From positions 1 to 60,790 of the forward strand of contig KN832912.1 of NCBI GenBank assembly GCA_000827325.1: 60,790 nt of DNA, given 5' to 3'. The first letter of the stretch is position 1; each line of letters starts with the position of its first letter. Origin of the DNA: Oidiodendron maius Zn. Its lineage: Eukaryota; Ascomycota; Leotiomycetes; Myxotrichaceae. This document shows positions 1-60,790 of this stretch, in pieces. The notes under the pieces were generated by a model that saw only the letters and a list, made by a program, of their open reading frames with translations, was not told where the DNA came from and did no database searches. A program made the translations under genes and the position numbers.

Positions 1-1720
1 TTATATTACTTTTTTTTAAACTTATAAACTAGTTAACTATCTAATAAATTAATATATAATAGCTTTTATTACTTTTTTAAGCTTTATCCTTACTAATATC
101 TAATATCTAAATAGTTTAGATTTACTATTATCTAGTCTAGTATATATATTCAACTACTAATATCTAGACTAATTTAATGACTACTAAATAAACTATTATA
201 TATTTAGTAGCTTTTAATTATTTACTCTTTTCTTAAATCTCTAAAATAAATAATTTACTAATAATAATATTCTTATATATATCTTTATATAAACAGTAAT
301 CTAATAACTAGATATAAAACTATAAATACTATTAATCTAACTTGATTATTTATTTAGTAGCCTAGCTGCTTATCTTATCTATTACTTTAATTCTATAGAA
401 TACTATAGCTTAGATTATTAATATATTAAATATCTAGTACTAGTAATAGATTAATTAATATCTAGAATAGTTATTAGCTATTTAATTAGTCTTATACTAG
501 ATAATATAACTTAATATCTATAACTAAACTATCTAGTATTTACTATAAGTATCTTTCTTTATATCTATATAAAATAGATCTTAGACTTTCTTTCTATATT
601 TAATAGAATTAATAGTATATAATATAGCCTCTCTAGCTACTTTATCTATAGTATAGATATAGTATACTTTAATAATCTATATAAAACTAGTATAGATAAC
701 TATTAATATTTCCTTACTATTATTAATAGCTTTAATTAATATCTATAATCTATTAGAATCTTTTCTGTTTAAATAATAATACTACTTTATCTTTAATAAC
801 TATAAATTAGACTCTTAAGCTAGGTTAGTTATTTTAATCCTCTTTCTTTCCTTCTCTTTAATCTAATTGATTTAGTTCTAGATTATTTTCTTAGCCTTTA
901 TCTCTAGAGTTTTAGTATTAGTTACTATAGCTTAACTCTTTATCTTAAAATATCTAGAATATAACCTATAGTTGAAAAATCACTAGTAATATACTCTCTT
1001 TTACTATAGCTTTTCCTATACTTTATCTCCTTTACTTAGTCTACTTTATTTCTTAATATACTCTTACTAATAGACCTTTTAATAATACTCCTAAACTAAT
1101 TAGATCTATTGATTAATAAATAGATATAGTATCCTTTTAATACTAGTAAAATAGTACTTGAATCTATCTTTTATTAGCTTTTCTAACTTAAAGATAACTA
1201 GTAAATCAAGGGATAGAAATATAAAACTATCTTTCTATAATTACTTCTAGTTCTAGATTAAACTATTAATCTTTATAATCTATTATATAATATATTAATA
1301 GTTAGCTTTATTTAAATAATAGACTAGTATCTTAGTAAAATAGAAATTAATCTTATATAATAAAACTATATACTAGTATTTCTTATAAATAATAATCTAG
1401 AATTTTAGTAAATAGATAAATTAATCTATTATAGTAGAATAATACTATAGTTTATTAGTAATATAAGCAAAACACTTATTCTTCTTCTTATATATACTAT
1501 TTACTCTTCCTTTCTTCTAACTATCTATACTATTTATTTACTCTCTTTAACCTCCTAATCTTATATTTAATTTCGCTTTCTACTATTATCTTATATTATA
1601 TAGGTTATAGTCTATACTATATATAACTCTAATATTAACTTAGAGTTAAATAAAACATGAATATCTCCTTAAATACTAGGAAATATTAAATTATAATTAT
1701 AGGGATCAACTCTATAACCC
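1..1720. repeat. AT-rich, RIP-like gene-less block
   Basis: Almost entirely A and T, dominated by TA, TAT and CTA/TAG words, with very few CG dinucleotides and stops in all frames. This is the pattern left by repeat-induced point mutation on old transposons in ascomycetes. I cannot recognise the original element. Base composition becomes normal between about 1640 and 1800, next to the damaged glycogenin-like gene. Confidence 0.85.
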
Positions 1721-1880
1721 TGGTTTACCTATATTCTAGGTCCTTGGGCCTTAGAACAGCTCTAATATCGGTTTCCTGCATCAAATATTTCACTCTATAT
1801 TTTTTAATATTTGGCTCCCTTGTCTTTTCACTGCCTGATTCTGCCGCCCGCCAAATTTAATTATTTCACCCCTGAAATAA

Positions 1881-2640
1881 CTAGACACTATATAGAGAGT
1901 GCTTCAACACTAGTATGTACAACCTATACGACCGATACAATTCCACATTATACATAAAACTTAGGCGATAGAAGCTGTTGAAATGAATATTCAGCAGTCC
2001 CTGGTCCCCTCCATCGAACGACACCCCCTGGATCGCAAGATATAGAAGCTGGCTGTATATTTCAGAACTCGGCTCAAGAACCATGACACCGCTGTTGAAA
2101 CAGTCTGGGAAGCCAAGTTCTGGCGCTGCAGCGAAGGGAACGGTGACGTCGAAGAGTTCATCAGGTGCGCGGAGAGGCAGTGTGTCAGCGTCAAGATAGA
2201 CGATTTTGCGGAATTGGGTTTGTTGCCAGAGGGCAATTTTAGTAAAAGTAGCGGAAAGGTCTGTACGGTCCATACTACCAAGGGCGGTAAGGTCGTTATT
2301 ATTGAGCTTCTTAACATCAATCACATGGTCGAATGTGAGCTGAAGTGATTCCGATAGTCAGAGGACGATCAAAGATGCGAATTTGTTGTGAGGGGAACTT
2401 ACTTTTAGCTGGAACATTGTGTCATTTGAGACGTGTGTCGACGCGACCAACACAGCCAATCTTCTCTTGGTTCCATAGTCTCTTAGTGAACGTGCAACAA
2501 CGAGCGCGCCTACCGAAGGTTAACAATTGTATGTTAGTTTGTGGAGTCTGCCCTTTGTACAGTACCTGAAAGGTAGGCATCATTGAGAAGAAGCTTTGCA
2601 TTCTGTTAATACATGCCCTATGATGGGTCATATTTCCTTA
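1881..2640 (-). pseudogene. Glycogenin-like GT8 glycosyltransferase, 3'-truncated
   Basis: Three reverse-strand exons join into the N-terminal half of a glycogenin-type family 8 glycosyltransferase, the self-glucosylating primer of glycogen synthesis. The first visible exon ends at 2566 (LLLNDAYLS), the second is 2403-2509 (GALVVARSLRDYGTKRRLAV), the third runs from 2339 down. Introns are 56 and 63 nt with GT-AG ends. The third exon carries FTKIALWQQTQFRKIVYLDAD, where Asp-Ala-Asp is the metal/UDP-glucose DxD motif, then APELGFPDCFNSGVMVL and DQGLLN. After LSFMYNV similarity fades and a stop follows; a full enzyme continues well beyond this. The N-terminal methionine exon is not clear: a stop lies just upstream unless another intron is invoked. 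The break faces the AT-rich block, so I infer that transposon insertion or RIP removed the 3' half. Confidence 0.75.
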
Positions 2641-3872
2641 CTGTACAGTATACGTCTTCCTTAGACACAGCTGTATTTGACATATTCTCCAGCTTCTGAA
2701 TGGAGATCGTGTTTTATACAAGTTCTAGTGACGCAGGCCAGGAACGCATGAAGGGAAAAATTGCTTCTGGAGGGAGGAAAATATTCAAACGGGTCAAGGA
2801 GCAACAATACACGTAGACTGCAATCTCGTCCAGACCACTTGTAGTGATTCATTCTGCATTAGTGCGTCGCTGACAGCTTGTTAGCAGCATTGATATACAT
2901 GAGGGTCTATTTTCGTATGGCTTCTGATACAAGCTAAGCTAAGTAGCTAGCCCCCGAGGCCCGGTATGTATCTACATATTAAGCACGTGCATGAGAACCA
3001 ATTAAATCTCTAACCAGGTGTAAGGTGTGGTTCGTCTCATCAAGATCTTCTCCAGCACTGGATGGCGAAGAGAAGAGGCTCCAGGGATGCTCTCTTCGAT
3101 TCATGTGCATAAGCGCGACCTTAAAAGGAAGGTATAAATTACGAAGGAAGCTTGCACCATCCCTACTTCATATTATTATCCTTAGCGTATGGAGTGCATG
3201 ATCGTAAGGAATAGGTTGCGCCTCCTAGCAGCTCGTAGTGCAGACCATTTTACATGGAGCATTCTACGGCAGGGTTGTGTGTGAACTGTTTGCTGGCATG
3301 TGCCGTTCATTACCTGTTTAGAGTTAGATCGGCATCTAATCGTCAATTTTGCTTTACCTTCTCGAGATTAAAGTTGTTACTGTAATTCAGTTGACGCTGG
3401 ATAAGCAGGGATGAGAAAATGGAATTTCCCGGCTGCTTTGGAGCCACAGCTTGCTATCATTCTAATTGACTACTTTTACGTCTCCATATTGCCGAAAACA
3501 TATATCTCGTATAGCTTCTAGGTTAGTGTTGTAGATGAAGTTGGTGTATTATTTGGCATTCAGGAGGCGCCGAATAAAAGGAGAGGGGGTCATAGCAGCA
3601 GTATCATTGGTATCGTTAAAAGAGCGATGTGAGAATATAGTAAATGTTCAAACCAATTCCCCCATCCGGGACCCCGCGCTGAGTAACGAATTCCACGGTT
3701 GGTGTCACGGCTGATGTCAGCCTTGGGAATCAATCGTGCTATCGACTCGTCAGCAGACCAGTACGCAGAAAGAGTGGAGCCTGTGCATAACGGAAGTTGG
3801 AGAAGAGCGAGGGGGCCAATAATGGAGAATGCAGAGTGAATCGAGAGACCCATGCACCCCTGCAAGGCTCAT
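2641..3872. other. Intergenic region, no gene seen
   Basis: Normal base composition, only short ORFs with no recognisable protein content. The right end is the promoter of the sugar transporter. Confidence 0.5.
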
Positions 3873-3880
3873 TTATAAGG
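3873..3880 (+). promoter_or_regulatory. TATA-like element of the sugar transporter
   Basis: TTATAAGG about 80 bp before the transporter start codon, followed by a C/T-rich stretch, a usual core-promoter layout in filamentous fungi. Confidence 0.4.
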
Positions 3881-3958
3881 CCTTCCCCCCAAGGTCGCCA
3901 ACCTTCTTGGTCCTATCCTCAACATTACTCTTTCGCGTTTCTACCTATCGCCCCCGAC

Positions 3959-6286
3959 ATGGCTGAATCAAAAGCAATTGCGACTCCCATCAAGCCCGAC
4001 GACTGGTAAAAGCTCCTCTTCCCAGAGAGGTGATAATTGACTGTGTCAATTGCTGATCATATTTCCAGCAATGATGTAGAGCACAACGAAGGTGGCTACG
4101 AACCCAATCACATCAACCTGAACTCAAACCTAGCTGCGAAGTAAGTTTATATGTCTGCCCTCATCACAGAGCTTCGTACAGGCTCGGCAGGCTTTATATG
4201 ACATAGTAGAAGCCTATATTGACGATATCAAGAATCCAAAATCCCCTTGCCGGTATTCCTCGCGCTATCCTTCTCCGAAATGTCGAGAAGTTCGCGAAAG
4301 ACAAGAACCTAACTGATGAGCTCGTTCTGTTCCAGAAGGGCGCCATCGTTGCGCAAGACCCAGTCAACTATGAAGATATTACGGGTGAATTTGCCTTGAG
4401 TGAAGCGGAAATTGAGGATCTCCGCAATGAGGTCCTTCACAAGTGGCGCCAACCGCGCACGCTCTATCTAACTATCGCCCTCTGTTCAATTGGTGCGGCT
4501 GTGCAAGGTTGGGATCAAACCGGTTCAAATGGAGCCAATCTGTCATTTCCCTCAGTTTTTGGGATCGGAAGCTCGAGTAATCATGATACCCTGCTCCTCG
4601 GTCTTGTCAATTCTGCTCCCTACATCGGTTCTGCTTTCTTTGGATGCTGGATGTCAGATCCACTGAACTTTTACCTCGGTCGTCGTGGCACGATCTTCAT
4701 CGCCGCCGTCTTCTGCTTCCTCCCCGTGATTGGCTCCGCATGCACGCAAACATGGAAGCAACTATTCATCTGCCGTCTCCTGCTGGGCTTTGGAATGGGT
4801 GCGAAAGGCTCGACCGTCCCAATCTTTGCTGCAGAAAATGCACCTGCTACTATCCGGGGCGCCTTGGTCATGACCTGGCAGCTGTGGACAGCCTTTGGCA
4901 TCTTTCTGGGATACTGTGCCAACTTGGCTGTGGCCCATGTGGGGAAAATTGCCTGGAGACTCCAACTGGGATCAGCTATGATTCCTGCCATCCCTCTGCT
5001 CCTGGGCATCTACTTCTGCCCTGAATCACCACGTTGGTGCATGAGTAGGCCCTCCCACTGTCCCTCATCCCTTGACGCATCCTGTGGCTAACGCGAAGAT
5101 CAGAAAAGGATAGATACCGTCAGGCATTCGCTTCCCTATTACGACTCCGTAACAGTCCGCTTCAAGCTGCTCGAGATCTCTACTACATTCACACACAACT
5201 CGAGATCGAGGCGTCGATCATTGGCAAGAGCAACTATGTAACCCGCTTCATCCAGCTTTTCACGATTCCTCGGGTTCGCCGCGCAACTCTCGCCTCGTTC
5301 ACTGTCATGATCGCACAACAAATGTGTGGTATCAATATCATCGCATTCTACTCCTCAACAATTTTTGCGGACTCCGGATTTTCCCCTTACCAAGCGCTAT
5401 GGGCCTCGTGGGGTTTCGGTCTCATCAACTTCCTTTTTGCTTTCCCTGCCCTCTGGACTATCGACACGTTTGGACGACGAGCACTGCTCCTCTTCACCTT
5501 CCCAAACATGGCATGGACGCTCTTAACCGCCGGGCTCGTTGCATTAATCGATAACCAGTTGAAAATTCATTTGGCGTTAGTGGCCTTATTTATATACCTT
5601 TTCGCCATGTTCTACTCTCCGGGAGAGGGACCTGTCCCATTCGCATACTCCGCTGAGGTCTTCCCGCTGTCCCATCGTGAAGTTGGAATGGGCTGGGCCG
5701 TGGCAACCTGTCTCTTCTGGGCTGCTGTTCTTACGATGTTCCTACCCCTCATGTTGACCGCTATGACTACTACCGTACGTCCAGTATCCCCTCTACCTTC
5801 CCATACACGTGAGCTCACTCATCTGAAAAGGGTGTATTCTGTTTCTATGCAGGGACTAATGTTATTGCTCTTGTCATGATATTCCTCTGGGTTCCTGAGA
5901 CCAAACAACGCACCCTTGAGGAACTGGACTATATCTTTGCAGTCCCTACACGCACGCACATGCACTACCAAATGAGCAAGGCTCTCCCTTTTTTTTTCCA
6001 CCGATGGATCTTAAGACGCAAGGACGCTGTTCTCGAACCGCTTTACCAATTTGACTCGGCGCAGGAGAATGATGAGTCGAGAATTGCTGATCTGCATGAA
6101 AATGACCGCCGCCGTGCGGAATTGCGTAAAGATACTAACACAGGCGCTGATGAGAAAACAGCAAAGTTCGAGAAGGGTAAAAAGGTGGATACCGAGCCTG
6201 AGACGACTGTTGAAGACAAGATAGTCAAGGAGAAGGTGGTTGGAGAGAATGGCCTCCATGAATTAGGGCCATCACACGAAGAATAG
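3959..6286 (+). CDS. MFS sugar transporter (SP family)
   Basis: Five exons (3959-4005, 4069-4140, 4233-5044, 5104-5774, 5831-6286) give about 685 residues; all junctions are GT-AG and keep frame. The N-terminal cytoplasmic segment contains NPLAGIPR, typical of a fungal sugar-porter group. Transmembrane segments follow, with [15 protein letters not shown], the loop 2-3 signature [14 protein letters not shown] after TM6, [14 protein letters not shown] in TM7, FGRRALLL in the second half, and [15 protein letters not shown] after TM12. The fourth intron acceptor at 5830 was chosen over a downstream AG because only it gives [15 protein letters not shown] in frame. The C-terminal tail is about 100 residues long, highly charged (Lys/Glu-rich) and longer than in most hexose transporters. 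The substrate (hexose, polyol or disaccharide) cannot be read from the sequence. The neighbouring GMC oxidoreductase is convergent. Confidence 0.9.
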
Positions 6287-7216
6287 ATCTTCCACGAGTG
6301 CAGCTTCAATTCTTTGCGGTTGCTTTGTTTCAAGAGTACAGAGGCTATGGATTCTAATGGAGCTCATAGAAATTTTGCAATATCTAGCAACTTGACTTGG
6401 GTGTGTTACACAATATAGTCGATCCATCATGGGGACCTCAGGTGGTAGCTGAGACTCAATGCAATACCCACAGTTTTGAGCGTGGGTTGAGAGATAATCA
6501 GAAGATGATTAAAATCTTACGTAACTCTTTAAGATATTAACTTAAAGATAGCGATATGTCCTTCGTCTGCATCTTCTAAGAGCTAGCTAAACAGGGGCTG
6601 TGAGGTTGGCTTTCTTTTCCCAAATTTTGAGCAAGCTCAAATGGAACTTCAGCTATGTTTTGGGACCTTTTTGCGACAACCCAGTCTATTCTGCAGCTCT
6701 TTAACGGTTAGGAGGTGTTGTATATAAGACACTCTGCAACCCAGGAAAGCTTGAGAGGATGATGACTGCCCCCGGATGAGCCATATCGCTAATAATCTTA
6801 CGGACAAGATTAGAGAATGGGGGTAGGAAAGACCTAGATTCATAAATTCGTGTGACGTCACAAGCTCAAACTACGAACCTATCCAAAGGTCTGGCGCTGA
6901 TTATGCTCCAGATATCCTCTACAGTTGTTAGCTAGTTTTTTATGTTATCATTGTAGCATTTGTCTATGGTCATCGAACGCAACGCACTATCGTACGAGTC
7001 AACAATTTCGATGAAAATGGGCTCCCAATCAGGTTTGGAAAAGCAACAAGACGAGTAACGGCCGTAAGCCTTGAGATCAGGACGCGATATATTTGGAAGT
7101 GTATATTGAGTAATAACGAAATGGACCTAAAATGGAGTCTTCCAATGATATACAAGCCTGAAAGGACTACTACCCGTTTTCTCGGTACGCTCCACAGACT
7201 CTCAAAAGGGCTCAAA
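6287..7216. other. Convergent intergenic region, no gene seen
   Basis: Lies between the 3' ends of the sugar transporter and the GMC oxidoreductase. Only short unsupported ORFs; nothing repetitive recognised. Confidence 0.5.
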
Positions 7217-9186
7217 CTACATCCTTAAATGGTGATCAGTCTTAATGATATCCGCCGCCCTCTCAGCGACAGCATAAACAGTCGTCTGAAGATTACCTCT
7301 AGGAATCAGGGGCATGATACTAGCGTCAACTACCCGCAGATTCATCGTCCCATGAACCAGAAGCCGTTCATTGACAACGCCTCCTTTTTCCCTCGGCATC
7401 ATCGCGCATGTTCCAGAGTGATGGGAGGCCGATATCGCCGTCGTTCTGATATAGTCTTTCGCTTCGTCTAGATCCTTAATATGAGCAGTTGGGTGATTCC
7501 GTCTTCCGCCTGGTTTCAAAAAGGATGCTAGAGGCTGGGTTTGTGCCAGCCTCTCGAGGAATAGCAGATGCCGCGCATAAATTTCGATGTCTAGTGGATG
7601 AAAGAGGTACCTGGAATCGATTTTCGGGGCGTCGGTTGCATCAGCTGAGGCGATGTGCACGGACCCACGGGAAAATGAATGGGTCTGGAGGGCTCCGAGG
7701 CTGAGAAAGTTTCCTACTTGAAGATCCTGGAGGTAACTTTTGGCATCGGGATCATTGTGCAGATTGAGTTGAGCAAGAAACATGAGCAAGGCTCCTGAGC
7801 CTTCGTTTGGATCTTCCAAAAGAGAACGAATGAAACTGTAGAAAGGCTGATGGGGTTCCTTTGGATGATATTTCTTGAACAGGAACTCCTGCGCTTTTTG
7901 CCCGTCTTCAGATGGAATGTCCACCACAGGCATGAAAGCATGTGATCCTATCCCACCAGCACAAAATGGTCCAGCTTTGTGGTCCGTATACATTTGCATG
8001 GCTGCTTGAATTGCTGCTTGTTCTTGTCGAAGCAGGGGATCTCCAGTGACAATCCCGTCTTTGACCTCGAAGCTAATGCCTGTCATAAGATGATCCTGTA
8101 GGTTCTCTCCTACGCCAGAATTTCCGATCACGACTGGAATTCCGAGAGAGTTCAAGAAGCCAGGATCGCCTATTCCAGAGAGCTCGAGAAGCTTAGGAGA
8201 CTGAAATACGCCGGCGGCAAGAATCACCTCTTTTCTGGCAGTGACTGAGATGGGCTTGCCTTGGTAAATAACGTCCACTCCTCTGGCATTAACTCCTGTG
8301 TTGGTAGTCTCGAGCACTAAGCGTTTGACGATGGTGTTAGTGACCACATGTAGATTGCTCTGCTTCCTGACAGGAACAATGTATGCAGAAACGGCATAAC
8401 TTCGTGATTTTGATCTTGGATCCACTGAACTTGGGTTACTATATCCTCCCATCGCTTTTCCTGAAAAAGGATCTCTAGTGACATTATGGCCCAGAGTCTT
8501 AAAGGTATCGACCCACGCGTTTGAGAGAGGGTCCTGAACAACGCCTACGAAGGAGACCTGAATAGGTCCCGATGACCCCTGAACCTGCCGGTCAACCCAA
8601 TCAAGGCCCAAATGCTTACATGTGTCCTTATCGGGAAGGATGAGTGTATGCGATTTCCGGTAGTATGGGGCAAGAGTGGACCAATCCCATCCTGAATTTC
8701 CCATTTTACCCCAAGCATCGATCGTTGCTGCCGAGGGAGGTATGAAGACTTCGCTGTTGATTGCGCTCGACCCTCCGAGCGCTCGTCCTTGTGGAAGTTT
8801 CAATGTCCTGCCTTTCAAATTCTCCTAGCACAAATTAACATCTATCATACAGCAGAATGAACCAGGAATAGCCTAACTTGAGGAGTTGACACAAGCTTCC
8901 AATCCAATTCTGAGCCGGATAAGCTAGGCCACATTGCCGGAATTGTAACTCGGGGGTCATTGCTGTGATCATCACCTGCTTCAACGACAAGGACTTGGAC
9001 ATTAGGGTCTTCTACGAGACGGGCGGCAACTACTAGTCCTGCCGTACCGCCACCTATGACAATGAAGTCGTACTCGGAAGACAGAGAGTGAGAAGGAGTT
9101 GAAGTATCCATGCGGGGAAGACGTGGCTTTGAAGGACCGTGACTGTGCTGATATATATCCGGGAAAGTAGTTTGACTCAAGCACAT
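7217..9186 (-). CDS. GMC family FAD oxidoreductase
   Basis: Two exons (8878-9186 and 7217-8824; 53-nt intron) encode about 638 residues, normal for glucose-methanol-choline oxidoreductases. The N-terminus has the FAD dinucleotide motif DFIVIGGGTAGLVVAARL (glycines near residues 45-50) and VLVVEAGDD binding the adenine ribose. RALGGSSAIN is the first GMC signature and AAGVFQSPKLLELSGIG the second. The C-terminus has HHSGTCAMMP with the catalytic His (571/572) and, about 43 residues later, Asn in IPRGNLQTTVYAVAERAADI as the partner residue. No convincing signal peptide: the first 25 residues are polar, and translation could instead start at the internal MDTSTPSHS (about residue 26). The enzyme would oxidise an alcohol with FAD and O2 or another acceptor; the substrate is unknown. 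No biosynthetic partner lies immediately beside it, so I would not assign it to the cluster at 38-51 kb. Confidence 0.9.
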
Positions 9187-10320
9187 TTAGTAGTATCGCA
9201 GAACTTGAAAGGCATGGAGAAACATCTTGGAACGAAATTATTTATAATATATCCGCGCCGCATATGATACTTTCGTCGAAGACAGATACTCACGGTTAGT
9301 GCTGTGCTGACATAACGTGGAGAAGAGGTCTACAGAGGATGTGCGGGCCGTTAACTTACACCGCCCTCGCCAAATGATTCTGCCATACATGGACAAACAG
9401 GATTGATTGGGGGCAGAATAAAGGCGGTGTAACATACCTTACGGCCTGTACCTCCGTATATGCAAGACCTCGGATTCGCTTTGTGTAGTGCCCTGGACGG
9501 TCCCGCCACGGCTTGGCAAGCTAATATGAACTTAATACGAAGGCCACTTCATCCCTATCGGCAACACGTGATGCCAAGAATGCTGCTGTGGGGCAGTTAA
9601 GCCAATGGTCTCTTGACCCGAGACAATGTGACACATGATCCAAGTTTAGAGCTTTGACAAGGATTACAAGTAATACAGCGCTAAACTCAATACGGCTATA
9701 ACTACTAAGGATCAGTGATATCTCTACGGATATCATAGAAGGATGAACCGTAAAAGGCATGTAAATACAGCTGTAATGGACATGTAAGTGCCTGTAACAG
9801 GCAATTTCCTAGGCACTTTGGGATTGGTGCCTACGGCCACACTGAGACCCCCCACCTGAAGACGAAATACAATTTGGACATATAAACTTGGTTCGGCATC
9901 ATAAATCCAATAGAGATTAAGGGATAAGGCAAATCCAATTGAATCTCAATGATAAGGGATTGCCAACTGTCGCGAAGCTTATTAGGACAAGAGATAAGGC
10001 ATTACAAATTATTATAAGTCAAGTTTTGAATTGAGAGATATAGCATTCTCTATATAGGAGTGGTTTTGAACCCACTCAGCTTGCTTCTGCAAGCTTGAGT
10101 TCTTCAGTCAATCTAACTCTATCTATTATTGATACATCCCTCGTAGCTTACTATAGCCCTATTGTAATCCCTCCTGCTGCCCTCTTATTACAATATCCCT
10201 CATCCAAGCCAAGCAGGGCGTAAATAACTCAATACCCTGTATTCAGTGATTCAAATAATATAATGAATAGGTCTAGAGTGGTTTTAGAGCTACTTGGATA
10301 GTTCCCTTTGACACAGATCA
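9187..10320. other. Intergenic region with dispersed short repeats
   Basis: No gene recognised. It holds a 10-bp inverted repeat (TTACACCGCC at 9356-9365, GGCGGTGTAA at 9423-9432), a motif ATGCAAGACCTCGG around 9461 that recurs at 45.1 and 60.2 kb, and a copy of the SUR repeat family at about 9557-9640. Confidence 0.5.
9557..9640 (-). repeat. SUR dispersed repeat, copy 1
   Basis: Contains CACGTGATGCCAAG, then TTAAGCCAATGGTCTCTTG followed by a GAGAC core. Nearly the same string occurs near 58733. The inner core is the reverse complement of motifs at 17.1-17.3 and 52.2-52.4 kb. I call the family SUR (shared unassigned repeat) here. No coding content; probably ends or fragments of a non-autonomous DNA transposon. 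Confidence 0.6.
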
Positions 10321-10324
10321 AGGT

Positions 10325-11080
10325 TTGTCAGAGCTACATGCCCGAATACAGACACCATCGCCTCCCCGAGTACCGACTCAAGTCCTAAATCTCTGGAACC
10401 CTGAAACACCAGATAATATTGCCGAACTAGAGCTTCAAACCAAGGCTATTCAGGGATTGATTATAATTCACAGAGTTACTGAAGGGCTACAACTACAGAG
10501 CATAAAGGACGTAAGCAATATAGGGGAAGCAGAGTGAGAGCAAAGACCAAGGTGTTCAGATTGACTAGAGTTATATAGATTGGATTACAGCAGTTACCAT
10601 GCCTCCTTATATGCGCTCTATAGCATTCCTCATGAGATCAACTATCTCCAAAAGGATACATTATTGGGAGTGCTATAGGCACACTATTGCCTCGGAAGAC
10701 GATATATCAGAAGATGATATATCTCCCGAAGAATGCGACACGGCGTCTTTAGTCACGTGATGCATCCAACAATGGCTGCACCTAAATATTCTCAACAAGA
10801 GTTCTCTTATTCCAACCGTCCAGGCAGTAAACCAGCAAGTTAAGGCTACCAAATGGCTGTGCATAATGCGACAATCCTTGCGGCCGAGAATAAGCAATTA
10901 CGAGCCGCAAATGCAAAGATGCGGAAGAAGAGGGCTAAGAAAACAGCGTTTGTTGGTGGAGGAGGGAATTTGACTGGTCAAGAGGTTCTAGAGGGTCAGT
11001 ATCAGTGTGTAACTCATGACGAGGTCAGAATTAAGGTGGTTGAGCAACCTACGCCGTCCGTATTGTTGCTAGCGTAGGCA
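10325..11080 (+). pseudogene. pogo/Fot1-type transposase, C-terminal remnant
   Basis: Two reading segments in different frames (10325-10537 and 10853-11077) match the C-terminal tail usual in fungal pogo/Fot1-like DDE transposases. The first has SELHARIQTPSPPRVPTQV. The second has AVHNATILAAENKQLRAANA, followed by the basic run MRKKRAKKTAF. The DDE catalytic domain is absent and the segments are separated by stops, so this is a dead fragment. Upstream DNA shows no further transposase. Confidence 0.7.
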
Positions 11081-11111
11081 TTTCGTGCCCGTCGAGGGGA
11101 TAGCCAGCTAA

Positions 11112-11146
11112 AATGCGCAGTGATAAAATGCGCAGTGATAAAAAAG
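11112..11146 (+). repeat. Short direct tandem repeat
   Basis: AAAATGCGCAGTGAT occurs twice back to back just after the pogo remnant. It may be a duplicated transposon end or a replication slip. Confidence 0.6.
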
Positions 11147-11507
11147 CGCGGCTCAATCTCACCTCAGCTCACAAGCATTTTCAACGTAACAGATTAGTGC
11201 CAAGGCTAGGCTAGCAGGGAACCCTGCTGTTAAGTACTGAGAGTCTTCTCAGCTGTCGTCCGCGCAGTCCTAGGTAATGCCCTGCCAAGGGGATTTTGAT
11301 GCGCTATCCGGTTTAACTTAAAGAAGCATGGGCGTATTAAAGAATTCCATTATAACCTCTGTAAGGTAAGTCAGACGGCACTGCCCTGTACAGTACGTAC
11401 AAAAACATTTTTCCCATCAGCCTGCTCACGTGTGTTTAGCTGATCCGTGGAATCATTTTAAATGGAGTAAACGAGAGCCCAATTAAACTTGGCGCTATTA
11501 TCCGCGG

Positions 11508-11517
11508 TATATAAATA
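11508..11517 (+). promoter_or_regulatory. TATA box of the cupin gene
   Basis: TATATAAATA, about 150 bp before the cupin start codon, with a CA-rich presumed 5' UTR after it. Confidence 0.6.
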
Positions 11518-11665
11518 GGCATCAAGCTCTTTCTTGACCCGAATATAAAGTGTACTAACCTCCCCAAGCCCAGATCGCTAAGCAACAGCCCACCAAACTC
11601 CGGACATCAACTCTAAGCAACATTCCACACACGCCCAAAATTAATTCAATAAATATTAGTTCAAT

Positions 11666-12403
11666 ATGCGTTTCTCAATAGTTCCTTCAACTATTTTGGC
11701 GGCCTTCGCTGCCGGTACCTTGGCCACTCCAGTCAATCTGACTCTTCAACAACAACTCGAACTGGCTGGAACTGCGGTGGATCGGCTTGCGTTGATCACC
11801 AATGATCAAGACTTTGTATACGATTTCAATGTCACTACCAAGGGAATCACAGAGGGCAAGGGTATGTAGTAGCTTCTTCTATTTTTCCGCAGTATCTAAT
11901 TTGAGTCATTAGGTGGAAGGACTGTCAAAGCAGATCGAGACACATTTCCTGCCCTCATTGGAAGCCATGCATCCATGACCCTGGGTTTCATTGGCCCTTG
12001 CGGTTTCAACACACCTCACGTCCACCCTCGTGCTGCAGAGCTCAATATCGTCGTTCGAGGACGCCTGATGGGAAGCGTTACAGCTGAAAATGGGGCGCGC
12101 CATATGCAACACACGCTTAATCAATATCAAATGACGGTCTTCCCACAGGGAGCATTACACACGGAGTGGAACCCCGACTGTGAGCCTGCCGTGTTCGTCG
12201 CAGCCTTCCCAAGCGAGGATCCTGGTGTTCAACAAGCCGCCCAAACCTTCTTTGGTTTTGAAGATGATGTCATTCAGGCTGCGCTCGGTGGCGATGGCTC
12301 AGTTAACGGCCAAGACTTGGACAAGTTCAAGGCCCTTATTCCCCCGAATGTCGCCCTTGGTGTTGAATCATGCTTAAAGAAGTGCAAGCTTGAAGCTAGG
12401 TGA
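11666..12403 (+). CDS. Secreted cupin (spherulin/germin-like)
   Basis: Two exons (11666-11861, 11913-12403; 51-nt GT-AG intron) encode about 228 residues. Residues 1-20 form a clear signal peptide (MRFSIVPSTILAAFAAGTLA). The cupin core has GPCGFNTPHVHPRAAELNIVV, giving the motif-1 metal ligands His-x-His and Glu, and FPQGALHTEWNPDCEPAVF, giving the motif-2 His. A C-terminal segment has two cysteines close together (SCLKKCKLEAR). Germin/spherulin-type cupins are extracellular metal-binding proteins, some with oxalate oxidase, decarboxylase or superoxide dismutase activity; which applies here cannot be told. Flanked by dead pogo transposons on both sides; appears intact. Confidence 0.9.
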
Positions 12404-12784
12404 GCCTTTGCTGAGGGAGGATAAATTAAGAGAGAATGCAAGCTGAAGTATTCTTTGTAGTGGAACAAATGCCGTTGCATCCTATATCATGAGAGGCATT
12501 GACTCCTAAGCACATTGACGCCGTTAGATGTATATTAAAGGGACAATAATTAGAATGGGATGTAATAGAAGGTCAGCGATTATAAAATAATTTATCAGTT
12601 TTGAAAATCCATCTACTTTTTAGATATTATGGAGGGGTATCCTATAGGGCCTTGGGCATATATGTCACGATGTCTTAGGGTTAGTGGCAACATACACAAC
12701 AACCTAAGAACTCCGTACACCCAGTATGTATACCATAGGTAAGAGCTTACGCGTGTTGCCGCCTAAGCAGGTGAGTTATATCCT
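12404..12784. other. 3' flank of the cupin gene, no gene seen
   Basis: Presumed 3' UTR and intergenic DNA; no convincing ORF. Confidence 0.4.
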
Positions 12785-13108
12785 CTAGGCCCAGCGCGTT
12801 CCGACGCGTCCTGTATTTCGCTCAGCAAGTAGACGACTAGCTATATCTTCTACACCACAAAGCCTAGGGGGAAACCCTTGAGAATGAAGGTCAAGAATAT
12901 ATTGGAAAATCACTGATTCTTCTAAAATAGTAAGCTTTCGAGATTCGGGTTGAATATCGCGTTGTGATTGTCAACCACTCCGTCGATCAATTAAGGTTGT
13001 ACGTGGGACACTATAGATTTTGGCTGCGCGTCTAGCAGTAAGACTTAGGTCATTTTTAAGGGCTTGGAGGGCAAGGATAATCCTGCTTTTATTAGAATTT
13101 GATTCCAT
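12785..13108 (-). pseudogene. pogo/Fot1-type transposase, N-terminal remnant
   Basis: Reverse strand from an ATG at 13108 reads MESNSNKSRIILALQALKND, then SLTARRAAKIYSVPRTTLIDR and, after a stop, more degraded sequence with ILDLHSQGFPPRLCGVEDIA. This is the psq-type helix-turn-helix plus the start of the CENP-B-type DNA-binding domain found at the N-terminus of Fot1/pogo transposases. In-frame stops interrupt it and the catalytic domain is missing. It is a different copy from the C-terminal remnant at 10.3-11.1 kb (opposite strand). Confidence 0.7.
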
Positions 13109-13473
13109 GCTGCACAGTAGAAAAAAAGTAGTGTAAAGTGTTAAAGAGTAAGAAATTATGGAAAGTGGTCGACTCGCTTGTCTGGTCGGCTCGCGCTATA
13201 CATGCACGTTATCCATCTACTCTTGTTACAATTATGATAAGAGATATATAGTACCACCAGGTACGGCTTCGTATTATTAGTAACAATTACTAGAACAAGT
13301 ATTTGATCTATACTAGGCTGGGGCAAGTGCACCCTAGAATGCTTTAGTACTTCTTAATAGCCCGAATTATTAGTATTATGTTAACTTAAGTACTCTTCCA
13401 TCCTTGTTCCATCACCCATTCTACTTCCCTACCGACTACCTGTTCGACTACTTGATTGATCACCTGTTCTGCC

Positions 13474-15498
13474 ATGGAACCACTTGAAGAGCAGTGAAGC
13501 CCTCCTCCAGCCTCTACTGATATTCTATCTGATTCATGGATATGGCTAATGCTAAGAAAGCAGTAATGGTCTGGATACTCAACTTCAACTCCATTGCCTC
13601 CTATCTACTTGCTCCTTCTATATTCGAGTTGCATGACAAAAGGCTGGTTTCTTCGGTATTATATCCTATACTCCACACGATTGCCCTCCCTCGACACATG
13701 CCAAATTCAAGCAGCATAACTCAGCGTGGTATCTTGCTAGTCTTATACAACGTGATATTACGATTAATCGACACCTTAAGCCAAAGGAGATTCAAGAACG
13801 CACTCAGATATATCATCAGCTTCCACGAGTACCATATATGCCAGCATGGAGAGCAAGGGAACGCCTTAATAATATACTTGATGGGGACGAGGGTACAAGC
13901 TTTGGATTAATACCAGCTTGGAAGGCTCGGGTTGAAGAAGATGATGATACAGGCACATATATTGATATTAAGATATCAGAGAGTGGCCGGTTTGAGGCTA
14001 TATTTGTCATGCTTGGACCAATTAGAGCAACGCTTAGTACTCTACGGCCCTCTTATGCCCTTGATGGTACTCATACTCGATCACGATATAACCTTACACT
14101 TCTTATTGCAGCCGGAATTGATGCAGAAGACCGGATTCTCCCTTTAGCCCGGGCTTTAGTCCCGGTTGAAAACGAGGCTTGGTGGAACTGGTTTTGTGAG
14201 AACTTAGTTGAAGAATTTGAGAGTGATTCATTACCTCAATATATTATTATAGGCGATCGTGATGCTTATCACGCAATCTGTTGCCAGCATATCGCAGAGA
14301 ATATACACAAGAAGTTTGGGAGAGAGTATAAAGCAACTTTCTGGCAAATATCTTGTGCGCAGTCTGAAGATACCTTTAATACAGCTATCCAAAGGAATGC
14401 TCCCCAAGTTAAGAAGTATCTCTTATTAATTGGCTATCAAAATTTCACTTTCTTCGCTTTCCACTCCCTCGATTTGGCCATGATGAATCTAATATTGTGG
14501 AGTCAACTAATTCAGCTTGGCGTGAGATACGGGAGCTTCCTCCCTCATAGCTCCTTAATGGGCTATATCAGTGGACCCTTACGACATTTTTCAAGCGGCA
14601 GCAACTACTACGAGTTCCTGGAATCTTAATCCTTTCAAATATAGCCTATCAAAGCTATAAACACAGAGAGTCTGCTGCACGAGGCTTTCAAGTTTATCCA
14701 TCCTCAGAAACTATATACTTAGTTCCTACATCTCGAAGAGCTGAGTTTATTGTTACCCTACCAGCTGTATGGTCTTTAATTTCCTTACTAGTATAGCACA
14801 AGGGCATTGTACATGTTTTAAGTCTCAGGAGTATATGCGCCTTATTCTCACGCTATCGCTTGTATCCGGCTTTGATCCATGCCTCTGATCTGATCCATTT
14901 TATAAGTGAGAGGTCTTAAAGCGCACATATCCGCTTCCAATTCGACTATTAACTCTTCAAGGACTCCAGCCATTAAAAACGCAAAACGTGGATGTCCAAA
15001 GAGATCTCGAATTCGGACTAACTATATGCTCGATAAACGGATTACCCGTTGTTCAGTATGTCATCAAGCTGGGCAGAGTCGAAGGGTTTGCCCAAATCAA
15101 CCCGTAGAGCACGGAAGAGCTCAAAGAGCATGAGATAAACTAGTTGAAGGAAGTATTAGTCTTAAATAATAGGTAAGATACTATACTAACTATAGTGTAT
15201 AGATAATGAAGCTTCCATATCCTTTCCTGATTAGGATGGCATTTCGGATACTGCATGCGATACTATAACTGTTATTAATGAGGCTAGTCATTCAAATCAA
15301 TCTAATCTAGCTAATCAGAGTGATCAGATAGATGATGAAGTGTGGTTATTTAATTTGGTAAGAACAATGGATATACGATCAGTGGGTTCAGTCAATTCAA
15401 GGGATCAGATAAATCAGGTGGATCAGGTGGTTCAGGATCAGGAGGTTCAAGTACGTCGATATCCATTAAGGAAGCGACAGAGTACTATGGCATTATAG
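13474..15498 (+). pseudogene. Mutator-like (MULE) transposase, degenerate copy 1
   Basis: The region starts with ATG at 13474 (MEPLEEQ, then a stop) and continues in shifting frames. The main open part (13838-14629) carries the MULE domain: ALDGTHTRSRYNLTLLIAAG, then DAEDRILPLARALVPVEN, WWNWFCENL and a conserved IIGDRDAYHAI with catalytic-type Asp. Further on, CSVCHQAGQSRRVC (15045-15090) is a CCHC-type zinc knuckle, usual at the C-terminus of these transposases. A last open stretch to 15498 ends RRYPLRKRQSTMAL and is Gln/Asp-rich. Stops and frameshifts make it non-functional. A diverged partial relative lies at 54.9-55.55 kb. Confidence 0.8.
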
Positions 15499-15566
15499 GC
15501 TACCTAAACTCCAAAACATGATATGATAGCTATCCAAAGGTAGTGCTGTAGCGGATGAACCCGGCA

Positions 15567-16504
15567 CTAATATCTCTCCATCGTCCCTTCCGGAGGGTTG
15601 TACCCCCTCTCATGAACGCGCGAGTAAGTGGATGATGGCGCCAAAAAGCTTAATTCTGCTTCGTTTGCACCCATATTTAAACCCCGTGTAGGTTCTAGGT
15701 GACTTGCCTCTGCATCTGCGGGATTAGGTACACCCGGGGTGCTTGGGAAGCTGAGTGGGTTGTCGTCCAAAAGGGTGGGGGGTCTAGACGCCTTTTGATA
15801 TGCTGGTGCTATCAGGGCTCGGTATTCTCCATCTTCATCTCGAAGGACATTAAACTTTGGGTTTTCTGTCCTTATGTATGCACTAGATGACAATGCTGCT
15901 GAAATAGTATAGAAATCGAGAGCCAAGCCCAATAGGGTTGATGCGCTAAGAGGCATCAGCAGTTGTTAATGATAATGAACCCGAAAAGGGCAGCTTACAG
16001 TGCAATAATTTCGAAGGTGAAAAGTATCTTGTAGAGCCGACACACCATTATACCAGTGGAATTGTTCCACGTCTCAGCACTGCAAGTTGTAGTAAGCGTC
16101 GGTCGTAGGGAATGCGTGAGAGGTCCGAACGAAAGTGCCCAAAATGCGAGAAGAACTCCATTGAAGATGATGGATATTTTCGGAGTCGGAGTTGCTCGAC
16201 TATAAACGCTGATTGCAATAGCTAAGGAGATTGTCGATATGGCGAAAACAATAAGATGCTGTCAAGTTTTTTAGCCGTTTGCAGATCGGTGGGTGGAACC
16301 GCAAAATCTCGAACTATTTGAACTTACCACGATGAAAATCCAAGGGACCGACATATAACTACCCCTCAGCATTGAGACAAAGTACGCCGTGATTCCAAAA
16401 GCCACGAACGAAGCGACCAGTTGAACGATTTTGATTCCGTAGAAAGGCCCTCGCCGGTAGGTCGACGGCGCCATTCTACTCTTAGAGCGATTTGCCCACT
16501 TCAT
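15567..16504 (-). CDS. MARVEL-like four-TM membrane protein
   Basis: Three exons (16328-16504, 15999-16258, 15567-15945; introns 69 and 53 nt, GT-AG, in frame) give about 271 residues. Four hydrophobic segments are visible: IVQLVASFVAFGITAYFVSM; IFIVHLIVFAISTISLAIAI; IIFNGVLLAFWALSFG; and, across the last splice, FTFEIIALASTLLGLALDF. A Cys-bearing loop (TTTCSAETWNNSTGIMVCR) lies between TM3 and TM4. A long polar tail follows. The layout matches fungal MARVEL-domain integral membrane proteins of unknown function. The last exon alone has a start codon, but only the spliced model includes the first three TM segments, so I chose 16504 as the start. Confidence 0.8.
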
Positions 16505-17110
16505 GGCGACGATATAGCCAGAGGATTCAAGATGGAAATGGTTGGGAACTTCGTACGAGGGAAAAAATGTTGAAGAGATGCAAAGACTCCCAAAGGCTCA
16601 CCAGAGGTTGTTGTGATTGCAGATGTGTACCAGGCTGTGTAAGCTGTAGCTCAGCTTCGTGTTTGTTAGTTGGCTGGTGTAAGCACTACGAAATAAGCCC
16701 AGACGCTTAACTCCGTACAAAAATAAGCTGTTCCCACTCTCACATCGACCACACTAGCAGGGATATTGGGATCTGGCGGCATTTGCCATCGCAGGATTGT
16801 TGGGCGTATGATATAGGAGTTTGGATATCGAGGTAATATTTTTGAACTCAACTATCGCCGTATACGCACTGCTTATACTATTGACACCACTGGGGATAGC
16901 GCAAGCACGATGACGGCCGTTTAGACTTTGAGATCCTGTATGTAACTGGACCTTTCTTGATGGTGGATGTGGTAAAGCGTGTCGCCATACGCAAAATTGT
17001 GTTTTCGAAGATGCATTCTTGGAAAGATGCCACGAGGGACTTTTCAACGAGTCGCAGATCGGTCGCGTCGTCATCACCTGACAAGGATATTACCCCGTGC
17101 GGCCGCAACC
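16505..17110. other. Promoter/intergenic region of the MARVEL-like gene
   Basis: No recognisable protein; small ORFs on both strands look random. Confidence 0.4.
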
Positions 17111-17114
17111 TTAC

Positions 17115-17290
17115 TAGAGATGCAAGAGTCTCGGATTGAGAGGTGATTGGGTTTAACTACTCCACACGCGCGAAGTGCGAATAAGGTTACGTGGCAAAGC
17201 GCTAACATGCGTTAGCGTCACTGTAGCTACAATGTTACTAAGCCACAGTCTCGGATCAAGAGATCACTGGCTTAAATGCTCCACAATCGT
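17115..17290 (+). repeat. SUR dispersed repeat, copy 2
   Basis: Has two direct sub-copies of the core (GAGTCTCGGATTGAGAGG at about 17127 and CAGTCTCGGATCAAGAGATC at about 17247, the second running into TGGCTTAAATGC), separated by about 120 bp that include GTGCGAATAAGGTTACGTGG. The same double-core layout occurs at 52.2-52.4 kb. Confidence 0.65.
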
Positions 17291-17917
17291 GTCTAGGCGG
17301 CTCGGGTCAAGTTCCTAAAGAAGACATGTATTCCAATGTTACGAACACGAACCAAGGGCCTGAGGCTCGGTGGGCATTGGCCCACACAGAGAACCCTTCG
17401 GAGCGGCTCGAGAAGGGTCACGTGACATGCACGAGATCTGTGGGTCTCAAGCTTAGAACCACAGATCCAAGGCGGACGAAGGTTCTATATAATCGGCGTA
17501 CATTCCTTAGTAGATAGAAGCTTCGTGCTTAACTCAAATAAAGTATCTCCCTATTACTTTAGTAACTACAGAGTTATCTTACATATTGCTTCTTGACTTG
17601 ACGGCATCCCTGCCTTACCAAACCAACTCAACGACTTACCCAACACCAGGCGTGAGCCATCGTTACATCCAACCCATACGTAAATCGATAAATTTCGCGT
17701 GCAGCCCATGTTATTCGCGAATAGCTTACGCTGCCTGCGACCACAAAGTGGTTGCGAATAGCCTTAGCCATTCACGAACGGCCCTTGGGCGAGCTAGGAG
17801 TGATGTAAGAGTTTGCGCCATTACTAATGAATCGCGTCGCATATCCAACCCGGAACACTAGTTTGATCCACACACCACACCAGTGTCCTAGATTGCCCTA
17901 AAATTGACGAATCCCTT
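17291..17917. other. Region before the mariner remnant, no gene seen
   Basis: No supported gene. It may include the 5' end of the Tc1/mariner element, but I could not identify a terminal inverted repeat. Confidence 0.35.
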
Positions 17918-18785
17918 TTGTCTTTACCTTCTCTAGAGGTCCATGGCCCTAATTCAAATTGGGACACTCCTTCACGCGCAAAAGTACACGTTCTTGCGAA
18001 AATTGGTCTCTCTCAGCATGAGATATCTCGACTTTGCAATATACCTCAACCAACAATCAATCGGATAATTAGGGGTAAATCTTCTCGTCGGAGTAGAAAG
18101 GGCAAGACTTATAAACCTATTATGATCACTAAAAGGGAGATCCGATGCATTATTCGCTTCATTTCAAACAGTTGGGAAGGGCGACGCGCGACCTATCCTC
18201 AAATCAAAACTGCATGCCGTATAGGCGCATCAAGCATGGCAATTCGACGTGCCTTAAAGAAGGCTAGATATCGACGATGTATAGCATGCCCGAGACCTTT
18301 CATTAATGCAAAGGCAGCTAAGAAACGCCTCGCTTTTGCCCGGAAATATAGGTGGTGGGGAACAGCTCAGTGGAAGACCGTAATTTGGTCTGATGAAGCG
18401 ACATTTGAGACCGGAAAGACACATAGGGTTTGGATAACGCGTCGTCCAAATGAAAAGGCATGTCCAACATGTATTAAGTCTATTTATCGGTCTGGAAGAA
18501 CAAGTGTGATGATTTGGGGGGCAATTGGATGGGACTGGAAATCACCCCTTGTTTTCCTGGAAAAGATGCCTGGCAAAAGGGGGTCTGCAGCCAAGTATAC
18601 TTAGAGCAGTGCCTTGAGGCTACTATATTTCCTTGGTATGACTCTTTAAGTCCTACTCAAAAGGAGGAGGTGATTTTTATGGAAGATGGTGCAAAGGTAC
18701 ACAAGGGCAAAGCTAGGCTACCTCGATTGAACAAGGGAATCCGAGGGTTTAATTAGCCACCCTCTTTACCGGACTTAAATCCATA
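17918..18785 (+). pseudogene. Tc1/mariner-type transposase, truncated
   Basis: The N-terminal part has a helix-turn-helix (LSQHEISRLCNIPQPTINRI) followed by a basic linker and a second DNA-binding region. The catalytic domain has WSDEATFETGKTHRVW with the first Asp, and, after a frameshift near 18590, VIFMEDGAKVHKGKA with the second Asp. A broken PPSLPDLNP block holds the third acidic position. Stops interrupt the last block, including one where a Trp (TGG) is expected, a G-to-A change compatible with RIP on the other strand. Similarity stops abruptly after this block, where the small secreted-protein gene on the reverse strand begins to overlap. The element is dead and 3'-truncated. Confidence 0.85.
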
Positions 18786-19033
18786 AGAGCTTCGCACTTA
18801 GGAAAGGCCCGAGCGATTTCATGGGTAGCATCTACGCAAATTTGTTAGTGCTTGGAAGTAGACGGATTGGAGAACTTACCAACTTTACGCACCCAGATGT
18901 CGTTGGAGCCACGGATTTCATGCTCCCGCTTGACAGCGCCAACAACGTTCTTGAAAAAATGCCCGACCGGCTTACCCTCGGTCAGGGCAGCAAAGGAAGC
19001 CGCAGCGAGGAGAATCTTTTTGAAAGCAACCAT
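18749..19033 (-). CDS. Small secreted protein with transposon-derived C-terminus
   Basis: Exon 1 (18880-19033) encodes a signal peptide (MVAFKKILLAAASFAALTEG) and a short basic region with a dibasic site (GAVKR). A 48-nt intron with GTAAGT donor, CACTAAC branch site and TAG acceptor leads to exon 2 (18749-18831), DATHEIARAFPKCEAL followed by a short tail to a stop, 78 residues in all. The last dozen residues lie antisense to the end of the Tc1/mariner transposase, so the original 3' end has been replaced by transposon sequence. Function unknown; the layout resembles secreted effector-like or peptide-precursor genes. Whether it is expressed is unknown. Confidence 0.55.
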
Positions 19034-20700
19034 TCTGGTATATGTGAAACGGACTAGGAGATGGGGAGAATAGGGCTGGGATAGTTTGTAAGCTGAGAGT
19101 CTTGTTGAACTGTGAAGATGGAAGTTGCTGGTGATGAAGATAGAGAGTAGGTAGGCTATGTCGCCCCGTATCTATAGTGCCAAAGAGAGCATCAACTCTG
19201 ATATATTTAGCAATTTAGGATGCACTGTTGTTATATGCTGATACTGGCCATACCACAACAAGAAGTAACCGGATCCTCTTGCGCCTACAGGAATTCTGGC
19301 GCAGCAACCACCTGCTCCTGTTCCCCGAGCGGTTCGTACGATACTGTACGCCCTGGCTGCATTCTCTATGTCGTCATGCGGCAACTATGCCGATCGGTGC
19401 AAGTACAAGTACGGAGGGACAGATCGAACGGATCGCTAGGCGGGGCCGCAAGAGGGGCTGGAAGCGCTCCTTCAATGCTAGGCCTACAGTAAGCCAGGCC
19501 GGCGATTACAGTACTTCGTCCTCTATTGTATTGTAGACAGTGCGGCCAGTAGTATTACGGTTGTAAATACGGCCGTAAAATGAGGCCATTGACACCACCA
19601 CCGTATTCTTGTACGATGTACAAAAACAAGATGATGATGATGCACTTTTACGCCCAAGATAGAGCACGAAGCCCTTAAGATCCGCTAAGCCTGCTCTAGT
19701 AATGTCCAAACTCGCTCGGCTGAGCCTTACACAGTCTGTTCTCTTTAGCGTTCTCTATCCCTCATAATTAGCTTCACTAACCTATCCCAATTTTGAAGCC
19801 TTCGACCAAGGTCTAAGACCACTCTCTTCCATCGCGATTGATGAAAAGTATAACGTCTTATAACCGTCAGAAATAGCTGACCTACCCAAACGCGGGCAAC
19901 CACGCGCGGCAGGTAGAGGGGTTATGCGGGATTGAAATAGGCTGGAATAGATACCGTTAGTTGTTCGAATGTAATGGTGACGGTCGTAACTTGGCGAGCT
20001 CCCGTCGATATACCGGATACCCTGCATCCGTTGCCTTGTGGCAAGCATTGATACAGTACTTTCAGTTCGAGAAGAGGGGCCAGCACCAAACCACCTCCCA
20101 CAAGTCAACACCTGTTTGCTCCTTAAGCCCACTTCAATACCCATTGCCAATGCACTTATATTCCCCGTGAACCGACGCGCGCACCCGTCCTCTCGAGCCG
20201 TATAGAAGGTGTCAACCGTTGCCTCCATTATATGCTGGGCCCCGTGGCTGTGAACCACTTCACGCTACCCTGCCAGATCTCTCCTCACGACAGGGCCGAC
20301 CACGTCTCGCAGGAGTTGCCAAATATACACCCCTAGCCAGGCAGCGTATAGCGCCGTTTCCGCTCCCACTAACCAAAGCTTGGCTTTGCATTTGGTTGAT
20401 TTACCGCATTTTTCATTGGCTGGAATATTATCCCTCTTCCTATTTACAGGTAGGAGAAGCCTCCATTATATGCTCCAGATCTCTAGCTCGGGGACCTGAA
20501 AATTTTAACACATTCATCAATTTTTGGGAAAGGTGTTTCGCTGGAATCGATCCCGGAATACTCTATCGTCGGGGTCGAGTTGGTACGGCGTGCTGGTTCT
20601 GAAGACTCGCTCACCATACTTCCTCTACTAGCCGTACTCGCGTATACACTCGAACCCAGCATCACAGAAGAGCCTCCCCACTCGGTATCTGCACAAGAGC
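19034..20700. other. Unassigned region with weak ORFs
   Basis: Several overlapping ORFs on both strands (for example 19228-19536 forward and 19782-20258 reverse). None shows a family I recognise. The forward ORF is Arg/Leu-rich with LLLRLQ/FWRSNHLLLFPERF-type sequence and could be a transposon fragment, but I cannot support that. Confidence 0.3.
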
Positions 20701-21670
20701 TCACCCACTCCCACGCAATATCAGGACCATTTCCCTCCCCGGCCTCAATGTGTGCGAGATGTCTTGTTGGAGGGAGTGGAGGGGAGGCCCTCCCTCATAT
20801 TCGGTATGGGAATTGGCATAGAGGGGAAGGAGGGCGAGGAGAGTTTTGAAATCGATCGGACGGGCGCAAGTCAGGTACGTGGTTCCGAGGGAGGGCCATA
20901 GCCCTCGAGCCGTGATGAGGTATGTCCATGACGAAGGTGGCCGTTGCCGTAACTAGATAGGCTGCACCGTAAAAGAAATAAAACGAAAGAGTAGCATCCA
21001 AGAACCGGGACTAGGAATGGCTCGCGCCTCCGTGAGAGACATTACAGGAAAAGTCCTTAATCGAGTCGGAGGTGGCGATGGAAGTCGGGATCGGCAGGGA
21101 GAAAGGAACGGAGGCGAAACATGAACCCAATGGGTATCAAGAGGCGGATAAATGACGGACAAGCCGGAGAAAGACTTAGCCAGAGTTGAATAGGTACAAT
21201 GAAGAAGATGAAAGGCAAATTGTTGCACGAAGTAGAAGTGAAGGCAGAAGAAGGTATGTAAAGGTAAAAGGTTGAGGTCAGGCTGGGTCAAGTTGAAGAG
21301 AACGGAGAAGGGAACCAGCGCACGTACTGTCTGGTAACTGCTGGCGCGCGAAGGTTAAGCTATGTATGTGTGGCGGGTAAGGAGGGACCACATGGCCAGG
21401 CAGGCTGGTCAAGGAGCTCTAATTAAAGAGTCATAGCGACTCGAGAGGCCTTGATAGCTTCAACCAAGACCGGGATGGGGGAATTTGTACAGCTCGAACG
21501 GTAGAGCGGAGGGGTAGGGGAAGGCTATGATCTTCGCGAGAGGGTCCAGGCTCAAGGGGAGATGACGGTCGGCCTTTTGTATTTAGTCAAAGCTGACGGG
21601 GTCGGAGTGCAGAAAATCCTCGCCTTTTAAATCTAAAATAGCGAGCCAACGATACGTCTCTAGAGGAGCT
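20701..21670. other. G/A-rich non-coding region
   Basis: Purine-rich with repeated GGAGGG words around 20770-20900. Probably transposon non-coding sequence upstream of the Helitron helicase fragment; no gene seen. Confidence 0.35.
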
Positions 21671-21677
21671 CTTCGAG

Positions 21678-22145
21678 ATGGATGACTTGTACTTCTTGTG
21701 CACAAAGCCTCCAGCGTGTGTTTTATTCCAGCGAGACAATTCAGCGCAAACTAAGTTGGAGGATATTGATGCGAAGATCATCCCAGTCTTCCCATTAGAA
21801 AGGTCTATCACCATCAAAGGGCTCTCCGTGCGAAGGAGACAGGTGCCGATGTGCCCTGCATTTCGCCTAGCAAATTATAAAGTGCAAGGGTCAACACTTA
21901 CGACCGCGGTTCTTGATCTCAAACATGACCCTACGGCTCGAGGACAAGATAGCCATAAGAAATACTGCTCAACATATGTACAGCTATCACGACTCCGATT
22001 ATCAGATGGGCTCCATCTTCTGCAAACTATTGACATGGAAGACCTCCGGTTCAGTCCTGATGATCAACTGCTGATAGAAATGCAAAGGCTGAAGGCAGTT
22101 GAGCGGGAAACAATAGCTGCGTGGGGTGTGTCAACGGTAGTATAA
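21678..22145 (+). pseudogene. Helitron PIF1-like helicase, C-terminal fragment
   Basis: About 155 residues match the C-terminal end of PIF1-type helicases carried by fungal Helitrons: DDLYFLCTKPPACVLFQRDN, then IPVFPLERSITIKG, RRRQVPMCPAFRLANYKVQG (the conserved KxQG helicase motif) and YVQLSRLRLSDGLHLL (motif VI-like). The Rep endonuclease and the N-terminal Walker motifs are absent upstream, so the element is 5'-truncated. The fragment ends in a natural-looking stop and is followed about 150 bp later by a sequence that may be the Helitron 3' terminus. Confidence 0.8.
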
Positions 22146-22298
22146 TTTAACATTTTTCTGTAACGTTCCAATGTTCTCCGTATCCAGTGATCCTTTCATT
22201 CAAACCGTCCACTCCTCTTGTGACGGCATCACGTGACCCCCACCCCCCATTCCACATCACTGCCGTTTGCTACCAACAATGCTAGCTTTCTACGAGCC

Positions 22299-22336
22299 CG
22301 TTTCAGGGCCGCGGCGTGCGGAGCGCGCGTTACCAG
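22299..22336 (+). repeat. Candidate Helitron 3' terminus, copy 1
   Basis: A GC-rich block beginning CCGTTTCAGGGCC and ending GCGCGCGTTACCAGT, with short self-complementary parts (CCGC...GCGG). The same block, with a few transitions, is at about 55959-55997, and flanks differ on both sides. Its position just after the helicase fits a Helitron end, although the expected CTRR-T terminus is not exact (CCAG-T). Confidence 0.45.
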
Positions 22337-23020
22337 TTAGGCACCAGAGGGCTCGATCCACACACACCTAATACTGTAACCTAATAAGGTTAAAACTTAA
22401 AAATAGAGCACATACCAAAGCTGGTCTAGTACAGTCAATCTGGCAGTGCTTTGATCATTGGTGAACCAGGGTAAGTCGTTATCGACAGGGTCCAGCAAGA
22501 GTCTTATCCTCATCAGGCTCGAAATAGCGAGCACATGCCAAATTAAATATAGCAAGATTACGTTGTCATTGCGCTACAGGGGTATGAGCGGGGCTTATCA
22601 GCTGACAGGGTTCAAAGCTTATTTTCACCTCCGTAGTATCCCCTCGTCTGGCAGCGAATAATTAGCCATCAGGCCCATGTAAAAGAGTTTTATATGCTAC
22701 TGCTTTTCCAAGTAAGATGTAAATATGGAGAGAGTGCTTCTAAACCAGGATAAGTTTAGTTTACATCTGGAGACCCTGATAACGCTAGTTATTCGCTGCC
22801 AGGCAAGGGGACACATATTCCAACCGACTAGCCCTAGAGCAAATGCCAAACTCAATCTAGTCACCCTATTGATATACTACTTGGCATTGCCCACCCATAC
22901 GCGTACGAGAACTCGTAACTTGACCAATCAATGAGGGCGGATCTTGTAACGAGATAATCCATCGTGATGCAGCATCCGTGCCTCCATATGCAGCCATCGC
23001 AATCGGCCCTCCACTGTGCC
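22337..23020. other. Unassigned region between transposon remnants
   Basis: No gene recognised. It probably holds parts of the pogo element that continues to the right. Confidence 0.35.
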
Positions 23021-23312
23021 CAAATTTGATCAAGCGCAATAACTTCGACTTGTCAAAGCCGTAGCTGATTGCAAAGCCAATCCGACGGCCAAACAGACCC
23101 GAATTGCCCTCCAATATCGTGTCGCATATGCTACCCTTCGAAGGCGACTTCGAGGAGTATAACCATTGAACCGTGGCGGCCAGAACGCTAGGCTTAATGA
23201 CTCTGAAGATGATGCTTTGAAGAGGTATATGGAGTTCCTCTGTCGGATTGGCATGCCTCCAGATAAAGGAGCCATTGTAAAGGCAGCTAATTTGCTCTTG
23301 GAGGATCGCATA
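23021..23312 (+). pseudogene. pogo-type transposase N-terminal remnant
   Basis: Forward reading with two stops: LVKAVADCKANPTAKQTRIA, then YRVAYATLRRRLRG (psq helix-turn-helix) and ALKRYMEFLCRIGMPPDKGA (start of the CENP-B-type domain). It ends abruptly at about 23305 where LINE sequence begins. Confidence 0.6.
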
Positions 23313-24340
23313 TTGCCCCTCGATGGTGGATACCACCATTCACCTGCATCGACAAGACTCCAGAGGACGCATTCCAACAACATAATACCACGGACCCAAC
23401 GACGATACGAATCTACACCGATGGAAGCGGCATCAATGGCCACGTCGGTACTGCTGCAGTCGCACCAGCACTGCAACTCTAAAGCGTCCGTACAAAGAGG
23501 ACGAAGTATATGGGCACGTCAACGACCTCCACTGTGTATGCAGCAGAGCTCAGAGGGCTAGAGCTGGCGTTCCAGATAGCTCTCAACGTATACGCAACGA
23601 CAAACATCCCCGGCAAATGTACCGTCTTCACCGATAATCAATCCGCTATCCAAGCAATGGCGAACCCCAAATGTCCTTCGGGACAATACATCCTGCCTGA
23701 GGCCATACAAGCACTCGACAAACTCCGAGAGGTCCGGATCCGATGGATTCCAGCGCATGTAGGGGTGCCAGGAAATGAAGCTGCAGACCAAGCAGCGAAA
23801 GAAGCCGCGGGCCATAATCCAAATGAGCGCACGATACCGACACCGCAGCGAGAACCAGAGTCATTGCGAACCTTAACGGCAACCACGAAATCCACCATCC
23901 GTCAGACGATGAGGGACGAATGGGAGAGGTCCTGGGGAAAAGCCAAGCATGGCAGAGAGCTTTTCAAACTCGGCGTCCGGCCAGGAAAAGGGACGCTCTC
24001 CACACATATTGGCACACACAGAGCTATCAGCTCCGTCATCGCACAGATGCGCACCGGAAAGATAGGCCTGCGCGCCTATCTACACTCAATCAACAAGGCC
24101 GACACCGACGAATGCCAATGCGGATTCGGACGCCAGACCGTGCGTCACATCCTTCTCGAATGCCGGAATTGGACAGTGGAAAGACACCAGATGTGGGCAG
24201 GCAAGCATCCATGCGTTGACATCAAGCGCATTCTCTGTAGCTCGACAATGGCAGTACAAGCAGCCAAGATGATCTTCAGGACGGGACTCCTAGGGCAATT
24301 CCAGGCAGTCCCTTCCACAGTACTTCAATACACAGCGTAG
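23305..24340 (+). pseudogene. Tad-type LINE, 3' end with RNase H domain
   Basis: Begins inside the ORF2 linker (PRWWIPPFTCIDKTPEDAF) and runs through an RNase H domain: IRIYTDGSGINGHVGTAAV (catalytic Asp), [12 protein letters not shown] (Glu), [10 protein letters not shown] (Asp) and [19 protein letters not shown] (Asp). A C-terminal Cys/His region [20 protein letters not shown] follows. One in-frame TAA after CTGCAACTC near 23479 would be CAA by family expectation, a CpA-to-TpA change typical of RIP. Reverse transcriptase and endonuclease are missing: a usual 5'-truncated LINE copy, apparently inserted in a pogo element. Confidence 0.85.
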
Positions 24341-24600
24341 ACGAGTGTTAACTGGTATATAGAAGGAGAGGGGGGCCAAGAAAGGCCTGACAAGTGCAGA
24401 GATATAGAACAGCCATTAGAGCTATAAGTGGAGGTGTAACCGCATCGAGGCGGAAGAGGAAGCATTTCTGGGAGGAATAGCCTGTCCTTCGGAAACAAGA
24501 AGTGGGAGTACCTGTATTTATAGTTGTACGCTGCATAGCTGCCACTAGGGCGGCTGGGATAGCCTATGAACAAAGCAAGCAAGCAAGCAAGCAAGCAAGA
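24341..24600 (+). repeat. LINE 3' UTR with AAGC-repeat tail
   Basis: The stretch after the LINE stop is non-coding and ends in about seven copies of AAGC at 24573-24599. A short tandem tail instead of poly(A) is a known style for some LINE clades, so I take this as the 3' end of the element. Confidence 0.55.
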
Positions 24601-24659
24601 TAGATCCAACACCCAGGACTTACCTTCTAGCAGCCTTTGCCCTCTATAGTGATAGGCCA

Positions 24660-25700
24660 GAAGCGTGCTTGTCACAGCCTGCGGCCGTTAAATATCCACA
24701 GACACACACACCGTCTGACATATACGTCTGTTGCCGATATTTTCAAGCTGATATTGACTGCAGGACGTGGACTATCATCAAAAGAGATGTAAAAGACGCC
24801 TTCCGCCATATCCATGCACACAACTGGCAATGGCTTCTTGGTTTTGAGTGGCATTCGCGGTATTACCAAGAGGCCTGCCTCTCTTTGGGCTTGCTACGAC
24901 CCACCCATTTCAACCTCTTTGCAGAAGCCCTAAACTGGATTTTACAGACTTTCCTCGGTCCTCGGCCTCCGCTTCCTAGCACACTACCTTGACGACTTTA
25001 TGACTATCATCCCGGTGTCAATTGCTACCGCATATTATATTCATTAAGTCAAGTGCCAGTTTGTATGGCTCACTGATTACCTGGGCCTGGCACGCAACGA
25101 TTCAAACGACATGGAAGGAACTCGTGGAACCTTGCTTGGATTGAATTTAACACCTTTGTAATGGAGGCACGCCTCCCGGCCGACAAACTTGCCCAAGCCC
25201 GACATGCAACAGCGTTGGCATTACATTGCGATTCCCTTACACTTTTACAAGCGCAATCACTGGCGAGCCTGCTTAATTTCTGTGTTGGGGTCGTCCGCCT
25301 TGGTGCATACTACCGAATTTCGCAATGACCTTATCCGGTTGGATACACCTACCTAAATATAATGGCATGCACCTGTTCAATCCTGTACAACGCAATGACT
25401 TCCACTTATATACAGATGCATCCATCCAGGGATTGGGCAGCTTCTACTTCCACTCTTCACACCTGGCGATGTTATACCTTCCTCCTTCCAGTACAGCTCC
25501 TGAAGCTATTCACGAACCTTCATGGCTCCAACATTACCTCCACCTGCGGCATCAACGTAGACCGGATGTGGATGTCCAAACGAATCTACACCTATGAAGC
25601 TAACGATGCTTCATTTGCGTCAGTGACAGCGTTAAAAGATACCAAAATGAACACCCCCAATCTAATACTCCATACGCCAACCATCCACTCATTGAAGACT
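24660..25700 (+). pseudogene. DIRS-like retroelement RT/RNase H remnant
   Basis: Broken frames carry reverse transcriptase motifs: WTIIKRDVKDAFRHI (motif A Asp), YYQEACLSLGLLRP...FNLFAEALNWIL (motif B area), and after a frameshift RFLAHYLDDFMTII with the YxDD box. Further right, LPADKLAQAR and SLTLLQAQSLASLLNFCVGV correspond to the RT-RNase H connection typical of DIRS-type elements. No tyrosine recombinase was recognised. The remnant ends close to the 3' end of the P450 gene on the other strand. Confidence 0.6.
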
Positions 25701-25724
25701 AAGGCGACGTCGAAGAGGATGGAC

Positions 25725-27343
25725 TTAATTCGCCATATGCAGGCGAATCTTCACACCTGCAGCAGGGGAGTTTGTTAACGTCAGATTATGTTGAGCAATC
25801 GGATTTTGGTCTAGGTTTTCCATAACATCAAATTTCTGCAGTAAGCGGACAATCGTGTATGACGTAGCGGTAATGGCGAATTGTTCTGAGGTCCATCATT
25901 AGTTGGTAAACAAGGATATTGCGGAAATAAAACTGTACGGCCTAAGCAAACCCTCGGTCCACCATTGAATGGCAAGAAATTCCACCCTGCCTTCCTGCCC
26001 TCCCATCTCTCTGGGTTAAATTTCTCTACATCCGGACCCCATATATCGGCTCGGTGGTGTAGTACATGAACCGAATATTCGCACCGTGTATTAGCAGGAA
26101 CAAAGATAGGACTCGTCCCATCCGATCCACCGCCGGTTGGGAGCACAGTATCTTTGTTCGTGCGTCGTGCATTAAATGAAACGGACGGGAAAAGACGAAG
26201 CGTCTCGGAGATGCAATACTGGAGGTACTTGCAATCTTTAAGATTTTCAAAAGTAATGTTGGAGAACGATTTGTACGTCCCAAACTCAGAGACGATAATA
26301 GCACGAAGTTTTGCAAAGCGCTGAGGGTCCCGGGCGAGGCAATAAAACACCCAGCTCATGAGTGCAGCTGTAGTGTCGCGGCCTGCAAGAAGGATGTTCA
26401 ATATCTGACTGCGCAGCTCGGCAGGGTCGCGAGTCTCTGATATTAAAGCTTTCAGAAAAACATATCTCTCGTTCTCGATGTCCTTTCCAGGGTCGTTCAA
26501 ATCTTCAACGAGGGCACGGTTAACATAGTGGTCGACAAATTCGTGGCATCGAAGGCAAGATTTTCTGAACGCTGCGGAATCGACTAGAAAGTATAGCTTG
26601 CCATATCGTATCCGTGTAGCCAACGTAGCTTGGCATCGATCAAAGTCCGCGGCGAAAGATTGTGGGTTATGGTCTGGCGAATCAAGCTTCTCGGCATGGT
26701 TGAACAGTCCGAGGAACTCTGTGGTTTGTCCAAGAGTTAAGCGAAATAGTAATGGTTGTAAGTTCAGCTCTTCTGTCCAGCCATTCTCTCCTGGAACAAT
26801 AGCTTCCATCATCTTCCATACGTGACGCTCCTCGAGGCTGAGATCGGATACTTGTGTTCTAAGAAACTGAGGGCGTAACATTGCGCGAGAGTGTTCCCAG
26901 GCACTGCCATCTTGGGTAAATATCCCATTTCCAAGTAAAGGGGAGAACATGCGCCTGCGAATGTGGCCAAGATCGAAGTCGCGGAAATTTGTAGAAAGCA
27001 TAGCCTGGATGTTTTTTGGGTCGGCGGTGAAGAAGGTTTTCGCGCCAAAGTTCGAATAAGTGTAGGTAAAGGCACCCATCTCAATGCAAGTTTCGATACA
27101 GTCGATGGGGAAGCGCTTTGCACGATCGGCCTTAAGTTTGCGGATCAACTGGTCGATACCGAAAGGGAGGAAACTGCTCTGTCTCCGAGGTGGCCTGCAC
27201 CCCAGTGAACGTTCCTTGGCAGCATTGCTCCTTAACTTCAAATGATAGGAAACGAACTTGAAGCTTAGAAAAGAAAAAAATATGAAAGTAGACAATTCAA
27301 TCACGGTCGACATTGTTGCAGCAATTGTGGTCTGATAGTACAA
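25725..27343 (-). CDS. Cytochrome P450, microsomal, CYP52-like
   Basis: Exon 1 (25939-27343) and exon 2 (25725-25885), joined by a 53-nt GT-AG intron, give 521 residues. A single reading frame would end wrongly after CLGR; splicing restores CLGQQFAITATSYTIVRLLQ and a C-terminus ending VKIRLHMAN. Motifs: N-terminal membrane anchor (about 13-34), I-helix AGRDTT (320-325), ExxR as ETLR (380-383), PERF-like FNPERWEG (442-449), and heme loop FNGGPRVCLG with ligand Cys466. The overall sequence resembles the CYP52-type alkane/fatty-acid hydroxylases, but a specialised-metabolism role is equally possible. Start could be Met1 or Met11. It neighbours an alpha/beta hydrolase and an MFS pump. Confidence 0.9.
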
Positions 27344-28088
27344 TCAGTTGTAAATGCTGTAATGCCACTGTAGAAGTGCAACTGTGACATGTTTTACACG
27401 AATATACCCTTGTGGAGGGACTATGTATGATAGCTACTATTTATAGTTCGTTGCCCTTTGTACAGTACAATAATATTGTCGTCGGCTTTGATAGGATCGA
27501 TTCTATCTGGGACGACGGCTGCGCAGCCAAGGAAGCGTCATCCGCAGCCTGCTTGTGGTCGGCGTAAGCTGAGCTCATATTTTAGCCTGCAGTGTTTGAA
27601 TCCATTCCGTATGCAACATGGGAGGGAATGGCTAAGACAACCAACTCCAGTTCCATACAGTACTGTGCAGTACGCATACTTATTTTAACGGAATCCCGTT
27701 GCTGCAGGAAGACGTTCACCCTTGCAGGTTGACAAGCATGGTTGAGCATCGAGAAAGTCCGACCTGGTCCTCTCTGGTAAATCGCTGGACAAATGGCCAA
27801 TGAGTCTTGGCCGGAATTTTGCGGCGCCCGCCTATACCTGGCCCACGCTCAAGGGGACTATGATATCTGCTACAACGCTACGAAATGCCATCCTCCTGGT
27901 GCAGATCCCTTATTACCCCCTTCTTACCTTGTTCTGGTAGTCAGAAATGAGAGCCTATGTTTTATCCTAGCACTCTTAGCCTGTGTCCTACTACCTAACC
28001 TATCTAAAAATATACCATCTATTTCAATCAGAAAACAATACACTCCTTATCTCTTTACACACCTGGGGCTGGGCATGTCCGAGACCGA
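27344..28088 (+). other. Possible degraded secreted-protein gene
   Basis: A reading without ATG (YSTIILSSALIGSILSGTTA, about 27460) looks like a signal peptide. Further right (27790-27920) WPEFCGARLYLAHAQGDYDI and CYNATKCHPPG look like a cysteine-containing secreted protein. I could not join them into a gene. Low-confidence remnant. Confidence 0.25.
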
Positions 28089-28090
28089 TA

Positions 28091-28384
28091 CAGTAATCTC
28101 TTTCTGTAATGTAAGGAAATATTTAGACCTTTATCGAGGTTTCGCTATATAAAATTTGGGTCCTCTTCCATCTAGTCAATAATGTCACTAATAATTCCTT
28201 TAAAAAAGTAGTTTTAGCAGGGCAAAAATACCACTTTTTATGGCGAAAATGTCTAAATTCTTTCGTTATCTCGTTATAACAAGAAATTCTGTTATACCCA
28301 TACTAAAACCAGTGGTTTTCACGAATTCTTTCATTAAGAGGGGAGATTCGTTCTAGCCAGTTACGTTATAGAAAGAGATTACTG
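28091..28384. mobile_element. MITE, Tc1/mariner-type, TA target duplication
   Basis: A 294-bp element with terminal inverted repeats CAGTAATCTCTTTCTGTAA (left) and TTATAGAAAGAGATTACTG (right), one mismatch over 19 bp, flanked on both sides by TA (28089-28090, 28385-28386). No coding capacity, AT-rich interior. TA duplication and size indicate a non-autonomous Tc1/mariner MITE. Confidence 0.85.
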
Positions 28385-28578
28385 TAAGTTAATGTGGTTT
28401 CCGACACATTAGCGCTAGAGCGAGTGTAAGGTGCAGTAGGTATGCTGAGCCCAACGTATAACGAGCAAAGCCATGTTTTACATGGAACGTGAATAAAGAC
28501 ACCTGAGCGGCTGGTTTGGCCGGATCTCCATTCCGCCAAAGTTATTCCCTTCTAGTTCTCAACCTGGCGACGTCCTTT

Positions 28579-29686
28579 CTAGAGACAACTCTTGACTCGG
28601 TTGTTGCGGTGCAACAGTTTCTTCAATTCTTCGGCCACAAGCTCAGGATTTTCGAGTGGGATATAATGTCCACATCCCTTTGCCGTAATCGGTCCTCTAC
28701 TGAAGTGTCGATCCGTAATATGGGTAAGCTTTTCCAGAAAGCGTGACCATCGTGGCTCCTGATAAGTCCTCGTCACAATCTCTGGATTCCCCAAAAACTT
28801 TACGGACATCAGAAGCAATCTCTAAGGATGAGCTGAATGTTTAACTCACTTCTCTATATTGTTTAGCTAATATGATAGGGTCGTGTTTTACGATTGTTAT
28901 CAACGGACCAGCCCCATCCGGACCTTCCAACATAGGTTCGTGTGGATGTGGCAGTTGGTCAATTAGATGCTTCCAATTCAGTCCTTCAGTGTTGGCAGTA
29001 TTAGGATTGTGAGAGCTTCTCCTGAAGTTGGCTCTCGAATTCTCACACATCTTTGCTGTGATACCCAGTGGGAGATCTGATACGCTGAAGTCCAGCGCAA
29101 GAGGGTCAGGTATCATTGCCACCGGGTCTCTTATCGACGGCGCAGAGTCAAGAAGCAATAGATGTGTGACCGTGCGAGGATACGTTTGGGCGTATAAACG
29201 TGCCACAGCACAGCCTAGCGAATGTCCGACCAATATTATGCGGAGCTTGTTGATATCTTGCTGGACGTATCGTTGAGTGTCGGCGATACTGATGACCAGC
29301 TCTCGAAGGTCACGAACGACGTCAAGAACATCATGCCAGTTATCTGGGTCTTTCCCAATATCGGCAGGATCTCCGTCACTCCTGCCGCTGCCAAAGCGGT
29401 CATAAGTAAGTATTGTTGGCCATCCTTCCTCCTGGCTTTTGGCCACAAATGCTGTGATTGTGGGTTTCCAGATCGACTGTGGATTTTCAAGACCACTTAG
29501 AAAGATAATAAGACTGTTCGCGTGATTACTATGACATTTGCCAGGGAGGAGAGAGAAGCTTAGTTTTGCAGATGGCTTCGACTTCAGTCGCATATAACCG
29601 ACCTCCAAGTCTATGAGATGCGGGTTCTTCGATCGTCGTGCTGCCATTGTAGATAGGAAACAAAGCACACCCCGAGCTCCTATCAA
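28579..29686 (-). CDS. Alpha/beta hydrolase
   Basis: Exon 1 (28850-29686) and exon 2 (28579-28797) with a 52-nt intron (GTGAGT donor, CTGAT branch, AAG acceptor) give 351 residues. Core motifs: IIFLSGLENPQSIW (strand plus oxyanion region), TYDRFGSGRSDG, nucleophile elbow VGHSLGCAVARLYA with Ser156, LLLDSAPS, and GCGHYIPLENPELVAEEL with catalytic His323. No signal peptide. It belongs to the broad alpha/beta hydrolase (AB hydrolase 1) family; whether it is an esterase, lipase or lactonase is not readable. Starts divergently from the MFS transporter about 520 bp away, which may mean shared control. Confidence 0.85.
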
Positions 29687-30204
29687 CTAGAGCAGCGCTT
29701 TCCGTACTTAACATGGGGGATAGTATAATAGTGTTAGCCCCTCCGTCATCGGGCGCATTTAATTTCCCGTCTTCCATGCAAGTGCACTGATTGAGTCAGC
29801 TTTTAGTATTTTGTCTAGTTTACTAGATTTTATGCAGGTGAGCAAGCAGACGTCAGCACAGCCCATGGTAGCTATTTTAATCGTGGCCATGAGCCCCTGC
29901 ATCAGCAACTGGCATCCACCTCAACGAAATGTCGGTCTGCACTTATGTATTTATCACAAGGATATGTTTATTATTAATTCCGGCTTTGATATATCGAGGT
30001 GAAAACTTTTAGATCAGCAGAAAACGTTACTCTGACACTACACTAACTATAGACTCCTTTTAAGAGTGTGAATTGGAACAGAGAGCTCCATACGGTTCAT
30101 CCTTGAGCAGCGTAGGAAGCCTTTTGCACGTTTCTTGTCCTTGGCACTGACAAGTTTGCAGATATTCAACCCCGAGACGACGAGACAAGCAGGTCACGGA
30201 ACAA
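29687..30204. promoter_or_regulatory. Divergent promoter, hydrolase and MFS transporter
   Basis: 518 bp between two divergent start codons. No clear palindromic site recognised; only short unsupported ORFs. Confidence 0.4.
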
Positions 30205-31993
30205 ATGACGGATCAACTTCAGTCATTGCCGCAAGTTGCTGGGCCAGTGGTGGAAAATGTTGTCAACTTCAAGTCGCCCCAGGACCCCGCGAACCCCAAG
30301 AATTGGTCTTCCCAAAAGAAGTACATCACCCTCCAGCCTGTTTGGATGGTACTGGCGACCCTATCCGAACTAATAAAGATTTCAATTAGGATTTATACAT
30401 CGACTATTGTTGCATACACGACCTTTGTGTCGTCATGGGGAAGCGCTATCCTCAGTCCTGGGCTGGCAGAAATATCGGGTATATCAACCCCAATCAACAA
30501 GCTTGAGTTGCGATCCGCTGAACTAGCATAGAGTTATTCCATGTGTCAGCAGAAGATGCGAATCTGGTAACCTCCCTCTTTGTGCTTGGGTTTGCCGCTG
30601 GGCCATTAGTATGTACGTCTTGCAACAGTATTCTCATATTTCAAATGTTGGTCTAATATACAAAGGGGCACCATTCTCGGAAAGGAAGGGCCGTCGAATC
30701 CCCTTGTCAATCGCAACTTTCGGTTACGCACTCTTCACCATTGCCGTGGCCTCGGCGAACGATATTCAAACAGTTTTAATATGCAGATTCTGGGCCGGTG
30801 CCTTTGCTTCTGCACCCCTAGCACTCATTGGAGCTTTTGTTTCAGACATGTTTGACTTTGCTCAGCGGGGTACCGCGGTTGCTATTCTCTCTATCATGGT
30901 CTTTCTTGGACCAATCATGTCACCTGTTGTTGGAGCCTTCATCGTCGACAGCTACCTGGAAGTGAGTTTTCGGCCACCAGACATTCATGCTAGTGGACTA
31001 TTTTACTAAGTTTGCTGTAGTGGCGATGGACGGAATACCTTACGGCAATCATGGCTTTTGTAGCACTTGTCCTTCAGATCGTGTTTCTTGATGAGACTTA
31101 TGCTCCTGCGCTGCTGGCCAGCAATGCCAATAAACTTCGATTGGAAACAAAGAACATGTCATTTTACGCCACTCATGAGCTTGAAGCCGTTACTTTCAAC
31201 TCTTTACTTGACCGTAACATAAACAGGCCGCTACGCCTTCTCTTTGGCGAGGTAATACTGTTTCTGGTGTGCTTATACATGGCGTTCGTCTAGTAAGTTT
31301 TTGGTCGGCAGCAAAGCGGCGCCTTAGTCACTAACATGTTGTAGTGGTCTGCTTTACTCGCTTCTATTATCATATCCCTTTGTTTTCGTGGAAAAGCGCG
31401 GCTGGGCCCTGGGCGTTGGTACTTTGCCTTACCTCGGTGTTGGTTTTGGTATGATTTTAGGATGCATTTCAGTGATTGCATTTCAGCCATGGATAAACAG
31501 GCGCACCGTAAAAAACAACAACATCCCAGTCCCCGAGAATCGGTTACCCCTGGCTATACTTGGAGCGGTAATATTCACTATAGGACTGTTTTGGTTTGCA
31601 TGGGGGTAAGTTTCTAAGACGACTCTGTTTTCTTTCAACTGACGAGCCAGTAGTGGCAACCAAAATTCGACCCCTTGGATTGTTCCAACACTGGGAGGTT
31701 TACCTATTGGTTTTGGATTCATAACCATATTTTTGTCGTTGCTTAATTATATTGTCGATACATATCTCATTTACGCGGCTTCTGCTATAGCAGCCAATAC
31801 GTTCCTTCGCTCCCTCGTCGGAGCAGTATTTCCATTATTCACCACACAGATGTATGAGAGGTTGGGGGTGGGTTGGGGTGGTAGTCTGCTGGGTTTCATT
31901 GCGCTGGGGATGGTTCCAATTCCTGTCTTGTTTTACATATTCGGTCGCCGACTCAGGGAGAAGTCTCCATGGGCGTCGACCGGAAAGAAATAG
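30205..31993 (+). CDS. MFS multidrug transporter, DHA1-type
   Basis: Six exons (30205-30478, 30532-30612, 30666-30961, 31021-31292, 31345-31605, 31654-31993) encode about 507 residues. The N-terminus has DPANPKNWSSQKK, the usual DPxNPxNW signature of fungal DHA1 drug:H+ antiporters. Splicing gives LSPGLAEISELFHVSAEDAN and then FVLGFAAGPLVWAPFSERKG, with the motif-A region at SERKGRR. Later, FWAGAFASAPLALIGAF, SPVVGAFIVDSYLEW and IVPTLGGLPIGFGF match conserved TM blocks. The last intron has tandem acceptors (CAG at 31650 or TAG at 31653) that add or drop one residue. A stop near 30529 lies inside the first intron and is no lesion. Likely exports a toxin or metabolite; specificity unknown. Confidence 0.9.
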
Positions 31994-33815
31994 CCGCCGT
32001 TGGAAGTGCAAATCGAGCGTACTTTGCCCACACACCTAATAGAGGAAAATCCCACGGGAAGAGATAGACGCGCAGAATAAGGCTATATAGTTCATCAGAA
32101 TAACAATCAAATTAGGGCCCAGTTTGCAAAGTCTTAGTACCCGCTACTTGACCCCGCGAATCCACTTTACAGACATTTAGGCCCTGTTCGCAAACACAAT
32201 CAAGCCTTGATTGACTATCCTCGATTGACACCTCCATTGCATTTTCAATGGGACCTCTATTGAATCGCGAAAATGACGCTAGTGATAGATGACTAAGGGG
32301 CGCATAGAAGCAGCCTATCTCGCGTTTTGGTCTTGCCTCCTTCATTCCTGACCCTTTCTGCCCACCCTTCCTTATTAATGACTCAATTAATATGCCTCCA
32401 CGAAAGAGACCTAAGATTAGAGCTATAGCTACAGCTTCAAACGATACAATTGAGGTTGATGTACAACCGGCATGCTCTCAAGAGTCGACTCCCGACCCGT
32501 TTCCGAATTAATTGGAGACGTGGAGAGAGGGTAGACTGCCTGAGCGTCAGCCATCTGGCTCGGGGCAGAAAGGACCCCAATGTTCTACATAGTCTTCTAC
32601 TGATACAGAACAATAAAAGGATTAATAATAACAACAATAATAATAGCATATAAGCCCCCTCCTGGCGAAGGACCGCTGTAAAATTTGTATGGCGCACAGA
32701 CCATCTACTATAGTAAGCCCCTCTGAGAAGGTCTTTTGTCTCGCACAGGCCACATATGGGGGCTTATATGCTAGTTTATATGGAACTGTATTTCCGATAC
32801 CGGCAGCCTGCCCTCTATGCTAACAATAGATTATCCAGCTGAGCCTGCTCCTGTTGGGTTAAAGGGGCTCTAACCAAGGCTCTGTGGCTTCTGGATCAGT
32901 CCCCTGGATTGTAATCCATTAGTTTCCTCAGTCAATAATCTACACCATTTTAGATAGACAGGAAGAGATTGAATCCACGAGTTGCAACTCAGCCATCGAT
33001 TTGCTGGTATGTATTCATCGAATCTCATGTCACTGAGCGCGCCGTAGCCCTAATCAACCTTGATGAAAGATTTCAGGAGACACAGATCTTGCGTCAGAAC
33101 CGCTTAAAATATTAGTACGTTATGGAAGAGTTGCATAGCGAAAGGTGAAGCGGATCACGAGGTAAGATCAACCAAACGCCATCACGGCAGCAATCCTGAT
33201 CCTCAGCATGTCAACAAGCACACAGCCTCAACATAGCCTTGCGTCGCACGTATCTACGCGGCATCTGTCCAGCTACGGCACGCTACGAGATGGGTCCTCT
33301 TTTAGGAGGCATGGCACTGAAGGAAGGTTGAGGTACCACCCGCCCGTCATTAGGTAAGTCAATATCGGCGTCTTGGAGCATTGTTCCCGGCTCGTACTAC
33401 CACGCACCCTCTCACGCACCCTTCCTAATTGTAACAGTACCTTTATGAATCACAATAACTGTATGAGATATGTATAGCAGCATTCGCCACAAACTCATCT
33501 CGAAGGTAAGGACGTCAATGTACATTCGTTTCCGGGCTGGATTATAGGATTTTGATCGCATTACCTGTGCCTAAGCCTCGAGTTAATCAGCCTCAAGTCC
33601 TTCAGGAACCGCTCCTGAACATTCTAGGCATCCTCTTTACAGCTCGCATCTTCTTATTCTCCAGCAAGAGGAGAAAATGTATAAGTAATGGCCAACAGCC
33701 CACTATTTTACTCCTCTATTCTCATCATCACCCCCTCAATAACCACTAACATTGTCTCAACTCAACGCTTCAACTATCTTCAAGACAACCGGCCCGGCTC
33801 CATCAAATAGCAAAA
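31994..33815. other. Long intergenic region with an inverted repeat
   Basis: No gene I can support. A short ATG reading MPPRKRPKIRAIATASNDTI (about 32393) looks like the start of a transposon protein and soon stops. The area 33000-33120 has weak coding character. An inverted repeat is listed separately. Confidence 0.35.
32645..32772. repeat. 15-bp perfect inverted repeat
   Basis: AGCATATAAGCCCCC (32645-32659) and GGGGGCTTATATGCT (32758-32772) are perfect reverse complements around 98 bp. Just upstream is a simple AAT/AAC run. It could be a very small MITE or a hairpin; no target duplication is evident. Confidence 0.7.
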
Positions 33816-34307
33816 ATGGTTGCCTTCACTACCGCCTCCGCAGTCACCATAGTTGCCTTTTGTGCCATAATTGAACCCACACTTGCTGGCCCTGTCGCCG
33901 CTGCTGCCCGGGTCGCTGGGAGCGTAGCCAGTGTCGCTGATGCAGTGGGCGGCAAGAAAGGCCACAAGCGCGATGCTTCTCCTGAGACGCAGATAGATGT
34001 ACTCTTTGAGCCTTGTTTCGAAAGCTCCAGACAGAATCCACCAACCGTGAAGTACGACGTAGAGAAGAAGGAAGGTGACATACTCCACCTTGATAACCTC
34101 TGCATGGACGCTTTCAGAAAATACAACAAGATGTTCGACTCCAGCGATCTGGGGCACGCAACTGTCAAGGAAATTAGTCCAAATGCAGTTCATGTATCAG
34201 ACATCCCCTCCAAGTTCTTGGAGGATTTAGAGAGAAACTTTGGTAGGAAGGGCAACTCAGGTGGGGCTCATTCCACCGCTGGTCCTGCCGCCCAGCCAGT
34301 GAACTAG
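33816..34307 (+). CDS. Small secreted protein, unknown function
   Basis: Single exon, 163 residues. Residues 1-24 are a signal peptide (VAFTTASAVTIVAFCAIIEP, then TLAG). An Ala/Val-rich stretch and a Lys-Arg site (KKGHKR) follow, suggesting Kex2 processing before DASPETQIDVLFEPCFESS. The mature part is charged with only two cysteines. No family recognised. It lies directly beside the large AT-rich block, a common place for fungal effector-like genes. Confidence 0.75.
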   Translation: MVAFTTASAVTIVAFCAIIEPTLAGPVAAAARVAGSVASVADAVGGKKGHKRDASPETQIDVLFEPCFESSRQNPPTVKYDVEKKEGDILHLDNLCMDAFRKYNKMFDSSDLGHATVKEISPNAVHVSDIPSKFLEDLERNFGRKGNSGGAHSTAGPAAQPVN

Positions 34308-34790
34308 ATATTTCTTCTAGCTTTGTACGCGCGGCTTAGGTATTCTCAAGTGCTTTGTTGGTGTCTCATTTCTGTATGCTCTAGGAAGGCATTTTCCAGC
34401 GTTTATAGGATGGGCTCTCTAGTGGAGGCCCTAAAAGTTCCTCCCATTGTTTTACTTGTACAATACATCGCTGCAGGATATGCTTCGCGTTGCGTTTAAG
34501 GGTTTCTGGCTATAGGAGCAAAACATTTGTTGATTTAGAACACAATCCAATTGATTCCAAAATACTCTTCCCTTGAATCCCAAGCGACTTGATAAAAATG
34601 TTGTTGCAGTTGAAAATTTCTACAAAGCTCACTTCTGGCAAAGAAGTACAACCACTGCTTCGCCGATAGCTCAAGAGTTCAGCATCATCGCCTCCTGAAG
34701 TAGAATACTGTGGCGATAATATACCATTTGCCTAGCTCAGTCCAACGATCCAGGCGTTAGTGCTAGCCTGCTAGAATGTCTACTACTAGT
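34308..34790. other. 3' flank of secreted protein, no gene seen
   Basis: Non-coding; changes into AT-rich DNA at about 34780. Confidence 0.4.
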
Positions 34791-36142
34791 AAACTACTAC
34801 TAATTTAAATATATTTATTATAAACTATATTTATTTACTTTCTAAAGTAATAGTTAATAGTATTACTAGATTTAAATAATATATTATTATAAAAGTTAAA
34901 ATTATTAATAAGACTTTATTACTATATTTATAGTATATAATTATTAAGATTATAATAGATAATATATTATAAATATAATAAGTATATATTAAAGCTATAT
35001 TAAAGATAGATTAATAAAGAGAGTAATATAATATATAGCTTTAATCTAATATAAAAAATAGTAAAGATTATTAAGCTAATATAAGACTTTAAATATATCT
35101 ATATATATAATATAGTTATCTATTAAACTATCTACTAATATTTATAAAGTAACTAAATAGAAGTCTATTTAATAACTTAATTAAATATATAGTATTAAGT
35201 ATAAAAGGCTTTAATTCTTCTAAATCTCTTTTTACTTTAGTTATTTCTATATTACTTAATATAATACTAAATTTCACTTTAATTTCTAACTATAATCTAT
35301 ATACTATATAATCTTAGTTTAAGAGATTATAAGTCTAGCTATCTTAGAATAATTAGAATTATAGACTTAACTTAATACTATTACTCTATTTATTTATAAT
35401 ATTAATTAATTAAAGTTTATTTTATTTCTCTATATCTATATAACTAAAGAAGGAAAAGAACTATAAAAACTAAAAGAATAATATAACTTTACTTTTAAAG
35501 TTAAAGAAATTAGATAAATATATCTAGTTTAAAGATATTAGTAATATTAATAATTCTAAATCTAAAGAGTTAAAGAAAAAGAAAATAAAGTAAAAGATAG
35601 TTTATTATAAATAAAGAATTATAATTTCTAAAAGATAAATAAGACTTTAAATAAATATTAGAATTATAAAAAGGTTTATTATTAAACTTCTAGAAAGTCT
35701 AGACTATAAAAGATTAAAGAGATATTATAAAGTAAATAAAGTAAGAAATAAAAGGAAATAAGAGTTATTATTAATTATATTAAAGCTTTAAGTATATATA
35801 TTATAATATCTTAAATTAATAGTAATATATATAATAGTATTATAACTATATAGTTATAAAAGCTTATATATACTATTATCTAAATAGATATATAATAAGT
35901 ATTATATTCTATAGTCTAATAACTTTAGTTATCTCTATATTACTTAATATAATACTAAGTTTTATCTTGATTTTTAACTATAATCTATATATCTATATAA
36001 CTTTAATTAAAGAGTTATTATAAAAGAAAGGAAATATATATATAATATTATAATAACTATAATATAATAGATTATAATATATAAATATATTAAATTATAA
36101 TAAAGACTTTAGAAAAAGATAATTTCAAATAAATTAAAAAAT
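34791..36142. repeat. AT-rich, RIP-like block (left of gap)
   Basis: Almost pure A/T, TA-rich, no open frames, interrupted by an assembly gap. Same character as the block at 1-1720. Confidence 0.85.
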
Positions 36143-36312
36143 NNNNNNNNNNNNNNNNNNNNNNNNNNNNNNNNNNNNNNNNNNNNNNNNNNNNNNNNNN
36201 NNNNNNNNNNNNNNNNNNNNNNNNNNNNNNNNNNNNNNNNNNNNNNNNNNNNNNNNNNNNNNNNNNNNNNNNNNNNNNNNNNNNNNNNNNNNNNNNNNNN
36301 NNNNNNNNNNNN
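36143..36312. other. Assembly gap (170 N)
   Basis: Run of N inside the AT-rich block. True length unknown. Confidence 0.99.
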
Positions 36313-36790
36313 TAATATTATTTAATAGAATTATTATAGTTTTTATAAAATACTAAGGAAACTTTTATATATTTACTTGTTTTATATATTTACTATATAT
36401 TAATATTACTTTAAAATCTAATATCTTAACTAAAAATTATAGAGTTAATTTCTTAAGAAAATAGAATACTTTTAGTCCTTTAAGTAATTAAACTATCTAG
36501 AGCTATTAATCTCTACTATATTATAAAGGTCTATAATATACCTTATATTATATTATATAATCAGAGCTATAGAATACTTATAGTAAAGAAGGAAGAGGAA
36601 ACTATATAATAATATAGCTTCCTTTTTCTCTTTTTTCTTTACTTTAATCAATATAATTATTCTAGTCTATATACTTTAACCTTTTATATATACTATATTA
36701 ACCTCTTAAAAACTATTATATATAGAGATATATAACAAGTCTAATATAACTATGTACTGGAATATAGACATAATATAATCGTTGGTAAAT
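36313..36790. repeat. AT-rich, RIP-like block (right of gap)
   Basis: Continues the AT-rich block; composition becomes normal at about 36785. Confidence 0.8.
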
Positions 36791-37848
36791 AGGCTTGTTT
36801 ATACTCCATATGCCTGCTATAGTAGAGTCGCGCTAGCTATAAAGCACAATGAACGAAGCCTAGGGCAGCTGCAGTAAAGAGCCATTAAACTGCCAGTCCA
36901 AACCGATACCAGGAAGCAGAAGTGGTCGAATCGTAGTTGCTTACTTAATCTAACTAATCTGGGTGTAAAGAGGCTTTTTCTTGAGAGGTCAACGCAGTGT
37001 ATGCGAAAGGTGGAAGCATATGGGCTGAAACGATTGTATTGATTGAAGTAAAGTAGGAAGAGGAAGCTGTGTGGCAACACAGCTTCTCTATATCCTTGGC
37101 CATCCCTAGCTACTGCTGGAATGTGTATTAATACTAATATAAGGTGCCAATTGCCCTGCGTCGCACTCATCACATTACATTCCTGAGATACGTCTCCCTG
37201 ACTAGACAGGTCCGTACGACGCATCCGCTGTGCCCAGTGATTGTCGAGAGCTGTCATTATCCAGAACTCTCAACACCTCCTAATATTATTACCCACACTG
37301 TATTCGTGGGTGGTACGGAATATATACGGTAGTTTTGGGCTTATATGAGAAAGGGAGTTTCCACTGGGTGGTGTTGTTATACAGAATACTGGTATGCTCA
37401 GTGCAAGTCCGTGGATGGTCGTTGGGAAAAGTCTCCCTCTTGAACCTGCCTGCTTGAGGGACACTATGTGGATGCATTCCTGTGCTAACTAGGAAAGGAA
37501 GGCCTACATTCTAGTATTACATACTAGTAGTTGCCCTATACCTGGGCCGTTGAATTAACGAGTCCGGTCGCTGGGACTTTTGTACATGTGGGTTCATACT
37601 GCCTCCATATCTCCATATATCTGAATATAACTGTTTGTATCACCCGGTGGGAATCGTAACACCTTCAACCAGTATATGGTAAAAGTGTATTGATTCCTTG
37701 CTCTATCTAAAAATGTATGTACAATAGGTTATAACTTGTGTTGGACAAGAGATGAAACCGGAATAAGACGACTAAGTGGTGTTGTCATATGACCATATTC
37801 AGCGGATTCATACAATAACTATGTTTATTTGAATGCCAGCAGATCCAG
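36791..37848. other. Intergenic region, no gene seen
   Basis: Short random-looking ORFs only. The right part is the presumed 3' flank of the acyl-CoA ligase. Confidence 0.4.
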
Positions 37849-39835
37849 TCAATCCATAGCATTTAGTAACTGAATTCCAAGTTCTTTCAACTTATACTTC
37901 TCAATCTTTCCACTAGCAGTAAGGGGCATCTGCTCTATCCAGAATACATATTTTGGGACCAGCATCTTTGGCAGTCTTTCTTGGACCCAGCTTTGGATTC
38001 GTTCTTTACTAACAGTAAGCTCCCGGGAAGTGTGGGTATCTTGAATGTTGTTAGATTCGATGCCGCGGAAGCCGTCTTTAAGAATAACAAATGCCGAAAC
38101 AACTTCTCCGTATTTTGGATCAGGCAACCCAACAACGCTCGCGTTGGAAATCACACTATCCTGGAGAAGAACGTTCTCAATCTCTGGAGGGTAAATATTT
38201 TCTCCGCCGCGGATAATGATGTCCTTTATCCTTCCCGTGATACGTATGTACCCATCAGGCTGGAACAATGCCTCATCCCCAGATCGTAACCAGACTTGCT
38301 TTGACCCATCTTTTCTCTCTTCCACTATTAAAGCCTCTGAAGTTCGTCTCTCATCTCTCCAGTAACCTCCCATAACGCAGTAGCCAGATATGAGAAGCTC
38401 CCCCTTGTCACCTCTCCGAAGCGTTCGCGTGGGATCGCCCCAAGCCACAATTCTCGCTGATGTGTGGGGGATCATGCGGCCAACAGTGGTAAGTTTCTGC
38501 TCCTGGGTATCTGTCGACGCCGTCTGGCAAATTATTGGAGAACTTTCGGTCAAGCCATAACAATTGGTTAGACCTGCAAGGTGAAGATTATCGTGTAGAG
38601 CGAGTCGCAAGGAAGCAGGGATCGGGCTCCCTCCAATAACACCAGTGCGAAGATGTTCAAAATCTCCAGCCGTCAGAGAATATTTTGCTATGTGCTCGAG
38701 CTCCGCCAGAAACATTGTGGGGACTCCATACAGTGCCGTGGGGCGATCTTGACGAATCGACCTGACCACAGCTGCTGCATCGAAGGCTTCGGATGGGAAG
38801 ATTATGCATGCTCCTATAACAGTTGTCAGCTGATCTACGCCCGAAGGATCCAATAGAGAGCAAAGTGCCACATACCCCATGCCATTGTAGCTATGATTCC
38901 CAGCACAAGGCCAAAACAATGGTATAACGGTGGTGGACAACACACGATATCCAGCTCTGTCAGCTCCATACCCAAGCCAACGAAGATTCCGTTATTTAAT
39001 ACATTTCTATGCGTCAAACATGCAGCTTTTGGACTTGAAGTTGTGCCCGAGGTGAACTGTATAGTTGCGTAATCACTATTCTTGATCTTATTCTCAACTG
39101 GCAACCTCATGCCTTGGTAGGAGGACAGGAGCTCTTCATACCTAGCACTAACTTCAAATTCATGTCCGTGATGCGCACCAGTAGAATTATCAACGAGCAG
39201 TGAAACTAAATCGCCTCGCTCAGCCTCTCGGAGGACAGTGGATAGAAGGGCCCCAGCGGACTTCGGCTCCCTATGAGGTAATATGATGTCTGAACTTAGA
39301 ACATAACACTTCGCTGACACGTGGTTCAACGCTGCAACGACTTGAACCGAAGTATACGCAGGATTTAATGGCGTCACGATGGCCCCAACCTTGAAGCAGG
39401 CATACGATATCTGACCCGCGGATTAATACGCAATGTCTCCTAAACGTAGCGAACTTACCACAGCATTAGCAATGCAGTTTCCTAGACTAATTGCTACACG
39501 ATCCCCAGCGGAAACACCAAGATCCAAGAGCCCCAATCCTAACGCGTCGCTGCATTGATCCAGTTCCTTGTAAGAGAGCTGAGAAGCAGCATCTTTGATT
39601 GCCGCTCTTGCAGGAAACCTTGTGGTTATCTCTGCAAATTTCTGACCCAGCGTCTGTTCGGATAATTGTGGCTACTCGAATTCAGCAAGCCACGTGAAAC
39701 AACGTCCAGAATACCCACTTCGTTTGGGCCTGCGAGGTAGGCCAATTCTGCGCTGGAGTCAGACATTTGTGTCCGGTACGAGCTCGCATGCAGCTCACGC
39801 ATGTAGCTTTTAGACCTTTGCGTAGTAAGGAGCAT
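37849..39835 (-). CDS. Acyl-CoA synthetase / AMP-dependent ligase
   Basis: Four exons (39701-39835, 39459-39653, 38876-39410, 37849-38813; introns 47, 48 and 62 nt) give about 609 residues. The ANL-family motifs are complete: TIQFTSGTTSSPKAACLTHR (ATP-binding P-loop), YGLTESSPI (A5), SGDEALFQPDGYIRITGRIK (A7/A8 with Asp and Arg), GGENIYPPEIE, and SGKIEKYKLKEL with the catalytic Lys near the C-terminus. It would activate a carboxylic acid, probably medium or long chain, to acyl-AMP and acyl-CoA. The protein ends NAMD, so no C-terminal peroxisomal SKL signal. The N-terminal exon could start at internal methionines (MRELH or MSDSS). It may supply an acyl donor to the BAHD acyltransferase of the same neighbourhood, which is inference. 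Confidence 0.9.
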
Positions 39836-41015
39836 GAAGTGAGGGTAGATGTATTGCGCTGCGGAGACATACGTTCGTCCTAGTATAATCCTGCCGCCTA
39901 GACACGATTATGGCTTTACAGTCCGGGTATGTCAGGCCACGTACCTCCTCCATAGGACGTAGTACACGGTGTGTCAGCCGAAACATGGCGCAAGGCAACA
40001 GTCTCGAATTTTATGGTGGGGGGTTCGAGAAGGCGCCAAGGGTTTCTGCATGACCAAGAAGGGAGAGTTTTAATGATGCCTATTGCATACTAGCTGCGAA
40101 GAATATTAGTCGACAATTGACCCCGGCTCACTGGAGTAGCTTTATGGTACATTTGGCATATCTGTCGCGTCAAGGGCTTCCGGAGAGTTTACGTAATAAT
40201 GTAGGGGAGGATTGACAAAGTGGTACGAAGTACAGGAATCTCTTTCTAATCGGGAACTGGTTAGTCCGGAACTCTCGTTTACCCGGAAAATACCCGGAAA
40301 TTTTTGATTTTTCAGGGCAATTATCCGTAAACTCTCTTTTTACCGTAACCGGAACACTTTTCCTGGTATTTCCGGATTAAAAAGAGTCCCGCCCTGCATA
40401 TATTATTAGTCGCTTAGGATTCGATAGTTCGAACATCCGTCACCTGTATTTATATTCAAGCTCTTCTTTTCCTTCTTTTCTTTCCTCTTTAGCTTAGTAT
40501 TCTCGTACGAATACAATGCTTCTCATCTGCGACTCTATTGCCGAGCCTATCTGCAGTAAGGTTGTCACACCTCTCTTCTAAGGATGTACCAGCCTATTAA
40601 ATACTGTAGGCAATTATCTTAATACATTATACTTCTAGGCGAATAATACCCGGCGTCTAATTTATCTCTATATGACTGGGTTAATAGTTACTGGCTACAC
40701 GGGGATGATAATTGTAGTTTCAAAAGTTCACGACTTCCCTTAGCATGACTTAAGTACGTTAATGATCAGAGCTGCAAATTTTCAATAGATAGATCGGTCT
40801 GAAATGAAGCTCATAGATACTGTAAAGTAGCCATAGAATGTGCATGACAACTAGTATTTGCAGTATATTAGCCTTGTCCTTCAGGTACTTAGGCAGTTGG
40901 TACATTCATCCCACTACTTGCGTCATATTGCGATATCCGAAAACTCTGGTCCAACAGGTGCGTGTTCGATCAACCACTGTCCAACAGCCCTCTACGTTCT
41001 TATCAGTAAACACTC
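39836..41015. other. Intergenic region, possible MITE
   Basis: Promoter of the ligase, then DNA without a supported gene. A likely inverted-repeat element is listed separately. Confidence 0.4.
40240..40386. repeat. Inverted-repeat element, MITE-like
   Basis: Ends CTCTTTCTAATCGGGAA and TTCCGGATTAAAAAGAG are inverted copies with two mismatches. The interior is full of CCGGAA/TTCCGG-type words in both orientations. 147 bp. No target duplication found. Confidence 0.5.
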
Positions 41016-41851
41016 CTATCTCTTTTGAGTGATATTTGTAGAACTCACACGACTTTTACACCTATGCTCCACACCATATCCGTCAATAACCAACATTGTT
41101 TCCGTTGAATCTTCACTCAAACCCTCAAGAGTCAGATCACTCTGGCACGAAATTGTCTGTCGAAGGTAATCAAAGCAGTGCATCAAATGGTGTAGTTTCT
41201 TTGCATACTCTTCTTGGATTCCATTGCCGTAGACGTCAGTGCCAACAAAAAGGCTCTCGTTCCGGATGAGCCTGTAAAATTCTTGTCGGAGAGATTTCTT
41301 CATTTCATCAGCCTCTAACTTGAATACAGGAGAGGGAGTAACCGACAAGACAATGATGCTGATGACCCCACGTGGTAATGTAAACCTCGTCTGAACTGTT
41401 GTGTGCGGGAATCCCGAGAGGTAAGGTGCAAGACCGTGGGTTTTCAATTTGTACCCATCCAGTTATGCCAGGGATACTTGTGCTCCATAGAAGATCGGTT
41501 TCTGCATTCGAACCAATTTCCCAAGATTTATTTCGATCTATCAGGACATTCTCGATTTGAACTACATAGGTGAAATCAGCTTAGGTTTGTTTATTGTCTT
41601 GAATGAGGCTTACAATCTGAATGATGGAGTGACGCTAAATTCAGTGTCCTAAACATATGGAGTAATATGACACCTTGAAAAGTATTGGCAAGACAGAGGA
41701 TTCCAATAATCAAATAGAGCACAGTAAATTGCTTCACTCGCTCTTGAGCCGTTTTCGTCTCCGAGTTCTGATAGTTTTCAGCATCCTGAGGCAAGAAAGC
41801 TTTGGACGCTTCTGCGTCTAGGACTTCAGAAGCAGATAGCCATTCCACCAT
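41016..41851 (-). CDS. UstYa-like (DUF3328) oxidase-family protein
   Basis: Three exons (41614-41851, 41343-41561, 41016-41281; introns 52 and 61 nt) give 240 residues. One transmembrane segment (FTVLYLIIGILCLANTFQGV) near the N-terminus anchors the protein. Two Cys/His motifs follow: GHQHYCLVEFYRLI (146-150) and HHLMHCFDYLRQTISC (184-188). UstYa-family proteins carry two HxxHC motifs and oxidise or cyclise RiPP and other natural products. Here the second motif is intact, but in the first the fourth position is Tyr (HQHYC instead of HQLHC), so the usual second His is missing or shifted. The second intron restores frame and uses a CTGAT branch site. Likely part of the metabolite locus. Confidence 0.8.
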
Positions 41852-43560
41852 TATGGGTTTAGCCTTAAGGATACACTCCGACTGAGATAATAAAGTCTAT
41901 ACAACTTCAGACTAAACTGCCAGTGTTAACAAAGTTGAATAAGGTGGCGTAGAAGCCCAAGGAGTACAGAGGATGCCTTTCTACTTCGGAGTCGACGACT
42001 GTTGAAACCCCCAAGGCTGAGGATGCATATGGAGCATCGTAACACCTTGACCATTATTAGCTAAATTTAGGTCTTAGTGGTAGTACGTAAAACTATCGAC
42101 GAGGATTGAACGGATTTGAGAGATTTCAAGGGTTGGGAGTTGTGCGAGACTCAGACGAGTTAGCGGTAAGGAGTACTTGCAGCGAGGGAAATATACCCCT
42201 ACCCTCTCAGCTGATCGGTTTATACAAAATGACCCGCTAGTTGTCGTCTTGGTGTCCTCGTCGTCACGCGCCATCCAGACGGCGGGCAATCTTAAAATGG
42301 GCAGCTTTACTGATTTTTCATTTTCTGGGGACACAAGAGCTGTTGGTTGCTTATAGCTGAGACTTGCGGAGCAGATCTATATCCCAGGTAGTGAATCATG
42401 AATTCATCTTCCACACGCTTCAATATTGCATTTCCCTATCGGAGTCTTTGGCATGGATGCCAGCGGACGCCTCACATGTAATTAACGCTCTCCAAACGTG
42501 GGAAAGGGTCGCACTTGCTATTGTAATCAAAGCCTCAGTGTAACTACCCTATATGTGCCGCAATTTTTGTGCCGTGTGAAATTACGCAGTCTTTAGAATG
42601 TGTTTGGCCGACAAGTGATGTGGAATATTTGCAGGAGGTTACGGATAAACCAACATGTGAGATCCCGCCATGTGGCCCAGGAAAGCTTTTTGGCCTCGTG
42701 CTGATGCCGGTGCCCAAAATGTTGTGTAACTTTCGACGAAGTACCCCGGACAAAATATACGGAGCGTTGCGGACCGCGTGTCTAGGTTAGCAATTGCTCG
42801 GCTGTAAAATTAAGGCTTATTGGCAGTATTGACTACGGAAGTGGTAACCACTTCTTTCAGGCTGTAATATTCAATACTGAATTAGGGCTAGACTTGTAGG
42901 GTACGAAATCGAGGATTACATGCCCCACAAAACCTAGCTAGCTATATCCTAAACTATTCTCGCATCTGGACCCCTGTAGTAGGTTTGGTATATATGAGTT
43001 GAGCCTAGGACCAGCAGCTATTGCCGACCTCGCATTGAGATCCTTATATTGGGATAAGAGATATAATATGACTATGGTTCGTACTATTGAGCAGTCGGAG
43101 CTTGGCGGAGGGTAAGAACCTTTTGCCATGGTGAGCTCGCTGGTTTATGGAACTCCGAGATTTGCTGGCCCATCTTATTGCTCGCCTTGATACCACTGCA
43201 TTGGGATAAGCGCAACTGCATCGGGGATCTTGGCGGGTCATAATCCCCTTGATTCGTTCCTTCCAAATTTCAATCTGACGATATGCTCCTTCATACAGTA
43301 TGCACCCCGGATTCCGAATTGGCCCAATGGGCTGTAATTCTGAGGCTTGTGTGGATATTGGAGGGTATTCAAACTCATTGCACCGTCGTAACTTTGCCTT
43401 GGCGGGAAAGGCAAATAACTTCGCCTGAGGCCCTTAGTAGGAGAAGACTCGCTCCGCTATTACGAATAGAATGAAATTATTATAGATTTACTACTATCTC
43501 TCTTTACCCATGTTCGGTCTTTGCGCAGAGTCGTTTGTTGAGGATTTTGAAATGCTAGAC
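41852..43560. other. Intergenic region, no gene supported
   Basis: Some ORFs of 60-90 codons on both strands (for example 42074-42334 reverse and 42569-42790 forward) have no recognisable features. Upstream region of the cysteine-rich peptide at the right. Confidence 0.4.
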
Positions 43561-43567
43561 AGGGAGG

Positions 43568-43576
43568 TATAAAAAG
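43568..43576 (+). promoter_or_regulatory. TATA box of the cysteine-rich peptide gene
   Basis: TATAAAAAG about 135 bp before the start codon at 43712, followed by a pyrimidine-rich stretch. Confidence 0.6.
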
Positions 43577-43711
43577 CCCCATCTCCTGATCAGCACTGAT
43601 ATTTCTCTCCATCAAGGAGCTTCATGGACTTCGGCATTCTACCGCTGCTCCCAAACGCTGCGTTCAAGTTTGTCCAACAATCCGGTACCAACGGGAAGTC
43701 CCAAGTCAGAA

Positions 43712-44005
43712 ATGTTGTTCCTTCACAAGCTTGTTGCCCTCACCACTCTGATCGTCGCCGTTGCGGCTGGCCCCAACGTGGATTCGGTCGAGACTTCAGC
43801 TCCAGTCGAATACAACAGCTATATAACCTCTCTGGACCCCGACGTCCTTACTGCCGGTATCTTCCAAAGAGAAACGTGTGGTGGCTGCTGCCATTATGTC
43901 TGTCACGTCATACCAGGTATTGGTAGTCCCAGCACTTGCACTTGCACGTACAAGTCACCATGTAATAAGGGATCCTGCGACCCACAAACTTGTTGCTCAT
44001 GGTGA
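43712..44005 (+). CDS. Small secreted cysteine-rich peptide precursor
   Basis: Single exon of 97 residues. The start at 43712 gives an ideal signal peptide (MLFLHKLVALTTLIVAVAAG); an upstream in-frame ATG at 43670 would spoil it. A pro-region of about 30 residues follows, then a C-terminal domain with ten cysteines in 45 residues, including adjacent pairs (GGCCHYVC, TCTCTY, QTCCSW). Five disulfides are possible. This is the build of small secreted antimicrobial, toxin-like or effector proteins; I do not recognise the fold family. It sits between the UstYa-like gene and the P450, but its extracellular nature makes a direct enzymatic role in the cluster unlikely. Confidence 0.75.
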   Translation: MLFLHKLVALTTLIVAVAAGPNVDSVETSAPVEYNSYITSLDPDVLTAGIFQRETCGGCCHYVCHVIPGIGSPSTCTCTYKSPCNKGSCDPQTCCSW

Positions 44006-45884
44006 TTACAGCAGAGGCAAGAGGCATGTTAAGGCTATCTGAAGGATGCAGAGGAACGTGTGTCGAGTATGAGGTTGTAAGGGGATTGATGTTCATCCTG
44101 ATTTTGTTTTCTTTTTAAAGAACTAAGTTGCTACGTCACTATCATTATTCTCTGGTTAAGGAAGAGGAAGAGTCTAGTTCATCTCAAAACATACGAAGCA
44201 AATATTCATATAAATTTTGCGGCGATTTACTAACTTGCCACTACTTTGTATCCACTTATCACGGATACCACAATATCCATCATCACTTTACTAACTTACC
44301 ACCCTTTGCATAAATCAATGGTATTGTAGTAATATTATGATGTAATCGGTGGTATTGCAATAAAAACTTCCTTGCACCAAAAAGCTACCTTGAAAACTAA
44401 TCTACTGCTATCCCCCCTGCTTTTGTCTTCGAGTTGATTGAATTATTCGCTTTACTTTAGCCAGAATGTTGAAATTCAAGCTAATATTCCCTACTAATTA
44501 TTCCCTCGAGTTGATCGCCTAATTAGAGCAGGAGGTGAATTACAAGCTCATCTTGATCTGAAGCCTACGAGGAAAGTAAGCAGTGTAGTGTACACTGTCA
44601 TAGTGATGATAATGAGTGTGGGAACGTCTCAGGTCTAGCTACTAGTACGGAAATACCTCTAGTAGATAGGCCTAGGAGAAAGCGGGCTAGGGCCAACACA
44701 GCAGGAAATAATTTCTAGATGAATTCAGTATATTCCTGGTTCTACACCACTATTCTATTTGCGGGTGGTATAAGTGGATCGAACCATTCGCGATATGTTC
44801 ATGGGTGGGTCGGAACATATATGAGATATTTGATGATTTTTCAATGACGTGGGCACTTAATTTACGTCATTGCCGAGGAAGGATATTGCGGCAATAGAGT
44901 TGGATCGCTGCCGGGGCTTTCAACGATTAATGCGCGTTGTATCTATGCCTTCACAGTAGTGGCCAGTCTCAAGATACCTTGGGGTTGCGTCTGTGCAAGA
45001 TATCCGGAAGATTAATTTGCGGATCAGTCGTCCTAACGCCATATCTAGTTAGATCGAAGGCGACGCTGACACTGCTCGCTTACATTCGCCACCCACGTCG
45101 CACTTATATTGCAAGGAGCGACATAGATGCAAGACCTCGGGTTCGTATCACAATCCTTGCATAGCCGTAAAGCAGTTAAGCCAATTCTATTAGTCTGAGA
45201 TTTTACAATAGTGAACTATCAGGCCTTATTTGTGAGGCTATCCAAACTGCTCTCCACTTCCATTGTTGTCAGAATATTGCAAATAATCTACAATAATGAT
45301 ATGGGAACAAGGTTAAACCTTTGTTTTGGATTGCTATAAGAGTTAAGACTAGTACCGCTTTTACAGCCACAATGGATGTCATTCAAATGGAGAATAAGAA
45401 TGCCTTTTTGTATTTAAAGGATATAGATAGAAAGCTCTAGACTCGGGCATATGCTCCATATCTTCTAGAAAGTATGGTATGGTCACATATCTTGATCGGA
45501 GGTCTGGTAATTCACAGGTCGTAGTCGGATATCAAGGTGAAACTCAGTTATATTGACTATTGAGTGATGCAGAGACAACTATTGAGCTTAGATACGCTAG
45601 AGTAAGGGACCCTTTTATATAGACCTATTCGGCCTCTTACTGACTCATATGAATCCTCTGAATCCTGGATCCTGAATCCTGAGGGACGTATAATATGTGC
45701 TTGAGGTCCTAGTCAATAAGATATATAGCAAAGCGTAATTGGCTAATATCTCATATACCCTTAAAATCAGTATAGGTAAGTAACTAAACGTATAAAGGCT
45801 ATTCTATGCAGCTATATATAATACTGCTTGGCTGCTCTCTTACGTACGGGCCCTGAAACCCATTCCTCTAGCCCGCCTTGCTTG
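44006..45884. other. Intergenic region with repeat fragments
   Basis: No intact gene. A degraded transposon-like reading (LIRAGGELQAHLDLKP at about 44512) is too short to assign. Repeated words ACTTTACTAACTTRCCAC occur twice around 44224-44300. A weak SUR-repeat copy is listed separately. Confidence 0.35.
45122..45215 (-). repeat. SUR dispersed repeat, degenerate copy 3
   Basis: Contains ATGCAAGACCTCGGGTTCG, then CACAATCCTTGCATAGCCGT and GCAGTTAAGCCAATTCT. It aligns in order with the reverse complement of the copy at 52.2 kb and with part of the 9.4-9.6 kb region. Confidence 0.5.
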
Positions 45885-47722
45885 CTAAACCTCCCTTTTC
45901 TTTAAAGTAATGAGGAACCTGCCGCAGGGCTCATCAAGCGTTACCTTGCGAACGTTTTCAGGCCGCTTCTCCAGCCGCACAAAGTCGTAATCCAGAAGCA
46001 GATGCGCAAGCGTCAACTTGAGCAAATTGCTCGTAAAGAATCGGCCCGGGCACGCCCCACGTCCAAGTCCAAAGTTGAGAAAGTTGGGGGAAATGTCCGT
46101 CATCTTGGGATGCTCCGGGTCGTCCATGGACCGGCGTGGGTTAAAGCCGCCTGGGTAAGCTTTGTCGTCTCGTTGGTATGCCTTGATCGGGGCGGCAAGT
46201 ATTGCTCCCTGTGGAATATGGGTTCCGTTGGAAAAGGTGAAGCCGCCCTTCTTTCCCACAGCTCGCTCGATCCCAGTTTCGCCTATGGGGTTGTAGCGAA
46301 TGCTTTCACGGATCAGCGAGTCCATAAGGTCGAGTCGTTGAAAGAAGTTGTGTGAAAAGCCATCGCCTTTGTCCATTTCCCTTTTGATCTCTGCCCGTAG
46401 GTCACCTATCATGTCCTCGAAATCTCCTTCTGGCAACGAGATGAGGTCGTACACCAGATTCGTCATTGTGACAAGATTGGTATACGATTGGACAAAGTTC
46501 AAGACCATCATTCTTGCCACAATGACCATAGGGTCGTATTCCGTTGTCGCATTGCCATCCCTTTTCGCTGCGATAATGATTGCGCTCAACATGTCATTCT
46601 GAAAATATGTCAACTTGGATGCTGTTTATAGCGAAAGTCGATGTCTCGATACTCACTGGCAACTCTGGCTCGATGTCCTTTTCTTCAGCGGCATCGATAA
46701 TAGCCATCCGTTCCTTGATGACGGGCGTTGCATGCTTGGCTGCCGTCTTGAGACATCTCATCAGTGGCCGGCACATGAGAGGCAGTAGGAGCCTAAAGAG
46801 TGACAAACTCAGCAAAGAACGGCAGCGGCCAATCGTGGTTGAAAGAAGAGAAGAAGGGATTATGGAACATACTTACGGGCGGAGAAATGGGGGGATAAAG
46901 CGGGCGTACAAGGCCGACGCGAAGAACGTGGCAGCGTACTGCGCCGTGGCATCTTGATACTCCTGGTTGTGACATAGAGAATGGCCCGAGATGATGCGAT
47001 TCGCAGACCGGCCCAAAATGCGGTTTGCCGTATCCCACATATTGATTGCTGCCTCTCCATTCGCCCCGACCTTTGATGCAACAGCGTCGTCAAGGGCAGC
47101 TGTCATTTCCTCGTTGACCATGTCCATCTTGTCCGCAAGCTTCTGGTATAACTCTCTGTGCACGACATTCCTATAAACCGGGTGTATTACGATGTGTGCC
47201 CCCAGCGTTGTATAGTCCGGCACAAGGGTCTGCAACGTATATCTCTTCAGCGAGATGTCGTTCTCGGACTGGCGGACGTATTCGTTGAGCAGCTGCTTCG
47301 GCACCATGAGCATGAATCCCGTGCTGCAGTGCGGGATCGGAACTAGATGAATATTGCCATCGGTGGCTCCGAGAATCTATTGCAACGAGGTGCGCCCACG
47401 TCAGAGACTCTGAGCCTTACTTGGGTTCTGTTTCTTGGAGTCACCTTACCGTGCGGTGGATTTCTGCAAAAAGCTCTCCAGACCTGAACGCAACATCCCA
47501 TGTTGACTTCATGAATGAGCCAACACCTTTTCTCCTACTAACCCAGCTGAAGCTTCGATATTTGGGCGAGAGCGCAGCTTCTATGGCGGGGTGCATCAGA
47601 TGGTACGCCCATGCTACCCAGGTTCCAAAAATTGCATATAATACGATGCGAGGCAGAAGAGCCTGGAGCCAAAACGCGAGTCCAAGTTCCATTGTGGTAA
47701 CGGTCGTTTCAGGGCTAGCCAC
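45885..47722 (-). CDS. Cytochrome P450, ent-kaurene-oxidase-like
   Basis: Four exons (47450-47722, 46877-47376, 46657-46792, 45885-46598; introns 73, 84 and 58 nt) give 540 residues with perfect phase. An N-terminal anchor (ALLPRIVLYAIFGTWVAWAY) precedes a start-of-domain segment. Later come the I-helix region LNFVQSYTNLVTMTNLVYDL (which lacks the usual AGxDT and instead resembles the fungal ent-kaurene oxidase/GA14-type P450s), ExxR as ESIR (401-404), and the heme loop FGLGRGACPGRFF with ligand Cys486. Such P450s often perform multi-step oxidation of terpenoid carbons. It is transcribed divergently from the UbiA gene with about 780 bp between them, suggesting co-regulation and a shared pathway. 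Confidence 0.92.
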
Positions 47723-48504
47723 AAAAACTTTGAAGTTGCTACGAGGAAGTTTGGCCTTTTAGCGACGTAAAATGCATGGCCTAATGTTGAAATCGCTTTC
47801 GGTCGTCGGTAACAGAAGTTCCATGGCACAAGCCCATGCGCCCCCAACCCCCATGCAACCACACAAACTGTAGGATGCAACTTTTGTAACGTCAGAGCTA
47901 GGTCGTTCTTGATCGCTGCACCATGTAGCCTTATTTAGCCAATGGGTTGAGGAGAAACCTTGCAGCCGGATGCTGCACGCGAGCGGCGGGTTCAGCAACT
48001 AGTTTTGCCCCTCCTGCGAGGAAAATGCCTGATTGATGAAGTCTTCCCACTGCAGAACCACGCTAATTTCAGCAGTAGGTACGGACTTTCCAAAGTACAA
48101 GCGGATGAAGCTGATAGTTGTACTATCCCCCCCACCCCCCCATGTTAATTGTACATACTCCGCATTGTGACTTAGCTTACTCTAACTGGTAAGAGAAATG
48201 TTATGATCCGTGCATCCTATCGTTACTCAGGAAATCTGCTCCGTTTACTTTCCTTAGTTAGGCCGTCTTAGCCACAGAAAGTGGAGTATTTCAATTAACA
48301 TGGGTGGGGTGGAGGGGAGTGGATAGTATTATGCTGACAGATGGCGGGTGGTAGGTGGTAGATGGTAGATGGGTTCGTGCCCCAGGGCACGAACCCATAG
48401 AAATAGCTTCCACGGAGGCGTGTCTCATATGAATTACAATCCGCTTCTAATGCCCGCCTCTCTGTCGTGGGATCAAATACGCCCATTCTCGATGGTCTCC
48501 CTAT
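47723..48504. promoter_or_regulatory. Divergent promoter, P450 and UbiA
   Basis: About 780 bp between two divergent genes of the presumed cluster. It contains a C-run at about 48126-48141, GGTAGATGG-type repeats at 48345-48370, and a long palindrome (listed separately). No supported ORF. Confidence 0.5.
48369..48398. promoter_or_regulatory. 30-bp near-perfect palindrome
   Basis: ATGGGTTCGTGCCC, two bases CA, then GGGCACGAACCCAT: 14-bp arms with a 2-base centre. About 110-165 bp upstream of the UbiA start. It could be a dimeric transcription-factor site or an mRNA/DNA hairpin. Confidence 0.7.
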
Positions 48505-49565
48505 TTGGGATATTGGACTTACACATCGGCCAACATGTCATACCCAAGCACATTTTACAGTCTTGGCTTGATGCCCGCCTTCATGGGCCTGGGTCATCTT
48601 GCACCAGCAATAGGTGCCATACAGACAGCTACTGGCTCGTACCAGTTTCCCGGTAAACTTCTTGGGCTTATTGGTACGATCTCGGCTGTTGTGGACTGTA
48701 CGTGAATGACCGAAGAGTCCTACTGCGCCCGTGCCTTATTAGATTGTTTATTGATGATTGTATTTTATAGCGATGGACACGTATAAGGACGTTCCACAGT
48801 CAAATAGACCTTCAAAATGGATTTGGAAAACATGGGTCTATGGGTTGTGGGCTATCGTGTTTGCATGCACTGCCATGTTGGACTTGCACACAGCGTACCA
48901 TATATATCGAGTCTTGCCTCTGGGTCTGCTTTGGGGTGTTCCTTGCATCCCGCAATTCTCAACGTCAAAAAGTCTGGTACTAACTAAGCCGAAAATCTTG
49001 GTACGTTCCATGCCAGAGCGTCCGAATTAACAACTAACCATTAAACATCGTACAGCTCGCTGAGGCGAAATCGCTCGTTGTAGCGTTGTGCATGGCCAGC
49101 GTCTGTGCGGACGCAAGCATGGTTTACTACTGCCGTCAAGATGAATCTCGGTGTACCCACATAAGGCTCCGCACAAGAAGCTTTTACCTCACGATTTTGT
49201 ATCAATTCTTTCGAGAAACGTCCTGCGACATCAGGGACATGGCTGAGGATGCCAAAGAGGGCCTGAAAACACTGCCTATAAAACTTGGGAAGCAAAAGAC
49301 CATGCTGTTCATGACGGTCGTGGGTCTGTTACTGGACTCGATTTTAACGGACAGTGTACATATCACGGCTAGCGATATCCTCGTGCGTTCTCCGCAACTT
49401 GCCCAAGCATTTCTTCGAGTAGGATTGACAATGACTGCTCACTGGCAAGTCTTGAAGTATCCCAGGCAGAACTGTTGGGCTTGGGGATTCATGTCACTCT
49501 TTGGCCTTCTTCCTGTACTATTTGCACAAGCGGCCTTATGCTTACGCACTGATGAGGAAGCTTGA
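48505..49565 (+). CDS. UbiA-type prenyltransferase / terpene cyclase
   Basis: Three exons (48505-48697, 48771-49000, 49056-49565) give 310 residues, or 300 from the alternative MSYPSTFYS start at 48535. The first Asp-rich motif, DSMDTYKDVPQSNRP (from residue 64), is built across the first splice junction; the family form is NDxxDxxxD, so Asn is replaced by Val here. The second Asp-rich motif is RETSCDIRDMAEDAKEG (first Asp about 199), followed by LKTLPIKLG. Several hydrophobic segments lie around them. UbiA enzymes bind prenyl diphosphate with Mg2+ through these motifs. They prenylate aromatic acceptors, or in the fumagillin type cyclise farnesyl diphosphate. No aromatic-acceptor synthase is in the window, so a cyclase role is possible (inference). 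Next to a P450 and a BAHD transferase. Confidence 0.85.
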
Positions 49566-49908
49566 CGAAGCTAGACGGTGGGGTGGGGTCAGCTTGTTGT
49601 GGTAAATAACGGAGGAATATAGAATTAAATGACTGCTGATATATCTAAGAATAGAATAAAGTAACCATGGCGTCTCCAAACTAATAATGTACTGTGTCAA
49701 CTTACGCCCTCAGCCGGCATTTATTAGAGGAGCCGATGCCCGGTATCCTCACTTCATTCAGCGCCCCAAATCAAGCTTAAACCACCTTATTAACGTATGT
49801 GCACGGCAGCATATTCTGGTTGTTCTGCACATAAATAAAAGCAAAGACCTGTGGTCATATATGATGGAACTGGAGTCTGCGTCGCGTCGCATATGTCCAC
49901 CAAGGCAT
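49566..49908. other. Convergent intergenic region, UbiA and BAHD
   Basis: About 340 bp between convergent 3' ends; no gene seen. Confidence 0.5.
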
Positions 49909-51482
49909 TTACCCAAATTGCTCTAGATAATCCATCAAATATGACCACATCCCCCCAGGCAAGGAAATCGAGAACCAAGTGTTGCCGTCGTAGTCCCGCC
50001 CGACGACAACAAAAACGTTTGATATGACCGAGACAGTATTGTGGGCTGGGTCAGAACCTTGGAAGTACACGGGATGTCCTGGTTTGCTCCGCGAGCCCCC
50101 ATGAGCTGCAGCTCGCACGACAGCTGGACCAAAGTCCATCTTCTCAGCAATTTTACCTTTCGTCCAGTTTGACATGAATTGGGTGGCCATGGTCTTATCA
50201 CCAAAGATGACGGGCATCTTGGTCGTCTTCATGGACTCGGCAGAAAGGGATGCGGTCACCTTTAGCTGTTCTTCAGTAGCCTGAGTTGCTACAGCCTTAC
50301 GCACTAAGAGAGCTAGCTTTCCCAGGGGCAGCTCGAGGGCCTGGTTCGCGCGGTAGAAGAAGTAGATGTTCGTTGGCGAGTTTTGAACGTACGCTGCGTC
50401 TCGATTGAAAACTGACGTGACGCGACTTCGAGGGTCCACGGCCATGATTGTCGCCAACTGCCGCGTAGAGCTGTGACCCTGATGTTGCGCCAGCATGTGG
50501 CAAGCCACAGCCGCTAAAACGTCCCCTTCGCTGATGAAAGGCTTAGACGCTGGATCTGAAGCAGTAGTAGCATCGGCTTTGACCTCAATATGACTTCTAG
50601 CTTCTTGAACCATCCTCTCCATAGCGTGCTTGGGGATACACAAGGTGCGGGACTCACTCGGGTTGCGCCACGACTCGTACAAGCTGCGCAAACCCCAATA
50701 TTTAAAGCCCCAGCCGTCGAGCACCTTGTCCGCCAGAATGTGCCGTTGCTTGGGTTTCGGGTTCCACATAGCGTCAAAAGGATCTTCGCGATAGCCCAGC
50801 ATAGGAGCCACGGCTTCCGGCTTGCCGGCAAGGATGAGGCTCCATGCTTCGAGTATTGAGGTCCATCCCATCAAGTCGGTTGATATGTGAGTGTGCGTGA
50901 GAGAGACGAGAGTGCCGTCTGTAAATGTCTGGACATGAAGACAGAATTGGGGCTTGCCGGAAGAGACGAACTCATCTATATTGCGGGGCGTCCCAGGGCC
51001 AAGTCCAAGAGAGCAAAGCACTTTGGGGCTCGTATACGTAGCAATCTTGCCCGTTGACAGGGGCAGCTGGGAGGCCAGCGGGTGCTCCGTCATGGGGATA
51101 TCATGGTGTTTTTTGGTATAATACACGGCCGGACGCTCCTCTGAACATTCATGCGGGACGTGTATCTCTAAACTTCCGTCTGGCTACAGCCCGAATTAGT
51201 AGGCAAGCGGGGGTGAAGAAGGTGCTGTTAACTTGCCCGATACCTGAATCTTCCACTAAACCTTCGCCACCCATCCATCCGAAAGAGCTGCGATAAAGCA
51301 GTATGGAGCTTGTCGGGATCGAGGATATCGTCAAACTTATATATCCACACCATAACTATGCCACGCGCTGCCGCGGAGTCGTCAAACAGGTGCACAGGGA
51401 TGATATCATCCGTTTCAGTAGTTTCTGGTCGCGCTGGCTGCTCATTCTTGAAGAATGGCAGATAGGCAAGCGGATTCAACAT
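49909..51482 (-). CDS. BAHD-type acyltransferase
   Basis: Two exons (51233-51482, 49909-51179; 53-nt intron with GTTAAC donor and CAG acceptor) give 506 residues and produce GRFRYRANGSLEIHVP across the junction, as in related proteins. The catalytic HxxxD motif is HTHISTDLMGW (His181, Asp185). A later DFG (MDFGPAVVRAAAHGG) fits the place of the structural DFGWG motif in shortened form. BAHD/trichothecene-acetyltransferase-like enzymes move an acyl group from CoA to a hydroxyl or amine. With the P450 supplying hydroxyls and the acyl-CoA ligase supplying CoA esters, an acylated product is plausible. The exact acyl donor cannot be read. Confidence 0.85.
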
Positions 51483-52779
51483 ACTGGAGGGCTGTATGGA
51501 CTATACAAAGTCACAAGCAAATATAGCAGACCGAGTTTTAGCAGCGCAACAGGATTCGAACTCATACGTGGTAAATTGTCAGCTCGCTTATGTGGCCAAT
51601 ACGCCGTATTCGCTTCTATCTAGTTAAGAGAAGAAAATTGAGCTTAAACTGTGACGATTCGATTGTCACATGACTATGCAATTGTTGCCTAGCAAAAGCA
51701 ATTATGGAGGGGCATAAAAGAGGCAACCTCCTCCGTCGTTCTTTTCTCTTTCTTTCTTTATCCTTTAGCTTAGAATAGTTGATTGAAGAAATCTACAAGT
51801 ATTATCCTATTGTGCAGTTGTACGTGCGGTCACAACAGTACTCAGACCCAAACTTGATCATATCAAGCGCTGATTGCATATCCCTTCTGTCGACTATTTG
51901 ATCTGTATTTAATTGGTGGTGGACCTATTAAAACCTGTGAAAGTCAGAGGAGCGTGAATGCAGCCGGGTTATCGATGTAACCTCTTTTGTAAAATGGTCT
52001 CCACGTCGAGCCGCCAGAAGATCATCCCCTAAGTTGCTCTGTGCATAAATTTTTGCAAGAATCTCAGATCAGAAGAGAAATTGTCTCACAACAATCATGC
52101 AAGGATTGTGATACATGTGTCGTATGCAATACGAATATGGTGTGACAGTAAAAGCTCCAAAGTGTTTGAGTGGCCGTATGGCCTTAACTTGACTGGGTTA
52201 GTCATTGCAAGAGTCTCGGATCGAGAGGCCACTGGCTTAAATGCACCACAGCCATGCAAGGATTGCGGTATTCGCACTAGGCCCTGAGACCCATGTAGAG
52301 TGAATAAGGTTATGTGGTAAAACTCCAATATGCATTAGTGTCACTGCGGCTAAGACAGTACTGTGCCGCAGTCTCGGATCAGGAGATCATTGGCTTGCAT
52401 CTCGCGGTGGCGATAAAGATGTACCTCGTGCCTCCACATAAATAGTTATAAGCTACGAGCTGCTACGAGTACTGGAATACCGATTGCTTTAGTTGCCACA
52501 GACCCGTCCTCTCATGGGAGACGCTCTGTAAGCCACTGAAAGTATGGCTCTCATTCGCAGAAATGGAATATTCCCAGTACTGTCAGTCGCGCCCTTTTCA
52601 CATCGCCTGGGGGTCGCTGGGCTGTATCTCTGAAACACATCGTAATTTTTAGGATTCGATACTGCGTCCACGACTTGAATATACATAACACACGTTTCCT
52701 CAATTACATCGGCAACCTTTCTAGAAACAAACCTCCAAAACTACAACCCCATAATCAATATCACTGTCACGCCTTTATC
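51483..52779. other. Intergenic region with SUR repeat
   Basis: Promoter of the BAHD gene (left), repeat copy 4 (52200-52410), then the promoter of the array gene. No other gene supported. Confidence 0.4.
52195..52410 (+). repeat. SUR dispersed repeat, copy 4
   Basis: Two direct cores (GAGTCTCGGATCGAGAGG at about 52209 and CAGTCTCGGATCAGGAGATC at about 52369), each followed by a TGGCTT-type tail, separated by about 160 bp that include AGTGAATAAGGTTATGTGG. Same order as the copy at 17.1 kb, so a real ancient repeat. Confidence 0.65.
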
Positions 52780-54581
52780 ATGCATTTCTCTAACTTTGCT
52801 CTTGTGTTTTCTCTTTTCTTTGCGGCAATGGCTTTTGCAGCCCCAATCGCGCCACACGAACATGTAATCATCGAAGAAACTGAGAAGAGAGTAAGTAATG
52901 AAATATTGTACTGGGCAATTTACATGTTGCTAATAGAAGCAGGGTAAGTTACCATCTGACCGTGCTGTGAGTGGCTGACTTGGTGTTGTCGATGGCTAAT
53001 ATTGAATGTCTGCTATAATAGGGTAAGTAATCATCTGACGGTGCTGTGAGCGACTGACTTTGTGTTATCGACGGCTAATATTGAATGTCTGATGTAATAG
53101 GGTAAGCTATCCTCTGGCGGCGCTGTGAGCGGCTGAATTGGTGTTCTCGGTGGCTAATGTTCAATGTCTGGTATTCTAGCGTAAGTTATCCTCTGGCGGT
53201 GCTGTAAGCGGCTGACTTGATGTTGTCGATGGTTAATATTGATTGTCTTGTGTAATAGTGTAAGTTATCCTCTGACGGTGCTGTTGGCGGCTGACTTAGT
53301 ATTATCGATGGCTAATATTGAATGTCGGGTTCAATAGAGTAAGTTATCCTCCAACGGTGCTGTGGGCGGCTGATTTGGTGTTCTCGGTAGCTGATATCGA
53401 TTGTCGTGTGTAATAGAGTAAGTTACTATCTGGCGGTGCTGTGAGCGGCTGACTTGGTGTTGTTGATGGCTGATATTGAATGTCTTGTGTAATAGAGTAA
53501 GTTATCTTCTGACGGTGCTGTGGGCGGCTGACTTGGTGTTGTCGATGATTATTATTGACTGTCTTGTGCAATAGTGTAAGCAAACCTCCGAAGGTGCTGT
53601 GAGCGGCTGACGTGGTATTATCGGTGGCTAATATTCAATGCCGGATGTTCTAGCGTAAGTTATCCTCTGACGTGCTGTGAGCGGCTGACTTGGCATCATC
53701 GATGGCTAATATTCAACGTCGGGAGTTCTAGCGTAGGTTATCCTCTGACGGTGCTGTGAGCGGCTGACTTAGTGTTTATTGATGGCTGATCTTGAATTTC
53801 TGGTGCAATAGTGTAAGTTATCCTCTGACGATGCTGTGAGCGGCTGAATTGGTGTTATAGATGGGTAATATTGAATGTCTTGTGGAATAGGGTAAGCTAT
53901 CTTCTAACCGTAGTATAAGCGACTGGATTGGTGTTGTCGATGGCTAATATCTAATTTATGGTGCAATAGTGTAAGTTATCTGTGAGCGGCTAGCTTGGTA
54001 TTATCGATAGCTAATATTGATTATCTTGTATAATAGTGTAAGTTATCCTCTGACGGTGCTGTGGACGGCTGACTTAGTATTATCGATGGCTAATATTGAA
54101 TGTCGGGTTCAATAGTGTAAGTTATCCTCTGATAGTGCTGTGAGCGGCTAAATTGATGTTCTTGATCGCTAATATTGAATATCTGGTGTTCTAGCGTAAG
54201 TTAATATCTGACGGTGCTGTAAGCGGCTGACTAGGTGTTATTTATGGCTGATATCGAATTTCTGGTGTATTAGTGTAAGTTATCCTCTGACGACCCTGTG
54301 AGTAGTTGACTTGGTGTTATCGACAGCTAATATAAAGTGTCTTATATATAGAGTTAGTTATCCTCTAACGGTACTGTAAGCTGTACCTTGATGTTTTCGA
54401 TGGTTAATATCGAATGTCCTGTGTAATAGGTCTGGCGATGTGGGTGGTCTATACGTTGAAGACAATATGTGTTCATGGGGTGGAATATCTTAGCCTTGGT
54501 GTGGTTTTCCTACTGGGTTTTCCCACACCTTTGTGCAAATGCAAAGGTTATCTTCTGATGAATCTTTCTTGCTTTATTTGA
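52780..54581 (+). CDS. Secreted peptide gene with tandem 1-nt exons
   Basis: Exon 1 (52780-52890) is exactly 37 codons: a signal peptide (MHFSNFALVFSLFFAAMAFA) and a short pro-region ending EETEKR, a Kex2-type Lys-Arg at the exon end. A 52-nt intron (52891-52942, GTAAGT...CAG) follows, then 19 single-nucleotide exons separated by 19 intron-like units, then a last exon from 54430. The single bases in order are GGGCTAAATCCTGTTTCTA, which translate as Gly-Leu-Asn-Pro-Val-Ser plus one base completing Ser with the last exon. The frame stays open to a TGA at 54579-54581, total 93 residues. One base more would instead give a 20-codon end with SGDVGGLYVEDNMCSWGGIS and a TAG at 54491; two more or one fewer would stop after 9 codons. 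The pre-pro layout resembles pheromone or RiPP precursors. Sequence pattern is seen; splicing is inferred. Confidence 0.6.
52944..54429 (+). repeat. Tandem array of 19 intron-like units
   Basis: Units are 78 nt (14 of 19), with 77, 77, 77, 79 and 66 nt variants. Each begins GTAAG (17 of 19; GTAGG in unit 11, GTTAG in unit 19), has a branch-like CTAAT/CTGAT about 20-25 nt before the end (15 of 19) and ends TAG (19 of 19). Single spacer bases lie before each unit at 52943, 53022, 53101, 53180, 53259, 53338, 53417, 53496, 53575, 53654, 53732, 53812, 53891, 53970, 54037, 54116, 54195, 54274 and 54352. Spacers are G4, C4, A4, T7. Units 3/13, 4/14, 5/15 and 7/17 pair by special shared variants (5 and 15 differ at only two positions), so a ten-unit block seems to have been duplicated. 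Indels are not multiples of three, which speaks against a coding minisatellite. Confidence 0.9.
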
Positions 54582-54923
54582 GCCCATCTTTGAAATCGTG
54601 GAGGTGATATATAATATTGCCAATTGCTCGCGTAAGAAGGCTTTAGGATATCCGTGTTCATCATTGGTTTTCTATGCTATAATCTACGGCAATTTACTAA
54701 GACCGACCCTACATTCGTGAAAATATGAAAAACCGACCTTTCAGGGTATTAGAGTAGCTGACTGTGGCACCCTATAATAAATAGGTACCTTCTAATTGGT
54801 CTATCTACTAGTATAAACTTAAGTACCCCTACATAAACAACGCGTCGCGTTATTTAGATTATTATCACCACCCTTTCAACCACCCTTTCAACCACCCTTT
54901 CAACTACCTTTTCAACCACTGCA
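54582..54923. other. 3' flank of array gene and MULE 5' part
   Basis: Non-coding. At 54868-54915 a 12-13-bp tandem repeat (CCACCCTTTCAA, about four copies) precedes the MULE-like ATG, comparable to a C/T-rich stretch before the first MULE copy. Confidence 0.45.
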
Positions 54924-55555
54924 ATGGAGTCAATTGAGTCAACTAAGGATCAATGGACCTCCCCTACATCTTCTGATATCTTATCTAAGTCTTGGGCAAC
55001 TCTTCTAGAGGCAAAGAAAGCAGCCAAAGTCTGGATACTCGACCGTGGCGAATCCTGGGCTCCTACAGACCAGAATAATAAACATCGCCTTCAATTATAC
55101 TGCCTCCTTCTAACCTGTGCTTTTAAGGTTCGAGTTGCACAAAAGAAACACTTCTTTAGGATTATATTATATACTCTATACGATTGTACTCCCTCAACAC
55201 ATGTAAAGTTTAAACAACATCACTCTGTATAGTATCTTGTAGCCTTTCTTGAATGCGATATTGAGATTAATCGATTTATTAAGCTAAAAGAGATTCAAGA
55301 ACAAGCTAGTTCATATCATCAATTACCCTACCTGCTATATCAGCCAGCTTGGAGGGTAAGAGAGCGACTTCGTGACCAGATTAACGGAGATGAGGGCACA
55401 ACCTTTAGTCTAATCCCTGATTGGATCAATCGTCTAAAAGAAGTAGATAATTCAATATATATCAACCTTTAGAAGATACAAGACAATCGATTTGAAGCCT
55501 TTGTTTGTTATGCTTGGATCAATTAGATCAAGGTTAGTTTTAACTTAATCATATT
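54924..55555 (+). pseudogene. Mutator-like transposase, degenerate copy 2
   Basis: ATG at 54924 begins MESIESTKDQWTSPTSSDIL, followed by AKKAAKVWILDRGESWAPTD; the copy at 13.5 kb has the same start in damaged form. After a stop, YHQLPYLLYQPAWRVRERLR and GDEGTTFSLIPDWINRLKEV align with the 13.8-kb copy (MPAWRARERLNNILDGDEGT). It ends before the DDE-bearing part, so it is a 5' fragment. Confidence 0.75.
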
Positions 55556-56176
55556 TCTAGCGCGTCGCCCACTTTTTAACTTACGATACACCTACACTTT
55601 TTGTCAAATCCACCAATATGTCAAATCCATTCATGATTGTTGCTCAAGATCTGGGAATAGCTTCATTTATTAGATTAACAAAAGGGGGGACTTATAATAC
55701 AACAAAAGTCAGGACAGCGACCCTCTCCTGGGGGGGGGATTATAAACCAGATTATACGGTATTCAGGAGAATGCATTCATGGCATTAAGGTTTGGAATCA
55801 CTATATGGGTGGTTGGGAGGCCCCTGCTACAGTATCTCTTAGGTTCCGCTTCACCTGTGTTCTCAACTGATTCTCTGAAACCTCCTCACCAAAATCCTAT
55901 TTTTTTGCATCTGTTTCTGACCCTTAATTTCAGCCATTCTTTATGCCTAACCAGTACCGTTTCAGGGCCTCGGTGTGCGAAGCGCGCGTTACCAGTGAAC
56001 TTAATAGGATCGGTAGGGAAACTGAAGAATCCTTAATTAGCCACGTGATGCTCTCCAGCAGCCACTAAAATCCAACAGCTATTCACCCCGTTGCTCCTAC
56101 GACAAGTGCCAAAGACACCAAAGTAGGATCAAGAGATATCACGATTGTGTGCAAACTCTCTGAACTTCAAGACCTT
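55556..56176. other. Region with possible Helitron end, no gene
   Basis: Includes a G-run (55730-55738) and the candidate Helitron terminus. One ORF (55779-56036) spans the terminus and looks fortuitous. Confidence 0.4.
55959..55997 (+). repeat. Candidate Helitron 3' terminus, copy 2
   Basis: ACCGTTTCAGGGCCTCGG through GCGCGCGTTACCAGT, matching the block at 22.3 kb with three transition/transversion differences; flanks unrelated. Suggests a non-autonomous Helitron ended here. Confidence 0.45.
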
Positions 56177-58031
56177 TTAATTATGAGGATTCTCAGACAG
56201 CGCGACCTGAGATCTTCTCTTCAAAGCCATTTGTAGACGAGAGAATTGTCGTACAGGCTCGACTGCGGAACTAAAGTCTGAAGCCGTAAAAGCTAACCGG
56301 GACATTATCCGACCCAGAGTGGAGTCCAAGAGTCTGTGGCCTGGCTTTCCTTGACTAGATGCGGATCCAATTATCGATACCCAATACAACACACCTGATA
56401 GTTCTCCCCAACTGTCTCCAATGCCTGTCTTCTCTAGAGCTGTAATCAAACACGGCGTGAGCATCGAGTCACTTGAAATGAGGGACTGGCCTGTTTCGAT
56501 AGCCCTTAACACGATCACCACCGTTAGGCGGCAGCATTCGAAGATCCAGTTCCTTGTAGAGGTGCATCGAGGGTCGTGGGTGGAGATATGATACTCTAGA
56601 TCATTTTTTAGATATTTAAACGTGATGCTGAAGCCAGCTTCGTCGACAACTCCATCATCAAAGTCAATGACCAAGTCAATAAGAGCTTTAGCATTATACA
56701 GCACATTCACTGTGTCCTCATTGATGTGTTTAGATTGTAAAAGTTGGTCAAAAGTGTTTTCAGGACAGTATAATGGTGACTCATGCTGGATATAATGCGT
56801 TGAATCAACACTTGATGCCTCGCTATAATAAAGATCAAACATGGGTATAGCAGGCTGTGCTCGGAGTGCCGCAAGAAGTAGATGCTGTCTATTATACATG
56901 TACTAAGTTAAATAGAAGGTTTCCTCACTTAGGAAATGGGGGAAATGGGGACGTACACAAAAAGATACTTGCTGATTTTTCGACCAAATGGGGATATACC
57001 AAGGCTCTCCATGCCATGGTGTGTGATAATTATCTCTAATCCATTTAAATGAGTTTGCACTTCTTCAAATGAGTTTCCAGAAACCTTTATCAAACGTTAG
57101 TATTAGTCCTTAATAACAACATCTTCTGTTTAATTCCATACCCAAGTACCAGTGATCAGATAAGCAATCGAAGCAATCATATTCGTACACGTTTTTGTGC
57201 TTAGATAAGATAGTTTGAGACTGATTTGTGACATCGCAGCTACCTTTAAACATAAAGCTAGCTCTAGGCTACCCCAACCCCTCTCAGAACAGAGATATGA
57301 GTACGTCATATATAATATACTTGCTAGCAAGGCTTGCGATTGCAAAGCTTCAATAGTCCCCGGGTAGCAGAAGGCGATGGCTAAATATTAATAAAATTAG
57401 TAAACAGTGGCCAAATATTAGAAGACTAAACTAGATGACGAGTAATGTAAAGTCTAAAACCCTTGTAGGGAGTCTATAATACGACTGAGAGGAATCCGAC
57501 GAGGCCTTCAGGATATTAAGGTCCGTACTAACCATGTGATTTAATGGCATCGATCTCATCGGAGAATTTTAAAGTCAGAGATGGAGGTAGACCTGTCATA
57601 GAGTTGAAAGGATTAAAATCTGCTGCAACTACGGTAGCCATAGAAGAGGAGGGTTGTAGCAAATCGTCCCTTTGTTGTGATGGGGTCAGTTCAAATAGCT
57701 GTGCTCTGCAGCGGTAGCAGTGGTCGGATATAGATGTAAGAAGGGCCGAAGATACGTCAATCCTTCGCCCTCCTAAGTTCTGTTTTGAAGAAGCCGAGAA
57801 AAGCCCGGCTACAGGTAAGCCTTGACACAAGCTAAAGTCCTTGTCTATGACAGACTGCTGGCCACTTTGCATAGTTTCCACTTGTTTCTGTTGACGCTGC
57901 TTGTTCCGAACCTCTTTCATTGCATGAGATCGAATGCCACTGCGTGTTGACTCGTCTATCTTAGAGCCAACTTGTCCAACAAAATGGTATGCCAATGGTT
58001 GAGCATGCCTAGTCTTACTTTGCTGTTCCAT
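56177..58031 (-). CDS. Fungal transcription-factor-like protein
   Basis: Best model has four exons (57533-58031, 57142-57380, 56959-57084, 56177-56902) and 529 residues with consistent phases; the first intron (152 nt) and the GTGTAC donor of the third are the weakest points. The N-terminal part has FVGQVGSKIDESTRSGIRSH, then AMKEVRNKQRQQKQV, as seen at the start of many Fungal_trans_2 (DUF3468) proteins. The middle has KVAAMSQISLKLSYLSTKTC, MIASIAYLI and FEEVQTHLNGLEIIITHHGM, typical of that regulatory domain, and the C-terminus has WIFECCRLTVVIVLRAIETG. No Zn2Cys6 cluster is visible, common for this subgroup. It could be a regulator of nearby genes, but no evidence ties it to the cluster. 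Confidence 0.65.
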
Positions 58032-58732
58032 TACAGCAAACTATAATCGTCAGTAAGATTTACATTATTACTGATGAAGGATTCCGCCAAATTCCAAAGG
58101 CTATAGATCCCAAGAGCGAATCAAAACCAAGGTCGGATAGCTTACAACTTAGTAGCCTTGTGGGGGACGTACTCCGTCGAGTAGCAAATGAGCTTAATTG
58201 AGCAAAATCCTGGCGTGGTGTTTGTTTACTAGCTGTTTTAATAACAGATGATAGAACGAAGAAAATAGACTGCAAGGTAGCGTGTAGAGCTTAGCCTATA
58301 TAAGATACCTTCCCAGATCATGAGTGACCAATGGGCTTTTACTACATGGAATTTAGGGCTTATGCACAGGCACGAGCATGGGAAATAACAAATCCTAACC
58401 TGCCCTATCCCCTAACCTCCGAACCCCGCTTATACCTCGGAGGGACTTATAACTAAAATACTTTATCTTGGTATATACTATTATATTAAGTAGCCTTATT
58501 ATATTCCCTATTTATAGATTCTATAAACACTATCTTGGTTGTTAAATATTAGACCAATGGTAGGTTAGTAAATTGCCGATTTTAGTATTTACTGATGTAC
58601 CAGAATACTCTACTAGGCGATTATAATATAAAATCGTGATTACTGAACTAGACGGTCAGCTCCGATATATGAAAAAACTCTCGTCTGTCTCTGAGCCACT
58701 GTAACTCAGCCGTTGTAGGTATCGGCTATATC

Positions 58733-58815
58733 ACGTGATGCCAAGCATGTTGGTGGGGGCAAATAGCCAATGGTCTCTTGGTCCAAGACTTTGGCCTAGG
58801 CAAAGTCTTAGCCGC
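58733..58815 (-). repeat. SUR dispersed repeat, copy 5
   Basis: CACGTGATGCCAAGCATG and GCCAATGGTCTCTTGGTCC, matching the 9.56-kb copy over about 70 bp in the same orientation. Confidence 0.6.
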
Positions 58816-59358
58816 ATAGTGTTGATTTCTGAAGAGAGATATTCTATGCAAGACACCCCCTCGTCAGATTTCAAAAACTATCCCTTCGTCTGGCAGCCAA
58901 AACCTACACTAGCAAGGCTGTTTCCTTAGTAATATGTTGTATACAGCTCGTTTATATGTTTGTTTGCATTCCGTGATAGCATGAATTAGGAAAAGCTATG
59001 CATAATATTGTGCATTTGGTTCAGGAGCAAATCAGAGTAGGGTATTTATAGTCACCTATACTAGTATAGGCTTTAGCTACCAGACGAAGGGATAACCCAT
59101 AAATGCTGCCATACGCCATCTCTCCAGGACAGTAAGAGGGCATGAAGCACATTGACCATCACATGCAGAAATTATAGTAGAGGGACAGTACTTCGTACTT
59201 GACATCCCTTTGCCCCAGACCTTTGTCGTGTTAGAGGTGCAAGGGTTCCATTCTCATATACGGATATGCACAAAGCGCCTCCTTCTTTCAAGGGGCTAAG
59301 AGGCCGGCCGGTGTTTAGGGGTGCCAGCTTCAGTGTGTGTGCCGCATCAGCGCGCGTG

Positions 59359-60253
59359 AGCGGCACTCCTGACCGTCCTCTAGTAAAATGGTCTGGGCTA
59401 CGAGGTGCGCTGTTTTCCTTAGGATATACTTCGTAAGCGCTAATCTAGGTCGCTCCTCCACGTGCCGAAGACCAGCAAATAAGCCTCTATGTGGCCCGTG
59501 CACCATATATTCCTGCTGGGCGACAATATTGTTACACCGCCTTTTACCGTGTGGTGTGTACCTCCGTAAATCCCTCTGTCTCTTAGGCGTCCATGTCTCT
59601 CGTAGCCCTCTATACTGTCAGCCAACATGTGAGCCCGATGATTTTACCGAGGAATAGAGCCTCAGCGATGCATCTACCGGCTTCGCAGATTAACGGTATA
59701 GCCGCAACTCTAATCTGGTCATGCGGTGTGCCTTGTAATTTGCCCTTGCATAAACAAATATAGATACGAACCCATGGCACTTTGGGCACCAAATGAGCGT
59801 GACTATCCACAGAGCAAAATGTCGGAAAACGGGGAACTCCAGCAACTGCCTGGTTCTTTGCGCGAGCCTTCTCCGCAAGGCTATGTTTCAGCCAGCCAGA
59901 GCCTGCAAGCTTACGTTACTATCTTCTCGGCAAATGGCGACCCGAATTATACGGTTCATCATGCATGTGGGATGATGTGTTTGGTTAGACTGAAAGAGCA
60001 TAAACTGTAAAAGGTAAGCGCCTCCTGCTAACAAGGATTGGGGTGATGTGCTGCATTACTAACACGCTGGTGCGGCAGCAAGCGGCACCTGTAGTGTCCT
60101 CAAGAGAACTATCCTCTAGTAACATGGTCTACACTACGAGCTGCTACTAGCTTCAATGTGGAGACCCTGAGGTCTTGCATCTAGGCCGCTTCTCTATATA
60201 CTGTTTTCCCTAGACGCTAGGAAATGCGAACCCGAAGTCTTGCATCTAGGTCA
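59359..60253 (+). repeat. Direct repeats beside the right AT-rich block
   Basis: AGCGGCAC, TCCTCTAGTAA, ATGGTCT and CTACGAG occur in the same order at 59359-59405 and 60081-60140. In addition AGTCTTGCATCTAGG-type words occur at about 60172 and 60234. The latter are reverse complements of ATGCAAGACCTCGG motifs at 9.46 and 45.1 kb. Possibly two ends of one degraded transposon or LTR pair. Confidence 0.45.
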
Positions 60254-60254
60254 C

Positions 60255-60790
60255 TAGTATATAAGCACTAATATAGCCTGTGTAAGACAAATACTATTAG
60301 CTAAGAGTACTATATTTAGGCTATATACTTTAAGTCAGGTATCTAGTAGATTTCTTAAGTATTTAATCTATTAAGTAAGTCTTTCTTTATATAGATATCT
60401 ACTAGATTAGATTAAATTAGATCCTTTTAAAGTAGATATCTACTAGATATCTACCTTTAATTAGAATTAGTATAACTAAAGTTAATTATATTAATAATAA
60501 TACTAAAGTAAATATATTTATAAGAATAGTAGATTTATATTCTATTTATAATTAAATATAGATATTAATATTAAATAAATATTACTATAAATATTACTAT
60601 ACTTTATATAATAAAGAAATACTAATAATATTAAGAAATTAAAAAAACTTTTATAATTTTGATTTATACTCTATATTTAACTTTAAACCTTAATATAAAA
60701 TTAAATAATTATAAAATCTAGAATTAGTAACTTTAGTTCTATTATCCTTTAAATTATCTATATCTCTTTAGTATTATAATAGCTTTAATA
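60255..60790. repeat. AT-rich, RIP-like block (right edge)
   Basis: TA-dominated sequence without genes, continuing past the window end. Confidence 0.8.

Follow-up and report, generated by a model that had tools for sequence, protein, structure and literature searches.

The window analysed here, which is the whole of contig C43 (60,790 nucleotides, in a genome of 45.9 Mb and 58 contigs), contains at positions 52891–54429 a run of 20 consecutive intron-like units, one of 52 nt followed by 19 that are related to one another. At 19/19 junctions neighbouring units were separated by exactly one base, in the arrangement AG-N-GT. We give somewhat better than an even chance to this being a gene for a small secreted peptide that has undergone tandem amplification of an intron plus one exon base, such that part of the coding sequence behind a Lys-Arg pair would consist of 19 one-base exons. 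The features of the array were as follows:

52780–52890, forward strand: exon 1, 37 codons (MHFSNFALVFSLFFAAMAFAAPIAPHEHVIIEETEKR), with its ATG at 52780, ending in Glu-Lys-Arg in phase 0
52891–52942, forward strand: first intron-like unit, 52 nt, GTAAGT...CTAAT...CAG
52944–54429, forward strand: 19 related tandem intron-like units, each GT(A/T)(A/G)G...TAG
52943–54352, forward strand: the 19 single bases, G G G C T A A A T C C T G T T T C T A
Single bases 1–10, forward strand: 52943, 53022, 53101, 53180, 53259, 53338, 53417, 53496, 53575 and 53654
Single bases 11–19, forward strand: 53732, 53812, 53891, 53970, 54037, 54116, 54195, 54274 and 54352

All 20 units began with GT(A/T)(A/G)G and ended with (C/T)AG. 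Most of the 19 related units were 78 nt long (14 units, with three of 77 nt, one of 79 nt and one of 66 nt), and Tandem Repeats Finder described the family as having a period of 79, 19.0 copies and a score of 1493. The bases between the units read, in order, GGGCTAAATCCTGTTTCTA. A juxtaposed AG/GT, as in a zero-base recursive splice site, was present at 0/19 junctions, with AGGT occurring solely at the end of the last unit (54428–54431). An earlier note on this DNA had described 19 tandem units set one base apart; these were recovered by our chain search, and the total rises to 20 with the 52-nt unit at the front, which ends in CAG and had no detectable kinship with the repeat family (212/300 shuffles were as good). 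A candidate decayed twentieth repeat at 54430–54492 was rejected, as 298/300 shuffles were as good. The end of exon 1, at 52890 after Lys-Arg and in phase 0, was also where the note had placed it, while the signal peptide that it had named is a reading by eye of a signal-peptide-like start.

The array as observed was confirmed and lies far beyond chance. The chain finder, which linked introns of 45–120 nt running from GTRAG, GTTAG or GTAGG to YAG, with no branch rule and with exons of exactly 1 nt, returned a single chain of 20 in the window, matching the array exactly. No chain of at least three was found with 1-nt exons in 200 kb of contig C14 or in the sequences L007, L033 and L034, and the two UstYa-rich stretches among these, L033 and L034, contained no chain. 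With the window included, the search covered about 284 kb, or 0.6% of the genome. When exons of 1–12 nt were allowed, with a minimum of five introns, the same chain of 20 was found and nothing else. Ten local shuffles of the window plus 200 kb (261 kb), searched on both strands, gave 4 chains of three and none longer. In a version of the search that required a branch motif, the array was recovered as two chains, with 13 and 6 members.

The interiors of the 19 related units are diverged, as had been claimed, but moderately so, with a mean pairwise identity of 79%. In all of these diverged units (19/19) GT and AG were unchanged, which bears out the near-invariance of the splice-site bases, and columns G1, T2, G5, T77, A78 and G79 of the unit alignment were invariant. 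On the unit tree, the 75 columns outside GT/AG averaged 1.9 changes, for which four changeless columns have a Poisson probability of 5e-4; the hypergeometric probability was 0.0026 for GT and AG, and 1e-4 when G5 and T77 were added. The significance of GT/AG is moderate because 19 of the 79 columns were without change. A YTRAY branch motif was located within the last 32 nt of 18/19 units. Unit 8 had lost CTAAT and contained TTGAC, and the CTAAT-like site that the earlier note attributed to every unit failed in unit 12, which had GTAAT only. Together, the invariant GT/AG, the YTRAY motif in 18/19 units and a single base more variable than any intron column supported, indirectly, the proposal that the units are individually recognised as introns, or were until recently.

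The variability of the single base was evident by several measures. Its entropy was 1.95 bits; the unit columns averaged 0.51 and did not exceed 1.64. Parsimony on the unit tree assigned it 9 changes when it was paired with the preceding unit and 10 when paired with the following one, whereas the unit columns averaged 1.8 and none exceeded 7. Fitting gave the single base a rate 80 times (the upper limit of the grid) or 20 times the average, the next column being at 6, and the test of this rate against the average rate gave 2 delta lnL values of 20 and 31. Units 5 and 15 are 97% identical, yet the next base is A in one and T in the other. The bases were accordingly found to vary much as the earlier note had stated (G4 C4 A4 T7, the most variable column), although not entirely freely: the four C bases are exactly those following the four units that end in TTCTAG, which form one clade. 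This match has a chance of 1 in 3876 by a hand calculation made after the pattern was seen, and because of it we consider that the single bases travel with their units. As a whole set, the single bases needed 9 changes on the unit tree against 10.5 when shuffled, with 15% of 2000 permutations as low. The fast change of the single bases would be explained most simply by selection on the peptide favouring or fixing them, and we infer diversifying selection. A mutational hot spot at the junction may instead be the cause.

Exon 1, the 19 bases and 54430–54581 together formed an open frame of 93 aa, in agreement with the earlier note. The open frame is weak evidence, however, because in its three frames the last exon runs for 9, 20 and 49 codons before a stop. 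Readings without the 19 bases were also obtained: joining exon 1 at 54430 gave EKR-VWRCGWSIR-stop, and with an acceptor at 54492 the reading was likewise open. The candidate features at the 3' end were:

54430–54581, forward strand: last exon according to the earlier note, open to the TGA at 54579–54581 with the 19 bases before it; weak
54493–54557, forward strand: candidate last exon for the case in which the final acceptor is the TTAG that ends at 54492; our own reading of the sequence
54490–54555, forward strand: 3' block in common with contig C14, 88% over 66 bp to C14:1114346–1114409; hairpin

Based on the similarity to C14 beginning at the TTAG ending at 54492, this TTAG may be the true last acceptor, and the last exon may start at 54493 and not at 54430. 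In that case the 19 bases and the last exon would read TLVWFSYWVFPHLCANAKVIF-stop. The exact peptide predicted (GLNPVS...) and the boundary of the last exon are uncertain, since the acceptor may differ and the frame hangs on the number of units. The predicted 93-aa product has one Lys-Arg and no repeated core, and no relatives of it were found in the protein collection (two candidates, neither scoring).

The window gene was found to be part of a small family that comprises an array-free member, an array with three-base spacers and the array with one-base spacers, with the 3' block as the link to the second of these. In a DNA search of the genome, the counts of which are lower bounds, the matches were the window itself and the 66 bp at 88% on the minus strand of C14 (1114346–1114409). 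Just upstream of this block lies the second array (C14:1114539–1114884, minus strand; L003 reverse strand 4517–4862), which has five units of 54–72 nt. The C14 units were alike beyond shuffles (the best score was reached by 0, 0, 0, 1 and 0 of 200), and common descent of these units with those of the window was not supported (42 to 124 of 300 shuffles were as good). The C14 spacers are three bases each, TGC, TGT, CCA, ATT and TGC, then TAG, which would translate as Cys Cys Pro Ile Cys stop, and the junctions are CAG-TGC-GTAAGT, TAG-TGT-GTAAGT, TAC-CCA-GTAAGT, CAG-ATT-GTGAGT and TAG-TGC-TAG. The C14 locus looks broken as there is no in-frame ATG before its signal-like stretch, its first donor is GTCGGG and one acceptor is TAC. 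When the exon length was fixed at 3 nt, the chain finder returned no chain of at least three, the C14 array included, because two of its sites are off consensus; a chain of three on C14 at 5-nt exons was taken as chance. The C14 exon-1-like stretch was weakly similar to the others (475 and 248 of 1000 DNA shuffles and 56 and 15 of 2000 protein shuffles were as good), and it is therefore the 3' block that ties this locus to the family.

The array-free member, L007 (C14:869227–869340, minus strand; L007 reverse strand from 1501), was recognised as a related gene: protein identity was 47%, and 0/2000 protein and 0/1000 DNA shuffles were as good as its match to exon 1. Unspliced, L007 reads MYISNFILAVSCLAAVAFAAPLTMHEEIAVEPDGCGGR-stop, and a GTTAGT just before the stop could be a donor. 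Its 3' part fits the three-sequence model of the 3' block, a fit that is expected as the model was built with L007. The stretch after the exon-1-like part of L007 was considered as a single-copy ancestor of the unit and not accepted: 5/300 and 9/300 shuffles were as good, but the unit model, run with filters off, gave no match. A match of L028 to the 3'-block model (E=0.11) was rejected as a fourth member, with nothing array-like seen. No relatives of the three N-termini were found in the protein collection (one candidate, not scoring). The 3' block may be untranslated, because its predicted fold is good at two loci (z -2.7 and -2.3) but not at L007 (z +0.7), and because it has one-base gaps between loci and, in the ungapped stretch compared with L007, has differences spread evenly over codon positions by a by-eye count.

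Of the explanations weighed, the one-base-exon reading ranked first; the way in which the bases vary gives it good grounds, and we hold it to be slightly on the probable side; a secreted peptide encoded one base at a time, as the earlier note proposed, would follow only if the units are spliced singly. Tandem repeats grow through recombination without function, and it is conceivable, if unlikely, that the array is a relic, namely a tandem repeat formed from a copied intron in a gene that is unexpressed or non-functional, with an intron look that is inherited and not maintained. The broken appearance of the similarly designed C14 locus would be in keeping with this, as would the lack of a homologue in the protein collection for the 93-aa product or the N-termini and the p of 0.0026 (hypergeometric) for invariance of GT and AG alone. 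However, passive copying would not be expected to leave GT/AG intact in 19/19 units and a branch motif in 18/19, nor to make the single base change so much faster than every other column.

We regard with still greater doubt the removal of the array as one or a few large introns, from the donor of exon 1 to a distal acceptor, with the inner sites idle or serving as stepping stones and the single bases absent from the mRNA. The skipped reading that joins exon 1 at 54430 is open too, and work on stwintrons describes two adjoining fungal introns removed in one event (PMC12403724). Such an intron would, however, be about 1.5 kb, which is long for a fungus (the F. graminearum median of 56 nt is cited in PMC12940212), and ascomycete splicing is described as proceeding by intron definition (PMC12403724). 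In addition, idle inner sites should decay and intronic bases should not form the most variable column: inside a large intron the single bases would have no reason to be the fastest column, whereas exonic bases under selection would. Quite improbable, in our assessment, is the insertion of intron copies singly between neighbouring bases of an old exon, by reverse splicing or break repair, in which case the 19 bases would not be mutually homologous. On the unit tree, the single bases did come out close to shuffled ones (9 versus 10.5 changes; 15% of 2000), and insertion of introns without target-site duplication has been proposed for fungal stwintrons (PMC8469720, PMC12403724). Against this, 19 events exactly one base apart, with no 0- or 2-base step, would need a targeting rule where tandem duplication needs none, and all four C bases go with one unit clade.

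Under the favoured one-base-exon reading, an intron and one flanking exon base would have been amplified in tandem, and the spliceosome would remove the units in succession, probably cotranscriptionally and in the 5' to 3' direction. With each splicing event the upstream exon would grow by one base and would then be paired, as 5' exon, with the donor that follows. After secretion of the precursor, a Kex2-type protease would cleave it behind Lys-Arg. Each unit gained would be one letter gained, which would then change much faster than its intron. More tentatively, and with a chance that we put well short of even, we speculate that amplified introns may give rise to one-base exons whose bases diversify under selection much faster than the introns do, gain or loss of a copy adding or removing one letter and shifting the downstream frame. 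Intron copy number would on this view be a heritable frame switch, a splicing counterpart of slippage-based phase variation that yields new secreted peptides.

If the gene is spliced as drawn, exons would have shrunk to one base 19 times running, and the 20 spliceosome rounds with one base between sites would put sequential intron definition cleanly to the test. The pattern of variation would mean that selection acts on single bases isolated by introns. Intron amplification could then invent coding sequence. Ordinary gene finders and short-read aligners are probably blind to such a gene, so that others may have been overlooked.

Single one-base exons are already known, and the tandem array is without a match in the literature examined. 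The earlier note referred to a one-nucleotide exon in a plant gene, and a constitutive exon of one base is reported as proven in Arabidopsis APC11 (PMC4674806). For the CYP621A genes of Fusarium, a one-base exon backed by reads from two species was presented by its authors as the first in a fungus (PMC12940212), and there are reports of a placozoan mitochondrial one-base-exon case (PMC5436844) and, in 2024, of a functional microexon in a filamentous fungus (PMC11121469). An array of one-base exons was not found in the open-licence literature among the matches listed. As in the array, the base in APC11 and CYP621A lies between AG and GT; in those two cases it is described as required for the frame and as handled by the ordinary spliceosome (PMC4674806, PMC12940212). 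Each of those genes, which encode conserved enzymes or a cell-cycle subunit, is described with a single exon of this kind and with cDNA or reads to document it, whereas the window would have 19 in a row between related introns.

Stwintrons resemble the array as proposed in being adjoining fungal introns that are spliced consecutively and occur in families of similar introns, but are defined by an internal intron lying inside the donor, branch or acceptor element of an external one (PMC8469720, PMC12403724). In the window, donor and acceptor are complete in all 20 units, and neighbours are set one base apart. The polyubiquitin gene UBC is comparable in that its tandem-repeat boundaries are usable as both 3' and 5' splice sites; its repeats, however, are described as coding monomers at which AG and GT coincide (PMC10809524), whereas in the window it is the putative introns that repeat, and a single base would be the coding part. 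Introners are likewise related introns multiplied within a genome, in Pezizomycotina too, but are scattered over many genes (PMC9860276), in contrast to the head-to-tail copies within one gene of the window. The genome DNA search found no other copy of the unit, whereas introners are similar introns at many places in a genome. Schistosome micro-exons range from several to tens of bases, are mostly symmetrical and are separated by introns that are not known to be tandem copies. The schistosome micro-exon genes produce secreted proteins from very short exons, as the array would (PMC4671649, PMC5825161).

Members of the UstYa family are enzymes of fungal peptide toxins. One stretch of this family was identified in the window:

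41016–41462, reverse strand: UstYa-family open stretch, with its matching part at 41052–41291, 11.5 kb from the array

It is possible that this protein is the maturation enzyme for the array peptide. UstYa-matching stretches numbered 70 genome-wide and were clustered (e.g., C15:922–933 kb and C17:37–46 kb); they occurred 7.5 kb from L007 and 11.5 kb from the window array, and none of the 70 was near the C14 array. As 2% of the genome lies within 12 kb of UstYa, the probability for at least two of the three loci was 0.0012, with a threshold chosen after seeing the distances. The nearby UstYa, the signal-like start and the Lys-Arg together suggest a processed secreted peptide. In these three respects the window gene may resemble the dikaritin precursors processed by Kex2 and UstYa, which are described as typically having several core copies bounded by Kex2 sites (PMC9233826), whereas the predicted 93 aa are without a repeated core.

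The UstYa stretch is part of a cluster-like group at 41016–51482 that also holds a cytochrome P450 (45885–46625), a UbiA-like prenyltransferase (49038–49565, below the Pfam cut-off) and a BAHD-type acyltransferase. The genes of the window look like those of a filamentous ascomycete. The acyltransferase, whose nearest named relatives are from Neonectria, Mariannaea and Fusarium (75–76%), has exons at 49909–51183 and 51237–51482. Its 53-nt intron (51184–51236, minus strand), placed against homologues and used as a yardstick, has CTAAT and TAG and an apparently GC donor, i.e., it is of the GC-AG type. Two further open readings on the forward strand matched no Pfam family: a small, Cys-rich, secreted-looking protein at 43712–44005 (MLFLHKLVALTT...QTCCSW), and a reading at 33750–34307 with a secreted-looking start and Lys-Arg (MVAFTTASAVTI...GHKRDASPETQ). 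The latter adjoins an AT-rich stretch; such stretches, at 1–2000 and 34001–38000, had a GC content of 0.22, 0.26 and 0.31 per 2 kb and the look of mutated repeats. A MULE transposase domain was present at 13637–14629, and a residue run resembling it by eye (STHVKFKQHHSV / STHAKFKQHNSAW) was noted at 54858–55232, 280 bases past the array gene, so that a transposon fragment may adjoin the latter.
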